Part shown: piece after piece, positions 1 through 64,000 of the stretch
How the letters are laid out: the number at the start of each line of letters is the position of its first letter
Numbering within the stretch: the first letter of the stretch is position 1
Source: SAR86 cluster bacterium
GTDB taxonomy: Bacteria; Pseudomonadota; Gammaproteobacteria; Magnimaribacterales; AG-339-G14
Length of the DNA stretch: 64,000 nucleotides
NCBI GenBank assembly: GCA_023703675.1
Contig: CP097974.1
Location: 395,288 to 459,287 of the forward strand
Reading direction: 5' to 3'
Notes under the pieces: generated by a model
What the model was told of the DNA's origin: nothing
Database searches by the model: none
The model's input: the letters and a program-made list of their open reading frames with translations, nothing else
Program-made: the position numbers and the translations under genes

Positions 1-1257
1 AATGAGTTAAGTGAATTTGAAACTTCAAAAGTTTTAGAATGCTTGGATAAAATTGATCTTGGCCCTTGTCAGTTGGACATAGGAATACTGGCTGCTGGCT
101 ACATGTTCGATTCTAAAGACTTGTCTTTAGAGGAATTTATCAAAGAACAGGTTAAAGAAGTTATTGGTTTACACAATCCAATCTTAAATAAATCTCAAGA
201 CTTAGTTTTGTATGGCTTTGGAAGAATTGGGAGATTATTCACAAGATTATTATTAGAGGATACTGGAGCAGGTGAAACTTTGTGTTTAAAAGCAGTAGTA
301 ACCAGAGCAAGCTCAAGTGAAGATCTCTTGAAAAGAGCCGAATTGATGAGAAAAGATTCTGTTCATGGAAGATTTAAGGGGACCATTAGAGTCGATGAGG
401 AACAAAATGCTCTCATTATGAACGGTAACATAGTTAAATTTATTTCAGCTAAAAGCCCAGACGATGTTGATTACGCAAGTTGCGGAATATCTGATGCGAT
501 ATTGATAGACAATACTGGAATGTCATCATCCAAGGAAGGTCTAGAAAAACATTTAAAGAATAAAGAAATAAAGAAGGTTTTATTTACCGCTCCTGTTGCT
601 AAGGAATTGAAAAATATTGTCTACGGTGTAAATCATGATGACATCGACGATAAGGATCAGATAATTGGTGCGGCTTCTTGTACTACCAACGCAATTGTTC
701 CGGTTTTAAAGGCGATCGATGATGAGTTTGAAATTGATAACGGTCACGTTGAGACGATCCACTCTTATACTAATGATCAGAATTTAATCGATAATTATCA
801 TAGTAAATCCAGAAGGGGAAGAGCTGCTGCACTTAACATGGTCATTACTGAAACTGGAGCTGCAAAAGCTGTTTCACAAATACTGCCAAATTTAGAGGGC
901 AAATTGAGTGCCAATGCTATTAGAGTTCCAACTCCTAATGTGTCTTTAGCAATTTTAAGTCTTTTTTTGAAAAAGTCTTCTGATCAAGAAAACTTTATTG
1001 AGTTCTTAAGAAATGCTGCTTTCCATAGTTTATTGAAGGATCAAATAGATTTTACTAAATCTGCCGAAGTTGTTTCTTCAGATATAGTCGGAGGAAGATA
1101 TGCTGGCGTAATTGACGGCCAAGCGACAAGGTGCAGTAATAGAAATGCTATTGTGTACTTATGGTACGACAATGAAATTGGTTACTGCGCTCAGTTGATA
1201 AAAGTTGTTAAAAAGATGGCTGGAATCAAATACAAAAAACTTCCAAATTTCTTATAA
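1..1257 (+). CDS. gap: glyceraldehyde-3-phosphate dehydrogenase, 5'-truncated by window edge
   Basis: NAD-dependent oxidation of glyceraldehyde 3-phosphate in glycolysis/gluconeogenesis. The frame is open from base 1 (first residues NELSEFETSK), so the gene starts upstream of the window; 418 residues are visible, and the TTG at 43 is probably internal. The NAD-binding GFGRIG lies at visible residues 72-77 and the catalytic cysteine in SCTTN at visible residue 227; HSYTNDQN and ETGAAKA follow as in the family. The roughly 70 or more residues before the Rossmann fold mark the long (about 480 aa) gammaproteobacterial GAPDH type rather than the 330 aa E. coli GapA type. From established knowledge, this long form sits close to the nqr operon in Pseudomonas, and here nqrA follows by 21 bp. 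Confidence 0.95.
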   Translation, partial: NELSEFETSKVLECLDKIDLGPCQLDIGILAAGYMFDSKDLSLEEFIKEQVKEVIGLHNPILNKSQDLVLYGFGRIGRLFTRLLLEDTGAGETLCLKAVVTRASSSEDLLKRAELMRKDSVHGRFKGTIRVDEEQNALIMNGNIVKFISAKSPDDVDYASCGISDAILIDNTGMSSSKEGLEKHLKNKEIKKVLFTAPVAKELKNIVYGVNHDDIDDKDQIIGAASCTTNAIVPVLKAIDDEFEIDNGHVETIHSYTNDQNLIDNYHSKSRRGRAAALNMVITETGAAKAVSQILPNLEGKLSANAIRVPTPNVSLAILSLFLKKSSDQENFIEFLRNAAFHSLLKDQIDFTKSAEVVSSDIVGGRYAGVIDGQATRCSNRNAIVYLWYDNEIGYCAQLIKVVKKMAGIKYKKLPNFL

Positions 1258-1278
1258 AAAAATTCTGCTCTGCATAAA

Positions 1279-2634
1279 ATGATTTTTAAAATAAAGAAAG
1301 GTCTAGAAATTCCTATCCAAGGGAAACCTGATCCCACTAAGGTGTATTCTGTAAATACAAGTACCGTTGGTATTTTAGGAAATGATTTTCATGGAATGAA
1401 ACCGACTATGTTGGTAAAAGAAGATGATTCCGTAGTAAAAGGTCAGCCATTATTTGAAGATAAAAAAAATCCTGGTGTTATTTTTACTGCTCCTGTGTCT
1501 GGAAAAGTTTCTTCAATTAACAGAGGAGATAGAAGAGCATTTTTGTCTCTGGTAATAGAAAAAAATTTTAATGATAACAATCAAATTGAATTTTCTACGT
1601 CGCAGCATTTATCAGATCTAAATGACGATAATATAGTTAACCTTTTGGTCAAATCAGGCACTTGGACAGCATTCAAGACTAGGCCATTTTCTAAAGTTCC
1701 TAAAATTGAAGATCGTCCAGATGAGATTTTTATTTCCCTAATAGATTCAAACCCTTTGAGTGTTGATCCCGAGCAAATAATTGAGTCCGAAATTGATATG
1801 TTTAATGAAGGATTAGCAGTATTGTCGCGCTTGCCAAGAAACTCTTTAAATATTTCAACTAAACCTGAATGCTCAATTAAGAAACTAGATAAAGATAATG
1901 TAACTTATTATGAATTTTCTGGGCCTCACCCAGTTGGCTTAGTCGGCACACAAATTCATAATATTTCTCCAGCATCACTGAGTAATCAAATTTGGACAAT
2001 TGGTTATCAAGACGTTGTCATGATTGGAAAATTGTTCAACACAGGCATTCTCGATAATTCAAAGAAAATAGCTTTGACAGGACCAATGGTAAAAGATCCG
2101 TCTATTATTGATTCAGAAAATGGAGCAAATTTGGACGACATTCTGACAGATAAGGTTATTGGAGAGAATAATAGAATAATCTCAGGTTCCGTCTTAACTG
2201 GATCAGAATCTGTTAACCCAGTTAATTTCTTAGGAAGGTACCACAATCAAATAACAGTCTTAAGAGAAGTGACAAAAAACGATAGAGAGTTTTTAAATTT
2301 TTTAAGGCCTGGTCTCTTGAAACACTCTTTTTTAAGAATTTTCTTTACAAAACTTAATGAAAAAAAATTAAATTTAAACTATTCAACTGCAATGAATGGC
2401 TCTGATCGAGCCATAGTTCCATTAGGAATATATGAGGATATTTTTCCTTATAAGATAATGATTACCCAATTGTTGCGTAGTATAGTTATCGGCGATACAG
2501 AGGCTGCTCAAAAGCTTGGTGTACTCGAACTAGAAGAAGAAGATTTAGCACTTTGCACTTATTCTTGTCCAAGCAAATACGATTACGGCTCTTTGTTGAG
2601 AGAAATGCTTACTAAGATTGAAGAAGAAGGCTAA
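1279..2634 (+). CDS. nqrA: Na+-translocating NADH:quinone oxidoreductase subunit A
   Basis: Soluble, cytoplasm-facing subunit of the Na+-NQR complex, which couples NADH oxidation and quinone reduction to Na+ export. At 451 aa it has the usual family length. It opens with IKKGLEIPIQGKP, the typical NqrA N-terminus, and carries the conserved FSGPHPVGLVGTQIH stretch near residue 214 and ends with a segment containing CTYSCPSKYDYGS, as in known NqrA proteins. It is the first gene of the complete nqrABCDEF set and abuts nqrB directly (TAA then ATG with no spacer). No strong Shine-Dalgarno is visible before the ATG at 1279. Confidence 0.97.
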   Translation: MIFKIKKGLEIPIQGKPDPTKVYSVNTSTVGILGNDFHGMKPTMLVKEDDSVVKGQPLFEDKKNPGVIFTAPVSGKVSSINRGDRRAFLSLVIEKNFNDNNQIEFSTSQHLSDLNDDNIVNLLVKSGTWTAFKTRPFSKVPKIEDRPDEIFISLIDSNPLSVDPEQIIESEIDMFNEGLAVLSRLPRNSLNISTKPECSIKKLDKDNVTYYEFSGPHPVGLVGTQIHNISPASLSNQIWTIGYQDVVMIGKLFNTGILDNSKKIALTGPMVKDPSIIDSENGANLDDILTDKVIGENNRIISGSVLTGSESVNPVNFLGRYHNQITVLREVTKNDREFLNFLRPGLLKHSFLRIFFTKLNEKKLNLNYSTAMNGSDRAIVPLGIYEDIFPYKIMITQLLRSIVIGDTEAAQKLGVLELEEEDLALCTYSCPSKYDYGSLLREMLTKIEEEG

Positions 2635-3858
2635 ATGAGTGACCCGTTAAGAGAGCTATTTGACAAATCCAAGCCATCCTTTGAAGGCAAGGGAAGATTT
2701 GCTCGCTTTTTTCCACTGTTTGACGTCTTTGAAAATTTATTTTATTCATCGGATAGGAAAACTTCAGGTTTAACCCATGTGCGTGATGGAAGTGATATTC
2801 AAAGAGTTATGGCAATTGTTTGGATGGCAACTTTTCCAACCATGTTTTTTGGAATGTACAATATTGGGTTTCAGGCTTTATCAGCTTTAGAAGCAATAAA
2901 TCTCTCTGGTGCTGAGCATGCTAAAGATTGGCATTGGCCATTAATTCAATTATTTTCAGGGCTAAATCCAAATAATATTTTAGATTGCGTTACCTATGGC
3001 GCGATCTATTTCATTCCCATATATTTAGTAACTTTTTTTGTTGGTATTGCTTGGGAAATGATTTTTGCTGTGGTGCGACAGCATGAGATCAGTGAAGGAG
3101 CTTTTGTCACTACGGTGCTATTTGCTTTGTCTTGTCCTCCAGATGCTCCTTTATGGCAAGTCGCACTGGGTATTAGCGTTGGTTTAGTGATTGGGAAAGA
3201 AATTTTTGGCGGCACTGGGAAAAACTTTCTAAACCCGGCATTAACTGGAAGGGCTTTTTTATATTTTGCTTATCCCGCCTCATGGTCTGGCGATATGTCT
3301 TGGGTTGCAGTGGATGGTTATACTGCCGCGACAATGTTGGGAATTTCAGCACAAGATGGGTACGCCAGCATGCCCGAGAGTTTTTCTTGGAGCAACGCTT
3401 TTTTTGGATTTGTTCCTGGATCAATTGGGGAAACGTCTACTGTAGCTATTTTGATCGGTTTAGCTATTTTGCTCTTTACAAGAATTGCGTCATACAGAAT
3501 TGTCGGCGGAATAATCATTGGAACAATCGTTACTTCTTACTTATTCAATATTGTCGGTAGCGATACCAATCCAATGTTTGCAATGCCTTTTTGGTGGCAT
3601 ATGGTTATGGGTGGATATGCCTTTGGTTTGGTTTTTATGGCAACAGAGCCTGTTTCGGGTTCGCATACAAATACTGGTCGTTGGATCTACGGATTAGTTA
3701 TTGGTTTTATGGTAGTAATGATAAGAGTTTTAAATCCTGCTTACCCTGAAGGCATGATGTTGGCGATATTATTTGGAAATTTACTTTCTCCATTAATAGA
3801 TCATTTTGTCGTTTCAAGAAATATTAATCTTAGAAGTCGAGTCTTAAATGCAAAATAA
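2635..3858 (+). CDS. nqrB: Na+-NQR subunit B (membrane, FMN-carrying)
   Basis: Integral-membrane subunit that holds a covalent FMN and forms part of the Na+ path. 407 aa with a soluble N-terminal arm (about residues 1-55) and around ten hydrophobic segments. The family's flavinylation site is a D-x-x-S/T-G-A-T/S type motif; here the corresponding segment is DGYTAAT with the acceptor threonine at residue 233, so alanine replaces the usual glycine. The rest (GKEIFGGTGKNFLNPALTGR, the GYAFGLVFMATEPVSG region) is canonical. Starts immediately after nqrA and overlaps nqrC by 11 bp, so translation is probably coupled. ApbE for flavin transfer is encoded downstream in the same run. Confidence 0.97.
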   Translation: MSDPLRELFDKSKPSFEGKGRFARFFPLFDVFENLFYSSDRKTSGLTHVRDGSDIQRVMAIVWMATFPTMFFGMYNIGFQALSALEAINLSGAEHAKDWHWPLIQLFSGLNPNNILDCVTYGAIYFIPIYLVTFFVGIAWEMIFAVVRQHEISEGAFVTTVLFALSCPPDAPLWQVALGISVGLVIGKEIFGGTGKNFLNPALTGRAFLYFAYPASWSGDMSWVAVDGYTAATMLGISAQDGYASMPESFSWSNAFFGFVPGSIGETSTVAILIGLAILLFTRIASYRIVGGIIIGTIVTSYLFNIVGSDTNPMFAMPFWWHMVMGGYAFGLVFMATEPVSGSHTNTGRWIYGLVIGFMVVMIRVLNPAYPEGMMLAILFGNLLSPLIDHFVVSRNINLRSRVLNAK

Positions 3859-4624
3859 AGACAGTATTCAAAATACCGTTATCATTGGACTCGGTTTGTG
3901 TTTCGTTTGCGCCGCAATTATTTCTTTTATTGCCGTGGGCCTTAAACAAACTCAAAAACAGAACGTAATTTTAGACCAGCAAAAGAAAATTGTTGCCGCA
4001 GCAGATTTAGAAAGTTTTTATGGAAGTGTGACTAAAGCTTACGATTCAATAGAAGAAATAGTTGTGGATCTTGATACGGGGAAATTAACAGAAATTGACC
4101 CAAAAAATTATGATCTTTCTAAAGAGCTACAAGATAATTCTAAATTTATAAATCTTACTTCTTCGGAAGACATTGCAACTATCAAAGTAAGAGAGAATTT
4201 TTCCAAAGTTTTTCTTGAATACAGAGACGGCGAGTTGAATACAGTAATTTTGCCGGTTAGAGGGTATGGTCTTTGGGGTATTCTTTATGGTTATTTAGCT
4301 ATATCCAATGATTTAAATACAATAGTAGGGTTAGAGTTTTATGAGCATAAAGAAACGCCTGGCTTGGGAGCTGAAATAGACAACCCAGCTTGGAAAGCTT
4401 TATGGAATGGCAAAAAACTATTTGATGAGGAAGGAAATTTGCTTATAGAGGTTATTAAAGGGAAAGTAGCTGCCAACGACATGGAATCAACTTACAAAGT
4501 TGATGGCCTATCTGGTGCTACTCTTACCAGCAACGGAGTAACTAATTTACTGGCTTTTTGGTTGGGAGAATTGGGTTATTCTAAATTCCTTTCAAGCCTT
4601 AAAGAGGAAGCCCAAAATGTCTAA
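3848..4624 (+). CDS. nqrC: Na+-NQR subunit C (periplasmic FMN)
   Basis: Subunit with one N-terminal membrane helix (about residues 12-33) and a periplasmic FMN-binding domain. 258 aa, normal length. The FMN-attachment motif SGATLTSNG is intact, with the acceptor threonine at residue 225; [10 protein letters not shown] and the preceding [13 protein letters not shown] block are typical of the family. It overlaps nqrB by 11 bp and nqrD by 8 bp. FMN is added by the ApbE encoded at 7105. Confidence 0.97.
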
Positions 4625-5288
4625 AACTTCCGAAGTTTTATTTTCTCCTTTGTTTAAAGACAATCCCATTGCCTTGCAAGTTTTGGGAATTTGCTCTGCA
4701 TTGGCTGTAACGAGCAAACTATATCCAACTTTAATAATGTGTGTAGCTTTAACGGCTACAATAACTCTCTCTAGCTTCTTTATTTCTCTAATTAGGAATT
4801 TTATTCCAAACAACATAAGAATTATCGTTCAAATGACGATCATTTCTTCTCTTGTGATTATAGTGGATCAACTACTCAAAGCTTATGACTACGAAACCAG
4901 TAAGACTCTTTCTGTATTCGTAGGATTAATCATCACAAACTGTATTGTCATGGGTAGAGCAGAAGCTTACGCGATGCAAAATGGTCCTGGGATGAGCGCC
5001 TTAGATGGTTTTGGTAATGGGCTCGGTTACAGTCTAATCTTAATTATTGTTGGTTCAATTCGAGAGCTTATAGGCAGTGGACAATTGTTAGGTTATCAAA
5101 TTCTTCATATGACAACCGATGGCGGTTGGTACGTCCCAAACAATTTCTTTTTACTTCCCCCGGCATCCTTTTTAATAATTGGATTATTCATTTGGGCTCT
5201 AAGAGCATGGAAGACTGAGCAAGTAGAAGAAGCTGAATTTTCTATGAAACAAAATGCACCAAAAGAAATAAAGGTGGAACATGCTTGA
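4617..5288 (+). CDS. nqrD: Na+-NQR subunit D
   Basis: Six-helix integral membrane subunit which, with NqrE, forms the pseudo-symmetric core that coordinates an intramembrane iron centre. 223 aa. The helix with the conserved cysteine reads [13 protein letters not shown] near residue 24, and a second, [15 protein letters not shown], near residue 103; these paired cysteine-bearing half-helices are the NqrD hallmark. Overlaps nqrC and nqrE by 8 bp each. Confidence 0.97.
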
Positions 5289-5892
5289 GCAATACTTAAG
5301 TATTTTAGTTAATTCAATTTTTATCGAGAACATTGCCTTATCAGTATTCCTTGGTATGTGTACTTTCATTGCAATATCAAAAAAAATTGAAGCTGCCATT
5401 GGGTTGGGAATTGCCGTGATAGTTGTTATCGGAATTACCGTGCCACTCAATAATTTAATTTATACTTATGTGCTCAAAGAGGGCGCGCTAGCATGGCTTG
5501 GCTACCCCGAAGTATCATTAGAATTCGTCGGGTTAATTAGTTACATTGGCGTTATCGCTGCCGTGGTTCAAATTCTTGAAATGTTTTTGGATCGATACGT
5601 GCCTGTTTTATACAACGCTCTTGGTGTGTTTTTGCCCTTAATAACTGTGAATTGCGCGATTTTAGGCGCCTCATTGTTTATGGTAGAAAAGAGCTTGGCC
5701 TTTGGCGAGAGTGTAGTTTACGGTCTAGGCGCAGGAGTTGGTTGGGCGCTGGCAATTGCAATGCTAGCTGGAATCAGAGAAAAATTGAAATACAGTGACA
5801 TTCCAGAAGGGCTTCAAGGCTTAGGAATTACTTTTGTCACTGTTGGTTTAATGTCTTTCGGTTTTATGTCTTTTGGAGGTATAAGTCTGTGA
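5281..5892 (+). CDS. nqrE: Na+-NQR subunit E
   Basis: Six-helix membrane partner of NqrD. 203 aa, usual length. Conserved cysteine-bearing segments are [12 protein letters not shown] near residue 22 and [13 protein letters not shown] near residue 119, equivalent to the NqrD pair. Begins inside the end of nqrD (8 bp overlap) and overlaps nqrF by 4 bp, in the standard nqr order. Confidence 0.97.
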
Positions 5893-7121
5893 TAGATACC
5901 ATTGAAATTATTTTAGGAATAGTCTCTTTCACTATCATTGTGAATTTAATGATTTTTATAATTCTATTAGCAAGATCTAGACTTGTTTCAACTGGAGATG
6001 TTTTAGTAGAAATCAACGGCGATCCTGAGAGAACGATAAGTGTTCCTGCCGGCGGTAAACTATTACAAACTCTTGCCGATCAAAACCTTTTTCTCTCTTC
6101 TGCTTGCGGCGGAGGAGGAACTTGTGCTCAATGTAGGTGCCAAGTTTTTGAGGGAGGTGGTTCAATTTTATCTACCGAGGAAGCACATTTTAACAATCGT
6201 GAAAAAAAGAATAATTGGCGACTGTCTTGTCAGGTTCCTGTGAAAAGCGACATGAAAATAAAAATTCCTGATGAAGTTTTTGGGGTCAAACGTTGGGAAA
6301 CCACGGTTGTTTCTAACGACAACGTCGCTACTTTCATCAAAGAATTAGTATTGAAACTACCCGATGGGGAAGACGTAGGCTTCGATGCAGGAGGTTATGT
6401 ACAAATGGAAATTCCTCCTTATGAGGCAAATTATAAGTCCTTTAACATTCAAGACATTTACAAAGGCGACTGGGAAAAATTCAAGGTTTTTGAAAACGTT
6501 TCAACCGTAGGAGTCCCTGTCATTAGGGCTTATTCAATGGCTAATTACCCTGAAGAGAAAGGGATTATGAAATTTAATATTAGGATTGCATCACCACCTC
6601 CAGGAACTAGTTTTCCACCAGGTGAAGCTTCATCTTATTTATTCAACTTAAAACCCGGAGATAAGCTAACAATATTCGGTCCTTTTGGAGAGTTCATGGC
6701 TAGAGATACTCTCAATGAAATGGTGTTCATTGGTGGAGGAGCCGGCATGGCACCAATGCGTTCTCATATTTTTGATCAATTGCTCAGATTAGACTCCTCA
6801 AGAAAGATCAGCTTTTGGTATGGGGCTAGAAGTCTTAAAGAAATGTTCTACGTTGACGATTTCAACAAATTACAAGACAAGTACGAAAACTTCTCTTGGC
6901 ATGCTGCACTTTCAGATCCTCTGGAAGACGATAATTGGCAGGGCGATACAGGATTTATTCACCAAGTTCTTTTAGAAAATTATTTGAAAGATCATCCGGC
7001 CCCTGAAGATTGTGAGTATTACCTCTGTGGTCCGCCAATGATGATGGATGCTTGCTTCAAAATGCTTGACAGTTTGGGAGTCGAGCCTGAAAACATTATG
7101 TTTGATGACTTTGGCGGTTAA
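5889..7121 (+). CDS. nqrF: Na+-NQR subunit F (NADH-oxidising, FAD and 2Fe-2S)
   Basis: Electron entry subunit: oxidises NADH through FAD and passes electrons to a 2Fe-2S centre. 410 aa. One N-terminal membrane anchor (residues 4-28), then a ferredoxin domain with Cys73, Cys79, Cys82 and Cys114 ([10 protein letters not shown] block), an FAD domain with RAYSMANYP, and an NAD-binding domain with [14 protein letters not shown] and the C-terminal CGPPMM. The start is a GTG at 5889 overlapping the nqrE stop. The last 17 bp overlap the likely apbE start. Confidence 0.97.
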
Positions 7122-7950
7122 ACATTTTCTAAAATTACTTCTTCCATTAGTCTTATTTTCCTGTTCGGCAAATGACGAGCTCTCAATATTTCAAGGCGAA
7201 GCTTACGGAACGACTTGGCAAGTAAAGTTCTATGAGACTGAAACTAAGGTTAATAAGGATTATCTTTTGAAAACAATTCAACAAGAACTTAAAAGAATCG
7301 ACTCTATTTTTTCTTTGTACGATGAAAATTCCACTATTAGTAAAGTTAATAGCGGGGCTTGGCCCAGTTGGACTTTTTATCCAGGACAAGAAGATTATGA
7401 AAAGTTATCGGACATATCGAAGAGAATAAAAGAAAAGTCTAACGGAACATTCGAAGTCTACTTTGATGGCAAATGGGATTTTAATTCGATAGCTAAAGGT
7501 TATGCAGTTGATAAGGTCAGCGAGATACTAAGATTAAATAATCTTCAAAATTTCATGGTCGAGATTGGCGGTGAAATTAGGTTTGAAGGAAAAAAATTGG
7601 ATTCTAGCTGGAAGTTTGCGGTAATAAACCCTACTTTAGAAAAAAAACTTTATGGTGAATTTTTTGTTCCAGAAAGTCTTTCTGTCGCAACCTCAGGTAA
7701 CTACAGAAATCCCGGTCACATAATAAATCCAATCAATAAAGTCGCAGTAGAATCTGATTTATTGTCAGTTTCTGTAATTGATATTTTATCTACCGCTAAA
7801 GCAGATGCTTGGGCAACTGCACTTTACGCATCTGAAAATGACTGGTTGAAAAAAGCTAATAATGAAAAAATAGCAGCTTTTTTTATATACAAAGATACTA
7901 ACGAGATTAAATCTATTAGTTCTGAAAAATGGTTGGAACTGATAAACTAA
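7105..7950 (+). CDS. apbE: FAD:protein FMN transferase, lipoprotein
   Basis: Attaches FMN covalently to threonines of NqrB and NqrC in the periplasm, using FAD as donor. I chose the ATG at 7105, which overlaps nqrF by 17 bp and yields 281 aa; an in-frame ATG at 7048 would add 19 residues before an obvious signal. The N-terminus is a lipoprotein signal with lipobox LVLFSC (Cys about residue 20). Family motifs are GTTWQVKF, the SIAKGYAVD segment, [17 protein letters not shown] and KADAWATAL. Somewhat shorter than the common 330-350 aa ApbE, but all cofactor-binding blocks are present. Position directly after nqrF fits a dedicated NQR maturation role. Confidence 0.93.
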
Positions 7951-7954
7951 CACC

Positions 7955-8113
7955 ATGGCAACAGTTGTATTTTCACTTATAGTAATTAGCCTTTCGATAG
8001 GCGGAATGGCTATTGGCCTTATCCTTAAAAACAAACCACTTCAACCAAGTTGTGGTGGTATTTACTTAAACAAGGGTGATACTTGCGACGTTTGCGGTAA
8101 GATTAAGGAATAA
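7955..8113 (+). CDS. nqrM: NqrM, small NQR maturation protein (DUF539-like)
   Basis: A 52 aa protein starting 4 bp after the apbE stop. It has one N-terminal membrane helix (residues 3-24), then a short cysteine-containing tail with PSCGG (Cys33) and CDVC (Cys44, Cys47). From established knowledge, NqrM (DUF539) is a one-helix protein with a cysteine-rich tail, encoded after apbE and needed for NQR assembly, probably delivering the iron between NqrD and NqrE. The usual tail has four cysteines; I see only three here. Position, topology and the CGG motif make the identification good despite the short length. Confidence 0.85.
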   Translation: MATVVFSLIVISLSIGGMAIGLILKNKPLQPSCGGIYLNKGDTCDVCGKIKE

Positions 8114-8116
8114 GTC

Positions 8117-9721
8117 TTAAAACTGATTCATAGTATTATCTGCACCACCAGCTTTCAAAGCGTTGTCTCCAGAAAAATATTCCTTATGAGTATCCCCGAC
8201 AGTTGATCCAGCAAGATCCTGATGTTTAACAGAAGACATATCTCTTCTAATTTCTTGTCTTTGGATTTCTTTCACATAAGCAAGCATTCCTTTTTCACCA
8301 AAATAGCCTTCAGTTAGCACAGCGGTTCCAAGAGCCGTTTCATGATAAGTCGGCAAAGTAATTAGGTGATGAAAGATTCCTGCCTCTCTAGATGCATCTT
8401 TTTGAAAATTTTGAATAAGTAAATCTGCTTCCGCAGCTAATTCACTGTCATCGAATTTTTCATCCATTAAACCTCTAGGATTTTCAGTTGGATTAGGATA
8501 ATCGGTTAGATCTTTTCCAGCCTCAGTCCACTCGTTATAGACCTGTTCTCTAAAAGCAAGAGTCCAATTAAAGGATGGAGAATTGTTGTAGACTAATTTT
8601 GCACTGGGCTCAACTTCTCTAATTTGTTTCACCATAGAAGCAATTTGTTCGACGTTGGGTTTTTCTGTTTCAATCCATAATAAGTCGGCACCATTTTGCA
8701 GACTAGTGATACAGTCTAGTACTACTCGGTCCACTCCAGTTCCGTCTTTAAATTTATACAATCCGTTTGGCAGTCTTACCGGTTTGACTTGAACTCCTTT
8801 TTGGTGGATTGCAATATCATTTTCTGCAAGTTCTTCAAGATTATGTATTTCTTCAGTTTCTAAAAAAGAATTGTATTTATCCGCTAAATCACCTGGCTCT
8901 TTTGAGACTGGAACTTTTTGGGTAAGTCCAGCTCCTAAGGAATCAGTTCTGGCGACAATTAGGCCATTTTCAACGCCAAGTTCTAAGAATGCATATCTCA
9001 CCGCGTTAATCTTTGATAGAAAGTCTTCGTGAGGAACGGTTACTTTTCCATCTTGATGTCCACATTGCTTTTCATCAGAAACCTGATTTTCAATTTGAAT
9101 GCAACACGCACCGGCTTGAATCATTTTTTTAGCTAATAAATAAGTTGCTTCTTCATTTCCAAAACCTGCGTCGATATCGGCGATAATAGGTACCACGTGA
9201 GTTTCGAAGTTATCTATTTGATTGATGATTTCTTTCGTATCAGAGTTATTTTTGTAAGCTTCATCTAATTCGTTGAAGTGATGTTGAAGCTGAACTGAGT
9301 CGGCTCTCTTAAGAAATGTATAAATCTCTTTGATGAGATCTGGTACAGCAGTTTTTTCGTGCATGCTTTGATCGGGAAGTGGTCCAAACTGTGACCTTAG
9401 AGCCGCTACCATCCAGCCACTTAAGTAAACATAAGATTTGGAGGTAGTTTTTTGAGATTTCTTGATTTCCATCATCATTTGTTGAGCTGTAAATCCGTGC
9501 CAACAACCCAATGATTGAGTGTAGACTGCAGGATCATTATCGTAATCTTTCATGTCCTTGTGCATGATGTCTGCTGTATATCTAGCAATATCTAAACCAC
9601 TGTGAAATCTGTTCTGTAAACGCATTCTTGCTGCGCTTTCAGCATTAATGTGTTTTAAAAGATTTGGTTCTTTTTCTCTCAGTTCTTTGTAATGAGAGAT
9701 CATTTCTTCATATTTGAGCAT
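8117..9721 (-). CDS. aceA: isocitrate lyase (long, Pseudomonas-type)
   Basis: Cleaves isocitrate to glyoxylate and succinate in the glyoxylate shunt, allowing growth on acetate and fatty acids. The best start is the ATG at 9721: AGGAG lies about 6 nt upstream, while the frame itself opens at a TTG (9742) that includes that AGGAG inside the coding part. The product is 534 aa, matching the 530-ish aa Pseudomonas-type enzyme rather than the 430 aa E. coli form. The catalytic loop reads KQCGH, with the cysteine near residue 220, preceded by the ADIDAGFGN metal-site segment. Convergent with nqrM (3 bp apart). No malate synthase gene is visible in the window. Confidence 0.95.
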   Translation of the reverse strand: MLKYEEMISHYKELREKEPNLLKHINAESAARMRLQNRFHSGLDIARYTADIMHKDMKDYDNDPAVYTQSLGCWHGFTAQQMMMEIKKSQKTTSKSYVYLSGWMVAALRSQFGPLPDQSMHEKTAVPDLIKEIYTFLKRADSVQLQHHFNELDEAYKNNSDTKEIINQIDNFETHVVPIIADIDAGFGNEEATYLLAKKMIQAGACCIQIENQVSDEKQCGHQDGKVTVPHEDFLSKINAVRYAFLELGVENGLIVARTDSLGAGLTQKVPVSKEPGDLADKYNSFLETEEIHNLEELAENDIAIHQKGVQVKPVRLPNGLYKFKDGTGVDRVVLDCITSLQNGADLLWIETEKPNVEQIASMVKQIREVEPSAKLVYNNSPSFNWTLAFREQVYNEWTEAGKDLTDYPNPTENPRGLMDEKFDDSELAAEADLLIQNFQKDASREAGIFHHLITLPTYHETALGTAVLTEGYFGEKGMLAYVKEIQRQEIRRDMSSVKHQDLAGSTVGDTHKEYFSGDNALKAGGADNTMNQF

Positions 9722-9747
9722 TTCTTCTCCTAAAGTGGTCAAAAATT

Positions 9748-11112
9748 TTAAATTTCTTTCGCAAGTTTTTCTGCCAAGCCGACGTAGTCAAAAGGCGTTA
9801 ATTTAGTGAGCTTGACCTTGTCCTCTTCTTTAATATCTAAAGCGGCTATCATAGCTAAATAGGAATTTTTATCAATTGATTTTCCTCTAGTTAATTTTTT
9901 TATTTTCTCGTAACTGTTTTCCACCTTATTCTTTCTTAAAATTGTCTGAACAGCTTCTGTAAGGACCTCCCAACTATTATTCAAATCATTTGAAATTATT
10001 TCTTTGTTTGGTTCAACTTTCGAAAGACCTGATCTGAGAGAATTGATAGCCAAATATGAATAAGAAAACGCAGACCCTAAATTACGCAGTGTTGTTGAAT
10101 CAGATAAATCTCTTTGCAATCTTGAAATTTGAATTTTTTCTTTGATGGAAACTAAAAAAGAGTTGGCTAATTTAAAATTTCCTTCAGCATTTTCAAAGTC
10201 AATAGGATTTACCTTATGTGGCATAGTAGAAGATCCGACTTCATTTTTTTTCGTTCGTTGTTTTAAATAACCTTTTGAAATGTATATCCAGTTGTCTTGC
10301 GATAAATCAATCAACACATTATTTAGGTTTTCAAGGTGTGAAATAATGCTAGAAAAAACATCTTTAGGTTCGATCTGAGTAGAATATTTTGTCCATTCTA
10401 AGCCTAACGATTTTACAAATTTTTTTGAAAGGTCGGGCCAGTTAAGTTTTTCGCTAACGAATTGGTGTGCGTTGTAATTTCCTACAGCTCCATTAATTTT
10501 TCCAGAAGGCTTTATAGAATTTAATAAATCTAAATGGTACTCAAGTCTAGCGTAGAAATTTGCGAATTCCTTTCCTAGTGTAGTGGGAGAGGCAGACTGA
10601 CCATGCGTATGAGAAAGCATAGATAACTTGGCCCATTTCTTGGCCAAGGACTTTAAATCTTTCTTTAAATCTGTCGTGATTTGTTTAAATTCGATTGATA
10701 GGTAATCTTTTACCATCAAGTTATAGGCTAGGTTATTAACGTCTTCTGACGTGCAAAACAAGTGAACAAACTCCTTGTAATTATTAAGTTTTAGCGAGTT
10801 TAACTTCTTGATTAAAAATAACTCAACAGCTTTAACGTCGTGGTTAGTAACCGATTCTATTTTTTTTACATCTTTAGCGTCTTTGAGTGAGAATTTTTCA
10901 TAAAGTAATTTTAGATTAACGATACTTTTTTTACTGAGTGGTTTAATAAAATTTAATTCTTTTTTGGAACTCAAAAAAATAAGCCATTCAACTTCAACTT
11001 GAAGTCTATATTTTATTAAAGCGAATTCACTAAATCTGTCTTCTAGAATTTGAAGCTTCTTAGAATATCTGCCATCTAAAGGAGATATAGATCTGAGGTT
11101 GTCTTTAAGCAT
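9748..11112 (-). CDS. purB: adenylosuccinate lyase
   Basis: Acts twice in purine synthesis: SAICAR to AICAR plus fumarate, and adenylosuccinate to AMP plus fumarate. 454 aa, standard length. The fumarase/aspartase superfamily signature appears as SSTMPHKVNPIDFEN near residue 290, with the flexible catalytic serine in it; SHTHGQSASPTT near residue 167 holds the catalytic histidine region. Encoded downstream of mnmA on the same strand with a 24 bp gap; in E. coli hflD sits between these genes, but there is no room for it here. Confidence 0.96.
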   Translation of the reverse strand: MLKDNLRSISPLDGRYSKKLQILEDRFSEFALIKYRLQVEVEWLIFLSSKKELNFIKPLSKKSIVNLKLLYEKFSLKDAKDVKKIESVTNHDVKAVELFLIKKLNSLKLNNYKEFVHLFCTSEDVNNLAYNLMVKDYLSIEFKQITTDLKKDLKSLAKKWAKLSMLSHTHGQSASPTTLGKEFANFYARLEYHLDLLNSIKPSGKINGAVGNYNAHQFVSEKLNWPDLSKKFVKSLGLEWTKYSTQIEPKDVFSSIISHLENLNNVLIDLSQDNWIYISKGYLKQRTKKNEVGSSTMPHKVNPIDFENAEGNFKLANSFLVSIKEKIQISRLQRDLSDSTTLRNLGSAFSYSYLAINSLRSGLSKVEPNKEIISNDLNNSWEVLTEAVQTILRKNKVENSYEKIKKLTRGKSIDKNSYLAMIAALDIKEEDKVKLTKLTPFDYVGLAEKLAKEI

Positions 11113-11136
11113 TAAGCTTAAGAATTATACATTAAT

Positions 11137-12216
11137 TTATAATTCTATTTCGCCTCCGCCAAGACAAAAATCATCTTTATAAAAAGCAATTGTCTGTCCA
11201 GGAGTAACAGCTCTTTGCGGTTCATCGAATTGCACTAACCAAGCATTGTTTTGTTTCTTAACAGAGCAAACCTGATCTTTTTGTCTATACCTAATCTTCG
11301 CAGAAATATTTTCTAAGTTAGGTATTTCTTTTGTGAGCCAATTAATTTTTTTGACCAACAATTCAGATTTAAATAAAAGCGGATGATTATTATCTTGTAC
11401 AACGGTAAGCGTGTTTTTTTTGTGATCTTTTTTAGCTACATACCATGGCTTTTCTTTAGCATCTTTGACGCCTCCAATACCCAAACCTTGTCGCTGTCCG
11501 ATTGTAAAAAAATGAGTTCCTTTATGGACACCGATTTTTTTTTGATTCTCATCCAAAATTATTCCTTCTTCTTCAGGCACATATCTTGAAAGAAAATCAG
11601 GAAAGGGTCTTTCACCAATAAAACAAATACCAGTACTGTCTTTTTTGTTGAAGGTAATTAGATCTTTTTCCTGAGCTATTTTTCTTACATCTTCTTTCAA
11701 TAGTTTGCCAAGAGGAAACAAACAATGATTCAGAACCTCTTTTTTTATATCGCATAAAAAATATGTTTGATCTTTATTTAGATCAGTCGCTTTACACAAA
11801 GCTAATTCTTCAGAGTCTGTAGTTTTTAAATCGCAATAATGTCCAGTAGCAATGTAATCGAATTTATTTTCTAAAGCGTATTGATAAAACTCTTTAAATT
11901 TTATGAAAGTATTACAAAAGATGTCTGGATTTGGAGTTCGACCATTTTCTAAACCATCAATAAAATGTGAAAACACATTTTCTCGGTACTCTTTCGAGAA
12001 GTTTAAATCAATCAAATCAATATCCAATTTTTGACATACAGAAGCAGCATCAAGGAAATCTTCTTTTACGCTGCAATAGGGAGTCCCATCATCGTCTTCC
12101 CAGTTTTTCATAAAAGCTCCAGTGACCTCATAGCCTTGATCTTTTAATAAAGCAGCAGCAACAGAGGAATCTACGCCCCCAGAAACACCGACCAAAACTC
12201 TTTTAGATTTGCCCAT
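11137..12216 (-). CDS. mnmA: tRNA-specific 2-thiouridylase
   Basis: Adds sulfur to U34 of tRNA-Lys, -Glu and -Gln wobble positions using ATP and relayed persulfide sulfur. 359 aa. The ATP-pyrophosphatase P-loop is GVSGGVDSSV (residues 8-17). The two catalytic cysteines lie in NPDIFCNTFIKF (about residue 102) and TGICFIGERPF (about residue 200). Likely co-transcribed with purB; divergent from icd across a 71 bp intergenic region that must hold both promoters. Confidence 0.96.
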   Translation of the reverse strand: MGKSKRVLVGVSGGVDSSVAAALLKDQGYEVTGAFMKNWEDDDGTPYCSVKEDFLDAASVCQKLDIDLIDLNFSKEYRENVFSHFIDGLENGRTPNPDIFCNTFIKFKEFYQYALENKFDYIATGHYCDLKTTDSEELALCKATDLNKDQTYFLCDIKKEVLNHCLFPLGKLLKEDVRKIAQEKDLITFNKKDSTGICFIGERPFPDFLSRYVPEEEGIILDENQKKIGVHKGTHFFTIGQRQGLGIGGVKDAKEKPWYVAKKDHKKNTLTVVQDNNHPLLFKSELLVKKINWLTKEIPNLENISAKIRYRQKDQVCSVKKQNNAWLVQFDEPQRAVTPGQTIAFYKDDFCLGGGEIEL

Positions 12217-12287
12217 TTGTACTTACTCTTAAGTTAATCTCGTTAAAATGATACAATAGGATTTTCTCGAATTTTCAAAAATATGTA

Positions 12288-13574
12288 ATGAAATATAAAA
12301 ATATAATTACCCCTAAAGCTGGAGAAAAAATTTCCTTTGATAAAAATGGAAAAATTAATGTTCCTGACAACCCAATTATTCCTTTCATAGAGGGTGATGG
12401 CATTGGCACCGATATTTCGCCGGCTACAATTAAAGTCGTCGATCATGCGGTAAAAACAGCTTATGGCGATAAGAGAAAAATTGAATGGATGGAGATATAT
12501 TGCGGTGAAAAGTCGGTCAAAACTTACGGAGATGATGTTTGGATGCCAGATGAGACAATTGCCGCTATCAAAGAATTTTCAGTAGCAATAAAGGGGCCTC
12601 TCACTACACCAATAGGTGGGGGGATACGTTCTTTGAATGTAGCGTTGAGACAAAAACTGGACTTATATCTTTGTCAGAGACCCATTAAATATTTTGAAGG
12701 GGTTCCTTCTCCAGTGAGGTATCCTCAAAATACTGACATGATTGTTTTTAGAGAAAACTCTGAAGACATTTACACCGGTATAGAGTTTGCAGCCGATTCG
12801 GAAGAAGCTAAGAAAATTATAGACTTTCTGACAAATGAAATGGGTGTTGAGAATTTAAGATTTGAAGACAATTGCGGCATCGGTGTTAAAAATATTTCTA
12901 AAGAAGGAACCGAAAGGCTCGTTAGAAAAGCCATTGACTATGCCATCGACCACGACAGGGCATCTGTCAGCATTGTTCATAAAGGCAATATCATGAAATT
13001 TACTGAAGGCGCATTTAAAAAGTGGGCTTACGATTTAGCCGAAAGAGAATATGGCGCTACCTCACTTGATGGCGGAGAGTGGATGTCATTCGTTAATCCA
13101 AATACAAAAAAACAAATAATCCTTAAAGATATTATTACCGATAATTTTTTACAACAGATTTTGATAAGACCCTTGGACTACGACGTCATCGCCACGATGA
13201 ATTTAAATGGAGATTTTATTTCCGATGCCCTGGCTGCAAAAGTTGGCGGGCTAGGACTGGCTCCGGGAGCTAATATAGGAGACAAAGTTGCTCTTTTTGA
13301 AGCAACCCATGGAACGGCGCCAAAATACGCTGGGCAAGATAAAGTAAATCCTTCCTCTTTGATTTTGTCTGCGGAAATGATGATGAGATATCTGGGCTGG
13401 ACAGAAGCCGCAGATAATATTCTTAAAGGAGTGACTTGGGCAATAAAGAATAAGTTAGTAACTTATGATTTAGAAAGATTGATGAAAGATGCGACTTTAT
13501 TAAAATGTTCTGAGTATGCCGATGAAATAAATCATGGTATGACTACTGAATATTTTAAATATATGGAATCTTAA
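12288..13574 (+). CDS. icd: isocitrate dehydrogenase, NADP-type
   Basis: TCA-cycle conversion of isocitrate to 2-oxoglutarate and CO2. 428 aa, the size of the homodimeric bacterial enzyme. [14 protein letters not shown] near residue 152 contains the substrate-binding serine that in E. coli Icd is phosphorylated by Ace[12 protein letters not shown] is near residue 33 and [11 protein letters not shown] near residue 342. It competes with the isocitrate lyase at 8117-9721 for isocitrate. No aceK is visible in the window, so phospho-control cannot be judged. A single base separates it from clpS. Confidence 0.96.
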
Positions 13575-13575
13575 T

Positions 13576-13926
13576 ATGATTTTTAATGCGTCAAACTCAG
13601 AAGATAATGATTTTGAGGAAGGTTCATCATTAGCGACTAAGACCGCCGATCCAATAGTAAAAAAACCATCTTTGTATCGAGTGATACTTTTAAACGACAA
13701 TTACACCCCAATGGAATTTGTGGTTCATGTTTTGCAAAATTTTTTTGGATTAGACAAAGAAAAGGCAACGCAAATCATGCTTGCTGTGCACACCAAGGGC
13801 AAAGGAGTTTGTGGTATTTTTACCAGAGAGGTTGCAGAAACAAAATCAATGCAAGTAAACAATTTTTCTCAGCAAAACGAGCATCCATTGATGAGTGAAA
13901 TAGAACCTGTGGAGGAGGACGATTAA
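13576..13926 (+). CDS. clpS: ClpS, adaptor for ClpAP protease
   Basis: Binds N-degron substrates and hands them to ClpA. 116 aa: a variable, acidic N-terminus followed by the conserved core with LLNDNYTPMEFVV (residues 39-51), where the NDxYTPMEFV block forms the ligand pocket, and AVHTKGKGVCGIFTREVAE. The TAATG junction overlaps clpA, the standard clpS-clpA pairing. Confidence 0.96.
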   Translation: MIFNASNSEDNDFEEGSSLATKTADPIVKKPSLYRVILLNDNYTPMEFVVHVLQNFFGLDKEKATQIMLAVHTKGKGVCGIFTREVAETKSMQVNNFSQQNEHPLMSEIEPVEEDD

Positions 13927-16187
13927 TGTTAGAAAAAAACTTAGAAACTTGTTTGAACAACTCTTTCAAAAAAGCTCATGCCGATGGTCACGAATTTGTC
14001 ACCACAGAACATTTACTATTGTCACTACTAGACAATGAAGATGCTCTGAATCTTTTAGCCTCTTGTGACGTTGACGTTGAATCGCTAAGAAAAGAATTAA
14101 TTGATTTTATAGAAAATCATGCGCCAAAAGGAAAGACTGACGATAAAGAAATTCAGCCAACGTTAAGTTATCAAAGAGTAATTCAAAGAGCAGTTTTTCA
14201 TGTTCAGTCGACCGGAACGAATGAAGTTTCTGGCGCCAATGTACTTGTTGCTTTATTTAGCGAAAAGGAAAGTCACAGCGTTTTTCTTCTAAAAAAACAG
14301 GGCATGACTAGGCTTGATGCAGTTTCTTATTTAAGTCATGGTGAAACTGGAAAGCTCAGCGAAGATGCAGCTAATACTAGCGAAGAACAGGTTAACGAAG
14401 AAAAAACTGAATCCAATATTTTAAAATTCGCACTAAATTTAAACGAAGAAGCGAAAAATGGAAGAATCGATCCAATTATAGGAAGAGAGAACGAATTAGT
14501 TCGTATTACCCAAATTTTAGCCAGAAGAAGTAAAAATAATCCAATTTTAGTTGGAGAATCTGGAGTTGGAAAAACTGCTCTAATCGAGGGCCTCGCAAAA
14601 AATATTGTCGAAAACAAAGTTCCAGAAACTCTAAAAGATTGCCAAATCTTTTCGCTCGATATGGGCTCGCTTTTGGCCGGCACTAAGTACAGAGGTGATT
14701 TCGAGAAAAGATTGAAAACAATTTTGCATGAACTCTCCAAGATAGAAAACTCGATTTTGTTCATCGATGAAATTCACACAATAATCGGTGCGGGTGCAAC
14801 CTCTGGCGGAGTCATGGATGCTTCAAATCTACTTAAACCAGTGCTCGGGAAAAATTCAGTCAAATTTATTGGTTCTACAACCTTTAAAGAGTACCGAACA
14901 GTCTTTGAAAAAGATCGAGCGTTGTCAAGAAGATTTCAAAAAGTCGACTTAGACGAACCTTCTGTTGCCGAAACCATTAAAATTTTGGAGGGTTTGAAAC
15001 CTAAATTTGAAGAGCATCACCAATTAAAATATTCAGGCGGTTCGATAAAAGCTGCTGCAGAACTTTCTGCTAAGCACATCCGCGATAAGTTTCTTCCCGA
15101 CAAGGCTATCGATGTAATAGACGAGGCCGGAGCAAGAATTCGTCTGTCTTCGAGCAAAAGAAAAACTGTCTCTGAACAAGACATACAAAAAATTATCTCG
15201 CAAATGGCAAAAATACCTGAAAAGAGTATTTCCGTTAAAGATCGAGTTTCTTTAGGCAAACTCGAAGAGGATCTTAAAAGAGTAATTTTTGGTCAGGATA
15301 CAGCGATTGAAAAACTCGCTAGCGCCATCGTGCTTTCAAGAGCCGGCTTAGGAAACGATGAGAAGCCCATGGGATCATTTTTGTTTTCTGGACCTACTGG
15401 GGTTGGAAAAACCGAAGTGTCAAGGCAACTGGCTTCTTTATTAGGAGTTGAGCTTATTCGTTTTGACATGTCCGAGTACATGGAAAGACACACCGTCTCT
15501 AGGTTGATTGGAGCGCCCCCAGGTTACGTTGGCTACGATGAGGGAGGGCTGTTGACTGAAGCCATCACGAAAAATCCTCACTCGGTGATTTTGTTGGATG
15601 AAATCGAAAAAGCGCATCCTGAAGTTTTCAACATTCTTTTGCAGGTCATGGACCATGGAACCTTGACCGATAACAACGGAAGAAAAGCCGGTTTTAGAAA
15701 TTGCGTCATCATTATGACCACTAACTCGGGTGCACAAGAAATGGCCAGAGAGTCAATGGGTTTTCAAAAACAAGACAACACTTCGGATGGAACGGAAGCT
15801 ATTAAAAAAACTTTTAGCCCCGAATTTAGAAATCGTCTCGACGCAATTGTTCAATTTGATGCTTTGAGTAAAGAGGTTATTCACACCGTTTTAGATAAAT
15901 TCTTGACAGAACTTCAAGCGCAGCTCGACGAGAAGAAAGTAACTCTAGAAGTTGATAAAGACGCTCGAGAATGGCTCGCTGAAAATGGTTACGACTCCAA
16001 ACTCGGAGCTAGACCTATGCAACGATTGATTCAAGATAAAATTAAAAAAAATCTTGCCGAATCAATTCTCTTTGGCGATCTTTCAAAATCTGGTGGGGTT
16101 GTTACGGTGAAACTTAAGGATAATGATATTAAAGTTTCTTTCTCTGAACACGAGAATCGAAAAGTACCAGTCAAACCGAAAAAGTAG
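13926..16187 (+). CDS. clpA: ClpA, ATP-dependent Clp protease ATPase subunit
   Basis: AAA+ unfoldase that feeds substrates to ClpP. 753 aa, close to E. coli ClpA (758 aa). It has an N-terminal double-repeat domain (residues 1-145), AAA-1 with Walker A GESGVGKT (near residue 212) and AAA-2 with GPTGVGKTE (near residue 490); DEIHTIIGAGATSGG and the later LLDEIEKAHPEVF are the Walker B blocks. The absence of the long ClpB-type coiled-coil insertion separates it from ClpB. Convergent with infA, one base apart, as in the clpS-clpA-infA neighbourhood of other gammaproteobacteria. Confidence 0.96.
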   Translation: MLEKNLETCLNNSFKKAHADGHEFVTTEHLLLSLLDNEDALNLLASCDVDVESLRKELIDFIENHAPKGKTDDKEIQPTLSYQRVIQRAVFHVQSTGTNEVSGANVLVALFSEKESHSVFLLKKQGMTRLDAVSYLSHGETGKLSEDAANTSEEQVNEEKTESNILKFALNLNEEAKNGRIDPIIGRENELVRITQILARRSKNNPILVGESGVGKTALIEGLAKNIVENKVPETLKDCQIFSLDMGSLLAGTKYRGDFEKRLKTILHELSKIENSILFIDEIHTIIGAGATSGGVMDASNLLKPVLGKNSVKFIGSTTFKEYRTVFEKDRALSRRFQKVDLDEPSVAETIKILEGLKPKFEEHHQLKYSGGSIKAAAELSAKHIRDKFLPDKAIDVIDEAGARIRLSSSKRKTVSEQDIQKIISQMAKIPEKSISVKDRVSLGKLEEDLKRVIFGQDTAIEKLASAIVLSRAGLGNDEKPMGSFLFSGPTGVGKTEVSRQLASLLGVELIRFDMSEYMERHTVSRLIGAPPGYVGYDEGGLLTEAITKNPHSVILLDEIEKAHPEVFNILLQVMDHGTLTDNNGRKAGFRNCVIIMTTNSGAQEMARESMGFQKQDNTSDGTEAIKKTFSPEFRNRLDAIVQFDALSKEVIHTVLDKFLTELQAQLDEKKVTLEVDKDAREWLAENGYDSKLGARPMQRLIQDKIKKNLAESILFGDLSKSGGVVTVKLKDNDIKVSFSEHENRKVPVKPKK

Positions 16188-16188
16188 G

Positions 16189-16407
16189 TTATTTGGATCT
16201 AAACGTAATCCTTCCTTTAGTAAGGTCGTAAGGAGTCATTTCTACTTTGACTTTATCTCCAGTTAGAATTCGAATGTAATTTTTTCTCATTTTTCCAGAA
16301 ATATGGGCAGTAATTACATGGTCGTTTTCTAATTTAACTTTAAAAGTAGTGTTGGGCATGGTGTCGATAACCTCGCCTTCCATTTCAATCAAATCTTCTT
16401 TAGCCAT
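16189..16407 (-). CDS. infA: translation initiation factor IF-1
   Basis: 72 aa S1/OB-fold protein that occupies the ribosomal A site during initiation. The sequence is almost textbook: [19 protein letters not shown] at the start and the [18 protein letters not shown] block mid-protein, ending with KGRITFRSK. Single gene, divergent from the 37 aa reading frame at 16437 with only 29 bp between them. Confidence 0.98.
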
Positions 16408-16436
16408 ATAAATATTTAATGTTAATGTAGTTCATT

Positions 16437-16550
16437 ATGACAGATAGAAATGAGGATAAGAAATTTAACCTGAAGGGATTAATGATTTTATTGATTTCGG
16501 TGACAGTTTTTTTAGCTGTTATAAGCTACTTAATAGACTATTTTTTTTAA
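16437..16550 (+). CDS. 37 aa single-helix membrane protein, unknown
   Basis: A small frame not usually called by size filters. It encodes a charged N-terminus (MTDRNEDKKFNLKG) followed by one membrane helix of about 20 residues and ends YLIDYFF. Its TAA shares bases with the ATG of the next gene (TAATG), the same coupling used by clpS-clpA, which supports real translation. It may be a minor membrane peptide co-expressed with the SixA-like phosphatase. I do not recognise a family. Confidence 0.55.
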   Translation: MTDRNEDKKFNLKGLMILLISVTVFLAVISYLIDYFF

Positions 16551-17017
16551 TGCTCCTAACCTTAGTCAGGCATGCAAAATCTTCTTGGTCAGATCCTTCA
16601 TTAAATGACTTCGATAGACCCTTGAACGAAAGAGGCAATAGGGATGCACCAAAAATGGCTCAGTGGTTTTTTGAGAATATTCATGAGACTCCCGTTCTTT
16701 TTACGAGCCCAGCCAATAGAGCTTTAGCAACCGCAAAATATTTTGAAAAAGAATTTTCTCCGATTGAATTAAACATAGTCGATAATTTGTATCACGCAAA
16801 TTTACAAGATTACGAAAGTATAATTTTAGAAAATAATCATTTGAAACATATTGTTATTTTTGGACACAATCCAACAATTTCTTACGTTGCAGAAGAGATG
16901 CTTAAATTAAAGAGTATTTATTTAAAGACCTGTTCAATCTGTCAAATAGACTTAATTGATCCTGACGTTTTATCTGGGGAGTTAAATTTTATTAAAAGCC
17001 CGAAAGAGGTAATTTAG
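16550..17017 (+). CDS. sixA: SixA-like phosphohistidine phosphatase
   Basis: Histidine phosphatase superfamily protein of 155 aa. The catalytic RHAK (residues 7-10, LTLVRHAKSSW) contains the nucleophilic histidine; DFDRPLNERGNRDAP is the SixA-specific block, TSPANRAL carries the second conserved arginine and VIFGHNPTIS the second histidine. In E. coli SixA acts on phosphotransfer proteins; the true substrate here is unknown. Located 76 bp upstream of phoB and possibly unconnected with it. Confidence 0.85.
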   Translation: MLLTLVRHAKSSWSDPSLNDFDRPLNERGNRDAPKMAQWFFENIHETPVLFTSPANRALATAKYFEKEFSPIELNIVDNLYHANLQDYESIILENNHLKHIVIFGHNPTISYVAEEMLKLKSIYLKTCSICQIDLIDPDVLSGELNFIKSPKEVI

Positions 17018-17093
17018 GTTCTAAAACTTATAGAAAAATTTTAGAATAAACTGTTTTAAACAATCGGAAAGTATTTCTAGTAAAATTCTAATA

Positions 17094-17792
17094 ATGATTA
17101 AAGATCAAATACTATTAGTCGAAGACGAACCTGATTTACTTCAAACCCTTTCATTTAATTTTGAGAATGAGGGTTATAAAGTTTCAAAAGCAAGTAACGG
17201 TGAAAAGGCGCTGAAATTACTCGAGGAAAATAATTCCATTGGTTTAGTTGTTCTTGATTTAATGCTACCAGATATTAGTGGTTTAGATATTTGCAGACAT
17301 ATTAGATCTTCAGATAACTTAAAAGACATCCTAGTCATTATGGTGACTGCTAAGGGCGAGGAAGTAGACAGAGTGGTGGGTTTTGAAATAGGTGCTGACG
17401 ATTATGTCGTAAAACCTTACAGTGTTAGAGAGTTAATGCTTCGAGTCGGCGGTTTGCTTAAAAGATCTTCGAAGAAAAAAGACGAAAGCAATGATGAAGT
17501 TCAGATTTATGAAAATTTAAAAATAGATACCAGTAAGCACAAAGTTTCCATAGCCGATAAAAAAATATCTTTAACTTCAAAAGAATTTAAACTTCTCAAA
17601 CATCTTTTATTAAAAGCTGACAAAGTTCAGACAAGAGATAATCTTCTTGAAAAGGTTTGGGGTTATAACAACGACGTCACGACAAGAACAGTCGATACGC
17701 ATATCAAAAGATTGAGATCAAAAATTGGAAAATATGGAGATAGAATAGAAACAATTAGAGGAGAAGGGTATCTCTTCAATAAATCAGACTAA
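17094..17792 (+). CDS. phoB: phosphate regulon response regulator PhoB
   Basis: OmpR/PhoB-class transcription factor, 232 aa. The receiver domain has the acidic triad (VEDEPD near residue 9) and phospho-acceptor Asp55 in VVLDLMLPD; MVTAKGEE and DDYVVKPYSVREL give the conserved Thr and Lys. The C-terminal winged helix (residues 135-230) includes LTSKEFKLLKHLL and VWGYNN...RTVDTHIKRLRSKI, the DNA-recognition segment of PhoB. It directly abuts phoR. Pho-box-like repeats downstream (21668 onward) are probable binding sites. Confidence 0.9.
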   Translation: MIKDQILLVEDEPDLLQTLSFNFENEGYKVSKASNGEKALKLLEENNSIGLVVLDLMLPDISGLDICRHIRSSDNLKDILVIMVTAKGEEVDRVVGFEIGADDYVVKPYSVRELMLRVGGLLKRSSKKKDESNDEVQIYENLKIDTSKHKVSIADKKISLTSKEFKLLKHLLLKADKVQTRDNLLEKVWGYNNDVTTRTVDTHIKRLRSKIGKYGDRIETIRGEGYLFNKSD

Positions 17793-19145
17793 ATGAAATT
17801 AACCGTAAAAATAAGACTATTTTTAATCGTATTATTGGTTGTATGTCTAGTTACTTTGGTCGGATCTATAATTTATAGAGGAAATACTTTTCTAAGTGAA
17901 AACCTATTATTAGGATTTAGTTTATTATTTCTCACTTCAATTGTTACAACTTATTTCATTTATCAATACTTTAAAAGACTAGTAAATTCAGCTGCTCAGC
18001 TGATTGCAAAAAAAATTGTAGATGATCCTTCGGTTGCTTCTGAAGAAATTTTTGATGAGCTTATTAAGGAATCCAGTCAGGTTAAAAACGATCTAGCCTA
18101 TTTTACTAAACAAACTGAACAATTTAGTTCCGTGTTATCAAAAATGGGACAGGGAGTTATTTTGGTTGATAAAAACTATCGAGTTTTGTTTGCGAATAAA
18201 ACTATCAATTCAGAATTCTTTCCTGACTTAAATATCGGCGATAAGCTTTTTGAAAAAATCAGTTATCCTCAATTTAAAAAATTTATCGAAAAAGCCTGGA
18301 ATAAAAAAGACTTAGTTAGAGAGATTTCCGGCCCTATATCAGTTAAGACTGTTTATCTGGTGAGTGCTAAAAAAGACGACTTTAGGGATGAAATGTTGAT
18401 TGTTTTTAGCGACATATCTAAATCTAAAAATCTTGAAAAAATGAGAGAAGATTTTATTGGCAATGTCTCTCATGAATTGAGAACACCAATAAGTGTTATC
18501 AAAGCTAATGCTGAAACTTTGATTACAAATAAATTAATTAAAGATGATGAAAATGCTAAATCATTTACAGAAGCAATATCTTCTCAATCAGAACGTATGA
18601 CAGCCATAGTTAATGATTTGCTTAAAATTTCAAGTATGGAAGCAGGGGAATATCCGATCTCAATTGAGTCTATAGATCCATTTTCAATTGCCAAAAGTTT
18701 AATTAAAGAATTCAAACCCGGTTTAGAAGAGAAAAAATTGGTTATTCAAAATAATTTGAATAAACAAACTAGGGTAATGGCTGACGGAGCAGCTTTGAAA
18801 ATTATTCTGACAAATTTCCTAAGCAATGCCATCAAGCACTCACCTAAAAAAGCTTTAATAAATCTGGAAGAATCTTCCTCTTCTAAAGGTTTTATAAAAA
18901 TATCCGTATCAGATCAAGGAAAAGGCGTGCCAAAAAAATATAAAGAAAGAGTTTTTGAAAGATTTTACAGAATAGACAAAGGTCGATCGACAAAACTAGG
19001 CGGTACAGGTTTAGGCCTCTCCATCAGCAAAAATTTAGCTTTGATGATGGGCTACTCGGTTGGAGTCGAGTCGAATGCGCCTAAAGGAGCAACTTTCTTT
19101 ATTGATATAAAACTCGATGAAGCAAAATCCTTTCAAGCTGCTTGA
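17793..19145 (+). CDS. phoR: phosphate-sensor histidine kinase PhoR
   Basis: Membrane histidine kinase paired with PhoB. 450 aa: two N-terminal helices (about residues 7-24 and 35-54) with almost no periplasmic loop, a linker, a PAS domain (about 105-205), HisKA with His227 in GNVSHELRTP, and an HATPase domain with N (TNFLSNAIKHSP), DQGKGVP and LGGTGLGLSI boxes. This lack of a sensory periplasmic domain is characteristic of PhoR, which senses through the Pst transporter and PhoU. No pst or phoU gene is in the window. Its 3' end overlaps the convergent ppx by 13 bp. Confidence 0.88.
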   Translation: MKLTVKIRLFLIVLLVVCLVTLVGSIIYRGNTFLSENLLLGFSLLFLTSIVTTYFIYQYFKRLVNSAAQLIAKKIVDDPSVASEEIFDELIKESSQVKNDLAYFTKQTEQFSSVLSKMGQGVILVDKNYRVLFANKTINSEFFPDLNIGDKLFEKISYPQFKKFIEKAWNKKDLVREISGPISVKTVYLVSAKKDDFRDEMLIVFSDISKSKNLEKMREDFIGNVSHELRTPISVIKANAETLITNKLIKDDENAKSFTEAISSQSERMTAIVNDLLKISSMEAGEYPISIESIDPFSIAKSLIKEFKPGLEEKKLVIQNNLNKQTRVMADGAALKIILTNFLSNAIKHSPKKALINLEESSSSKGFIKISVSDQGKGVPKKYKERVFERFYRIDKGRSTKLGGTGLGLSISKNLALMMGYSVGVESNAPKGATFFIDIKLDEAKSFQAA

Positions 19146-20023
19146 ATATTTTTATTTCCCTGCAATTCTTTTTCCATTACTCCATCAACAATATTCCAAG
19201 AACTATCAAATAGGTAAGAGTTAGGAAAAAATTCCATGATCTCTGCAAAAATAGCAATAGCGTATTCAAGAATGTCAGCTCTATCCTCGGGTAGAGAATA
19301 AAATGACACTTTTTCTTCAAAATTCTTGTTTTCCAGTTCTTTTTTTAAAGCTCTCAATTCATCTAGGGAAGATTTCCTATCTTGTTTATTGATAATCTCA
19401 TTGATAAGTCTGGCATTACCTCCTACACCAATTATATTTTTTATATTTTTAGACGGAATTTTAGTGAGCCACTCTTTTAAATTATCCCAATGCTTGGGCG
19501 AGTCTTTTTTTTCTAAAATTCTAACCGCCCCAAGAGGAAAAGATTTGGCAAGATTTTTTCCACTGCCTTGATAAAAAATCTCAGTACTGCCACCGCCGAT
19601 ATCTACAACTACCGTTTCTTCTTTTTTAAAACTTTTGTAATTAAAAAAATTTAACAGCTGCGCCTCTTCGTTTCCGGATAATATTTTAATTTCTATATCA
19701 GTTTTTTTTGTTATTTTTTTACAAATTTTATGTCCATTAGAAACCGTTCTCATAGCGGAGGTAGCTACTCCAGATATTATTTTTATATCTTTTTTATCAG
19801 CTTTGTCTTTGAGTTTAATTATGCTTTCTAATAACTTCTGCTCAGTTTCGGAAGAAATTTTCTTGAATTTGAAGGCATCGGTGCCTAGCCTAACTGAGAT
19901 TCTTTTAAAAGTATCCAATTCAGCAAAAACTTTTCTTTTTTTTGTTGCTATACGGTATTGACGATATTTAATCGCGTTTGAACCAATATCAATACAAGCT
20001 AGGCGCTGATTTTTATTCTTCAT
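19133..20023 (-). CDS. ppx: Ppx/GppA-type exopolyphosphatase
   Basis: ASKHA-fold phosphatase that trims polyphosphate or hydrolyses pppGpp. 296 aa, corresponding to the two N-terminal actin-like domains only; the C-terminal HD-like half of 500 aa E. coli Ppx is absent, as in many short homologues. CIDIGSNAIKY (residues 10-20) is the first phosphate loop, VVDIGGGSTEIF (near residue 139) the second, and IGVGGNARLIN the third. Overlaps the end of PPK2 by 11 bp, forming a polyP-breakdown/synthesis or nucleotide-charging pair next to phoBR. Which of the two substrates it prefers cannot be read from the sequence. Confidence 0.88.
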   Translation of the reverse strand: MKNKNQRLACIDIGSNAIKYRQYRIATKKRKVFAELDTFKRISVRLGTDAFKFKKISSETEQKLLESIIKLKDKADKKDIKIISGVATSAMRTVSNGHKICKKITKKTDIEIKILSGNEEAQLLNFFNYKSFKKEETVVVDIGGGSTEIFYQGSGKNLAKSFPLGAVRILEKKDSPKHWDNLKEWLTKIPSKNIKNIIGVGGNARLINEIINKQDRKSSLDELRALKKELENKNFEEKVSFYSLPEDRADILEYAIAIFAEIMEFFPNSYLFDSSWNIVDGVMEKELQGNKNIQAA

Positions 20024-20846
20024 CTGCCAAAACTTTTAAAATCTTGTATTGCTGATAACTCAAGTTATTAAAAGGGACTTTATTTATAGTTAAAGAGTAA
20101 TCGTTAATATTCTCCGTCCAAATTTTTGGTTTTGGCAGGTCTTTATTAGGATAATCAAAGGTTCCCAAAATGTAACGTAAAGCATGAAGCACTGCTATCT
20201 TTTTATCATTAGCATTTAAAACTATCCAAGGCGCTTCAGGATGGGAGGTTTTCTTAAACATTTGCTCTTTGTAAAGAGTAAAAATATCCCATCTGTCTAA
20301 ACCTTTTAAGTCGTTTTCACTTATTTTCCAATACACCAATGGACTATTCTTACGTTTCTCTATTCTCATCTTCTGAGTTCCTTTTTCTATGGATAAATAA
20401 AACTTAAGTATTTTTGTGTCATTTTCCATAAATCTTTCTTCCCAAGGGATAACTTTTTTCATAAAAGATTTGTACTGTCGTTCTGTGCAATAGCCCATAG
20501 TTGCTTCTACTAAAGCCCTGGTATACCAAGATCTGTCAAAAAAAACTAACTCACCAGTCTCTGGCATTTGTTTTTCATATCTTTGAAACCAATTTTTAGA
20601 TTCATTTTCAGTAGGAATGCCTAGTTTAACAAGCCGGCAATGTTTGGGTATTAGATACTTAGACAAAACGGAAATACTCCCAGTCTTTCCAGCTGTGTCT
20701 CTTCCTTCAAAGACAACTGCTATCTTCTTTTTCTCTTGTATGATCCAATCCTGGAGTTTGACAAGCTCAATTAAAAGCTTTCTCTTCTCTTTTTCATAAA
20801 GCTTAGAATCAATTCTTCTGTAGTTTGGTATATCAAATTCAATCAT
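20013..20846 (-). CDS. ppk2: polyphosphate kinase 2 family protein
   Basis: PPK2 enzymes transfer phosphate between polyphosphate and nucleotides. I chose the ATG at 20846 (277 aa), where the typical homology begins; the frame extends to a TTG at 20912. Walker A is GRDTAGKTG (residues about 49-57), followed by lid/Walker B elements FFDRSWYTRALVE and the KFYLSIEKGTQ segment. Overlaps ppx by 11 bp. Together they could interconvert polyP, nucleotides and phosphate, matching the phosphate theme of the neighbourhood. The class (I-III) and direction of the reaction cannot be told by eye. Confidence 0.88.
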   Translation of the reverse strand: MIEFDIPNYRRIDSKLYEKEKRKLLIELVKLQDWIIQEKKKIAVVFEGRDTAGKTGSISVLSKYLIPKHCRLVKLGIPTENESKNWFQRYEKQMPETGELVFFDRSWYTRALVEATMGYCTERQYKSFMKKVIPWEERFMENDTKILKFYLSIEKGTQKMRIEKRKNSPLVYWKISENDLKGLDRWDIFTLYKEQMFKKTSHPEAPWIVLNANDKKIAVLHALRYILGTFDYPNKDLPKPKIWTENINDYSLTINKVPFNNLSYQQYKILKVLADEE

Positions 20847-20950
20847 ATTTTTTTGGCGAAAATCTATTCTAGCTAAGTTTTTATGGAAGATTAAATTATT
20901 TACTGTAAACAATTTTATTTTCTCTTCTCACAAATTAATAAGCTATTCTT

Positions 20951-21160
20951 AATGTTTATGGCCAAATAAATATGGCTGCTAATGACCGTAATGGCAATGG
21001 TGATTATTTTATCAATGCACCTAGATAAGGAGTAAAAGGAATTTTGGGTTTTAACGGATTGACTGAAATTTACTAAGTTCAATAAGAATTAAATTCTACC
21101 GATGGTTCTGTATGAGATGAAGTTAAAAATTCCAACGGTGTTGTAACGGACTAAGTTTGA
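20951..21160 (+). pseudogene. decayed outer-membrane porin fragment
   Basis: The longest gene-poor stretch (20913-21220) holds a relic in one frame. Reading from 20951 gives NVYGQINMAANDRNGNGDY, then an APR-stop-GVKG block, then GFNGLTEIY-stop-VQ-stop-ELNSTDGSV-stop-DEV. This matches the N-terminal part of general Gram-negative porins (YGQINVA..., SRxGVKG, NGLKAIYQVEYELN) with in-frame TAA/TGA codons instead of frameshifts. No upstream signal peptide or downstream barrel remains, and a strong terminator stands just after it. I infer a deleted and decaying porin; given phoBR nearby it may once have been a phosphate-regulated porin. Family call by motif memory only. Confidence 0.6.
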
Positions 21161-21174
21161 AAAGATCTTATATA

Positions 21175-21205
21175 TATAAAAGGGCTAAAACTTTGCCCTT
21201 TTATA
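21175..21205. terminator. bidirectional rho-independent terminator
   Basis: A perfect 11-bp stem (TATAAAAGGGC at 21175-21185 and GCCCTTTTATA at 21195-21205) with a 9-nt loop. T-runs flank both sides, so it can end the minus-strand gene stopping at 21221 and the decayed porin on the plus strand. Confidence 0.8.
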
Positions 21206-21220
21206 ACTTACTCATATCTA

Positions 21221-21646
21221 TTAATTAAATGCCAAGAATTTATTTCGTTTAATTTCGTTACAATGATTAGAAAAAAGATCTGCGAGATCATTTTGCTTTT
21301 CCTCTATTAGATAGTTAACTTGCAAATCACAAGTCAAAGAACTGTCTATTAATCCAATATTTGAATGTTGAAGATAATCGCTATATAGACCAAAAATCAC
21401 AACATCATGATACGTTTTCGATAAATCATTTTCTACAAATATTCTACCCATGTCAGCAGATATATAGCAGCCTACTGATTGTTTTGGACAAAAGTCTTTA
21501 ACTAGATTTAAATCATATTCAATCTCTATATATTTTGAGTCTAAATTTAAATGGTTTTGAGCACTTTCGAAAATTACTTTATTAGCCATGACAGTTGTAC
21601 TAGCTAAAATAATTGATAAAAAAATAATACTTTTAAAGTATTTCAT
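21221..21646 (-). CDS. small secreted protein with four cysteines, unknown
   Basis: 141 aa from the ATG at 21646, which has GGGAG about 9 nt upstream; the longer frame to 21697 begins inside the Pho-box array and is not needed. Residues 1-20 form a Sec signal with probable cleavage after VMA. The mature part has four cysteines (in DFCPK, VGCYI, LTCDL and NHCNE), enough for two disulfides in the periplasm. No family recognised. A four-copy Pho-box-like repeat lies directly upstream, so it may be phosphate-controlled, although the repeat sits so close to the start that it could also serve the opposite side. A terminator follows 16 bp after the stop. Confidence 0.75.
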   Translation of the reverse strand: MKYFKSIIFLSIILASTTVMANKVIFESAQNHLNLDSKYIEIEYDLNLVKDFCPKQSVGCYISADMGRIFVENDLSKTYHDVVIFGLYSDYLQHSNIGLIDSSLTCDLQVNYLIEEKQNDLADLFSNHCNEIKRNKFLAFN

Positions 21647-21667
21647 AACAATTCTCCCTCTTTTAAA

Positions 21668-21707
21668 TGTAACATAAATGTAACATTTATGTAACATTTA
21701 CGTCAAA
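21668..21707. promoter_or_regulatory. Pho-box array, four half-sites at 11-bp period
   Basis: TGTAACA begins at 21668, 21679 and 21690, and a weaker CGTCAAA at 21701, each exactly 11 bp apart. PhoB binds direct repeats of a TGTCAT-like 7-mer with 11-bp spacing. TGTWACA is nearly its own reverse complement, so the orientation is ambiguous between the secreted protein (minus) and the lipoprotein (plus). Confidence 0.75.
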
Positions 21708-21830
21708 TTAGATCTTTTTAGTAAAAGTTTTTAACCGTAACTAAATGTCTCATATTTCAAAACAAAAATTTTTTTTAAATAATTTTTTTTAGACTTTTTT
21801 TCGTAATAATTTTCATTATCTTCAAAAAGA

Positions 21831-21874
21831 CGTAACGGTTTCGTAATATTTCTGTAACTATCCCTTTGTAAGAT
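21831..21874 (+). promoter_or_regulatory. Pho box plus -10 for the lipoprotein/TonB-receptor operon
   Basis: Half-sites CGTAACG (21831), CGTAATA (21842) and TGTAACT (21853) repeat at exactly 11 bp. A -10-like TAAGAT follows at 21869-21874, ten bases after the last half-site, the geometry of PhoB-activated promoters in which the box replaces the -35. An AGAGGA ribosome site and the ATG at 21905 follow. Confidence 0.75.
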
Positions 21875-21904
21875 CTATTTTTTATTAGTTAAAGAGGAAA
21901 TCTT

Positions 21905-24900
21905 ATGAACCCAAAATCAATTAAATACTTATTGTCAGTTCTTTCAATCTTCGTTTTAGTCTCTTGTGGTGGTTCCGGTGATACCAATATTGCTTCGCCA
22001 GGTGAACTAGGACAACTAACTGCCCCAAGTGGTAATGATAATTTTGCAGCTACAACTAGCACCTTATTAACAGGAACGTGTCCTACTTCCCCGTTTATTG
22101 CTGATGCTGCAACTCTTGGTGGAAACACATTATGTGCAATCACGGGACCAATTACTTCAGATCTTACTTTGACAACTGATGTAATGTATACGTTGTCTGG
22201 TAAAGTTGATGTCGGAAATGATATGGGCGGAGATGGTACAAAAGCTGGAGGAGTTTCAGCAACATTAACAATTCCAGCCGGTGTAACGCTTGCTCAAAAA
22301 ACAACTGATGATTACCTTGTTGTTCAAAGAGGTTCGAAAATTATTGCTAATGGAACAAGATCTGCACCTATCAGATTTACTGCAGCTTCTGCTATTGATG
22401 GATCTTTAACTAATCCGGAAACTGCAAATAGTCTTTGGGGAGGAGTAGTAATTTTAGGAAAAGCACCAATTAACAAGTGTGCTGCCGCTGATATAGGCTC
22501 TGCTGCTTGTGAAAGAGTGGTTGAGGGTTCGACTACTGCTATCATGGGTGGAAATACTCCAGCTGATAACTCTGGTGTTTTAAACTTTGTAAGAGTTGAA
22601 TATGCAGGTAAAGAAATATTTAAAGACAACGAATTAAATGGTATTACTTTTGGTGGTGTTGGTTCTGGTACCTTAGTAGACTACATTCAAGTCCATAACA
22701 ACAAAGATGACTGTGTAGAGTTTTTTGGTGGAACTGTAAATGTCAAACATTTAGTTTGCACTAATGCAGGTGATGATAATCTTGATTTTGATTGGGGTTA
22801 TCAAGGAAAAATTCAATTTGTTGTTATTAAACAAAAAGTTGGCGCAGGTGATCACATTGTCGAATCAGATAACACAAACGCTGATGCGTCAGTAGGCTAC
22901 CTTACAGAGCCTAGAACACAACCAATGGTTGCTAATTTTACCTTTATTGGTGGGACTGACGAACCATTTAAAATTAGAGAAGGTGTATCTGGAATTTATA
23001 TCAATGGTATTGTTGCAAACCAACAAGCACAAAAGCTCATAGATGGTGCCAATTCAGAAACTGTGCAAGATGGGGCACTAACAGATAAAATTGCTTTTCA
23101 TTCCGTATTTTTTGATTCAGCTCTAACAGGACAAACTGCAGCGGTTAATACTAACTTAGATAGCACACTATTAAATTATGATGACACAGTAACTGTTGCA
23201 GATTTTGCAACATCACTTAATTCAAGAAAAACTAATTTAACCGTTGGAACCAATACTTTGGTGGACACATATTTCTTGGGTACTGCAGAGTCTGCTGTTC
23301 CTAGCGCTTTTTCTGTAGGATCAAAGAACGCTATGTGTGAAATTGGAACTCATGATAAAGCAAACGGTGCTCAACCAAAATCAGGATTGTGTAGTGTAGG
23401 TAAAAACACTGCTGATGCAGGAGAAACTGCTGACTATACTTATACAGTCAATGGATTCTTCAATGCTACAGATTATATTGGTGCATTTTCACCTGGGTCT
23501 GATGCAGAAAATAACTGGGCTGCAGGTTGGACAATCGGTTTATTTACCGATCCTGCATGTCCAGCTGGAACTCTTGAATCAGAAATTCTCTTAGGTAGAA
23601 AAGTCTGCGACTTAAAAGGAGTTATAAAAGATGATCTAACTCTAGTTGCAGGAAACTATTATAAGCTTGATGGTAAAGTTGAAGTCGGTGTTGATGCAGG
23701 AGCTGATCCCTTAAACCCTGCTGCAAATGCTGATACAGCTATACTAACTATTAATCCTGGCGTTACAATTTTTGGTTTATCAGGTAATGACTATTTAGTT
23801 ATCAACAGAGGATCTGATATTAATGCTGTTGGAACAAGATCAGCTCCAATTGTGATGACTGGAAAACAAGAGATTCTTGGTCAAGTAGATGTTGACCGAA
23901 CACGAGGACTTTGGGGTGGATTAGTCATTCTTGGTCAAGCACCTATCAATAAGTGTACATACACAGGAACAGTAAAAGCTGTCCCTTGTGAAAAAGCCGT
24001 TGAGGGAACAGTTGGAAATGTAATGGGTGGTGAAGTTCCTGGTGACAGCAGTGGAGCACTCAAATATTTAAGAGTTCAGTATGCAGGATATGAGGTATTT
24101 TCAGGTAATGAGCTAAATGGAATTACTTTTGGTGGTGTTGGAAACGGTACTTCGGTTCAATATGTCCAAGTGCATAACAATGTTGACGATTGCGTTGAGT
24201 TCTTTGGTGGAACAGTCGATGTGAAACATTTGATATGTACTGGAGCAGGTGATGATAACTTGGACATTGATTGGGGTTATCAAGGAAGACTTCAATACGT
24301 AATAGTTCAACAGGCCAACGATAAAGGCGATCATATTGTAGAATCAGACAACGTTAGTACCACTGCAGTAGGCTACCTAACAGAGCCTAGATCAAACCCC
24401 ATTGTTTCTAACTTTACTTTCATAAGTAGAGGCCATGACGAGATATTCAAGTTAAAAGAGGGTGTATCAGGTCAATATTACAATGGAGTTGCTGCAGTCC
24501 TTAACGCAGCTTCTGGCTTAACAAAGGGTTGTATTGAAACAACATACGCGGAAACTATTCAAGATGGAGCTAGCACTCCTAAGTTCTCAATGAATTCCGT
24601 TGCATTTGATTGTCCTACTTCAGGTAGTGCTGGAAGCAGCACTATGGTCACAGTAGATTCGGAGACTTCAGGAAGTGTAACAGTAGCAGATGTAGAAGCG
24701 ATCGTTAAGGCAGGAACAAACAATCTCTATGCAGCTAGTTCTGGTGGAGGTTCATATGTAAATACACTTAGTGGAGTTGTTAATGGTTCTGCAGAGGCTG
24801 CAGCTACTCCGACATCAACTTTACCAGACAATGCCGATGGATTTTTTGACACTCCTACATATATAGGTGCAGTTAAAGATTCTACTGATGATTGGTACAA

Positions 24901-24937
24901 AGTATGGACATTACCTGGATCAATAAAACTTAACTAA
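21905..24937 (+). CDS. large surface lipoprotein with two homologous domains
   Basis: 1010 aa exported lipoprotein: signal with lipobox LVSC (Cys about residue 21) and a GGSGDT linker. Two long repeats follow, roughly residues 55-540 and 550-1005, sharing blocks such as ELNGITFGGVG, YVQVHNN/YIQVHNN, DDCVEFFGGTV and GDHIVESDN, so the gene arose by internal duplication. The glycine-rich, beta-strand-like repeats suggest a beta-helix, by inference. Such proteins commonly stand beside TonB receptors in marine bacteria; I know no proven function. Start supported by AGAGGA upstream and by the Pho-box promoter at 21831. A TonB receptor follows 30 bp later with its own GGAG, probably same transcript. 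Candidate role: capture of a phosphorus-containing ligand at the cell surface. Confidence 0.8.
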   Translation: MNPKSIKYLLSVLSIFVLVSCGGSGDTNIASPGELGQLTAPSGNDNFAATTSTLLTGTCPTSPFIADAATLGGNTLCAITGPITSDLTLTTDVMYTLSGKVDVGNDMGGDGTKAGGVSATLTIPAGVTLAQKTTDDYLVVQRGSKIIANGTRSAPIRFTAASAIDGSLTNPETANSLWGGVVILGKAPINKCAAADIGSAACERVVEGSTTAIMGGNTPADNSGVLNFVRVEYAGKEIFKDNELNGITFGGVGSGTLVDYIQVHNNKDDCVEFFGGTVNVKHLVCTNAGDDNLDFDWGYQGKIQFVVIKQKVGAGDHIVESDNTNADASVGYLTEPRTQPMVANFTFIGGTDEPFKIREGVSGIYINGIVANQQAQKLIDGANSETVQDGALTDKIAFHSVFFDSALTGQTAAVNTNLDSTLLNYDDTVTVADFATSLNSRKTNLTVGTNTLVDTYFLGTAESAVPSAFSVGSKNAMCEIGTHDKANGAQPKSGLCSVGKNTADAGETADYTYTVNGFFNATDYIGAFSPGSDAENNWAAGWTIGLFTDPACPAGTLESEILLGRKVCDLKGVIKDDLTLVAGNYYKLDGKVEVGVDAGADPLNPAANADTAILTINPGVTIFGLSGNDYLVINRGSDINAVGTRSAPIVMTGKQEILGQVDVDRTRGLWGGLVILGQAPINKCTYTGTVKAVPCEKAVEGTVGNVMGGEVPGDSSGALKYLRVQYAGYEVFSGNELNGITFGGVGNGTSVQYVQVHNNVDDCVEFFGGTVDVKHLICTGAGDDNLDIDWGYQGRLQYVIVQQANDKGDHIVESDNVSTTAVGYLTEPRSNPIVSNFTFISRGHDEIFKLKEGVSGQYYNGVAAVLNAASGLTKGCIETTYAETIQDGASTPKFSMNSVAFDCPTSGSAGSSTMVTVDSETSGSVTVADVEAIVKAGTNNLYAASSGGGSYVNTLSGVVNGSAEAAATPTSTLPDNADGFFDTPTYIGAVKDSTDDWYKVWTLPGSIKLN

Positions 24938-24967
24938 CACCTTTTTAAAACCTATTTTGGAGTCAAA

Positions 24968-27598
24968 ATGAAATCTACAAAAAAAATAAACAAAAGCATG
25001 GGTTTTTTAAAGTTTGCTTTACCCTTCATAATAGTTCTTCCATTATTTATGAATGCTCAGGAAACTGAACAAGCTCAGGATACTGAAGAATTAGTTGTAA
25101 GTGGATCTTTTATACCAGATGCAAAAAGGAATACATCTGAGATTTCTGCAATATTAGATTCGTCAGATATCGAAAGAACTGGTGATGACAATATTGCTAT
25201 CGCCCTTACAAGACTTGCGGGTCTTAGTCTAGTGCGAGGTAAATACGTATATGTAAGAGGTTTAGGTGATAGATATTCATCAGCTTCACTAAACGGTCTT
25301 ACTCTTCCAAGCCCAGAACCTCTCAAAAGAGTTGTACCACTTGATCTTTTTCCAACAAGCATCATTGAATCGTCTGTAGTACAAAAAACCTATTCAGCTG
25401 ACATGCCTGGTGAGTTTGGCGGAGGCATGGTTGAGATAAAAACAAAGACTGTGCCTTTAGATAGAATCTTTGAATTTTCAGCTTCAACAAGCTTAAACTC
25501 CGCTACTTCGTTAAAAGATGATGGGTTGATGTACGAAGGCGGAGAGGATAGTTTTGGGTACGATGATGGGATCAGATCAATTCCAAGTAGTGTTCAGGCC
25601 GCTATCAATAGCAACCTTAAACTTGATAGATCTAACTTTAATACAACACAATTGGCTAACTTTGGTCGAGAGTTTGAAAATTCAAAGCTATGGGTCATAC
25701 AATCAGGAGAAGTTCCTCTAGATGAATCTTATAGTTTAACTTATGGAGATAGTCTTGACGGTTTAAGAATTGATCAAATCATTAATATTCCAAGTGCAAC
25801 AATGGGATTTATGGTTACAGGAGGTTACAAAAATTCTTGGAATACACAAGAAGGACTTAGACAAACCGGTGATTTACAAAATCAGAGTGGAACTGTCAAT
25901 GTAATAGTTCAAAATGACAAAACTTTTAGAAGCACAACGAATGACATTACAGCATATGCAATGGCTGTTCTTGGGGTTGAAACGGATTTATCTGAATTAA
26001 AATACACCGGATTATATATTCATAAAGGATCAAAAGAAGCTCGTATCTTGCAAGGGTATGATTCAAGTGATTCGGCTAATGTTCGAGAAGATTTTCTAGA
26101 ATTTTATGAAAGAGAATTAACAAATCATCAGTTAAATTTTAATAAGACTTTTGTAAATGGCTGGAACTTAAATGTAGGTTTGAGTGATGGAGATGCAGAG
26201 AGAGATTCTCCATATGAAAGAGTTGCTTTCTATGAAGATGGAAATAATGACGGAGTTTACTTATACGATGTTAATACAGGTAGGAACCAAACCCAGTTTA
26301 GTATGGTCGAAGACCAAACTACAAATGTTATTATAGATTTAGAGATACCCTTTGGTTCTTCAACATTTTTAAGAGCTGGAGTTGAAAGTCTTGAAAATGA
26401 CAGATCGGCTGAAGTTAGAAGTTATAGATTTCTGGATGCTGGCGGTTCCATACCTCGAGATGGTCTAGATAATAGAATAGATTATATTTTTGCTGATCAA
26501 AATTTTGATCCTAATAGATTGATGGTAATTGAGAATACGGCAAGTTCATCGCCAGCTGGGTACTTAGGATTATTGGAAGTTGATTCAGCATATATTAGCG
26601 TTGAATCTGAAATTGGAGATAATTTTGAAATTACTGCCGGAATTAGGCAAGAAGATGGCCTTCAGCAAGTTAATACATTTGATTTATTTACAGGCATTGA
26701 CTCTACTATTGATAAATCAATAGAAGAAGATTATACGCTACCTTCAGCGACACTAACTTATCTTCCTGAATTTGATGAAAACCTTCAATTTAGATTGGGT
26801 CTTTCTCAGACAATTGCTAGGCCAACCTTCAGAGAGCTTTCTCCGACACTATTTATAGATGTTGATACTGACAGAGTAATAGCTGGTTCACTTTATTTGC
26901 AAAATAGTGAGATTGACAATATTGATTTAAGAGCTGAATACTATTTTGGTTTAAATCAATTTTTAACAGCTGGAATTTTTTATAAGGATATTCTTAATCC
27001 TATCGAAGAAACTGTTAATGAGTCAGGTGATTTAATTATTACTTCTTACCAAAACGTTCCTTCGGCTGAAATCACTGGTTTTGAAATTGAATATGAGCAA
27101 ATATTTGAGGCGATTAGGGATTCTAGTAACGACTTAATCGTTAAGTTCAATTATACGGATACTGACTCTGAAGTAATTGTGAATCCTGGAGATACTTATA
27201 TAAATAATCTTGGTACTTCAGTAAATGCTCAAAATCTTCTAGCGAATGGAAGAGATACCAGATTACAGGGTCAATCAGATACAATTGCAAACTTTCAAAT
27301 TGGTTTAGATAATTTACAAGATCAATCTGAAGCCACCCTAATCTTTAACTACGTTAGTGATAGAGTAAGAGCTAGAGGTATTGATGTTTTACCAGATATT
27401 ATTGAAGAACCTCCGTTATTGGTTGATTTTACATATTCAAGAGTTTTATCTTACTCCAATTACGATTTGAAATTGTCGCTTGAATTAAGAAATTTACTTG
27501 ACGAGGAGTACTATGCTTCTATGAGAAATATTGCAATATATGATCAATATGATCTTGGTCAATCAGCTTCATTAGGATTTAAAGTCTCCTTTAAATAA
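24968..27598 (+). CDS. TonB-dependent outer-membrane receptor (partner of the lipoprotein)
   Basis: 876 aa. Signal peptide to about MNA (residue 30), TonB-box-like EELVVSG near residue 40, then a plug domain with VYVRGLGDRYSSASLNG and FGGGMVEIKTKT, and a 22-strand-type barrel with TARPTFRELSP late in the sequence. It ends SLGFKVSFK, i.e. one residue beyond the usual terminal phenylalanine. Encoded 30 bp after the lipoprotein and followed by a strong terminator at 27665. The substrate is not evident; shared Pho-box control suggests a phosphorus source. Confidence 0.92.
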   Translation: MKSTKKINKSMGFLKFALPFIIVLPLFMNAQETEQAQDTEELVVSGSFIPDAKRNTSEISAILDSSDIERTGDDNIAIALTRLAGLSLVRGKYVYVRGLGDRYSSASLNGLTLPSPEPLKRVVPLDLFPTSIIESSVVQKTYSADMPGEFGGGMVEIKTKTVPLDRIFEFSASTSLNSATSLKDDGLMYEGGEDSFGYDDGIRSIPSSVQAAINSNLKLDRSNFNTTQLANFGREFENSKLWVIQSGEVPLDESYSLTYGDSLDGLRIDQIINIPSATMGFMVTGGYKNSWNTQEGLRQTGDLQNQSGTVNVIVQNDKTFRSTTNDITAYAMAVLGVETDLSELKYTGLYIHKGSKEARILQGYDSSDSANVREDFLEFYERELTNHQLNFNKTFVNGWNLNVGLSDGDAERDSPYERVAFYEDGNNDGVYLYDVNTGRNQTQFSMVEDQTTNVIIDLEIPFGSSTFLRAGVESLENDRSAEVRSYRFLDAGGSIPRDGLDNRIDYIFADQNFDPNRLMVIENTASSSPAGYLGLLEVDSAYISVESEIGDNFEITAGIRQEDGLQQVNTFDLFTGIDSTIDKSIEEDYTLPSATLTYLPEFDENLQFRLGLSQTIARPTFRELSPTLFIDVDTDRVIAGSLYLQNSEIDNIDLRAEYYFGLNQFLTAGIFYKDILNPIEETVNESGDLIITSYQNVPSAEITGFEIEYEQIFEAIRDSSNDLIVKFNYTDTDSEVIVNPGDTYINNLGTSVNAQNLLANGRDTRLQGQSDTIANFQIGLDNLQDQSEATLIFNYVSDRVRARGIDVLPDIIEEPPLLVDFTYSRVLSYSNYDLKLSLELRNLLDEEYYASMRNIAIYDQYDLGQSASLGFKVSFK

Positions 27599-27664
27599 GA
27601 GGTTTATTTCTATGAATCGAAGTTAAGTTTTTGTTTTTTCTCTGTTTATAATAAAAACACTTCA

Positions 27665-27692
27665 AAAAGGCCATATTTAAATATGGCCTTTT
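27665..27692 (+). terminator. rho-independent terminator after the TonB receptor
   Basis: Perfect 28-bp palindrome AAAAGGCCATATTT / AAATATGGCCTTTT, then TTCT, 66 bp after the receptor stop. The remaining 180 bp up to the aquaporin gene contain no recognisable gene. Confidence 0.85.
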
Positions 27693-27875
27693 CTAATATG
27701 AGTATTAAATTAATTTAATTACTGTTAAAGATAAAGAGAGCTACTTAACGAAATGAATTTAAATAAAACACAAGAAGTAGTTTTCTTAATATTGATGTAA
27801 AAATATAAATTAAAAACAGGGAAATTGTATGAGCTTTTATATTAATTTAAAGAAAAAAGTTTGATTTAAGAATTA

Positions 27876-28520
27876 ATGAAAATAAAAAAATACATTGCTG
27901 AATTTTTAGGAACCTTTTTTTTAGTGGCTACAGTCATTGGTTCCGGGATCATGGGTGATAATTTATCTTCTGGTAATGTGGCAGTGGCTTTATTAGGTAA
28001 TACGATTGCAACCGGAGCAATTCTTTATGTCATCATTAAATCTTTTGAAGATTTATCAGGAGCTCACTTTAATCCAATTGTCTCAATAGTCTTTTATTTT
28101 TTAAAAGAGATCAACTTAAAAGATTTACTCTTCTATTTAATTATTCAATTCATTGCAGGATTTTTCGCAGTAATATTTATCCATTTCATATTTGAACTTA
28201 GTTTGCTTCAAATTTCATCCAAACCCAGGATGGGAATCAGTATGCTTTTAAGTGAAATAATTGCATCATTGGGATTAATTTTAACTATCTTAATGGTTAG
28301 AAAAAATAATAAGTCTAATGTAGCTATTTCAGTGGCTTTATTTATTACAGCGGGTTACTGGTTTACATCGTCTACCTCATTCGCAAATCCAGCAGTAACT
28401 CTAGCTAGGACATTTACGGATACTTTTACTGGAATTTCACCAGAGTCGATTATTTATTTCTTTTCAGGCCAATTAATTGGTCTGTTCATTGCTTTGTATA
28501 TTTATAAATTTTTAAGATGA
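27876..28520 (+). CDS. MIP-family channel (AqpS-like aquaglyceroporin)
   Basis: 214 aa, six helices. The two half-helix motifs are HFNPIVS (NPI in place of NPA, near residue 66) and FANPAVT (near residue 170), with the AEFLGTFFLVATVIGSG N-terminal helix. It overlaps arsC by 4 bp (ATGA). From established knowledge, aquaporins encoded with arsC (AqpS) export arsenite formed from arsenate. That fits this context, because arsenate enters through phosphate transporters such as the Pit encoded at 33296. A general water/glycerol role cannot be excluded. Confidence 0.85.
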   Translation: MKIKKYIAEFLGTFFLVATVIGSGIMGDNLSSGNVAVALLGNTIATGAILYVIIKSFEDLSGAHFNPIVSIVFYFLKEINLKDLLFYLIIQFIAGFFAVIFIHFIFELSLLQISSKPRMGISMLLSEIIASLGLILTILMVRKNNKSNVAISVALFITAGYWFTSSTSFANPAVTLARTFTDTFTGISPESIIYFFSGQLIGLFIALYIYKFLR

Positions 28521-28936
28521 GAGAATCGAAGAAAATATTATTTCTCTGCACTGGAAATTCTTGTAGATCGCAAATGGCTGAAGGTTTTGCAAAAAAATTT
28601 ACTACTTTTCAGGCTTATTCAGCTGGCACTAGAAAATCTAATTTAAATTCATATGCAATCAAAGTAATGTCAGAAGTCAAAATTGATATATCTGATCAAT
28701 TCTCTAAAACCATAGACGAATTGGAAGACAAAGATTTTGATTATGTTTTTACTTTATGTTCAGATGCTGAAGAAAACTGTCCAGTCTTATTCAAAGGGAA
28801 GACCATACACAAAGGTTTTGAAGATCCTCCTATGCTCTCAGAAAATATAAATGACGATGAAAAAATATTAAATATTTACAGAAGGGTAAGGGATGAAATT
28901 CTTGATTTCATTCTAAATATCAATCATGACATTTAA
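28517..28936 (+). CDS. arsC: arsenate reductase, low-molecular-weight phosphatase type
   Basis: 139 aa of the LMW protein-tyrosine-phosphatase fold. The P-loop is CTGNSCRSQ (residues 11-19) with the CX5R signature, and two further cysteines sit in LCSDAEENCP (near residues 80-90), the redox pair of thioredoxin-coupled ArsC. Converts arsenate to arsenite, which can leave by the overlapping channel gene. No arsR or arsB/acr3 is nearby, so the channel seems to be the exit route. Alternative: a tyrosine phosphatase, but the extra cysteines favour ArsC. Confidence 0.88.
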   Translation: MRESKKILFLCTGNSCRSQMAEGFAKKFTTFQAYSAGTRKSNLNSYAIKVMSEVKIDISDQFSKTIDELEDKDFDYVFTLCSDAEENCPVLFKGKTIHKGFEDPPMLSENINDDEKILNIYRRVRDEILDFILNINHDI

Positions 28937-28950
28937 ATTTAGTCATTCTG

Positions 28951-29042
28951 GGACAATAGTTTCACAACAATTTTATCGTGTATTATTTTTCAATTTAGAG
29001 AAATAAAATATGGAATCTTTTTTTAAACTGCTTTCCAGCTAG
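28951..29042 (+). repeat. diverged copy of the pit promoter and start (relic)
   Basis: About 70 bp resembles the region before and into pit (33238-33305): shared blocks AGTTTC, AACAAT, ATTATTTTT, AATTTAGAGA and ATATGGAA align in order. The copied ATG at 29010 reads MESFFKLLSS then stop, against METLFLDPF in pit, so only promoter and first codons remain. Half-sites GACAATA (28952) and CACAACA (28963) keep the 11-bp period. Confidence 0.6.
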
Positions 29043-29066
29043 AATGTTCTCATTAAGTTTTTTATT

Positions 29067-29097
29067 TGTAACATTTCTGTAACATTTTTTGTATACA
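29067..29097 (+). promoter_or_regulatory. Pho box and -10 for the TonB receptor/phytase genes
   Basis: TGTAACA starts at 29067 and again at 29078, exactly 11 bp apart, with TATACA at 29092-29097 as a plausible -10. A GAGGGA ribosome site (about 29115) and the ATG at 29126 follow. Confidence 0.78.
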
Positions 29098-29125
29098 TTA
29101 ACTCTAAGTTTATTGAGGGACTCCT

Positions 29126-31678
29126 ATGAAAAAAATATATTTATTTCTTTTAATTTTTGCAAACCCTTTTGTATTTTCTCAAGAAGACTCAGAAAATATT
29201 GAGGAACTATTTGTAGTTGGAACAAAAGCTAGCATTATCTCTGCTATAGAAAAGCAAAGGGAATCCGATCAGATTATATCTGTTATAGATTCAGATGCAT
29301 TAGGTGAATTTCCAGATACTACCGCTGCAGAGGCTTTAAGAAGAATCTCAGGTATTTCAGTTGAAAACGACCAAGGTGAGGGCCGTTATGTTACTGTTAG
29401 AGGTCTTTCTGGAGACTTAAACAATATTTCTGTCAATGGCGCAACTATTCCAGCACCAGAAGGTGGAAGAAAAGTGATGCTCGACGGTCTACCAACAGAA
29501 CTTCTAGATTCTATTGAAGTATACAAATCTTTAACTCCTGATCAAGATCTTGATTCTATTGGTGGAAGAGTTGAGTTTAATACGAAAAGCGCTCTAGACT
29601 TGGATGGCACGTATTTCAAACTAAAAGCAAATACCCAATACAACGATCAAACATATAATAATGATAATCCTAAAATCTCCCTCACCTACGGAGATCTGAT
29701 TAGTGAAAATGTGGGACATATAATTGGTCTTACTTATTCTAAAAAACAAGTAATTACTTACAACAATGAAACCGGTTTTCCTGCTTGGGCTGCCACTGGT
29801 GGAAACTATGCAATAGATGATGATTTTGAAAGCAGATATTATGATTTAACCAGAGAAAGATTAGGTATTACTTACGACATTGACTATAGGATCAATGATG
29901 AATCATCTATGTATGCAAATATTTTATGGAATGAATACGTGGATGATGAGCTCAGATATAAAGATGAGTACGGGAAGTTAAAAAACAGTAATGTTACTGC
30001 TGTAGGAAGCACTATTACAGAAATAAGAAGAGATGCAGAAGTAAGAGTTAGGGAGGAAGTTAGAACAATCAGAACATTCATTCTAGGTGGTAACACAATA
30101 GTCAACGGTTGGGATGCAGAGTTTGCATTTTCGAATTCTTTTGCTGAAGAAGATGATACAGACAATGTTGATGCAAAGTTTAGAAGCAGTACCTTTAAGG
30201 CAGCTGCTTGTGGAGGACCTTGTGGATCTTTTGATTATTCAAATCCTCAAATACCACGTATGACTCTAGCTACTGCAATTACTACTGGGGCTGGAAATAT
30301 TTATGATCCAGCAAGCATGGGAGTAGATGAGATTGAAGAGGAAGATTCTGTAATTGATGACACAATATCATCATTTCAGGCTGATTTTACAAAAGAAGGT
30401 TTTACGGTTTCTGATATTCCAACGACTTTAAAATTTGGCTTCAAATATAGCACTCGAGAAAAAGAAAAAACTGTTTCAGGTTTCGCTTCGGATCCTGGTA
30501 CTTCTCAATCAAATTACAATCCAATCACTACACCAGTTAACTGGCCTTGGCCAAATGTATTTGGTCCCATGGCAGATCCTGCAACAATCTTCGCTCTTCA
30601 GGGCACATTTGGTTCATTAACAAATAACTATGCAAAACCTAACTTTGACAAAGATTTTGTTTCTGAAGAAGATATCACAGCACTTTATTTAATGGGCACA
30701 ATGGAATTTGAAAATGCAGTTGTGATTGCTGGTCTAAGGGCAGAGGACACTTCATTTGATACACTTGGATACAATAAAGAAGATGACTCTACTATTAGAG
30801 CATCTAAAAATTACACATTCGTATCACCAAGTGTAAACGTAAAATACTTCGTCAATGACGACACAATAGTTCGTGGTGCAATTTTTCGATCTTTATCTAG
30901 ACCTGGATTTGGTGAAACTGCTCCCGTAGCAGACTTTAAATCGGATGGAACTGCAGCGGATGGAAGTACAATTTATAAGGGAGAAATGGGTAATCCTGAC
31001 TTAGAACCATATGAATCTACAAATCTAGATCTTAGTTTTGAAAGATATTATGAAAATGGCGCAGTATCAATAGGTTATTTTAGGAAAGATGTTAAAAATG
31101 CTATTTATCCTCAAGTTACAGCAGGTGTTGTTGGAGGGATTAACTTTAGCGAATTAGAAACATACATTAACAGTGAAAAGTCAACAGTTGATGGAATTGA
31201 ATTCAATTTTTTCAGTGAATTTGTGAATCTTCCTGAACCATTTGATGGTTTATTCATCTCATTAAATTTAACTGAAGTTGACGCTGAAAGTGATGTTCCT
31301 AGCGCTGCCGGTGTGTTTACCGTTCCATTTAGAAAACTCGCTGATAGCACAAGAAATTTATCAATTGGGTACGACAAAGGAAAAGTTGACATGAGACTCT
31401 CGTTAGCTCAAAGAAGCGATTACTTAGATTATCTTGCTGATGATGATATAGAAACTACTGTAGATAATCTAAATTATGACAATATCAGATTTACTGACGA
31501 TCATTCGCAAATAGACTTTACAGCCAAATATTATTTGGATGATAATTTAACTCTTAAATTAGACTTAATTAATATAAATGACGAACCAGAATTCTATTAT
31601 TGGGGCAATCCTTCAAGACTTTCTCAATATGATGAATATGGTAGAAGTGCGACAATTGGTTTCACTTATAAGTACTAA
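29126..31678 (+). CDS. TonB-dependent receptor, phytase-associated
   Basis: 850 aa outer-membrane receptor. Signal peptide to about FSQ (residue 19), TonB-box-like EELFVVG, plug with EFPDTTAAEALRRISG, VTVRGLSGDLNNISVNG and PDQDLDSIGGRVEFNT, the signature of the Xanthomonas/Caulobacter-type TonB receptor subfamily; barrel to a terminal IGFTYKY. Its neighbour is a beta-propeller phytase, so the likely cargo is phytate or its partly dephosphorylated products (inference). Preceded by a two-copy Pho box. The stop is followed within 20 bp by a terminator hairpin that overlaps the phytase signal sequence. Confidence 0.92.
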   Translation: MKKIYLFLLIFANPFVFSQEDSENIEELFVVGTKASIISAIEKQRESDQIISVIDSDALGEFPDTTAAEALRRISGISVENDQGEGRYVTVRGLSGDLNNISVNGATIPAPEGGRKVMLDGLPTELLDSIEVYKSLTPDQDLDSIGGRVEFNTKSALDLDGTYFKLKANTQYNDQTYNNDNPKISLTYGDLISENVGHIIGLTYSKKQVITYNNETGFPAWAATGGNYAIDDDFESRYYDLTRERLGITYDIDYRINDESSMYANILWNEYVDDELRYKDEYGKLKNSNVTAVGSTITEIRRDAEVRVREEVRTIRTFILGGNTIVNGWDAEFAFSNSFAEEDDTDNVDAKFRSSTFKAAACGGPCGSFDYSNPQIPRMTLATAITTGAGNIYDPASMGVDEIEEEDSVIDDTISSFQADFTKEGFTVSDIPTTLKFGFKYSTREKEKTVSGFASDPGTSQSNYNPITTPVNWPWPNVFGPMADPATIFALQGTFGSLTNNYAKPNFDKDFVSEEDITALYLMGTMEFENAVVIAGLRAEDTSFDTLGYNKEDDSTIRASKNYTFVSPSVNVKYFVNDDTIVRGAIFRSLSRPGFGETAPVADFKSDGTAADGSTIYKGEMGNPDLEPYESTNLDLSFERYYENGAVSIGYFRKDVKNAIYPQVTAGVVGGINFSELETYINSEKSTVDGIEFNFFSEFVNLPEPFDGLFISLNLTEVDAESDVPSAAGVFTVPFRKLADSTRNLSIGYDKGKVDMRLSLAQRSDYLDYLADDDIETTVDNLNYDNIRFTDDHSQIDFTAKYYLDDNLTLKLDLININDEPEFYYWGNPSRLSQYDEYGRSATIGFTYKY

Positions 31679-32759
31679 AAATTATTTTCCCCCAAAAAAG
31701 GCAAGTTTCATACTTGCCTTTTTCTTGTCTACTTTTGCTTTTGCAGATTATGTTGAGGTTGAGGCAATTTACGAGACACCGCCAGTTATAACTGAGGGAG
31801 ATGCAGCTGATGATCCTGCAATATGGGTAAATAAAAATAATCCTTCAAATTCAATTATCTTTGGAACTGATAAAAAAAGCGGAATTTATAGTTACAATCT
31901 TCAAGGACAAGAGTTGAGTTATACAAATCTTGGCAGGATTAATAATGTTGATACAAGAAGTATGAATCTTGGAGACGATGAGAATGTCTCTGATTTTACT
32001 TTTCTTTTTGGGTCTAATAGAACATTAGGATCGGTAGATTTATGGGTATTTGAAGATAATAAAACAAGACAAAAACTTAAAAATAATTCATGGGAAGTCC
32101 CATCAAAACCATCATTTAGAGGTAAATCAAATATTATCGTATATGGTATATGCGCTGGAATCGATCCAAAGTATGGATTAGTTGCTTTTTTAACAGAAGA
32201 CACTGGTCCGCGAGTTGAAGTATGGAACCTGACTGATAATGGCCTCGATCTTATAACAACTTTTAATAATGGTGGAGAATCGGAAGGGTGTGTTTATGAT
32301 GATTTCAATAGAACTCTTTTTATATCAGAAGAAGAAGTAAGAGGGGTTTTAAAAGCTTATAGACTCGATGACAGTTTTGATTTCTCTGAGCCTTATATTG
32401 TCGATTCTAGAGAAGGTCAAATTGGTGGCGACCCAGAGGGAGTATCTTTATATAAAACATCAAACAATTCTGGTTATTTAATTTTGTCCTCTCAAGGCGA
32501 TAGTAAATTTAATTTGTATGATAGGAATTATCCATATGATTATATAACCAGTTTTAGAATAGGTTCTTCAAAAAGTATAGACAATGTTACTGATACTGAC
32601 GGTATAGAAACAATCAACTTTAAACTGAGTGATGAGTATCCAGAAGGTATTATGATTGCACAAGATGGTCTTAATAAAGATGGGTATAAAACTAAAAGGC
32701 AAAACTTTAAAATTGTCTCTTTCAAAGATGTACTTGATGCTTTAACTGTTCCTAGATAA
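31638..32759 (+). CDS. beta-propeller phytase (3-phytase)
   Basis: Secreted or periplasmic enzyme that removes phosphates from phytate. Family blocks include GDAADDPAIWVN, IIFGTDKKSGIYSYNLQG, NNVDTR, ESEGCVYDD and FISEEEVRG; the acidic residues are the expected Ca2+ ligands. No ATG lies between the receptor stop (31678) and the mature part, so translation must start inside the receptor gene: I chose the ATG at 31638 (373 aa, 36-residue signal ending STFAFA), with the frame open back to 31578 and GTG 31647/TTG 31653 as alternatives. The signal-peptide codons contain a terminator-like hairpin (31695-31723). Expression seems to need readthrough and translational coupling with the receptor. Confidence 0.88.
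   Translation: MVEVRQLVSLISTKNYFPPKKASFILAFFLSTFAFADYVEVEAIYETPPVITEGDAADDPAIWVNKNNPSNSIIFGTDKKSGIYSYNLQGQELSYTNLGRINNVDTRSMNLGDDENVSDFTFLFGSNRTLGSVDLWVFEDNKTRQKLKNNSWEVPSKPSFRGKSNIIVYGICAGIDPKYGLVAFLTEDTGPRVEVWNLTDNGLDLITTFNNGGESEGCVYDDFNRTLFISEEEVRGVLKAYRLDDSFDFSEPYIVDSREGQIGGDPEGVSLYKTSNNSGYLILSSQGDSKFNLYDRNYPYDYITSFRIGSSKSIDNVTDTDGIETINFKLSDEYPEGIMIAQDGLNKDGYKTKRQNFKIVSFKDVLDALTVPR
31695..31723 (+). terminator. terminator hairpin embedded in the phytase signal-peptide codons
   Basis: Stem AAAAAGGCAAGT (31695-31706), loop TTCAT, stem ACTTGCCTTTTT (31712-31723): 12 perfect pairs with a run of T. It lies 17 bp after the TonB receptor stop and inside the phytase frame, so it may attenuate phytase expression relative to the receptor. 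Confidence 0.75.
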
Positions 32760-32953
32760 TATCTAGGGTTTATATCAAATAATTCAATCACTCATATGCA
32801 TTAATTCTTACCTTTGCCTTTTATTGTTCTGGATAAATCTATTTCTTGTCAGCCTAAGGACTAAACTGAAATAGGAATCGAATTAAATTTTTAAATATTT
32901 AAATTTAAAGTTTTGAAAAAAATGCTAGTTTTTTTTATAAAATTCATCTATTG

Positions 32954-32982
32954 TGTCAATTATGTGACATAAAAGTGTCAAT
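32954..32982. promoter_or_regulatory. Pho-box-like triple repeat
   Basis: TGTCAAT (32954), TGACATA (32965) and TGTCAAT (32976) repeat with an 11-bp period and are closer to the E. coli TGTCAT consensus than other boxes here. A -10-like TAATAT at about 32993 overlaps the ATG at 32998, so transcription might start after it. The preceding 32760-32950 stretch shows no gene; only a short CCTAGATA/TATCTAGG hairpin at 32751-32767. Confidence 0.6.
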
Positions 32983-32997
32983 AATGTTACAAATAAT

Positions 32998-33123
32998 ATG
33001 AATACTAAAACCGTTCTTAAAGATCAAAGATTAATACCTGCAAAGTCTCAAGTGCAAGAGATGGTTATATTTGGTTTTATTTCTTTATGGATAGTTTTAG
33101 TGGCAGTTCTTTATTTTTCATAA
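32998..33123 (+). CDS. 41 aa single-helix membrane protein, unknown
   Basis: Frame with a basic N-terminal half (MNTKTVLKDQRLIPAK) and a C-terminal membrane helix of about 18 residues ending AVLYFS. It has no clear ribosome site at 32998; if the Pho promoter starts after 33000, the internal GTG (33052) or ATG (33061) would yield only the helix. Its position between a Pho box and pit suggests phosphate-starvation expression. No family recognised. Confidence 0.45.
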   Translation: MNTKTVLKDQRLIPAKSQVQEMVIFGFISLWIVLVAVLYFS

Positions 33124-33237
33124 ATATCTCTGAAAAAAAAACCTAAGTCTTTTTATTTATCCATAAATTGCAAGGATTTGAATCATTCACTATTTCATCT
33201 AAATTTTACTTTTATATCTAAAATTAAGTTTCATTAA

Positions 33238-33282
33238 GGCAACAGTTTCTTAACAATCTTGTAGTAAAATTATTTTTAATTT
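33238..33282 (+). promoter_or_regulatory. Pho-box-like promoter of pit
   Basis: Half-sites GGCAACA (33238), CTTAACA (33249) and TGTAGTA (33260) have the 11-bp period, weaker than other boxes. TAATTT at 33277-33282 is a -10 candidate, giving a very short leader before the ATG at 33296. A diverged copy of this block lies at 28951. Confidence 0.5.
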
Positions 33283-33295
33283 AGAGACTCTCAAT

Positions 33296-34546
33296 ATGGA
33301 AACTTTGTTTTTGGATCCTTTTAACATACTTTTGATTGCAGGATTTATTGGTTTTTTTATGGCTTTCGGCATTGGGGCTAACGATGTTGCAAACTCCATG
33401 GGGACTTCTGTAGGAAGCAAAGCTATAACCCTTAAACAAGCAGTAATAATTGCGGCTATTTTTGAATTTTTAGGAGCTTTTTTAGCAGGTGGAGAAGTAA
33501 CTTCTACAATTAGAAAAGGCATCGTAGATCCAAATCTCTATGCCAATGATGTAAATATATTTGTAATGGGCATGATATCAGCTCTTTTAGCAGGAGGTAC
33601 TTGGTTGTTTATCGCGAGTTTAAGAGGCTGGCCTGTTTCTACTACTCACTCAATAGTGGGAGCTATTATTGGTTTCGTACTAATTTCTAAGGGAGTAGAT
33701 GCCGTATCTTGGGGTAAGGTTGGTAATATAGCAATGAGTTGGGTAACTTCCCCTTTATTTTCTGGAACTTTAGCCTTTGGACTTTATATTTCTGCAAAAA
33801 AATTAATCTTAGACAGAGCCAATCCTGGAAAAGCAGCTATCACTTTTATTCCATTTTATAGTTTTCTAGTAGCAGTCGTTATTTCACTCGTCACAGCAAG
33901 GAAAGGTCTTAAACATGTAGGAATAGAATTTTCAGAAAATGAAATTTATTTATTTACTTTAATTTTTAGCATTATTGTTGCAACTGGAACAGCATTTTTT
34001 TTAAGAAGGAATAAAGATCAAATAATGAGAGAAGGCGGCATTGAATTTGCATTTGGATTGCTGATGATAGTTTCTGCTAGCGCCATGGCTTTTGCCCATG
34101 GTTCAAATGATGTTGCAAATGCAATTGGACCTTTAGCAGCAGTTGTAAGTGTTGTGGATACTGGCGAAATAGGATCTAAATCTTTAATCAGCCCATGGGT
34201 GTTACTTGTTGGAGGTATTGGGATAGTTTTTGGTTTAGCAACTCTAGGTTCCAGGGTCATCTCAACAGTCGGAAAAAAAATTACAGCTCTAACTCCTAGT
34301 CTTGGCTTCTCCGCTGAAATGGCCACAGCGTCTACTGTTGTTGCTGCAACTTATCTTGGGTTTCCTATTTCAACTACACATACACTAGTTGGTGGAGTTA
34401 TAGGTGTTGGTCTAGCTAAAGGCGCAGAACACTTAGATTATGCTTCCATAAAGAGAATAATTGCTTCATGGTTAGTAACTATTCCAGCTGGAGCAGCTTT
34501 TACAATTTTATTCTATATTTTATTAAGAATAATTTTTAGTGTGTAA
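33296..34546 (+). CDS. pit: Pit-type inorganic phosphate permease
   Basis: PiT family (PF01384-type) cation/phosphate symporter, 416 aa with about ten helices. The two family signatures are GANDVANSMGTSVGS (near residue 28) and HGSNDVANAIGPLAAV (near residue 265), each followed by a matching inverted-repeat segment with STTHSIVGA and STTHTLVGGV. Imports phosphate (and arsenate) across the inner membrane. Convergent with the prepilin peptidase, 10 bp apart. Pit genes are often phosphate-repressed or constitutive; here the upstream repeats suggest PhoB involvement, sign unknown. Confidence 0.95.
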   Translation: METLFLDPFNILLIAGFIGFFMAFGIGANDVANSMGTSVGSKAITLKQAVIIAAIFEFLGAFLAGGEVTSTIRKGIVDPNLYANDVNIFVMGMISALLAGGTWLFIASLRGWPVSTTHSIVGAIIGFVLISKGVDAVSWGKVGNIAMSWVTSPLFSGTLAFGLYISAKKLILDRANPGKAAITFIPFYSFLVAVVISLVTARKGLKHVGIEFSENEIYLFTLIFSIIVATGTAFFLRRNKDQIMREGGIEFAFGLLMIVSASAMAFAHGSNDVANAIGPLAAVVSVVDTGEIGSKSLISPWVLLVGGIGIVFGLATLGSRVISTVGKKITALTPSLGFSAEMATASTVVAATYLGFPISTTHTLVGGVIGVGLAKGAEHLDYASIKRIIASWLVTIPAGAAFTILFYILLRIIFSV

Positions 34547-34556
34547 AGTCTTTTAT

Positions 34557-35306
34557 TCAAAGAATAAATAACATCCAAATCCCAGACAAAGCTATGTGCG
34601 GACCAAAAGCAATTTCAAAGTTTCTTTTGTTTTTGATATACGTCATAACAACATAAAAAAAAATTCCTGACACTGATGAAAATAAAATCAGTAAAGGAAT
34701 TTTTTCTAGTTCAAATAAACCAGATAAAAAAGAAATTAACAGTACATCGCCCATTCCAAGACCCTCCCTGGAACGAAGAATCTTAAAAACAATACTGACA
34801 AATAATAATGCTAAAAAGGTAATTAAAATAAATAATAGTGTTTGGAAAATAGTATCTGAATTAATTAAACAAACATTAAATAAGATCAATAAATTAAGAA
34901 AAAAGGGTATTTTAAAAAAATTTAGATCAATTTTTGAAATAAGTATGAGGTTCAAAAAAAGTATTAAGTGTAAATAAAAATTTATGCTTAATAAGCCAAA
35001 TTTAAAATAAAGGGCGATAAATAGTAAAGAACATATAATTTCTGTGAAGGGATACTCTAGTGTTATTTTTTTTTTACAAAAATTACATGATCCTCTTTGC
35101 CTTAAAAATCCATAAACAGGTATTAAATTTATCCATGAGATTTGCCTTCCGCAACTTGAACAAAAGGATCTAGGCCAAAAAAGGTTTAACGACGGTAAAT
35201 GAGGAGATTTTCTTTCATAATTGAGAATTAAGGGCAATCTGAAACCTATGCTATTTAAGGAGCTCCCAAAAATTAAGCCCAAAAGCATGACTAGTAAAAT
35301 ATCCAT
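34557..35306 (-). CDS. pilD: prepilin peptidase/N-methyltransferase (GspO/PilD)
   Basis: Inner-membrane aspartyl protease that cleaves type IV prepilin-like leaders and methylates the new N-terminal residue. 249 aa from the ATG at 35306 (a GTG at 35312 would add two residues). The zinc-binding cytoplasmic loop has paired CSSCGR and CNFCKK motifs; the two catalytic aspartates are in SKIDLNFFKIP and GLGMGDVLL. Divergent from gspC across 133 bp, so it probably processes GspG, I, J and K encoded there. No pilin assembly genes (pilBC) are in the window. Confidence 0.93.
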   Translation of the reverse strand: MDILLVMLLGLIFGSSLNSIGFRLPLILNYERKSPHLPSLNLFWPRSFCSSCGRQISWINLIPVYGFLRQRGSCNFCKKKITLEYPFTEIICSLLFIALYFKFGLLSINFYLHLILFLNLILISKIDLNFFKIPFFLNLLILFNVCLINSDTIFQTLLFILITFLALLFVSIVFKILRSREGLGMGDVLLISFLSGLFELEKIPLLILFSSVSGIFFYVVMTYIKNKRNFEIAFGPHIALSGIWMLFIL

Positions 35307-35362
35307 AAACACTTAAAAACTATAGAATATTTTTTTGAGTAATTAAAAAATAAATTCATAAA

Positions 35363-35380
35363 AGTTACAGATTCGTAACA
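35363..35380. promoter_or_regulatory. Pho-box-like repeat in the pilD-gspC intergenic region
   Basis: AGTTACA (35363) and CGTAACA (35374) are 11 bp apart. On the minus strand they read TGTTACG and TGTAACT, so either pilD or the gsp operon could be the target. The -10 is unclear on either side. Confidence 0.45.
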
Positions 35381-35439
35381 AATCTTATTGAATGTTTTTA
35401 GTTAAATTGAGCAAATTAAAGTAAAATTTTCAAACTTTA

Positions 35440-36261
35440 ATGAAAATAAACACGATTTACTTACAAAAAACAAAAGACTTAATCTTTTATATGGATCAAA
35501 AGAGAAGACTCGTCTTTGTTTCGATTTTATCTTTAGTTCTTGTCCTCGAGCTATCGAATCTAATTTTAAATATTTTTTTTTCTGAGAAGGTAAATTACCA
35601 GATCGCTCAAGGATCCGGAGCTTCAACCATTGAATTATTTAAAGATCCTTTTTCTTCTTCTCTTGATAGCAATGCCAACCAAATTTTGGATTTTATAAAA
35701 GCTCCCGAGACTAATCTTTCTTTGAAACTTTTTGGAGTAACTTCGTCAGACGATAAAAATTTTGCCACTATAGGGGTTAATAACAAAGATCAAAAAGCTT
35801 ACGTTCCAGGCGATTTAATTCAAGACAACGTTTATTTAGAATCGATTCAAAAAGATTTTGTAACTATATCAAGGTCAGGAATTTCGGAGAGTCTATCCTT
35901 TGATAAAAGTTCTGTAATTACTGGAATTGAATTAGCAGAAACAAAGAAAGAAAAGAAAAATTTTGAAAATTGGCTTTCCGGTCAATCCGTTGACGATCTT
36001 TTATCATTCACTCCCATTATTGAGAACGGACTTTTAATAGGTTTAGAAGTTTCGCCTGGAGAGGATTCAAGATTGTATGATGAATTGGAGCTAATTCCTG
36101 GGGATATATTGATTTCAATAAATGGAATGAACATTTCCGAGCTAAATATTGAAGACAACGATTCAATTGAGTCATTTTTAGAATCAACGAATGCTTTAAA
36201 TTTTTTGATCAAAAGAGGAGAAGATCAAATAAATTTAAATTTTGATGTAGGTAAAATATGA
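35440..36261 (+). CDS. gspC: type II secretion protein GspC
   Basis: Inner-membrane protein linking the T2SS inner platform to the secretin. 273 aa: a cytoplasmic N-terminus, one helix (about residues 23-45), an HR domain with SLKLFGVTSSDDKNFATIGV (about residues 95-150), and a C-terminal PDZ-like domain with LIPGDILISINGM. Start could also be the in-frame ATG at 35491. Stop overlaps the gspD ATG (ATGA). First gene of the gsp operon; a Pho-box-like repeat lies about 60 bp upstream. Confidence 0.88.
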   Translation: MKINTIYLQKTKDLIFYMDQKRRLVFVSILSLVLVLELSNLILNIFFSEKVNYQIAQGSGASTIELFKDPFSSSLDSNANQILDFIKAPETNLSLKLFGVTSSDDKNFATIGVNNKDQKAYVPGDLIQDNVYLESIQKDFVTISRSGISESLSFDKSSVITGIELAETKKEKKNFENWLSGQSVDDLLSFTPIIENGLLIGLEVSPGEDSRLYDELELIPGDILISINGMNISELNIEDNDSIESFLESTNALNFLIKRGEDQINLNFDVGKI

Positions 36262-38165
36262 ATTCCTTGGCAAGAAAATTTCTCGTTGTATGTTTTGTAA
36301 CTTTGTTTTCCGCTCATTCACTTTCAGTGACAATAAATATGAGAGATGCAAATCTCAAGGCTTTTATAACCGACATATCTTCTATCACAGGTAAAACATT
36401 TATTATCGATCCTAGGGTGAATGCTAACGTTACGGTAGTTTCAAATGAGGATTTAAGTATCGACGAAGCTTATGAAGTCTTCCTCTCGGTTTTGAGTGTT
36501 CATGGATTTTCTGCAGTCGAGCAAGATTCCGCAGTAAAAATCATTCCTGAAATTAATGGTAGACAAAATTACACCGAATTACTTTCGACCACTACGCCAG
36601 ACGATAAACTTGTAACAACCACTGTAAGACCTCAGCAGACATCATCAGTTGCATTGGTAACAATACTAAGACCTTTGATTAATTCTCAAGGTCATCTAGC
36701 GATTTATGAACCTTCAAATACATTAATCATTGCAGATCGAGCTTCCAACGTAAGAAGAATTGAGAAGCTTATCGCAGAGCTGGATAAAATTCCTGGCGAC
36801 AGATATGAATTGGTTAACTTAAAACATACTTCGGCCTCTGAAATTTCTTTATTGGCAAAACAAATATTTAATGAAAACAATGCTGGACTAAACGCCAATC
36901 AGTTCAATGCTTACGCTATTGAAAGGAACAATTCACTTCTTCTTGTTGGGGAAGATTTTATTGTCGCTCGTATGCTCGATTTGATAAAAAGTTTAGACGT
37001 GGAACAAAAAGGCTCTAGCACCTTGAGAGTTTTCTATCTTAAATATGCTGAGGCCATTGCGCTTCAAGAGGTTTTATCTTCAATGTCAGCAAATATATTA
37101 AGCTCCAACCAATCCAATCAGATAAAAACTAGTATTACGGCTCATCAGGAGACAAATTCGTTAATCATTTCGGCGGAACCTGATGTCATGATAGCTATTG
37201 AAGACTTGATCTCGCAATTGGATATAAAAAGAGCTCAAGTATTGGTGGAGGCTATCATAGTAGAAATTTCGGATACTTTGTCTAAAGAATTGGGTGTGCA
37301 ATTCTTATATTCTGGAGACGGTACAGATACACCCATTGCTTCTCAAAGATTTGGGAGCCCTTCACCTGATTTAACAGCCATCGTAGGCGGGGAAGTATAC
37401 GATACAACTTCTGGTTCAACTTCAATTCCAACTGCGGCAGGATCTTTGTTAACACTGGATGGCTTCGCTGCTGGAGTCGGAAAATATACTAAAGGTCAAG
37501 AAAGCTTTGCACTAATTCTTAGCGTTTTAAGAAAGGATACCGACTCAAATGTCTTGTCCACACCTTCGATTTTAACTATGGATAATGAAGAATCCTCCAT
37601 CATCGTTGGACAAGAAATACCGATTACAACTGGTGAATCTTTAGGTGCTAACAACACTAATCCTTTTAGAACCATCGATAGGCAAGAAGTTGGCGTGAAG
37701 TTGAGAGTGAAACCTCAAATCAACGAAGGCGATTCAATTAAGTTAGACATTCAACAAGAGGTCTCAAGTATATTGGGGCCAGTAGCGGTTGGTGCTTCTG
37801 AAATTGTTACCAACTTAAGATCTTTAGAAACGGTCGTAATGGTTGAAGACAACCAAACAATCGTCTTGGGAGGATTAATCGATGATGATGTGCAAGAAGC
37901 AGAAAGAAAAATACCTCTTTTAGGAGATATTCCGCTTTTGGGAAGACTCTTTAAATCAACTACAACTTCAAGAACCAAAAAAAACTTGGCTATCTTTTTA
38001 AAGCCTTCAATAATTCGAGACATTGGCGATATGTCTGAAATCACCAACAGTAAATATAATTTTTTAAAAGCTGAACAAATGTTAAGAGAAAATAAAGGAA
38101 GACCAACACCAAATTTAGATATTCTTGAAGACTTAATTTATCCAATTGAGAAAGATGAAGAATGA
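36258..38165 (+). CDS. gspD: type II secretion secretin GspD
   Basis: Outer-membrane channel of the T2SS. 635 aa: signal peptide (residues 1-24), N0 domain (INMRDANLKAFITDIS), three N-type KH-like domains (about 95-340), and the secretin core with VGQEIPITTGES, VKLRVKPQINEGD and VVLGGLIDDD-like LGGLIDDDVQEAERKIP. The C-terminal S-domain is short, so targeting by a pilotin is not obvious. Overlaps gspC by 4 bp and gspE by 11 bp. Confidence 0.95.
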   Translation: MNSLARKFLVVCFVTLFSAHSLSVTINMRDANLKAFITDISSITGKTFIIDPRVNANVTVVSNEDLSIDEAYEVFLSVLSVHGFSAVEQDSAVKIIPEINGRQNYTELLSTTTPDDKLVTTTVRPQQTSSVALVTILRPLINSQGHLAIYEPSNTLIIADRASNVRRIEKLIAELDKIPGDRYELVNLKHTSASEISLLAKQIFNENNAGLNANQFNAYAIERNNSLLLVGEDFIVARMLDLIKSLDVEQKGSSTLRVFYLKYAEAIALQEVLSSMSANILSSNQSNQIKTSITAHQETNSLIISAEPDVMIAIEDLISQLDIKRAQVLVEAIIVEISDTLSKELGVQFLYSGDGTDTPIASQRFGSPSPDLTAIVGGEVYDTTSGSTSIPTAAGSLLTLDGFAAGVGKYTKGQESFALILSVLRKDTDSNVLSTPSILTMDNEESSIIVGQEIPITTGESLGANNTNPFRTIDRQEVGVKLRVKPQINEGDSIKLDIQQEVSSILGPVAVGASEIVTNLRSLETVVMVEDNQTIVLGGLIDDDVQEAERKIPLLGDIPLLGRLFKSTTTSRTKKNLAIFLKPSIIRDIGDMSEITNSKYNFLKAEQMLRENKGRPTPNLDILEDLIYPIEKDEE

Positions 38166-39525
38166 CGAAACTTTTTTAGATTATAACTATTCTAAAGATC
38201 ATCAAATTATTCTCAGTAAGAATAAAGAGTCTTCGGTTCTTTTTTATACCGAGGACGCCGAACTAAGTTTAATCGCCTATATACAAAAAAAATATGATGA
38301 TTCATTCGTATTGAGCAAGCTTGAGTTTAGCGATTTCAATAAAAAACTTTCGGATATTTTTACTGAAAATTCATCTAATTCATCAGATTTAGTTCAGGGC
38401 GTTGATGAGAGTATTGATTTAGACACACTTGCCTCAGATTTGCCTAAAACAGAGGATTTATTAGACGACAGTAACGAAGCGCCTGTCATTAAACTTATTA
38501 ATGCAGTTCTTGCTGAGGCTATCAAAGATGGAGCTTCGGATATTCACATAGAGCCATACGAAGAATACTTATCGATTAGATTTAGAGTTGATGGGATATT
38601 GAAAGAAAAATTAAAACCTAGTTCTAGAGTTTCCTCCCTTTTAAATGCTCGAATTAAAATTATGTCCAATCTTGATATCGCGGAAAGAAGGGTGCCTCAA
38701 GACGGAAGAATGTCTCTAAAACTTGGAGAGAAGTGGGTTGATATAAGGGTATCAACTTTGCCCTCAAGTTATGGCGAAAGAATTGTTTTGAGATTGCTAG
38801 ATAAAGCAGAAGCAAGCTTAGATTTAAAAGAATTAGGGATGAATGATCAAATCATGCAAAATTATTTGGATCAATTAAAAAATACTAGTGGAATTATTTT
38901 GGTAACTGGGCCAACCGGCTCGGGCAAAACAACAACATTGTATTCAGGTTTGAGTTATTTAAATGACAACACAAGAAATATCCTTACAGTTGAAGACCCC
39001 ATAGAATATGCTCTGAATGGCATTGGGCAAACACAAGTAAATCAAAAAGTAGGCATGTCTTTTTCTAAAGGATTAAGAGCAATTTTAAGACAAGACCCTG
39101 ACGTGGTTATGGTCGGAGAGATTAGAGATAAAGAAACTGCAGAAACTGCCATTCAAGCAAGTCTAACTGGACACTTGGTTTTATCTACTGTTCATACCAA
39201 TGATGCAGTAGGTGCAATTACACGATTGTATGACATGGGAGTCGAACCATATTTACTTGCAAGCACTTTAAAGCTGGTAATTGCACAAAGGTTGGTTAGA
39301 AAGTTAGACGAAAAAAATGAATTTTCAGGAAGAACAGGTATTTATGAATCTTTGGTAGTTGATGACGAAATTAAGAATTTGATTCATGAGAATAAAAGTG
39401 AAAATGAAATAAAAAAAATATCCAATAAAAAATTTGATTCCATTTATCAAGATGGATTGAAAAAAGTTGAAAAAGGAATAACGAGTGAAGTTGAGCTAAA
39501 AAGGGTGCTAAAGGAAAGCGAATAG
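38155..39525 (+). CDS. gspE: type II secretion ATPase GspE, lacking the tetracysteine zinc domain
   Basis: Cytoplasmic hexameric ATPase driving pseudopilus growth. 456 aa from the ATG at 38155 (frame opens at a TTG, 38146). N1/N2 region to about residue 110, Walker A GPTGSGKTT at 252-259, Asp box and Walker B PDVVMVGEIRD, His box TGHLVLSTVHTNDA. Normal GspE has a zinc-binding C-terminal insertion with two CxxC motifs between QRLVR and GRTGIYE; here about residues 380-393 read QRLVRKLDEKNEFSGRTGIYE, so the insertion is cleanly absent and no cysteine remains. ATPase motifs are otherwise intact. Confidence 0.94.
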   Translation: MKNDETFLDYNYSKDHQIILSKNKESSVLFYTEDAELSLIAYIQKKYDDSFVLSKLEFSDFNKKLSDIFTENSSNSSDLVQGVDESIDLDTLASDLPKTEDLLDDSNEAPVIKLINAVLAEAIKDGASDIHIEPYEEYLSIRFRVDGILKEKLKPSSRVSSLLNARIKIMSNLDIAERRVPQDGRMSLKLGEKWVDIRVSTLPSSYGERIVLRLLDKAEASLDLKELGMNDQIMQNYLDQLKNTSGIILVTGPTGSGKTTTLYSGLSYLNDNTRNILTVEDPIEYALNGIGQTQVNQKVGMSFSKGLRAILRQDPDVVMVGEIRDKETAETAIQASLTGHLVLSTVHTNDAVGAITRLYDMGVEPYLLASTLKLVIAQRLVRKLDEKNEFSGRTGIYESLVVDDEIKNLIHENKSENEIKKISNKKFDSIYQDGLKKVEKGITSEVELKRVLKESE

Positions 39526-39528
39526 ACA

Positions 39529-40737
39529 ATGGCAAATTTTTCTTATGATGCTTTAGACAATTCGGGCGAATCTGAATCGGGATACTTAATTGCCGATTCC
39601 GTCGAAGAAGCAAAAAATGAGCTTAAAAATAGAAAATTAATACCTTTAAAAGTAAAAGAAACTAAAAAATTTTTTCATTTTCCCTTTTTTAATTCGATAA
39701 GTCTTTCGCAGCTTTCTCTTTTTTCTAGACAGCTGTCTACCTTAATTAATAGTGGCATGCCGATTGATCAATCTTTGGATTCGGTGGCCTTACAAACAGG
39801 GTCTGCTAACTTTTCAAATGTTATAAAACAAGTTTCTAGTAAGGTGAAATCTGGATTTAAATTGTCTGAATCCTTAGGTGAACATCCCAAAGTATTTGAC
39901 AATCTTTTTTGTTCTCTGGTAAAGGCTGGAGAAACTTCAGGAGAGTTAGGGTACATATTGAATAAGACTTCAGATTTTTTAGAGGGCAGAGCAAAAATGT
40001 CTCAAGAAATTCTTGGAGCTTTAACATATCCAATAATTTTATTTTTAGTTTCAATTGGTGTGATTGGTCTTTTGATGGTTTTTGTTGTGCCAGGAGTTGT
40101 CTCCCAATTTTCAGGACTAAATCAAGAATTACCTTTGATAACTAAAATTTTCATTGCAATATCAAATGCGCTTTCGAGCTATATTTTTTACTCATTCCTC
40201 GTTTTAATTGGCTTTGGTTTAGTAATTTTATCTAGAATTTATGGGCTAAAAAAAATCAAAAGAAGCTCAGACAAATTTTTTTTAAAAATACCTATTATTA
40301 AAAACTTTTTATTAGATGCCGATCTTTCTAGGTATACCAGTTCGCTTAGTATGTTGAGAAGTGGTGGAGTCTCAATAATAAATGCTTTAGAAATTTCTGC
40401 TGAAACCATTTCAAATTTGTATTTGAAAGATCAACTAAAAAAGATTTCAGATAAAGTTAAGGAAGGAGAATCCATTACAAGCTCTTTGACTTCAATACCA
40501 GAAATTCCTCCAATGGTTATTCACATGATTGATAACGGAGAAAAGAGTGGCAAGTTAGAAGAAATGCTTGAAAAAGTGTCTGAGTATCTCGAATCACGTT
40601 TCGAATCGTCAACAAAAATTGCAATGAATATGCTGGAGCCAATAGTGGTAATTTTTTTGGGTCTATTTGTTGCTTTAATTGTATTAGCTATTTTGTTACC
40701 TTTAGTTCAATTGAATACGCTTTCTTCGTCGTTATGA
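39529..40737 (+). CDS. gspF: type II secretion inner-membrane platform protein GspF
   Basis: 402 aa, the typical PilC/GspF layout: two homologous cytoplasmic domains and three helices (about residues 165-190, 215-240 and 370-395). Conserved stretches are LSLFSRQLSTLINSGMP (near residue 60) and SLSMLRSGGVSIINALE (near residue 270), and LVKAGETSGELG. Three bases after gspE; ATGA overlap with gspG. Confidence 0.95.
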   Translation: MANFSYDALDNSGESESGYLIADSVEEAKNELKNRKLIPLKVKETKKFFHFPFFNSISLSQLSLFSRQLSTLINSGMPIDQSLDSVALQTGSANFSNVIKQVSSKVKSGFKLSESLGEHPKVFDNLFCSLVKAGETSGELGYILNKTSDFLEGRAKMSQEILGALTYPIILFLVSIGVIGLLMVFVVPGVVSQFSGLNQELPLITKIFIAISNALSSYIFYSFLVLIGFGLVILSRIYGLKKIKRSSDKFFLKIPIIKNFLLDADLSRYTSSLSMLRSGGVSIINALEISAETISNLYLKDQLKKISDKVKEGESITSSLTSIPEIPPMVIHMIDNGEKSGKLEEMLEKVSEYLESRFESSTKIAMNMLEPIVVIFLGLFVALIVLAILLPLVQLNTLSSSL

Positions 40738-41177
40738 AAAAAATTAAGAATCTTAAAGTTTTAATCGAAAAAGGATTTAGCCTTATTGAAATCTTGGTAG
40801 TACTCATGATCATCGGTCTTTTAACCGCAGTAGTCGCAATAAATGTTTTGCCAAGCCAAGATAGGGCTAGAGTCGATAAAGCGACCGCAGACATAAGAAT
40901 CATGGAGCAAGCATTAGAATTATATCGTTTGGATATGTATTCCTATCCAACTCAAAGAGAGGGTTTAGAGGCCTTGATATCGACCCCTGAAAATCACCGC
41001 TTCAAAGATAGATATCGCCAAGGTGGATATATAAAGAGACTCGAAGCAGATCCTTGGGGAAATCCTTATCAGTACAAACGACCGGGTAAAAATGGATCAT
41101 TTGATCTTTTTTCCTTTGGAGCCGATGGCTCTATTGGAGGAGAAGGTTTGGATTCTGACATTACAAACTGGGACTAA
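40734..41177 (+). CDS. gspG: major pseudopilin GspG
   Basis: 147 aa type IV pilin-like protein. A 15-residue basic leader is cut before Phe in KGFSLIEILVVLMIIG, with the conserved Glu five residues after the cut. The C-terminal half has the GspG signature YPTQREGLEAL, DPWGNPYQYKRPG and FDLFSFGADG. Main component of the pseudopilus. Confidence 0.96.
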   Translation: MKKIKNLKVLIEKGFSLIEILVVLMIIGLLTAVVAINVLPSQDRARVDKATADIRIMEQALELYRLDMYSYPTQREGLEALISTPENHRFKDRYRQGGYIKRLEADPWGNPYQYKRPGKNGSFDLFSFGADGSIGGEGLDSDITNWD

Positions 41178-41182
41178 AAGTA

Positions 41183-41533
41183 ATGAAAGGCTTTACGCTA
41201 GTAGAGTTACTTATAGCTTTGCTCATTTTAGCTCTAGTTACCACGGCGGGTATAAGCAGTCTCAATTTTTCTACAAAAAACTCTATTGAACTGCAAAGCG
41301 ATTTTTATCTTCGAACAGTTGCTGAAAATTTACTGTTGAAATCTTATTTAGATCAAAGTTTTCTGACCAACAATCAAACTTCTGGAGAAGTCAATATGAT
41401 GGGTAAGCGAATAATTTGGAAGAGGGCTATCAGTTTAAATAAAAATCTTAATTCACTTAACATCAATTTAACTGCTGAGAATCCAGCAACTAAAAAAATA
41501 GTAAGTTTAGAAATATACAAAGCTGTCAAATGA
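41183..41533 (+). CDS. gspI: minor pseudopilin GspI
   Basis: 116 aa with an extremely short leader: MKG then FTLVELLIALLILALV, i.e. cleavage after Gly3. Length and position between gspG and gspJ fit GspI; the next frame starts with ATGA overlap. In most operons gspH lies between gspG and gspI, but here only 5 bp separate gspG from this gene. Assignment of I rather than H rests on size, short leader and order. Confidence 0.78.
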   Translation: MKGFTLVELLIALLILALVTTAGISSLNFSTKNSIELQSDFYLRTVAENLLLKSYLDQSFLTNNQTSGEVNMMGKRIIWKRAISLNKNLNSLNINLTAENPATKKIVSLEIYKAVK

Positions 41534-42108
41534 ATTTAAACAAAGGGTATAGCTTAATCGAGATACTTGTGGTCTTGTCAATTTTTAGTTTGATGAGCCT
41601 CTTAATTTTATCTTTTACAAATATATCGGTTAACAGCTCTTTGTTAGTTTCGGAAGAAACTAATAAGTTAAGAAGGTTAATAAATACTTCTGAAATTATC
41701 AAAGATGATTTGATTCATTCTATTAATAAGCCATTAAAAAATACTAATACTAATTATAGTTCGTCATTTTTTGCGCAGAATGATTGGCTTGAAGGAGAGC
41801 CTTTCTTAGAGTTTACAAGACATTCTGAAAGCGAAGGAGTTCAGGAAACTGGAGTGTATCAAAGAATTAAATACGTTCTAGAAGATGGGAGAATTGAAAG
41901 ATATTCTACGGATAGTTTATTGTCAGAATACAATACCAGCCCCATTACACTTCTAGTTGAGGTAGATTCGGTAAATGTCATTGCATTCAAAGAAAGAAAT
42001 TATAATTTTTGGCCAATTGATGAAAGTTTAAACTTACCAAAATTCCTTGAGATAACCTTGCAATTTAAAGACGATGTTTTTCAAAAGACTTTCTTAGTTG
42101 ATGATTAA
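41530..42108 (+). CDS. gspJ: minor pseudopilin GspJ
   Basis: 192 aa prepilin-like protein: leader MNLNKG then YSLIEILVVLSIFSLMSL (Tyr in place of Phe at +1). The size and C-terminal VDSVNVIAFKERN...LEITLQF pattern match GspJ, which caps the pseudopilus tip with GspI and GspK. Overlaps gspI by 4 and gspK by 8 bp. Confidence 0.88.
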   Translation: MNLNKGYSLIEILVVLSIFSLMSLLILSFTNISVNSSLLVSEETNKLRRLINTSEIIKDDLIHSINKPLKNTNTNYSSSFFAQNDWLEGEPFLEFTRHSESEGVQETGVYQRIKYVLEDGRIERYSTDSLLSEYNTSPITLLVEVDSVNVIAFKERNYNFWPIDESLNLPKFLEITLQFKDDVFQKTFLVDD

Positions 42109-43090
42109 AAGAATATTTTTTTCCTCTCAAAATGGAGTTGCTCTGTTAATGGTGTTATTCATTACCAGTATTATTTCTATAGTAGGTTATGGATTGTTTT
42201 CTTTAATAATTAATACTTCCGAAGATCAAAAAAGATACGTTTCTGAGCAATCAAGTTTAATCACTATTTTAAGTCTTGAATCATTTGCGCTTAATTATTT
42301 GAACGATGAGGCAAATAGAAAAAAGTTATTGGTGACAAGCTCAGATAATTCTAGCCCGATTAACTTTCCTTTAGATAGAGGCGCGCTTGATGCCAGAATA
42401 AAAGACATGAGCTTCTGCTTTAATTTGAATTTATTGGTAACAAATGATTATTTATCCCAATCAAAAACCATTGATCAAGACGCGCTAAATATTTTTGAAA
42501 ATCTATTGAAAAGTTTTAACATTGCAGAAATAACGATTTCAGAAATTTCATCGTCGCTAATAGATTGGGTCGATCTAGACAATTTCCCCGATAAATTTGA
42601 TGGTGCTGAAGATGATTACTATCAACGTTTAGAAAAAAATATTCTTACCCCAAGTTCAGATTTAACTAATGTTGCTGAACTGAGGAAAATAAGAGGTGTT
42701 ACTGAAGAAATTTTTAATTTAATCAAACCTTATATTTGTGCTCTGCCTAAGACAATTAACACCATTAATATAAACAGCATGAACGTTGGTAAGCCCAATT
42801 TACTAATAGCTTTAAGCAACAATGAACTTTCAACGTTTGAAGCCGAAATGATCATAAAGGAGATTCCTCTAGGCGGGTACCAAAAAATAGACCAATTTTT
42901 AAACCAAGAGATTGTTAACCAGAAGATAAACTCTAGTTATTCGAGGAAAATTTTATCCACTGAATCAGATGTTTTTTTATTAAAAACAAAAATTACTTAC
43001 GATGAGTTCAGCTTTATAATGCGTAGTGAAATAATTGATGACGGAATAAATTTTAGTGTTGTATCTAGAAAAAAGGGTGAAGAGTTGTGA
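42101..43090 (+). CDS. gspK: minor pseudopilin GspK
   Basis: 329 aa from ATG 42101. After a basic leader, NGVALLMVLFITSIISIVGY is the hydrophobic helix; like other GspK proteins it lacks Glu at +5. The globular part contains LIDWVDLDNFPDKFDGAEDD, a likely Ca2+-binding loop, and the helix-hairpin region LRKIRGVTEEIFNLI. Tip protein of the pseudopilus. Confidence 0.92.
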   Translation: MIKRIFFSSQNGVALLMVLFITSIISIVGYGLFSLIINTSEDQKRYVSEQSSLITILSLESFALNYLNDEANRKKLLVTSSDNSSPINFPLDRGALDARIKDMSFCFNLNLLVTNDYLSQSKTIDQDALNIFENLLKSFNIAEITISEISSSLIDWVDLDNFPDKFDGAEDDYYQRLEKNILTPSSDLTNVAELRKIRGVTEEIFNLIKPYICALPKTINTININSMNVGKPNLLIALSNNELSTFEAEMIIKEIPLGGYQKIDQFLNQEIVNQKINSSYSRKILSTESDVFLLKTKITYDEFSFIMRSEIIDDGINFSVVSRKKGEEL

Positions 43091-44226
43091 GTCCTGAAAT
43101 AGTAATTTTCTATTTAGAGGAGCAAGACCGTTTTCTCTATTATATTTTTGATGGCAAGTTAAATCTCCTCGAAGATTTTGACTCTAAAAAATATGAAGAT
43201 TTTAAAAAAAGTCTATATCTAATTTCTGATAAATTTAATTCGTTTAAAATTAATCTACCCGATACTTCAAAAAGAAATATATCGAAAGCCGCGCCTGTTT
43301 TATTGGAAGAAAAGCTTTTAGATAATGTTAATTCTTTCGTTTGGAATCTAAATAAAAATGGCAAAAATATTGTCTGTATTTCAAAGCATAACTTAGAAAG
43401 TTTTATAACGAAATTTGAGCATTTAAATTTATCTTCTTTAAAATCGTTTGAGAACATTGAGATCACCAATCCATCAGTTTTCATATTTGGAGAGAGCGTT
43501 ATTCTCACAATTTCAGAAAACTATAACTTCAACACCAAGATTCATCAGTTAGAAAATTTTTTAATAGACATACAAAATAAAGAAAACTTCGACACGATAG
43601 ATTGCTATTTAGATGAAAATTCAAAATTTGATGTTTCAAAATTTGAGATTTTGAATCCAAAGATATTTAAAAAAGAATCTGACATATTTTCTGATTTGAA
43701 TATTAATTGGACAACGGCTACAAATAACTTTCTTGTAAACGAATACGAACCGAAGATCTTGTGGTCAAAGATATTTAATAAATTTAGTTTTTATTTTTAT
43801 TCTGCTACTGCAGTAATTTCTATTTTTATTTTTTCTAACTTAATTCAAGTTTTCTCTTTGATTATTTCAAATAGCTATCTAGAGGAAGAGCTTCTAGCCT
43901 CGTTTAAACAGAAATTTCCGAATCAAGAAATTAAATCGGATTTAATTAGACAAGTGAATAGTTTGATAAATATTGAATCAACATCTGCCGACCAACTGAG
44001 AAAAATTGGAATTATTTCTGAGAGCATTACGCTGTCAGAGGACATCAATTTGGTATCGATTAAATTTGATAGAGATAATTTTAATCTTGAAGTTGAAACT
44101 TCTTCGTATGCAGAAATAGAAAATCTTATTAACTTAATAAGTTCTATGGGAGTAGAAAGTCGAGCGGGAGCATCGAGAAGGTTAAATAATAAAATTTTAG
44201 GTGAAATAAATGTTCAGCAATTTTAA
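43087..44226 (+). CDS. gspL: type II secretion protein GspL
   Basis: 379 aa, GTG start at 43087 overlapping gspK. Cytoplasmic actin-like domain (residues 1-235), one helix (about 240-262) and a periplasmic ferredoxin-like domain. Primary similarity to known GspL is weak by eye, but topology, length and place between gspK and gspM fit; it docks GspE to the membrane. Overlaps gspM by 17 bp. Confidence 0.85.
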   Translation: MSPEIVIFYLEEQDRFLYYIFDGKLNLLEDFDSKKYEDFKKSLYLISDKFNSFKINLPDTSKRNISKAAPVLLEEKLLDNVNSFVWNLNKNGKNIVCISKHNLESFITKFEHLNLSSLKSFENIEITNPSVFIFGESVILTISENYNFNTKIHQLENFLIDIQNKENFDTIDCYLDENSKFDVSKFEILNPKIFKKESDIFSDLNINWTTATNNFLVNEYEPKILWSKIFNKFSFYFYSATAVISIFIFSNLIQVFSLIISNSYLEEELLASFKQKFPNQEIKSDLIRQVNSLINIESTSADQLRKIGIISESITLSEDINLVSIKFDRDNFNLEVETSSYAEIENLINLISSMGVESRAGASRRLNNKILGEINVQQF

Positions 44227-44662
44227 CCTTTCAAAAATACCAAATATTTACCAATTCTTTTTTGCAGGGTTTACGATTGCTGTCTTTTTTTACGTCATAT
44301 TAGAATTTAATTGGTTTCTAGATAGACAAGCTAGTTTTTATGCAAACGAAAAATCTAATGTCATATCCAGAATTGAATTTCTAAATTCTATTCCAATGGA
44401 TAATGGAGAAAATAGAAAAATTTTTTCCGGCAACTTAAGTTCATTTCTAAATGAATCTTCAAAAAGTTTTGATGTGATTATTGATAGAACACAACCCCTG
44501 CCAGATGGAAATATCTCTGTATTAATCAATCAAGTAAGATTTTTGGATTTATATAATTGGATAATTTCTATCAGTAAAAACGGCATAGACATTGACCAGC
44601 TAAACCTAAGAAAAAGCTCAAAAGATTTTATTTCAGCTCAAATAATTTTAGTTTCAGATTAA
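44210..44662 (+). CDS. gspM: type II secretion protein GspM
   Basis: 150 aa with a single N-terminal helix (about residues 15-35) and a small periplasmic domain; one base before the GTG of gspN. Identified by position after gspL, length and topology; the sequence itself is poorly conserved in this family. The C-terminal part QVRFLDLYNWIISISKNGIDIDQ resembles the GspM ferredoxin-like end. Confidence 0.8.
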   Translation: MFSNFNLSKIPNIYQFFFAGFTIAVFFYVILEFNWFLDRQASFYANEKSNVISRIEFLNSIPMDNGENRKIFSGNLSSFLNESSKSFDVIIDRTQPLPDGNISVLINQVRFLDLYNWIISISKNGIDIDQLNLRKSSKDFISAQIILVSD

Positions 44663-44663
44663 A

Positions 44664-45383
44664 GTGAAAACTTTTTTTTATTTATTTTTTGTAGTGATTG
44701 TTGTCACTTTAAGCATAATCTTAATTAATTTGCCTCTAAGAACAATTCAACCTCTTTTGACAAATTATTTCCCGCAAATTACTTATTCAGATGTAAGTGG
44801 GACAATTTGGTCTGGAAAAATATCAAACTTAACTTTTGCTAATGAGAAACTCGGAGATTTGATTACGGAAATGGATCTTAGAAGCCTTGAATTCAATTTA
44901 ATTGATTCCCAAGTTAAAATTTCTGGGAAACTAAAATTAGTTGACTATCTTTTTACTAAAAAATTTGAAATGTATGACTTAGATTTTGAGATCGGCTCAA
45001 GAAGATTTATAAAAAATTTACCAACTTTGTCTAAAATAAATGGCGAAAAAATTAATCTAACATTTGACTTGAACGGTTGTTATGAAGCTTCAGGCAAAAC
45101 AAGCGCAACCATTCTAAGAAAAAGCCCACTAAACATTCAATCCGACAGTAGCTTGGTAGCGGAGCTAGAATGCAGAGACGCTAAACTTTATGGTGAATTT
45201 GAAAGCTACCCTGATAAAAATTTCCTTTCAGGTTTTTTTTATATAGATAATGAATTGAATTATAATCTTTCTGCTAATTCAAAAAATATATTCTCTAGGC
45301 TTTCGAAAATATTTAAAGGCAATATTTCTGAAAATCCCGACGTTAAAATTAAGGGAAATATCTATGAATTATTTTATGAATAA
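44664..45383 (+). CDS. gspN: type II secretion protein GspN
   Basis: 239 aa, GTG start at 44664. One N-terminal helix (residues 4-22), then a periplasmic region with YSDVSGTIWSGKISNL (near residue 50), the characteristic GspN motif also seen in AsmA-like lipid-interacting folds. Last gene of the gsp operon; not essential in all T2SS. Confidence 0.85.
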   Translation: MKTFFYLFFVVIVVTLSIILINLPLRTIQPLLTNYFPQITYSDVSGTIWSGKISNLTFANEKLGDLITEMDLRSLEFNLIDSQVKISGKLKLVDYLFTKKFEMYDLDFEIGSRRFIKNLPTLSKINGEKINLTFDLNGCYEASGKTSATILRKSPLNIQSDSSLVAELECRDAKLYGEFESYPDKNFLSGFFYIDNELNYNLSANSKNIFSRLSKIFKGNISENPDVKIKGNIYELFYE

Positions 45384-45388
45384 TAAAA

Positions 45389-46279
45389 ATGTTAATCGGT
45401 AAAAATCCATTGAACGAAGCTCCAGAATGGTTCAAAGAATACATCGAAATAGAACCACAGAACAAATCTGTTGAAGTAGAAGGTGCAAAAATTAACTTTA
45501 ATGTTTGGGGAGATACTTCTCTTCCAGGCTTAGTTTTGCTTCACGGATTCAACGCGCACAGTCTTTGGTGGGCTCATATTGCGCCAGCTTTTATAGAAGA
45601 TTACTGCGTTGTAGCTCTTGATTTTAGCGGCATGGGAGATAGTGAAAAAAGAGACTTTTACTCTCAAGAAATTTATAGTAAAGAAGTAAAAGGCGTTATC
45701 AACGAAATGGGCTGGGATTCAGCAAAATGTCTTGCACATAGCATGGGAGGAGCTGTTTCAATTTACTCCACTTCTTTGTTTCCTAATCTATTTAAGAAAC
45801 TTATTTTATTAGATTCCATCATTGTAATGCCTCCTGAAAAAGCGGCCTTGATGAGTTCAAGAAGACCTTCTTCAAGATTCGCCGTTCATTCTGAAGATTT
45901 AGAATCAGCAATTTCTAGATTTAGATTAATGCCGCCTCAACCTTGTGCCAAAGATTATGTTCTCAGATACGTAGCTAAAAATTCTTATAAAGAAACTACT
46001 GAGGGATGGGTTTTAAAATCAGATCCTTTAATTCCAAAAACTTATCAATACAATGATTTGCATGAAATGTTTATGAATGTTTCAGTAGATTTGGAACTTA
46101 TTTATGGAGGTTCCAGTCAACTTTTTACGCCGGATGTATTAGAGTACATGAAATATGTTGGAAATCTTGAAGAAAATAAAGTGCATCGCTTAAACGGCGC
46201 TATGCATCATTTATTTTTAGACATGCCTCAAGAATTTATCGAATTAACAAAAACTGTATTAACAAATGATAGCACCTAA
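45389..46279 (+). CDS. alpha/beta hydrolase
   Basis: 296 aa, no signal peptide, thus cytoplasmic. Oxyanion segment LLHGFNAHSLWW (near residue 51), nucleophile Ser in LAHSMGGAVS (near residue 116), probable acid in the LELIYGGSSQL region and catalytic His in GAMHHLFLD near the end. The substrate is unknown; esterase or C-C hydrolase possible. Overlaps the serine hydrolase gene by 14 bp, suggesting a shared function. Confidence 0.85.
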   Translation: MLIGKNPLNEAPEWFKEYIEIEPQNKSVEVEGAKINFNVWGDTSLPGLVLLHGFNAHSLWWAHIAPAFIEDYCVVALDFSGMGDSEKRDFYSQEIYSKEVKGVINEMGWDSAKCLAHSMGGAVSIYSTSLFPNLFKKLILLDSIIVMPPEKAALMSSRRPSSRFAVHSEDLESAISRFRLMPPQPCAKDYVLRYVAKNSYKETTEGWVLKSDPLIPKTYQYNDLHEMFMNVSVDLELIYGGSSQLFTPDVLEYMKYVGNLEENKVHRLNGAMHHLFLDMPQEFIELTKTVLTNDST

Positions 46280-47486
46280 AGTAGAAGGACATTGCGATCC
46301 AAAATTTTCAAAATTGGCAGATATTTTTTCCGCTTCAATAAAATCCGGGTTTGATGATGGTGGGTCTCTATGCCTTGAAATAGAAAATGAAGTGGTGGTT
46401 GACATGTGGGGCGGTTTTAAAGATCAAGAACATACTAAATCATGGGATGAAAACACTATTGCGAATGTTTTTTCTGTAACGAAAGCCATGACTGCTACTT
46501 GCGCATTGAAATTGTTGGAGGACAAAAAGATCAATTTAGGAGATAGAGTTACAAGATATTGGCCAGAATACGACTGCAAGTCAAAAGGCGATACGACTAT
46601 TAAAGATTTTTTTTCTCATCGTGCCGGCATGTTTGGGTTTCAGGAACCTTTGCCTTATGAATGTTGGGAAGATTGGGATTTGATTGTAAACCAATTAGCC
46701 AAACAAGAACCTTTTCATAAACCTGGAACCGCGCAAGGTTATCACGCAATGACTTTTGGATTTTTGCTGGGTGAAATCATTAGAAGGGTGGACGGTAGAT
46801 CTGTCGGTACTTTTTTCAAAGAAGAAATAGCAGATATTTTCGATGTTGATTTTAAGATCGGATTGCAAGAAAGTGACTTTGAGCGCTGTGCTGATTTAAT
46901 TATGCAAGAAGCTCCGATAAACGTAATAAATTTCTTCAGGAGAATACCAAGATGGCTGTTGCCAAGTCGAATAAGAATGATAGGCGATACTTTATCTAGC
47001 ACGGAATATAGAAAAGCTTTTATCGAGATTCTTCGCACCGAAGATCAAAAAGTGCAAAACGTTACCGCGTTCCCAAATACACCCCAATGGCGAAAAGCGG
47101 AAATCCCTGCAGCCAATGGACACGGTACAGCAAGAGGGGTGGCAAAATTTTTCAGCATCTTGTCGAATGGAGGCTCTCGTGATGGAAAAAGTTTACTTAA
47201 ACAAGAGACGATTGATCTTGCAACTACGGAGTTTTCTACTGGACCTGATAAGGTATTGTTCCAAGGACCCTATAAGTTTGGTTTGGGATATATGTTGGAT
47301 GCACCGCTGTCACCAATCGGATTGGAAAATACCATGTTTGGCCACACAGGAATCGGTGGAGCAGCAGGATTTGGAGACAAAGTTAATAAAATCGGATTTG
47401 CCTTTGTAAATAACAGGCAACATGGAATTGGTAAACTTTACAAAACAGCCAATAATCTAACTAAAAGTCTTTATAAAAGCCTTTAA
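46266..47486 (+). CDS. serine hydrolase, class-C beta-lactamase/esterase family
   Basis: 406 aa, no signal peptide. SxxK motif in SVTKAMTA (near residue 75), the second tyrosine motif as GYHAMTFGF, and HTGIGGAAGFGD in place of the KTG box, typical for EstB-like esterases and not true beta-lactamases. DMWGGFKDQE near residue 50 and GHGTARGVAKFFSIL are subfamily blocks. Coupled to the preceding hydrolase (14 bp overlap). Confidence 0.88.
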   Translation: MIAPKVEGHCDPKFSKLADIFSASIKSGFDDGGSLCLEIENEVVVDMWGGFKDQEHTKSWDENTIANVFSVTKAMTATCALKLLEDKKINLGDRVTRYWPEYDCKSKGDTTIKDFFSHRAGMFGFQEPLPYECWEDWDLIVNQLAKQEPFHKPGTAQGYHAMTFGFLLGEIIRRVDGRSVGTFFKEEIADIFDVDFKIGLQESDFERCADLIMQEAPINVINFFRRIPRWLLPSRIRMIGDTLSSTEYRKAFIEILRTEDQKVQNVTAFPNTPQWRKAEIPAANGHGTARGVAKFFSILSNGGSRDGKSLLKQETIDLATTEFSTGPDKVLFQGPYKFGLGYMLDAPLSPIGLENTMFGHTGIGGAAGFGDKVNKIGFAFVNNRQHGIGKLYKTANNLTKSLYKSL

Positions 47487-47494
47487 TTCTAAAA

Positions 47495-48247
47495 ATGATT
47501 TCAGACCCGTATTTTTACGTTGTTGCGGTTTTATCAGTTTTTTTTCATGGGATGGGGAAAGCTGGTTTTGGGCTAGGTTTGCCTATTCTTGCTATTCCTT
47601 TAATGAGTTTGTTTATTCCGCCATTGCAAGCATTAGCAATTCTAGTCATTCCTTTGATTTTTATGGATCTGGTGACCATAAGAAGATTCTGGCGTTTATG
47701 GGACATAAATTTAGTTAAATCAATTATTCCTTTAACTTTAGTTGGGGTAATTATTGGAACTATTACTTATAGTTTTTTATCTGATAATTCTATAAGAATT
47801 ATTTTAGGCGTTATCGCTTGCTCTTTTGGGGCAGAATATTTTATTAACAGTGGAAAAGAAAACAGTGCTTCTACAAAAGTATCTGGGTCAATTTGGTCGA
47901 CTTTAGCGGGATTTACTAGCTTTACGATTCATGCGGGTGGATTACCTTTAAGTTTTTACTTGTTACCGATGAAGTTGGATCGAAGAAGATTTGTTGCAAC
48001 ATTAGCAATTGTTTTTCTATCTTTAAATCTTTTTAAAATGGTTCCATATGCTTATCTAGGTCAGATAAATTTTGACAATCTAATCACTTCATTACTTTTG
48101 TTGCCACTTGCTCCGCTTGGAGTATATTTAGGCGCTTATCTTACGGAAAGGGTCGGTCAAGAAATTTTTTATTCTATTACTCATTTTTGTTTAATTTTAA
48201 CCGGTACAAAATTAATTTATGATGGTTTAACTTTAGGAACTGTATGA
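47495..48247 (+). CDS. TauE/SafE family membrane permease
   Basis: 250 aa with about eight helices. GMGKAGFGLGLPILAIPLMS near the start and the equivalent second-half segment TSFTIHAGGLPLSFYLLP mark the TauE/SafE (DUF81) anion-exporter family, some members of which move sulfite or sulfoacetate. The substrate here is unknown. Starts 8 bp after the serine hydrolase and is followed by pdxJ after one base. Confidence 0.88.
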   Translation: MISDPYFYVVAVLSVFFHGMGKAGFGLGLPILAIPLMSLFIPPLQALAILVIPLIFMDLVTIRRFWRLWDINLVKSIIPLTLVGVIIGTITYSFLSDNSIRIILGVIACSFGAEYFINSGKENSASTKVSGSIWSTLAGFTSFTIHAGGLPLSFYLLPMKLDRRRFVATLAIVFLSLNLFKMVPYAYLGQINFDNLITSLLLLPLAPLGVYLGAYLTERVGQEIFYSITHFCLILTGTKLIYDGLTLGTV

Positions 48248-48248
48248 A

Positions 48249-48989
48249 ATGACAAACTTAAGTGTAAACGTAAATAAAATAGCGCTTTTGAGAAACTCTA
48301 GGTTGGGTAATAATCCGTCGCCAATTGAATTTGCAAGAAAATGTTTGGAAGGCGGGGCACAAGGGATCACAGTCCATCCAAGATCTGACTTAAGACATAT
48401 TAGACCAGACGATCTTCCAGGATTAGCTAAATTGACTGCCCAGTTTCAAACCGAATTAAATATCGAGGGTAATCCTTTAGAAAACAAAAACAATAATTAT
48501 CCAGGATTTAATAATCTTGTTTTGCTAAACAATCCAGATCAAGTTACTTTAGTTCCTGATCATTCTGAACAACTCACCTCAGATCATGGCTGGGACCTAA
48601 CTAAACTTAAATCCGTGGTCATGGAAAATTTTGAAATTTTCAGAGAAAAAAATATCAGAACCAGTATTTTTTTGGATCCGGACATACAACAATTAGAAAT
48701 TGCAAAATCAATGAGTATAGATCGAGTAGAGCTTTACACAGGCCCTTTTGCTGAAGCTTTTAAAAGCGCAGATAATAAAGAGCTTAAAAAATATCAGGAA
48801 GCTATTCTTTTCGCAAACGACATAGATCTTAGCTTAAATGCTGGTCATGATTTGAGTTTAACCAACCTGTCGTGTCTGTTAGATTATGGAAAAATTGAAG
48901 AAGTATCTATTGGCCATGCTTTGGTAGTTGAAAGCTTAGAATTTGGAGTTTCAGAGACTGTAAATAAATATCTTAAAATATTACAATAA
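48249..48989 (+). CDS. pdxJ: pyridoxine 5'-phosphate synthase
   Basis: Condenses 1-deoxyxylulose 5-phosphate with aminoacetone phosphate in vitamin B6 synthesis. 246 aa TIM barrel. Conserved LSVNVNKIALLRNSR start, GITVHPRSDLRHI (near residue 37) and the LNAGHDLSLTNL/SIGHALV segment near the C-terminus. The N-terminal VNKIALLRNSR (usually VDHVATLRQAR) is somewhat divergent. Confidence 0.93.
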   Translation: MTNLSVNVNKIALLRNSRLGNNPSPIEFARKCLEGGAQGITVHPRSDLRHIRPDDLPGLAKLTAQFQTELNIEGNPLENKNNNYPGFNNLVLLNNPDQVTLVPDHSEQLTSDHGWDLTKLKSVVMENFEIFREKNIRTSIFLDPDIQQLEIAKSMSIDRVELYTGPFAEAFKSADNKELKKYQEAILFANDIDLSLNAGHDLSLTNLSCLLDYGKIEEVSIGHALVVESLEFGVSETVNKYLKILQ

Positions 48990-48993
48990 TATT

Positions 48994-49308
48994 ATGAGTA
49001 TTGAAGAAAACATAAGAAAACAGATAGAAGATAATAAAATCTTGTTGTACATGAAAGGATCACCAGACAAACCACAGTGTGGTTTTTCTCAAAGGGCTAC
49101 GCAAATTCTCATGGCGTGTGGTAAAGAATTTTCTTTCGTCGACATTCTGTCTAATCAAGATATTCGAGAAACTCTGCCATCGGTCTCAAATTGGCCTACT
49201 TTTCCGCAACTCTATATTGAAGGAGAGTTGATAGGCGGTAGCGACATTATGATGGATATGTATCAAAGTGGAGAACTCAAAAAAATTATCGACGAAGTAG
49301 AAATATAA
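48994..49308 (+). CDS. grxD: monothiol glutaredoxin (Grx4/GrxD)
   Basis: 104 aa. The active site is CGFS (KGSPDKPQCGFSQRA, near residue 28), followed by WPTFPQLYIEGELIGGSDI. CGFS glutaredoxins bind and carry 2Fe-2S clusters with glutathione. Four bases after pdxJ; the next gene, argG, is separated by 92 bp with its own promoter. Confidence 0.95.
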   Translation: MSIEENIRKQIEDNKILLYMKGSPDKPQCGFSQRATQILMACGKEFSFVDILSNQDIRETLPSVSNWPTFPQLYIEGELIGGSDIMMDMYQSGELKKIIDEVEI

Positions 49309-49400
49309 AAATACTTTTTTTTCGAGAACTTCAAACATCAAAAGCAGTCTTATAATTTATATCTTGAGCTCATAATTCTCATGATATTATTCTCTCGATT

Positions 49401-50585
49401 ATGTCGCAAAAGAAAGTTGTATTAGCCTACTCAGGAGGACTGGATACCTCTGTTATTCTCAAATGGTTGCAGGAAGAAAAAAATCTTGATGTAGTGACTT
49501 ATACAGCAGATATGGGTCAGGGAGACATACCTGATGATTTAGAAGAGAAAGCCAAGAGTTTTGGAGCTTCTAAAGTTATTATTGATGATTTATCAGAAGA
49601 ATTCGTATCAGACTATGTATATCCAATGTTTCGATGCAACACTCTTTATGAAGGTGAATATTTACTTGGAACTGCGATCGCTAGACCACTAATAGCAAAA
49701 CAATTGGTAAGAATTGCTGAATCCGAAAACACAAATATAATTTCTCACGGAGCTACGGGTAAAGGCAATGATCAAATAAGGTTTGAAATTGGCGCACATG
49801 CTTTGAACTCTGACATTCAAGTTATAGCTCCCTGGCGCGAATGGAATATGTCCTCTCGAACAGATTTGATGAATTATTGTAAGGAACATCAAATCCCTAT
49901 GCCTGCCAGCAAAGCTGAGGAGCCACCTTTTTCGATGGATGAAAATCTATTGCACATTTCCTACGAAGGAGGAGTTCTGGAAGATTTATCAACTCCACCT
50001 CCTGAAGATATGTGGTTAAAAGTTAAATCCATTGAAGACGCAAAAGATGAAGCTGAAGAAATAAAAATTACTTTTGAAAATGGCGATCCTACAGCTGTCG
50101 ACGATGAAAGTCTAAGTGCAGCTGAAATATTAAAAAAATTGAACTTACTTGGCGGAAATCATGGAATTGGTAGAATTGATATTGTGGAATCTCGAGCAAC
50201 TGGAATGAAATCTAGAGGCTGTTATGAAACGCCTGGCGGAACTATCTTATTAAAGGCTCGAAGAGCCATGGAATCTTTATGTCTTTCCAGAGACGAAATA
50301 GTTAAAAAGGATAGTCTGATGCCATCTTATGCAAAACTTATTTATGATGGGCTTTGGTGGAGCAATGATAGGGTTAGTTTGCAAAAACAGATCGATAATT
50401 TTGCAACAAAGGTATCGGGCTCGGTAGTGATTAAACTCCTAAAAGGGAATGTAATTTCTTTGGGCAAAGAAAGTAAGAACTCTCTTTATGATGAAAATAA
50501 AGCTAGTTTTGAAGAAAGCGGAGGATTCTCAAATCAAGACATGGAAGACTATATAAAAGAGAATATTCTAAAATTTGATAGATAA
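49401..50585 (+). CDS. argG: argininosuccinate synthase
   Basis: ATP-dependent joining of citrulline and aspartate in arginine synthesis. 394 aa of the usual (non-E. coli) length. N-terminal P-loop LAYSGGLDTSVIL (residues 8-20), GATGKGNDQIRFE (near residue 115), and EAPPFSMDENLLH-type EEPPFSMDENLLH. Convergent with fabD, one base between stops. The 92 bp upstream shows AT-rich promoter-like sequence but no clear operator. Confidence 0.96.
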   Translation: MSQKKVVLAYSGGLDTSVILKWLQEEKNLDVVTYTADMGQGDIPDDLEEKAKSFGASKVIIDDLSEEFVSDYVYPMFRCNTLYEGEYLLGTAIARPLIAKQLVRIAESENTNIISHGATGKGNDQIRFEIGAHALNSDIQVIAPWREWNMSSRTDLMNYCKEHQIPMPASKAEEPPFSMDENLLHISYEGGVLEDLSTPPPEDMWLKVKSIEDAKDEAEEIKITFENGDPTAVDDESLSAAEILKKLNLLGGNHGIGRIDIVESRATGMKSRGCYETPGGTILLKARRAMESLCLSRDEIVKKDSLMPSYAKLIYDGLWWSNDRVSLQKQIDNFATKVSGSVVIKLLKGNVISLGKESKNSLYDENKASFEESGGFSNQDMEDYIKENILKFDR

Positions 50586-50586
50586 A

Positions 50587-51483
50587 TCAAACATCCAATA
50601 AGCTAGTTTTTTCAATATCCTTAATCTTTCTGGCCATGTTGATGATGGTTTTACCAGGACCTGAATCAAATACGTGTTGAACGTTATTTTCCAGCAAATA
50701 AGTCAGAGTTTCTCTCCATCTGACAGTACTAGTGAGTTGGTTTATCAAAGAACTTTTGATTACAGAAACATCATTAGTTGGCTTTGCTAGTACATTGGGA
50801 ATGACAGGGATTTTAGGTTCTTTAAATTCAATTTTGTTAAGCAATTTCCCTAGTTCTTTTTGAGCGTCTTCAAGCAAATAACAATGGGAAGGAACAGACA
50901 TTTGAACCTTTTGAGTTTTCACTCTTTTAAAATCATTTTTTGAAATGTAATCTTTACAAGCTTCTATCGCTGAATTTTTACCCGCTAAGACAGACACACC
51001 ATTCGCATTGTCTGTAGAGAAATTAATTTCCTCATCCGAGGAGTTAATGATTTCAATCATTTTATAAACTTCTTTTAAGTCCATATTCAATACAACTAAC
51101 ATCCCTGCAGTGCCTTCTGGCACAGCGTTTTGCATTAGCTTGCCTCTATAATTTACAAGTCTTAAAGCATCTGAAAATTCAAGACAATCTGCGTACACCA
51201 ACGCAGAATATTCTCCCAAAGACAACCCAGCCGTATAGTCTATTTTGTTATTAATTTTTTTCGACTTCGTAATTGCTATGCTCGCGGCAAGAATTGCTGG
51301 TTGAGCAAATTCTGTTAAATTTAATTTTTCTTCTGGACCACTCGTAATTAATTCAACTAAATCAAAATCCAAGTCATCAGCCGCGGATTTTATAAAATCT
51401 TTAGTTCCATCTTCGATATCAAATATTTCGCTGAGCATGCCAACTTTTTGTACACCTTGACCAGGAAATAAGAGGGCTTTCAT
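50587..51483 (-). CDS. fabD: malonyl-CoA:ACP transacylase
   Basis: Loads malonyl groups on acyl carrier protein for fatty-acid synthesis. 298 aa. FPGQGVQKVGM at the start, nucleophile Ser in GLSLGEYSAL (near residue 88; usual GHSLGEYSAL has His where Leu is here) and VPSHC with the catalytic His (near residue 200). Its ATG lies at one edge of the 355-bp tandem duplication and overlaps the TGA of the duplicated monooxygenase fragment (ATGA), as it does the original gene copy. Isolated from the usual fab cluster. Confidence 0.93.
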   Translation of the reverse strand: MKALLFPGQGVQKVGMLSEIFDIEDGTKDFIKSAADDLDFDLVELITSGPEEKLNLTEFAQPAILAASIAITKSKKINNKIDYTAGLSLGEYSALVYADCLEFSDALRLVNYRGKLMQNAVPEGTAGMLVVLNMDLKEVYKMIEIINSSDEEINFSTDNANGVSVLAGKNSAIEACKDYISKNDFKRVKTQKVQMSVPSHCYLLEDAQKELGKLLNKIEFKEPKIPVIPNVLAKPTNDVSVIKSSLINQLTSTVRWRETLTYLLENNVQHVFDSGPGKTIINMARKIKDIEKTSLLDV

Positions 51484-52184
51484 ATTTTTAAAGAAAAAGT
51501 TTTCTCTAGTTCTTCAATTATATTAGAGGTTTCTTGCATCGATTTAATCCCTCCGTAAACGTATCTATCAGGTCTAATCAAGATTAATTCATAGATATCA
51601 AAGATTTTCGCCATTCTTTTTTCTTCATCATCTTTGTCTTCGATTTTTATAATTTGAATTTCTAAACTAGTCACTATTTTCTGAGCTTTTTCACTTAATT
51701 CAGGGATTTCATTTTTGGTTAAAATACAAAACTTTGAACCCACAATTCGATCAGATAAAGTTTTTTTACCTTCTCTATAAAGCAATGGTTGAGGGCAAGG
51801 ATAACCAGAGATATCATCTGAAGCATCTTGGCTTTCATATTTTTAAAGAAAAAGTTTTCTCTAGTTCTTCAATTATATTAGAGGTTTCTTGCATCGATTT
51901 AATCCCTCCGTAAACGTATCTATCAGGTCTAATCAAGATTAATTCATAGATATCAAAGATTTTCGCCATTCTTTTTTCTTCATCATCTTTGTCTTCGATT
52001 TTTATAATTTGAATTTCTAAACTAGTCACTATTTTCTGAGCTTTTTCACTTAATTCAGGGATTTCATTTTTGGTTAAAATACAAAACTTTGAACCCACAA
52101 TTCGATCAGATAAAGTTTTTTTACCTTCTCTATAAAGCAATGGTTGAGGGCAAGGATAACCAGAGATATCATCTGAAGCATCTT
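51475..52184. repeat. perfect 355-bp tandem direct duplication
   Basis: 51475-51829 is repeated as 51830-52184. By line-by-line reading I saw no differences. The unit includes the first bases of fabD (GGCTTTCAT on the plus strand) and the last about 350 bp of the flavin monooxygenase gene. 355 is not divisible by three, but fabD and the full-length monooxygenase both remain intact. Either a very recent duplication or an assembly artefact. Confidence 0.97.
51480..51829 (-). pseudogene. duplicated 3' fragment of the flavin monooxygenase
   Basis: The copy of the monooxygenase C-terminus produced by the tandem duplication. Reading from 51785 it would give 101 residues identical to the end of the neighbouring 497 aa protein, with no ribosome site, no cofactor motif and an artificial start. 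Considered non-functional. Confidence 0.85.
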
Positions 52185-53328
52185 TATAAAGACCCGAAGG
52201 TAGGTGAGGAAATTTCACTCCGTAACCATCTCCTTCATCTGGGATAAACTCTTTCCCTTCTTGTTGAGCACATAACCCTTCAATAATCTTACCTATTGAA
52301 ACAGATTGAGCCACTGTCCATTTTGCGTGCGGATATCTCTCTTCTTGGTAAGTGTCTAGGATAGATTCTTTTGCTGTTCCAGATAAAATTAAATCCAATT
52401 TCCAAAATAAATTCATAGCGTCTCTAATGCCTGTTCCCATCCCTGCACCCATGAACGGAGGCATTTGATGTGCTGCATCGCCAGCAATTAAGCATCTTCC
52501 CACTCTCCAATCTTTAGCTAATGCGGCATGGAACTGATAAACGTCAGCTCGCTCCAGTTCAGCATTTTCTGGATTCACCCAGGGAGATAATAATTCCCAA
52601 ACTTTTTCGTCCTTTTCAAGTTCCTCTTTTGTTTCACCCGGCATTAACTTAAATTCAAACCTTCTATGACCTCTTCGACCAGGTACATACGTAGCAGGCC
52701 TACTAGGATTACAAATTTGTTTGGCATGATGTTTTGGGATGTCGGTAGTTTTTGTTAAGTGCGCGTCAGCAACTAACCAATCTTGATCATAACCTAAGTC
52801 ATCTCTTTCAATTTTTAAAATTTTTCTGACACTACTACTTGCTCCATCACATCCAATTAAATATTTTGCTTCAAATTCTAATGACGTACTTTCTTTTTTA
52901 CATTTAATAAAAACTTTATCTTTTTCACTAGAGAAACCTTCGAGCACCGTAGATTCATGAATAGTTATGTTTTCTTTAGATTCAACGGAAGTTCTAATAA
53001 TTGTTTCTAGCTCAGGTTGATAAAATAGCAATTGGGCTGGCCAACCCATTGCGCCTACTTCCAAAGGCTGATCTTGAGTGATAATTTCGTTTAATTCAGC
53101 ATCAGTAAAAGAAACCTTATCAATATAACCAGTATTTTTTACGACTTCATCTGCAAAACCTAGAAGATCAAAGACCCTGCATTGCTCTCCATCGGTGTTA
53201 ATGGCTCTAGCAGTTGGACTAGTTCCTTCGTTTTCATCAATTATGAGAACTTTATATCCTTTAGTGGCTATAAGATTAGCCATTACAGATCCCACTGGAC
53301 CATAGCCAATTACCGCAACATCAAACAT
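51835..53328 (-). CDS. FAD-dependent aromatic-ring monooxygenase (MhpA/PheA-like)
   Basis: 497 aa flavoprotein hydroxylase. GYGPVGSVMANL (residues 8-19) is the FAD dinucleotide fold, IGCDGASSSVRK (near residue 158) the DG motif, and GRCLIAGDAAHQMPPFMGAGM (near residue 275) the GD motif of group A hydroxylases. Family members add oxygen to phenolic rings using NAD(P)H. Divergent, across 132 bp, from a ring-cleavage-type dioxygenase, which suggests an aromatic or polyketide-like degradation pair. Its stop lies within the second copy of the 355-bp repeat. Confidence 0.9.
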   Translation of the reverse strand: MFDVAVIGYGPVGSVMANLIATKGYKVLIIDENEGTSPTARAINTDGEQCRVFDLLGFADEVVKNTGYIDKVSFTDAELNEIITQDQPLEVGAMGWPAQLLFYQPELETIIRTSVESKENITIHESTVLEGFSSEKDKVFIKCKKESTSLEFEAKYLIGCDGASSSVRKILKIERDDLGYDQDWLVADAHLTKTTDIPKHHAKQICNPSRPATYVPGRRGHRRFEFKLMPGETKEELEKDEKVWELLSPWVNPENAELERADVYQFHAALAKDWRVGRCLIAGDAAHQMPPFMGAGMGTGIRDAMNLFWKLDLILSGTAKESILDTYQEERYPHAKWTVAQSVSIGKIIEGLCAQQEGKEFIPDEGDGYGVKFPHLPSGLYKDASDDISGYPCPQPLLYREGKKTLSDRIVGSKFCILTKNEIPELSEKAQKIVTSLEIQIIKIEDKDDEEKRMAKIFDIYELILIRPDRYVYGGIKSMQETSNIIEELEKTFSLKI

Positions 53329-53460
53329 AAGTTTTGATTGTAACTTATTTTAATCTTAAGATTTATTGAAAATCTAGATCAAATATACTTACTTTTTGTC
53401 GGCTTAATTCTCTTGATTAACCATCCAAGACTGATTAAGATTTTTGCACTAGGAGGTTTT

Positions 53461-54480
53461 ATGGATCCAATAATTAAAGCAGTAGATGTTCAATATTGTA
53501 CTTTGCAATGTCCAGACTTAGATGTTCAAGAACAGTTTTTAATTCATTTCGGAATGCACACTGTAGAGAAAACAGACAACATGCTGTTGATGAGAGGCGA
53601 AGGCCCTCAACCATTTATTGAAAAATGTATTAAAGGTGAAAAGAAATTCTTATCGGCGTCTTTTCTAGCAGCGTCAATGGACGATTTGCACAAATTAAGT
53701 GAATCAGAAAGTTTCTCTAAAGTTGAAGAACTCACCACTCCTGGAGGCGGTTTTGTAACTAGAGCGATGGATCCTGATGGAATTGGCGTTGAAGTAGTTT
53801 ATGGCATAGAAAATAGACCTGATTATGATGAGGTTGCCCCTTATCCAACCAACGAAGGCACGAACGTTAATAGAGTTAATCAAATCAAGAGATATCCTAA
53901 AGGCTCTTACCCAAAGATAATTAGATTTGCTCATTATGGTATTAATTCAAATAACATTTCTGCAGCATTAGAATGGTATAACAATCACCTTGGGATAATT
54001 CCAAGCGATAAATTATGGTTTGGAGATTCCGGAGACTCAAACACTCCACTAATGGGTTGTTTCGCACGTTTGGATAGAGGATCAACTCCAGCTGATCACC
54101 ATTCCATATTTTGGCTTGACGCTAATAAGCAATCAGAAGGAATACCTGGTTTAAATCATGTTTCTTTTGAGATGTTAAATATTGATGATGTTTTCATGGG
54201 ACATGAAATTCTTCAGCAAAAAAAAGATGAGTTTGATTATGAGCTTGAATGGGGCGTAGGCCGACATTATCAAGGCAGCCAAATTTTTGATTATTGGAGA
54301 AGTCCTTTTAAGCAAACTCACGAACATCAAACAGATGGTGATTTGTTAGACAATACGATTTCTTGTAACGATATTAATATGATTGAAAATACAGGAGGAA
54401 TGCCAGGTGACGATCCTGGTCCATCTCAATGGGGGCCACCAATAAACTTAGGTACTTTTGGAGACAAAAGAGGAATCTAG
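53461..54480 (+). CDS. VOC-family extradiol ring-cleavage dioxygenase-like protein
   Basis: 339 aa from the ATG at 53461, chosen because AGGAGG stands 4 nt before it; the longer frame to 53413 would contain that site inside the coding part. Two VOC modules; the second has the Fe(II) ligand pattern: His in FAHYGINSNN, His in LNHVSFEM and Glu in QTHEHQTDGDL, as in catechol 2,3-dioxygenase-type enzymes. Paired divergently with a ring hydroxylase and followed directly by an SDR. The substrate is unknown. Confidence 0.83.
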   Translation: MDPIIKAVDVQYCTLQCPDLDVQEQFLIHFGMHTVEKTDNMLLMRGEGPQPFIEKCIKGEKKFLSASFLAASMDDLHKLSESESFSKVEELTTPGGGFVTRAMDPDGIGVEVVYGIENRPDYDEVAPYPTNEGTNVNRVNQIKRYPKGSYPKIIRFAHYGINSNNISAALEWYNNHLGIIPSDKLWFGDSGDSNTPLMGCFARLDRGSTPADHHSIFWLDANKQSEGIPGLNHVSFEMLNIDDVFMGHEILQQKKDEFDYELEWGVGRHYQGSQIFDYWRSPFKQTHEHQTDGDLLDNTISCNDINMIENTGGMPGDDPGPSQWGPPINLGTFGDKRGI

Positions 54481-55257
54481 TTGGATCTTAATATTTCGAA
54501 AAAAAAAGCAATTGTTTGTGCTTCTAGTAGAGGATTAGGCAAAGCTTGCGCAGAATCTCTTGCAAAAGAAGGGGTAGAAATAATTATTAATGGGGTAAAC
54601 GAGGAAAATTTAAGAAAAACTGAAGAAGAGTTTAAATCTAAAGGATACAAAGTAAGCTCAGTCTTAGGAGCTATGGAAGACGAATCTACTAGAGAAAACT
54701 TATTAGAAGCTTGTCCCGAGCCTGACATTTTAATTAATAATAGTGGGGGACCCCCACCAGGAAATTTTTTTGATTGGAGTGAAAATGATTTTTTGGCTGC
54801 AATCAAATCTAATTTCACTCAATCAGCAATGCTTATGCAGTCAGTTTTACCTGGAATGAAAGAGAGAAACTTTGGCAGAATTGTTAACATTCTTTCGGCA
54901 ATGGTGAAAAACCCTCATGCCATCATGGGTCTATCAACTTCTGCAAGATCAGGATTGCTAGGATTATCAAAAGGTCTTTCAAGAGAAATGGCACAATTTA
55001 ATATTACGATTAACAATCTTCTGCCGGAAAGAATTGATACCGATCGTCAAACTAGAGTCATTGAATTTCAAGCAAAGCTCGCAAAAATTACTTTTGATGA
55101 AGCAAAGAAAAATATGGAAGATGAGTTAACTGCAAAAAGAATGGGTACCGTAGAAGAGTTTTCTGATTTAGCAGCTTTCCTTTGCTCAGAACAAGCAGCT
55201 TACATCTCAGGACAGAGTATATCTATTGATGGTGGGAATAGTACTAACTTTTATTAA
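54481..55257 (+). CDS. short-chain dehydrogenase/reductase with atypical active site
   Basis: 258 aa. The TTG start at 54481 follows the previous stop immediately and has AGAGGA about 7 nt upstream. The Rossmann motif is CASSRGLGKA (residues 12-21) and the NNSGG motif is present near residue 87. The serine of the active site is kept (ILSAM), but where YxxxK is expected the alignment gives STSAR (in MGLSTSARSGLLG), so Tyr and Lys are replaced by Ser and Arg. Divergent SDRs with this pattern exist; catalysis may differ. Converges with the next flavoprotein (14 bp overlap). Confidence 0.85.
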   Translation: MDLNISKKKAIVCASSRGLGKACAESLAKEGVEIIINGVNEENLRKTEEEFKSKGYKVSSVLGAMEDESTRENLLEACPEPDILINNSGGPPPGNFFDWSENDFLAAIKSNFTQSAMLMQSVLPGMKERNFGRIVNILSAMVKNPHAIMGLSTSARSGLLGLSKGLSREMAQFNITINNLLPERIDTDRQTRVIEFQAKLAKITFDEAKKNMEDELTAKRMGTVEEFSDLAAFLCSEQAAYISGQSISIDGGNSTNFY

Positions 55258-56269
55258 CTTTTAGTTTTTCTTGAAGACCTTTGTTGGAAGTTGTGTATCC
55301 AAAGGGTACTCGTTCTCCTGGATGAATTCTTTTGAAAGCTTCTTGCACTGCAAGAGTTGTTTCGTGAAATCCACATAATATTAAATCCAATTTGCCAGGA
55401 TACGTATTAATGTCACCTACAGCAAAAATTCCTTCTTTATTAGTTTGGAAATTTTCAGTATTGACCAAAATTTTCTTTTCTTCTAATTCTACTTCCCAAT
55501 CCAGAATTGGACCTAATTGTTTGTTAAGACCAAAAAAGAAAAGGGCTTCATCACAATTTATTGATTCTATTTCTTTAGATTCAAAATGCATTAAATCAAC
55601 TCCATTAAATTTTTCGTCACCATTAATTGACTTAATAACATATGGAATTTTTAATTCAATTTTTCCTGATTTAACCAATTCTCTCATTTGCGATTCGGTA
55701 TGTTTTGCTCCTCTAAACTCGTCGCGACGGTGAACTAGGTAAACTTTTTTCGCCGTTTTAGCTAACTCAACCGACCAGTCTAAAGCACTGTCACCACCTC
55801 CAAAAATTGCGATCTCTTTGTCTTTGTATTTTTTAATATCCCTTACGGCATATTCAATTCCATTTTCTAGGAATTTATCTGGATTTTCCACAGGAGGTCT
55901 TCTGGATTCAAAAGAGCCTGCACCGGCTGCAATAAAAATATTTTTTGTCAAAAAGCTTAGGTCATTGTTGGTTTTAACAATCCATTTATCTTTCTCTTTT
56001 TTAATGGATTCAACTCTAGTATTAAGGTTTACCTTATAATTGAAGGGTTTAATTTGAGCCAGTAATGCCTCAATGTGTTCACGACCAGTTTGATTAGCCA
56101 CTCCTGGAATATCATATATCGGTTTATCGGGGTAAAGCTCAATGCACTGACCCCCAATTTTATCTAGGTTATCTACTAATTCGCATTCAAGACCTAACAA
56201 TCCAGCTTCAAATACAGTGAATAGGCCCACAGGGCCTGCACCAATTATTAAAATATCTGTCTCTTTCAT
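55244..56269 (-). CDS. ferredoxin/flavodoxin-NADP+ reductase, thioredoxin-reductase-like
   Basis: 341 aa two-domain flavoprotein. FAD motif IIGAGPVGLFT (residues 7-17), GGQCIELYPDKPIYDIPG (YumC-type FNR signature), NADP motif IFGGGDSALD near residue 155 and the C-terminal FAVGDINTYPGKLDLI block. No CxxC redox pair, which rules out thioredoxin reductase. Supplies or takes electrons from ferredoxin. In a minus-strand run with the metG pieces, 2 bp after them. Confidence 0.9.
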   Translation of the reverse strand: MKETDILIIGAGPVGLFTVFEAGLLGLECELVDNLDKIGGQCIELYPDKPIYDIPGVANQTGREHIEALLAQIKPFNYKVNLNTRVESIKKEKDKWIVKTNNDLSFLTKNIFIAAGAGSFESRRPPVENPDKFLENGIEYAVRDIKKYKDKEIAIFGGGDSALDWSVELAKTAKKVYLVHRRDEFRGAKHTESQMRELVKSGKIELKIPYVIKSINGDEKFNGVDLMHFESKEIESINCDEALFFFGLNKQLGPILDWEVELEEKKILVNTENFQTNKEGIFAVGDINTYPGKLDLILCGFHETTLAVQEAFKRIHPGERVPFGYTTSNKGLQEKLKVNKS

Positions 56270-56271
56270 AA

Positions 56272-56601
56272 CTAACTAATCTTGTCTCCCGGTTGACTTT
56301 CATTTGATGCGTCAATCAAAAAAACTCCTGAGTCACTACTGGAGGCTAGTATCATTCCTTCAGAGGTTCCGAATTTCATTTCTCTATGTTTCAAATTATT
56401 GACACAGACCACATGTTTACCAATTAAATTATCGGGCTCGTAGAATTTTTTAATTCCTGCAAAAACAGTTTTTTTTCCAACCTCTCCTAAATCTAAGTTA
56501 AGTTTCAATAACTTGTCTGCATCTTCAACATTTTCAGCATTAATAATTTTGGCAACTCGTAAGTCGATTTTTAAAAAATCTTCAATATTTATTTCATCCA
56601 T
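56272..56601 (-). CDS. tRNA-binding domain protein, detached methionyl-tRNA synthetase beta part
   Basis: 109 aa OB-fold of the Trbp111/MetG C-terminal type: FLKIDLRVAKIINAENVEDADKLLKLNLDLG and later VCVNNLKHREMKFGTSEGM. In E. coli this domain is fused to MetG; here it is encoded separately, overlapping the catalytic gene by 8 bp. Likely dimerises and increases tRNA affinity in trans. Confidence 0.9.
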   Translation of the reverse strand: MDEINIEDFLKIDLRVAKIINAENVEDADKLLKLNLDLGEVGKKTVFAGIKKFYEPDNLIGKHVVCVNNLKHREMKFGTSEGMILASSSDSGVFLIDASNESQPGDKIS

Positions 56602-58240
56602 TTTGACTTATTCCTATTAACTTATTGATTTCTTCATCTTCTATTCTTGTTAACAAGGGTTTAAATTTCTTAAGCTCATGATTTGTAAGATGTATAGACA
56701 ATTCATTGAGATTGCAATCTGATTGTAAATAATTTTTGATCCTTTCAGAAGTCTCGGGAATTACTGGTTCTAAATATAGATTCAAAATCCTAAAAAGGTT
56801 AATAGAAGTCGAAGCAATTTTTTTTACTTTCAAAGAATTAGAAGAATCTTTATTTAATTCCCATGGTTTATGAGAATCGATATATTGATTTGCCTTATCT
56901 GCTAAAAGCATGATTTTTTGTATAGCTTTTGAATACTCTCTATCGACGTATAAATTGAAGATTACGTCCTTTTGTTCAACGAATTCATTAATAATAGTCT
57001 CGTCGAGTTCGTCACCAATTTTATTGTTATCTTTTTTTAAAAATCCTTGGCTTCGACTTGCAATGTTAATAAATTTTCCCACTAAATCAGTATTTACTTT
57101 TTTTTGAAAATCTTTGAAATCCATATCAAGGTCATCAACTCCCGCAGATAGTTTAGATGCTAAATAGTACCTAATGAGATCAGGTTTCATAATCTCTAAA
57201 TAATCGTCTACAAGAAGAAAATTTTTTTTTGATTTAGACATTTTTTTTCCGTTTAAACTCATGAAGCCGTGAACAAAGACATTTGTAGGTCTTTTAAAAC
57301 CTCCAGCTTCCAACAAACAGGGCCAGAATAATGTATGGAAATTCATTATATCTTTTCCGATGAAGTGGTAGATCTCTGTATTACTGTTCTTCCCCCATAA
57401 TTCTTCCGAATTTTTTGATGAATTTACACGTTTCAAGTAATTTTCTAAGCTCGCAATATAACCAATGGGCGCATCCAACCATACATAAAAGTATTTGTCT
57501 TCATAGCCAGGAATCATAAAGCCAAAGTAAGGTTTGTCTCTGCTAATATCCCAAGGCTTTAAACCGTCGGTAAACCACTCTTTTATTTTATTTTTGACAG
57601 CTGATTGAAGACCGGTTTTATTGATCCAATCTTTAAGGCTTTTGCTACAAGACTCCAGATCAAAAAATAAATGTTCACTTTTTTTTACAGAAGGAGTGTT
57701 ACCCGTAAAGATTGATACTGGTTCAATAAGTTCTGTTGCTTCATATGTTGCGCCACAAACTTCACAATTGTCCCCATATTGTTCTTTTGCCCCGCATTTG
57801 GGACAAATGCCTTGGACATATCTATCTGCTAAAAATAATCCTTTCTCATCATCAAAAAGTTGTTCTATTTCTTTTCTCAAGATTAATTTTTTAGAATCTG
57901 CTTTATTGAAAATTAACTCGCTAAAATATTTATTTTCTTCTGAGTGAGTCGTGTAGTAATTGTCATGAACTATATTGAAATTTATTAAAGATTGTTTTTG
58001 CTCACTTGTAATTTTCTTTATAAGAGTTTCCGGAGCTGTATTTTCTTCTTCAGCCTTAAGCATTATCGGAGTACCGTGCGCATCGCTTGCGCATAAGTAG
58101 ATACACTCTTTATCAAGCGATCGATTTGTCCTTACCCAAATATCAGTCTGTATGTGTTCAAGCAAATGCCCAAAATGAAGTGGTCCATTCGCGTAAGGGA
58201 GAGCAGAAGTTACGATTAGAAGATTGTTATTATTTGACAT
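56594..58240 (-). CDS. metG: methionyl-tRNA synthetase, catalytic subunit
   Basis: Charges tRNA-Met. 548 aa from ATG 58240 (MSNNNNLLIV); the frame extends to 58270 without a better start. HIGH-like HFGHLLEH near residue 23, zinc-binding CPKCGAKEQYGDNCEVCGA (four cysteines, near residue 145) and the KMSKSKKN (KMSKS) loop near residue 330. The protein ends after the anticodon-binding helices; the C-terminal tRNA-binding domain is on the separate gene overlapping by 8 bp. Divergent from mlaA, 11 bp apart. Confidence 0.95.
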   Translation of the reverse strand: MSNNNNLLIVTSALPYANGPLHFGHLLEHIQTDIWVRTNRSLDKECIYLCASDAHGTPIMLKAEEENTAPETLIKKITSEQKQSLINFNIVHDNYYTTHSEENKYFSELIFNKADSKKLILRKEIEQLFDDEKGLFLADRYVQGICPKCGAKEQYGDNCEVCGATYEATELIEPVSIFTGNTPSVKKSEHLFFDLESCSKSLKDWINKTGLQSAVKNKIKEWFTDGLKPWDISRDKPYFGFMIPGYEDKYFYVWLDAPIGYIASLENYLKRVNSSKNSEELWGKNSNTEIYHFIGKDIMNFHTLFWPCLLEAGGFKRPTNVFVHGFMSLNGKKMSKSKKNFLLVDDYLEIMKPDLIRYYLASKLSAGVDDLDMDFKDFQKKVNTDLVGKFINIASRSQGFLKKDNNKIGDELDETIINEFVEQKDVIFNLYVDREYSKAIQKIMLLADKANQYIDSHKPWELNKDSSNSLKVKKIASTSINLFRILNLYLEPVIPETSERIKNYLQSDCNLNELSIHLTNHELKKFKPLLTRIEDEEINKLIGISQNG

Positions 58241-58251
58241 ATAATTTTGAG

Positions 58252-58974
58252 ATGAAAATCTGCTTCTCAAGCATTAGATTTTACTTCTCTTGTTTACTAA
58301 TCTCTACTCTAATTGGATGTGTTTCAACAACTAATATTGATGGAGAGATTTACGACCCCTATGAAAATTCCAATAGAAGAGTTCACGATTTTAACACTTC
58401 TCTAGATAATTTATTTTTTAAACCCATAGCAGAAATTTATGACACCGGAACGCCAGAGTTTATTCAAATTGGAGTATCAAACGTGTTTGGTAATTTAGCC
58501 GATGCTAGTTCAGCAGCAAATAACGTTTTGCAATTAAAACCAGTAGCTTTTTTTACAGATTTATCGAGATTCTTGGTAAATTCAACTATAGGAGTTTATG
58601 GTCTATTTGACGTTGCCTCTTCTTTAAATTTAGATAGCTCTAATGAAGACTTTGGTCAAACTTTAGGTTACTGGGGTGTTTCACCAGGAGCTTACGTTGT
58701 AATACCTTTTTATGGGCCAAGTAGCTTGAGAGATTCGTTTTCTATTGTTCCAGACTTGTATTTATATCCAAATGTTCCAAAAGATGATTCGGCTAGAATT
58801 GCGACCGGTGCGCTTAATTTGTTAGATACTCGATCTGATCTCTTAGGAGTTACCGAGATTACTGGTTCAGATCAATACACTTTTTATCGGGATGCTTATA
58901 TTCAAAGAAGAGAATATCAGATTAATGATGGGCAACTAGATGATGAAGAGATCCTCTTTGATGATTTTGATTAA
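58252..58974 (+). CDS. mlaA: MlaA outer-membrane lipid-asymmetry lipoprotein
   Basis: Removes phospholipids from the outer leaflet of the outer membrane (Mla pathway). 240 aa from the ATG at 58252; a longer frame upstream lies inside metG antisense. The lipobox is LIGC (Cys about residue 23). Family blocks are DPYENSNRRVHDFN, FKPIAEIYDTGTPEF, NVFGNLADASSAANN and FGQTLGYWGVSPGAYVV. Only the outer-membrane component is here; no mlaBCDEF genes are visible. Confidence 0.93.
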   Translation: MKICFSSIRFYFSCLLISTLIGCVSTTNIDGEIYDPYENSNRRVHDFNTSLDNLFFKPIAEIYDTGTPEFIQIGVSNVFGNLADASSAANNVLQLKPVAFFTDLSRFLVNSTIGVYGLFDVASSLNLDSSNEDFGQTLGYWGVSPGAYVVIPFYGPSSLRDSFSIVPDLYLYPNVPKDDSARIATGALNLLDTRSDLLGVTEITGSDQYTFYRDAYIQRREYQINDGQLDDEEILFDDFD

Positions 58975-60221
58975 TCTAAGAAAGCGCTATAAACCATCGA
59001 CTGCATTTGCACTCTGATAGGGTAATATCCCGACGGCATAAGTTGCGTCATTAAAATACATATTAATTCTTCTTTTGGATCCACCCAAAAAAAAGTACTT
59101 GCTGCACCACCCCAATTATAACTTCCTGTTGAGCCACTATTTTGAGTTCCTGCCAAATCTATATTGACTCCGACACCTAAACCAAATCCCACACCACGAT
59201 ATCTGACTTCACTGAAACTTCCTTCCGAGCCCATTGAGATCATATCTTGATTTTCAGGAAGATGATTGATGGTCATTAATTCAACGGTCTTTCTGGATAA
59301 AATTCTTTTCCCTTCGAACATTCCCTTGTTCAGTAACATTAGACAAAAATTATGATAGTCACTGGAAGTCGATACAAGTCCTCCACCTCCTGAAAGAAAA
59401 TTTGGTTCTTTTGAAAAAGAACTTTTTTCGCTAGCATCGTCATTAAGTTTTAAATAGGTTTTCGCTGTTCTCTCGTAACAAGACGAAAATCTTTTTAATT
59501 TTGATTTTTTTACGTAAAAATCTGTATCGACCATTTTTAAAGGCGTAAAAATATTTTTTTGAAAATACTCTGATAAAGACATGTTACTCAACACTTCAAT
59601 AAGCCTTCCACAAATGTCAGTTGACACACTGTAATTCCATTTGTCGCCTGGACTGAATTCTAAGGGCAGCCCAGCTATTGTTTCAGAAAAGTTTTTCAAG
59701 TCCATTGGTGGAAAAGAAAAATCTGAATTTTCTCCTCTCGGACCACTCCAAACTTTTCTGTACGCATGATCAATATTTGTTCTGTAATGAAAGCCATAAG
59801 TTAGACCAGATGTATGACATAAAAGATCTCTAATTGTTATTTCTCTTTGAGGTGGCGTGGTTAAAAAATTTGGATAGCTACCAGATTGAAAAACAGAGCT
59901 TTTCTTAAATTCTGGTAAAAATTTACCAACTGGATCGGCTAACTGAAAAAGACCTTTTTCAAATAATTGCATCAAGGCAACACTAGTTACAGGTTTAGTC
60001 ATTGAGTAAATCCTAAAAATTGTATCTTCAGTAATTTTCTTTGAGTTCTCTACGTCTCTGTAACCATGAGAATTGAAATGAATAATTTTTCCCTTCCTCG
60101 AGATAAGGGTTTGCGTACCAGCAAGCTTTCCTTTATCGGTGTAATTATCTTTAAAAAACTTTTCCATTTCGTTAAGTTTTTTTGAACTTAAACCTAATTT
60201 TTCTGCTTTGTTAATTTTCAT
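58971..60221 (-). CDS. serine hydrolase, class-C beta-lactamase family
   Basis: 416 aa, no export signal. SxxK in YSMTKPVTSVA (near residue 73), second motif YSVSTDICG (near residue 195), and GSTGSYNWGGAASTFFWVDP near residue 370, an esterase-type end. Related in fold but not closely in sequence to the gene at 46266. Overlaps the TerB-like gene by 11 bp and mlaA by 4 bp at the tail. Substrate unknown. Confidence 0.87.
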   Translation of the reverse strand: MKINKAEKLGLSSKKLNEMEKFFKDNYTDKGKLAGTQTLISRKGKIIHFNSHGYRDVENSKKITEDTIFRIYSMTKPVTSVALMQLFEKGLFQLADPVGKFLPEFKKSSVFQSGSYPNFLTTPPQREITIRDLLCHTSGLTYGFHYRTNIDHAYRKVWSGPRGENSDFSFPPMDLKNFSETIAGLPLEFSPGDKWNYSVSTDICGRLIEVLSNMSLSEYFQKNIFTPLKMVDTDFYVKKSKLKRFSSCYERTAKTYLKLNDDASEKSSFSKEPNFLSGGGGLVSTSSDYHNFCLMLLNKGMFEGKRILSRKTVELMTINHLPENQDMISMGSEGSFSEVRYRGVGFGLGVGVNIDLAGTQNSGSTGSYNWGGAASTFFWVDPKEELICILMTQLMPSGYYPIRVQMQSMVYSAFLD

Positions 60222-60654
60222 TTTTTACTTCCAGTTTTGCTTTTATAAAATCTTCGTTAGAAATATAAATTAAATCTGATACTTTCCTGATAACGTATTC
60301 TTCGTATTTATCAATGTTTCCATCAGCAAAAGCAATTTCCCACATGGATTTAATTAATTTAAATTTTTCCTCAAAACTAAAATCATCATTAATTACTCTT
60401 GTGAAGTCATACAAAGAAGTAGATTCTTTTTGTGTTTCTTTACCCTCGTTAATCAGATTTTCAATTTCAGAGCCTTCGACATTAAATTTTTCTGAAAGGG
60501 TCCTTTTAAGACTTTCTATTTCTTCATCATTTATGGATTGATCTGCCATGCTAACCTCAATCATCAGCGATATACAAGCTGAGATTACTTTATCCGTCTC
60601 TTTTTCGAGCTGTTCTGTTTCTTTTTTAAAAAATTTGCTAAAAATATTTTTCAT
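60211..60654 (-). CDS. TerB-like helical protein
   Basis: 147 aa all-helical protein. Two acidic EF-like turns, MADQSINDEEIESLKR (near residue 36) and FADGNIDKYEEYVIRKV (near residue 113), are the repeated motif of the TerB/DjlA-N fold, which can bind metal. Function is unknown; no ter genes are nearby. Overlaps dusA by 4 bp and the serine hydrolase by 11 bp. Confidence 0.8.
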   Translation of the reverse strand: MKNIFSKFFKKETEQLEKETDKVISACISLMIEVSMADQSINDEEIESLKRTLSEKFNVEGSEIENLINEGKETQKESTSLYDFTRVINDDFSFEEKFKLIKSMWEIAFADGNIDKYEEYVIRKVSDLIYISNEDFIKAKLEVKNEN

Positions 60655-61619
60655 GCAGCTTTAATTATGTCTTTTTCTAAAATTGATAAGATTTGATTTT
60701 TAGATTCTTCTAGATAATTACTATTCGAAAGAAGAATTCTAATTTTTTTAGCATGTTTATGTCCTGTGTATAATCCATGCATGTGCAGAAGACCTTTTTT
60801 AATAGAAGAGGGTTTATTTAGAGTTTCAAAATAATCAAACATACTTTTCGTAACTTCGAAAAGGGAAATTTCAGGAAAAGTTTTATTTTTTACTATTGAA
60901 TCAATATTCTTTAATATCATTGGATTCGAATAAGCCTCTCTTCCAATCATTATCCCGTCGAGTTTTTCTAAATTTTCTTTCTTTTGGAAAGTTAAGTCTT
61001 TGATGCCTCCGTTAATTATTATTTTAAGTTCAGGAAAACTTTCTTTAAGTCTTCCAACTCTTTGATGTTGCAGTGGTGGTATTTCTCTATTTTGTTTTGG
61101 GCTCAATCCATTAAGAATTGCCTTTCTTGCATGCACATAAAAAACATTTATCCCTGCAGATTTTACAATTTCAACAAACCTGTCTAAAGTTTCTTCGATA
61201 TCGTTGTCGTCTACTCCTAATCTTATTTTTACTGATACTTCTTTATTGAAATTTTCTACCATTGCCTGGACGCATTCTTTCGTTAAGTTTGGCTCTTTCA
61301 TTAATGAGGCGCCAAAACCTCCACTTTTAACTTTTGGGCTGGGACAACCAATGTTTAGATTTATTTCATCATAGTTAAATGAATTCATCATGTTTGATAC
61401 TACGCCTAAACTTTCTGGATCATTGCCACCCAGTTGCAAAACAATAGGATTTTTATTGTTAGTAAATTCTTCAAATATTTTTTTATTTCCAAATAAAATA
61501 GCATTGGAATGGATCATTTCAGTAAAAAGCACAATTTCTTTTGAAATTTTTCTGACGAGATACCTAAATTGAGAATCAGTTTTTCCCATCATTGGCGCTA
61601 GTACGAAATCTCTATTCAT
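60651..61619 (-). CDS. dusA: tRNA-dihydrouridine synthase A
   Basis: FMN enzyme reducing uridine at tRNA D-loop positions 20/20a. 322 aa. APMMGKTDSQFRYL start, NLNIGCPSPKVKSGGFGASLM with the catalytic Cys near residue 98, VKIRLGVDD, FYVHARKAILNGLSPKQNR (DusA-type) and IINGGI. The N-terminal LAPMMGKTD and the GLSPKQNR signature favour DusA over DusB/C. Confidence 0.95.
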   Translation of the reverse strand: MNRDFVLAPMMGKTDSQFRYLVRKISKEIVLFTEMIHSNAILFGNKKIFEEFTNNKNPIVLQLGGNDPESLGVVSNMMNSFNYDEINLNIGCPSPKVKSGGFGASLMKEPNLTKECVQAMVENFNKEVSVKIRLGVDDNDIEETLDRFVEIVKSAGINVFYVHARKAILNGLSPKQNREIPPLQHQRVGRLKESFPELKIIINGGIKDLTFQKKENLEKLDGIMIGREAYSNPMILKNIDSIVKNKTFPEISLFEVTKSMFDYFETLNKPSSIKKGLLHMHGLYTGHKHAKKIRILLSNSNYLEESKNQILSILEKDIIKAA

Positions 61620-61621
61620 TT

Positions 61622-63091
61622 TTATAAGAAATAAATCACAGAAAATAACCCTACAACTGTTAAAACGAAAGTGTATGGTAAAGCCATCAAAATCATTCTT
61701 AAATATGACAAATTAATCAAAGGAGCTATCGAAGAGGTTAGTAAAAATAAAAATGCTGCCTGACCATTCGGAGTAGCTACGCTGGGTAAGTTTGTTCCAG
61801 TGTTGATCGCTATAGCGAGTAAATCAAACTGATTTCTATCAATTATCCCAGAATCAAGAGCATTTTTTACTTCACTAATATAAATTGTAGCTACAAAAAC
61901 ATTATCACTAATCATCGAGAGTATACCGTTGGCTAAGAAAAACATCGGCACTTGCAAATCTAGATTTAGAGACAAAACGTAATTTATAACGGGACTAAAT
62001 AAATATTGATCATGTATCACTGAGACAATTACAAAAAATACTACTAAAAGAGCTGTAAAAGGAAGGGCTTCCTCAAAGGCTTTTCCCAACTGATGTTCTT
62101 CAATAATTCCATTAAATGCAGTGAGAAGAATAATTACCATCAAACCAATTAGTCCTACTGCAGCTACATTAAATGCTAAAGAAAAAATTAATACTAGAGC
62201 AACTAGAAATTGAATAATTAGTTTTGTCTTTTGTGCAGAAGTTCTCTTAGCATCTTCTCTAGCACCATAATCATTTATAATATCTCTTATTTTTGGTGAC
62301 AATTCAGCGCCGTAGCCAATAATTTTAAATTTCTCTATTAGGTAGCAAGTAAATATTCCAAAAATAAAAACTGGTAAAGAAATGGGCAACATTCTTATAA
62401 AAAACTCGATAAAATCCCATCCAGCCACAGAACCAATAAGTAAATTTTGAGGCTCACCAACAATAGTACTCACGCCACCTAGAGCAGTCCCAACAGCTCC
62501 ATGCATCAAGAGATTTCTTAAAAATCTCTTGAACTCTTCAGTTTCTTGATTAATGTCATCACTTTCCAGAGAAGCTTTATTGTCCTGATAAAGAGAGTAA
62601 AAACCTACTGCAACAGCAATGAGAACTGCGGTTACCGTAAGTGCATCCAAAAAGGCTGACAATACTGCAGAACTAATTAGAAATAAGAGAGATAGTAGTT
62701 TCTTATTTTTTACATTAATTAAAAGCTTTGTAAAAATGAATAAAAGAAAATCTTTCATGAAATATATTCCGGCAACCATAAAGACAAGCAGTAAGATTAC
62801 TTTTAAGTTAAGAACAACTTCTTGATAGATATGTTTAGAAGTTGTTAACCCTAAAATAACTGATTGAATTGCAATCAATCCTCCAGGTTGAAGAGGATAA
62901 CATTCTAAAGCCATTGCAAGTGTCACAATGAATTGGCCTAGAATTATCCAACCCAAAATGAAGCCAGCATCCAAGTTGGTGTTTAGTAGAAAAAAGTAGA
63001 GGATTGGATTAATCACTAAAAACCCAATAATCAGATTCTTGTACCAATTTGCAGAGGATCCCAAAAAATTGTTATAAAGGTTATAAATCAT
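61622..63091 (-). CDS. nhaB: Na+/H+ antiporter NhaB
   Basis: 489 aa, about 12 helices. [18 protein letters not shown] start, [38 protein letters not shown] and [18 protein letters not shown] are NhaB blocks. Exports Na+ using the proton gradient; in the same window the Na+-NQR pumps Na+ out with respiratory energy, so sodium circulation seems important to this cell. Divergent from nudC with only 11 bp between starts. Confidence 0.94.
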
Positions 63092-63102
63092 GGAAATTAA
63101 TC

Positions 63103-63921
63103 TTGAATATTTTTAATCCTGCTAATTCTATTGAAAAAGACACACAAGAGTCAAAATACTTTGTGATTAATTCGCAACAAATTTTGACTTTTAAAAATGA
63201 AAACTTCGTTAGACCAATCAGTGCAGATGAATTGAATTGGTCTGGACTTGAGATTAAAAAGAAACATTTTTTAGGCTATTTAAACGACAATGCTTGCTTT
63301 GCCGTCTCTACTCAGGGAGATTGTGTGCTTGAAGATACAGTTTTTAGTGATTTAAGATCTTTATTGGGACGAATACCTGATGATTTATTTTCTGTGATTT
63401 CTAGAGCAATTCAAATTCAGAATTGGCATGAAACTCATAAATTTTGCGGCAAATGCGGAGCGAAGTTGGTAGAAGACAAGAAGGAAAGGGCAATGATTTG
63501 TAATAGCTGCGACGCTCCACCTGCATACCCTAGAATTTCACCTTGCGTAATAACATTAATTCATCGAGATGATGAAATTTTATTGGCACATAATGTAAAT
63601 TTTCCAGAAAATTTTTACAGTACTTTGGCAGGTTTTATTGAACCTGGAGAATCAGTTGAGGCAGCTTTGGAAAGAGAGGTTAAAGAAGAAGTAGGAATAG
63701 AAGTAAAAAATATTAAATACTTTGAAAGTCAGTCTTGGCCTTTTCCAAGTCAATTGATGCTTGGATATTTTGCTGAATACTCTAAAGGCAATTTAACTCC
63801 AGATTTAGTAGAAATAGACAAAGCAGATTGGTTTAACATTAATCAACTTCCTAATGTTCCTCCTGGAAGTATTTCTATTTCTGGAAAGTTAATAGAATAT
63901 TATGTAAAAAATTATAGCTAA
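63103..63921 (+). CDS. nudC: NADH pyrophosphatase NudC
   Basis: Hydrolyses NAD(H) and decaps NAD-capped RNA in related species. 272 aa from a TTG at 63103 with a weak GGA upstream; no ATG is available after the divergent nhaB start, and a longer frame from 63049 would run inside nhaB. Zinc site CGKCGAKLV and CNSC (near residue 130-150), Nudix box [20 protein letters not shown] and the NudC-specific [11 protein letters not shown] motif. All key residues are present. Confidence 0.9.
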
Positions 63922-64000
63922 TTTTTGTTTCTAGGGTCGTTAGAAGCCCTTTCTCCAGTTCTTCTGGGAGCTATCGTCTTTTCTTTTTGTTTTGTGCTTT
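63918..64000 (-). CDS. 3' end of a minus-strand gene, truncated by the window edge
   Basis: On the minus strand one frame is open from the edge to a TAG overlapping the nudC stop, giving a basic tail with PRRTGERASNDPR near its end. This resembles the basic NDPR-containing tails of RNase E-type proteins, but the piece is too short to name. The gap after nudC is otherwise empty. Confidence 0.4.
   Translation of the reverse strand, partial: STKQKEKTIAPRRTGERASNDPRNKN

Follow-up and report, generated by a model that had tools for sequence, protein, structure and literature searches.

An array of four 11-bp direct repeats between a small secreted-protein gene and a large lipoprotein gene of a SAR86 cluster bacterium is probably a multi-half-site operator through which the response regulator PhoB represses the promoter of the secreted-protein (four-Cys) gene. 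The array lies in the 64,000-nucleotide stretch of DNA analyzed here, referred to as the window. This reading draws on the existence and conservation of the repeats, their association with the four-Cys gene, a promoter signature in relatives, the lack of an activating geometry and the presence of a single OmpR-type regulator. We infer from these sequence features that PhoB binds the array, that its binding represses, and that phosphate is the signal. The length of the array is not new; the point of interest is its conserved, repression-like placement at the four-Cys gene. The elements concerned are:

17094–17792, plus strand: PhoB response regulator, the only Trans_reg_C protein in the genome
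17793–19145, plus strand: PhoR-type sensor kinase
21221–21646, minus strand: four-Cys secreted-protein gene (141 aa), proposed PhoB-repressed target
21668–21711, no strand assigned: array of four 11-bp units, proposed PhoB operator, with half-sites beginning at 21668, 21679, 21690 and 21701; kept 5′ of the four-Cys gene at 52 of 53 loci
21677–21706, minus strand: sigma70-like four-Cys promoter inside the array, with −35 TTGACG (21706–21701), an 18-nt spacer and −10 TACATT (21682–21677)
21831–21863, plus strand: second Pho box, proposed activating box of the lipoprotein gene, with units CGTAACG, CGTAATA and TGTAACT
21869–21874, plus strand: −10 TAAGAT of the proposed lipoprotein promoter, 16 nt past the start of the last half-site
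21905–24937, plus strand: lipoprotein gene (1010 aa)
29067–29099, plus strand: two-unit Pho box 5′ of the second TonB receptor gene, with −10 TACATT at 29094–29099, an internal reference for activating geometry

Read on the plus strand from position 21668, the array is TGTAACATAAA TGTAACATTTA TGTAACATTTA CGTCAAATTAG. It contains three exact copies of TGTAACA (21668–21674, 21679–21685 and 21690–21696) and a degenerate fourth, CGTCAAA (21701–21707), all in strict 11-bp register. This is the arrangement described in the initial annotation, and the exact positions, the genome count and the register in relatives confirm it. The single half-site TGTWACA is not enriched in the window (9 occurrences versus 8.0 expected). 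The pair TGTWACA-N4-TGTWACA, by contrast, is found at only two places in the 1.19-Mb SAR86 genome: it occurs at three positions in the whole 1,194,046 bp, two of them overlapping within the array and the third at 29067–29084 in the window. The reversed control pattern is absent from the whole genome, and allowing two mismatches in the paired pattern adds two forward sites. Chance repeats are ruled out by this pair count and by conservation in relatives, which keep the 11-bp register. With 7-bp half-sites, 4-bp spacers, an 11-bp period and at least two units, and with a PhoB regulator encoded in its own genome, the array has the makeup of a Pho box. This supports the earlier view of a direct-repeat array of PhoB type with more units than the usual two.

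Motif comparison at the same locus, the check put forward with the initial annotation, revealed that the array is kept in G018, G012 and G005, the three relatives with both flanking genes. Their arrays contain six units with one step of 9 bp, and the array of the window genome (G000) is a shortened copy, with exactly 20 bp missing compared to all three. The shortfall looks as if recombination between repeats had removed two units.

On the conservation evidence, the array belongs to the four-Cys gene and not to the lipoprotein gene. The four-Cys family, in which the four cysteines are invariant, is present in 53 of 203 SAR86 genomes (54 matches), and all 25 named loci with a four-Cys relative are from SAR86 cluster bacteria. 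The second match in G103 has no in-frame ATG and was excluded, leaving 53 usable upstream regions. At least two half-sites exactly 11 bp apart lie no more than 110 nt from the four-Cys ATG in 52 of these regions (2.7% of shuffles, n = 5,300) and at least three half-sites are found in 24 (0.04% of shuffles, n = 5,300), G103 being the sole region without an 11-bp-spaced pair. Among the 34 loci with long flanks, the 5′ neighbor of the four-Cys gene is divergent in 13 and co-directional in 21, and it is the lipoprotein gene in only four. Because the half-sites persist at nearly every locus while the neighbors are mostly other genes, we assign the array to the four-Cys gene. A longer, 158-aa four-Cys reading frame starting inside the array was considered and rejected, as G018 and G005 have no such start. 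At two loci, L038 (G027) and L115 (G195), the four-Cys ATG lies at the end of the last half-site, TGTCATATG; both genomes are without a PhoB match.

The geometry of the four-Cys arrays was compared with that of Pho boxes upstream of the second TonB receptor gene. A match was present in 115 of 202 genomes; 50 loci from these formed the benchmark, and L144 and L160 were excluded for lack of an ATG, leaving 48 usable regions. In E. coli phoA, the −10 TATAGT starts at an offset of 16 nt from the first base of the second TGTCA. Receptor loci with a forward half-site pair place a TANNNT at exactly this offset from the start of the second half-site in 16 of 18 cases. By contrast, a TANNNT at offset 16 occurs in none of the 37 four-Cys loci with a forward pair, and in none of the 53 four-Cys regions when any pair is counted on the gene strand. 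The four-Cys arrays, then, do not have the −10 at the phoA distance that marks a PhoB-activated promoter. The median distance from the end of the last paired half-site to the ATG is 13.5 nt at 52 four-Cys loci versus 43 nt at 23 receptor loci. The center base of exact TGTNACA half-sites also differs, with C36 G31 A25 T24 at four-Cys genes versus A25 C14 T4 at receptors, and the four-Cys mix indicates that half-site orientation is mixed there. In the window, 21 nt that include a Shine-Dalgarno-like stretch separate the array from the four-Cys ATG, and the array thus cannot serve as an ordinary activating box for this gene. Judged by sequence, the geometry argues against activation of the four-Cys gene by the array.

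What the four-Cys arrays overlie in many relatives is a candidate sigma70 promoter. The region scanned contains seven sigma70-like sites versus 6.0 in shuffles, a count that is not significant alone, and the promoter call in the window is supported by the TTGAC-16/18-TANNNT signature in relatives. A TTGAC −35 is present in 34 of 53 four-Cys regions (shuffles, 13.5%) versus 3 of 48 receptor regions (shuffles, 9.9%); since the four-Cys loci are related by descent, this and the other four-Cys counts overstate independence. At 32 of the 34 TTGAC loci a TANNNT follows at a spacer of 16–18, where non-overlapping three-position windows give 0 to 14. A half-site pair begins 34–43 nt past the −35, about the expected start point, in 31 of the 34 (other ten-position windows, 4 to 17). 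Half-sites over the −35, −10 or start point, the arrangement of a PhoB-repressed promoter, are therefore found in relatives; the window has a weak promoter match, and its own array is without the downstream half-site pair present at those 31 loci. TTGAC is absent from 19 of the 53 loci, and seven f2 loci carry TTTACA-17-TATAAA. The −35 falls in the repeat register at 17 of the 34 TTGAC loci, where array and promoter signature are therefore not independent, and lies outside the register at the other 17 (f3/g11, g15, g17, g18 and f4). A looser sigma70 score (at least 5/6 and at least 4/6) separates the two sets less well, with 44 of 53 four-Cys regions (shuffles, 38.7%) versus 25 of 48 receptor regions (shuffles, 31.2%).

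In the mechanism that we favor, sigma70 RNA polymerase would use the TTGACA-like −35 and the −10 that lie within the array or adjoin it on the minus strand. Upon phosphate starvation, phosphorylated PhoB would occupy the half-sites from about the −35 to the first transcribed bases, and this occlusion of the promoter would block four-Cys transcription. At the lipoprotein and TonB-receptor genes, which have boxes of their own in activating geometry, the same PhoB would switch transcription on. More tentatively, though quite possibly, these arrangements may reflect an order-wide geometry rule whereby a PhoB half-site activates with a −10 16 nt downstream and represses when it tiles a sigma70 promoter. 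Under such a rule the four-Cys family would be a conserved repressed target, off at low phosphate, with an operator whose length changes by repeat units between lineages. A rule that tells PhoB-activated from PhoB-repressed genes by sequence would make the regulon readable from genomes and checkable in ocean metatranscriptomes. Among marine bacteria SAR86 are abundant and carry few regulators; little seems to have been written on their phosphate response.

Activation is the role of most known Pho boxes, and PhoB might instead activate the four-Cys gene through a non-standard geometry in which the upstream half-sites form the box and the extra units raise affinity. In several families the four-Cys gene is part of the phosphate island or close to it, as would suit such a role, and f1/f3 arrays carry at least two units 5′ of possible −10 sequences. 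However, the gene-strand offset-16 TANNNT seen at 16 receptor loci is missing from all four-Cys arrays, and f3/g17 and most f4 loci have only one weak half-site 5′ of the −10. Moreover, a consensus-like −35 is not expected at PhoB-activated promoters. We consider activation unlikely, and repression by PhoB the better account of the array.

The initial annotation had the array acting in both directions on both flanking genes. That it activates the four-Cys and lipoprotein genes together is improbable. The half-site is indeed near-palindromic, and in G000, G018, G012 and G005 the lipoprotein side has a TTTAGT at offset 16, counted from the start of the last half-site. TTTAGT is a poor −10, however, and the lipoprotein gene owns a better, proximal box that was overlooked initially, with units beginning at 21831, 21842 and 21853 and its TAAGAT at the phoA distance. 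This −10 reads TAAGAT in G018 and G005 and TAAAGT in G012; the box is kept in G018 and G012 and is 11 bp, one unit's length, shorter in G005. Across the 53 four-Cys regions, offset 16 does not stand out for TANNNT on the opposite strand (5 of 53, and as many as 14 at other offsets). The array also tracks the four-Cys gene order-wide, whereas the lipoprotein is seldom its neighbor and the upstream neighbor is most often co-directional. A simple two-way promoter was accordingly rejected as the main reading, and the array as a distal lipoprotein promoter using TTTAGT was kept only as a weak possibility. The length of the lipoprotein box, as that of the array, is not fixed: it varies by whole units, from three in the window to 11 bp fewer in G005.

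The phoB gene is located about 4 kb from the array and encodes the only OmpR/PhoB-type DNA-binding regulator of the genome (Trans_reg_C, PF00486). Its top NCBIfam model is TIGR02154 (PhoB), at 235.5 bits versus a cut-off of 296.2. Thirty-three of 41 relatives have a PF00486 protein, exactly one each, and some of the eight without a match are probably gaps at contig ends. In G008, G023, G032 and G038 an assembly gap is the likely cause, as a contig end is close to the lipoprotein gene, itself often located near phoBR; G058, of the same genus as G038, has PhoB. No PhoB was found in G027 (97% complete) or, in a later search, in G195 (74%), despite their arrays. These two genomes and the PhoB score below the cut-off are what would speak for a regulator other than PhoB, a highly improbable reading given that 11-bp direct repeats are the OmpR/PhoB pattern, that one such protein is encoded, that the genome has no Crp-type HTH (for which reason a Crp-type site was also rejected) and that the same half-site in activating geometry precedes phosphate-island genes.

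The region from 16550 to 34546 of the window reads as a SAR86 phosphate-acquisition island. Its genes are, in order, SixA-like phosphatase, PhoB, PhoR, Ppx-like, PPK2, four-Cys, lipoprotein, TonB receptor, aquaporin-like, ArsC-like, second TonB receptor, phytase and PHO4-type transporter (PiT). The phosphatase, PhoB, PhoR, PPK2, both receptors, phytase and PHO4 were named from Pfam/NCBIfam matches and the other island genes by reading.

The closest known parallel to the four-Cys array is the autorepression of E. coli phoB, whose promoter is repressed, once PhoB becomes abundant, through a PhoB site that sits at the −10 and is read on the antisense strand (PMC6194859). In both, half-sites for PhoB cover the −10 region, some of them on the other strand, but the E. 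coli site is weak, has two half-sites and accompanies an activating box of phoB itself (PMC6194859). The SAR86 array is longer, is found at an unrelated secreted-protein gene and has no standard activating box. It shares 7-bp half-sites and 11-bp spacing with the E. coli phoA Pho box, whose offset of 16 recurs at the SAR86 TonB-receptor and lipoprotein boxes, but it is without that offset and overlies, in many relatives, a promoter with its own −35. The PhoP operators of Streptomyces pitH2 and glpQ1 likewise have at least four 11-nt direct-repeat units, although pitH2, glpQ1 and glpQ2 need PhoP for activation and the half-site sequence differs (PMC7866108). E. coli ugp resembles the SAR86 case in having more than one Pho box per promoter and differs in being induced by phosphate limitation (PMC4415409).

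The four-Cys protein has no Pfam or NCBIfam match. Its AlphaFold2 model (mean pLDDT 81.8) is closest to minimal metallopeptidases (4jix_B, Z 7.9), a weak similarity for which the best Foldseek E is 0.1, and the HExxH motif of minimal zincin metallopeptidases is absent from the window protein. Our guess from the model is that the product may be an inactive zincin-like secreted protein, perhaps protease-like. A terminator scan near the array gave none, nor did it match the inverted repeat AAAGGGC...GCCCTTT (21180–21210) 3′ of the four-Cys stop, which is terminator-like by eye. The lipoprotein, which also has no Pfam or NCBIfam match, and the first TonB receptor (window 21905–27598) stay adjacent in relatives. 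In G026, G032 and G028 (L045, L048 and L051) this pair directly adjoins homologues of the type II secretion-like genes of the window, hinting at a functional link.

Follow-up and report, generated by a model that had tools for sequence, protein, structure and literature searches.

Truncated-gene scars in bacterial islands are partial copies of gene ends at junctions, and they can be used as homology for deletion. In marine HIMB59, which belongs to a different bacterial class from SAR86, phosphate genes (pst, phoBR, ppk, pit and others) vary at one fixed chromosomal place, and their exchange was attributed to homologous recombination, with no IS or tRNA borders (PMC10734472). For SAR86, an isolate paper whose main text has no terms that start with "phytase" or "arsen" described pit as a core feature and pst as less widespread (PMC11582366); the same pit/pst pattern was seen in the SAR86 genomes compared here. 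Nothing specific on SAR86 phytase or SAR86 phosphate islands was found in the literature.

The window (the whole stretch of DNA that was analysed, 64,000 nt) comes from a SAR86 genome of 1.19 Mb in a single contig (G000). It carries an island that belongs to the flexible phosphate islands, a kind already known, with unusually clear scars. The genes phoB-phoR-ppx-ppk2 (17094-20912; names from translations) are followed, in order, by genes for a lipoprotein, a TonB receptor, aqpZ, arsC, the stretch studied here, a second TonB receptor, a phytase, a 41-aa ORF and pit. In contrast to HIMB59, the SAR86 slot is bounded by ppk2 and the 41-aa ORF-pit operon, with phoBR further upstream, and is occupied by a receptor-phytase pair; its borders can be recognised as remnants of genes (pit 5', porin 5' and 3'), and neither an integrase nor an IS or tRNA was noticed there. 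It also differs from truncated-gene scars in general, since the repeat is here a housekeeping gene's own promoter. The lipoprotein-like protein next to the first receptor (21905-24937; 1010 aa, repeat-bearing) matched no Pfam or NCBIfam model.

Between arsC and the second receptor, positions 28934-29041 are read here, with a probability of about 0.7, as a recombination scar: a pit gene joined to arsC would have lost its body when the receptor-phytase pair was installed. The features concerned, all on the + strand, are the following:

20887-21106, +: 5' remnant of a porin gene, with several stops; right after ppk2, at the left edge of the 11.7-kb island
28517-28936, +: arsC, an arsenate reductase-like gene of the LMWPc family whose matches stay below the curated cut-offs of NCBIfam; adjoins the scar on its left
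28934-29041, +: probable scar of a lost pit copy, comprising its promoter region and some 11 codons; homologue of 33216-33328
28961-28989, +: sigma70-like element TTCACA-N17-TATTTT inside the scar; putative promoter, predicted from sequence
29010-29042, +: 10-codon remnant frame of pit, decayed and not conserved among the genomes with the receptor-phytase block
29065-29083, +: Pho-box-like direct repeat TTTGTAACATTTCTGTAAC in the receptor's own promoter (score 19.4)
29126-31678, +: TonB-dependent receptor
31692-32759, +: phytase (PF02333), start codon approximate
32838-32893, +: 3' remnant of the porin gene, its final ~18 codons interrupted by a stop (score 194; shuffle maximum 41)
32951-32991, +: Pho-box array of 11-bp-spaced repeats, upstream of the 41-aa ORF
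32998-33123, +: conserved 41-aa ORF, directly upstream of pit in family f1 relatives
33216-33295, +: true pit-proximal promoter, the other copy
33296-34546, +: pit, inorganic phosphate transporter, PHO4 family

The initial annotation had reported a match of about 70 bp to the pit promoter and first codons, made of several sequence blocks. All of the blocks were recovered in order, and the homology proved longer (~105 bp): it begins at the TAA stop of arsC (28934) and extends to roughly codon 11 of pit (~29041). When 28937-29060 and 33200-33330 were aligned locally, the score was 56, against a mean of 20 (sd 3.2, maximum 37) for 2000 dinucleotide shuffles; across alignments, the two stretches matched over 83-93 columns with scores of 56-60, against shuffle maxima of 37-40. 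No second place resembling the pit promoter scored above 37 on either strand of the window. The pit upstream regions of two relatives (G017 and G001) aligned better still, scoring 92-101 over 92-109 columns with 79-82% identity (shuffle maximum 43), and BLASTN with two relatives found the scar independently (E = 6e-16 and 1e-14). The scar resembles the pit promoters of sister SAR86 lineages more than that of its own genome: at the sites where the two pit-promoter types differ, 9 were of the sister type and 1 of the own-genome type. Whole-genome BLASTN of G000 with the scar copy as query returned no further copies (next best E = 0.06); the search also missed the true pit promoter and is thus insensitive at such divergence.

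Both stretches precede phosphate-related genes, and their likeness might in principle be a mere shared transcription-factor site or RNA element. This is very improbable: the homology is colinear over the full ~105 bp and reaches through the start codon into coding codons, which makes it more than a shared regulatory motif; moreover, there is no other such place in the window, no match to Rfam RNA families and no Pho box. Two candidate sources were rejected. The pit promoters of g6-type donors gave scores of 20-28, close to shuffle level; no pit-like stretch was seen upstream of the receptor in the g6 genomes examined. An arsC-pit junction as in G001 and G003 was discarded as well, given that arsC there adjoins the 41-aa ORF and the spacer is like a pst promoter region.

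The 10-codon frame at the end of the scar, also annotated initially, does exist (G000, G005 and G022), but it is not conserved: G021 reads AAG in place of its ATG, and the frame found at the scar in G006 is a different and longer one. It is therefore no gene but decayed coding sequence. Downstream of the start, the scar shows indels and a mean divergence of 18.5%, as after loss of coding constraint, and the 73-bp core has changed far more slowly than the scar's codons and linker (p = 2e-5 to 3e-4).

The core includes the sigma70-like element, whose TTCACA and TATTTT hexamers are identical in five block genomes and whose -35 and spacing are better than those of the true pit promoter. It was rejected as a Pho box, since the 11-bp-spaced repeats are absent by matrix (7.7, against a background 99th percentile of 9.8 for a matrix built partly from the scored sites); the true pit promoter has no Pho-box score either, so the scar promoter, if active, would be Pho-independent. 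These properties make a Pho-independent input plausible and speak for promoter capture, in which the copied pit promoter would have been retained for driving the receptor and phytase constitutively, besides their Pho-controlled promoter. Such a capture is nevertheless doubtful: divergence between G000 and G006 is equal in the scar core and at fourfold sites (p = 0.26), with no conservation beyond neutral; the copy contains useless, decaying codons; promoter-like matches are common in this AT-rich stretch (7 observed, 2.7 expected); and the scar lies ~140 bp upstream of a receptor whose own promoter has a Pho box. A similar Pho-box-like repeat precedes the receptor in family f2/g6. Of the promoter capture or copying suggested in the initial annotation, the true duplicate of the pit promoter stands, but capture for use is opposed by the receptor's Pho box, the neutral core divergence and the unconserved frame. 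The receptor promoter region (29044-29125) differs by ~30% between G000 and G021, the receptor genes by only 1.5%.

Most relatives carry the 41-aa ORF and its Pho-box array directly 5' of pit, and in G000 the true pit operon likewise starts with this ORF bearing its own array. The ORF resembles a single membrane helix, precedes pit, more diverged, in another SAR86 family too, and matched no Pfam or NCBIfam model; it may act with Pit as a small partner, or regulate it. The slot can be written phoBR-ppx-ppk2-x-ORF41-pit, where x is a porin (G017, G020 and several others), porin-aqpZ-arsC (G001, G003 and G035, which have no receptor-phytase block), porin-aqpZ-arsC-pst (G004 and G028) or lipoprotein-receptor-aqpZ-arsC-scar-receptor-phytase. 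The last arrangement, in which aqpZ-arsC-scar-receptor-phytase-ORF41-pit are consecutive, is known from only five genomes (G000, G005, G006, G021 and G022). In G025, pstS is directly 3' of arsC; pit was not found in the pst-carrying genomes. Phosphate gene content therefore varies at one conserved place. The expected neighbourhood of arsC and pit in the absence of the receptor-phytase block was also found, with the 41-aa ORF between them in G001, G003 and G035 and directly at the locus L137 described below; in block-free genomes arsC is thus a neighbour of the pit operon. The gene trees of the five block genomes conflict, so these genomes exchange DNA.

In G001 and G003 (L054 and L055), the arsC-ORF41 spacer keeps a pst-promoter-like stretch, ATGTA[A/G]CAGACACACCACATATC, with no pst gene following; it is a further promoter scar at that site.

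The receptor-phytase segment is bordered by what is left of pit (5' end) on one side and of the porin (3' end) on the other. DNA shared with the g6 receptor-phytase pair begins at about 29124 and stops at 32821; 16 bases on, at the right edge of the segment, lies the porin 3' remnant, with the normal porin-ORF41 spacer directly 3' of it. The 5' remnant at the other end of the island derives from the same gene, whose intact relative is a Gram-negative porin (Pfam). Since the two remnants stand 11.7 kb apart at both ends of the island, the island replaced the middle of the porin gene. These edges fit the earlier suggestion that an old pit copy was displaced by the receptor-phytase block. The phytase is 90-92% identical to that of family f2/g6, as against only 60-64% for the pit genes, and the receptor-phytase pair has therefore crossed family boundaries, a horizontal exchange of island content.

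A direct arsC-pit junction was found at L137, in the single-cell genome AG-917-I09 (G203, same coordinates as G047; family f2/g6), where lipoprotein-receptor-aqpZ-arsC is linked to pit through a 77-bp spacer and pit stops at codon 57. At the sites distinguishing the scar copy from the pit promoter, the spacer is all copy-type on the left and, right of a single switch, nearly all pit-type. Its aqpZ-arsC differs from those of G000 and G022 at 4 of 1058 bases and from those of G006 and G021 at 28-30; L137 thus branches within the block-bearing group, which suggests that it may be a recombination product of a block-bearing relative, not an ancestral state. The segment (L137:2988-10172; lipoprotein-receptor-aqpZ-arsC-truncated pit) is family-f1-like, while the sequence to its left is g6-like, with 74% identity in g6 and nothing matching it in the tested f1 genomes, and AG-917-I09 has its own pit-receptor-phytase set on another contig. 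With pit cut at codon 57, in a single-cell genome of another family, the segment might be either a cross-family transfer or an amplification or assembly chimera.

The scar and the true pit promoter are direct repeats, between which recombination could delete the receptor-phytase segment, with L137 as the deletion product. The spacer's passage from copy-type to pit-type and the closeness of aqpZ-arsC to G000 and G022 agree with this possibility, which we regard as tentative: the case is single, from a single-cell genome whose pit is truncated; the switch falls within a few identical bases of repeats only ~74% identical; and DNA exchange with a different chromosome, or descent from an ancestral state with arsC joined to pit, could yield the same hybrid. 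Less likely again is that the scar and the true promoter form a reversible cassette, from which recombination removes the segment and restores arsC-pit in one step; if so, populations would alternate between users of organic phosphate and strains with pit alone.

The scar reading combines the observed homology, synteny, two porin remnants, cross-family receptor-phytase pair and codon decay, and from these we infer a history whose order of events and direction of transfer are conjectural. In a SAR86 lineage, arsC would have been directly joined to pit, the join falling in TAAATTT at the arsC stop; this earlier state is likewise postulated. A receptor-phytase pair, common to another SAR86 family, would then have been inserted with loss of the pit body, leaving the pit promoter and the first ~11 codons beside arsC. 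The arsC-scar-receptor-phytase island now lies within the broken porin gene, upstream of the intact 41-aa ORF-pit operon, a position that places pit promoter sequence on both sides of the receptor-phytase segment. The full intermediate (arsC and an intact pit, then receptor-phytase or porin) was found in no genome examined. The sigma70-like element, judged from its sequence, may still give weak Pho-independent reading into the receptor and phytase, besides the Pho-box promoter.

Together, the scar and the two porin remnants are a readable record of how a phosphate island was assembled in an ocean bacterium that is abundant and mostly uncultured, and suggest that gene promoters can themselves be homology for the exchange and loss of phosphate genes.
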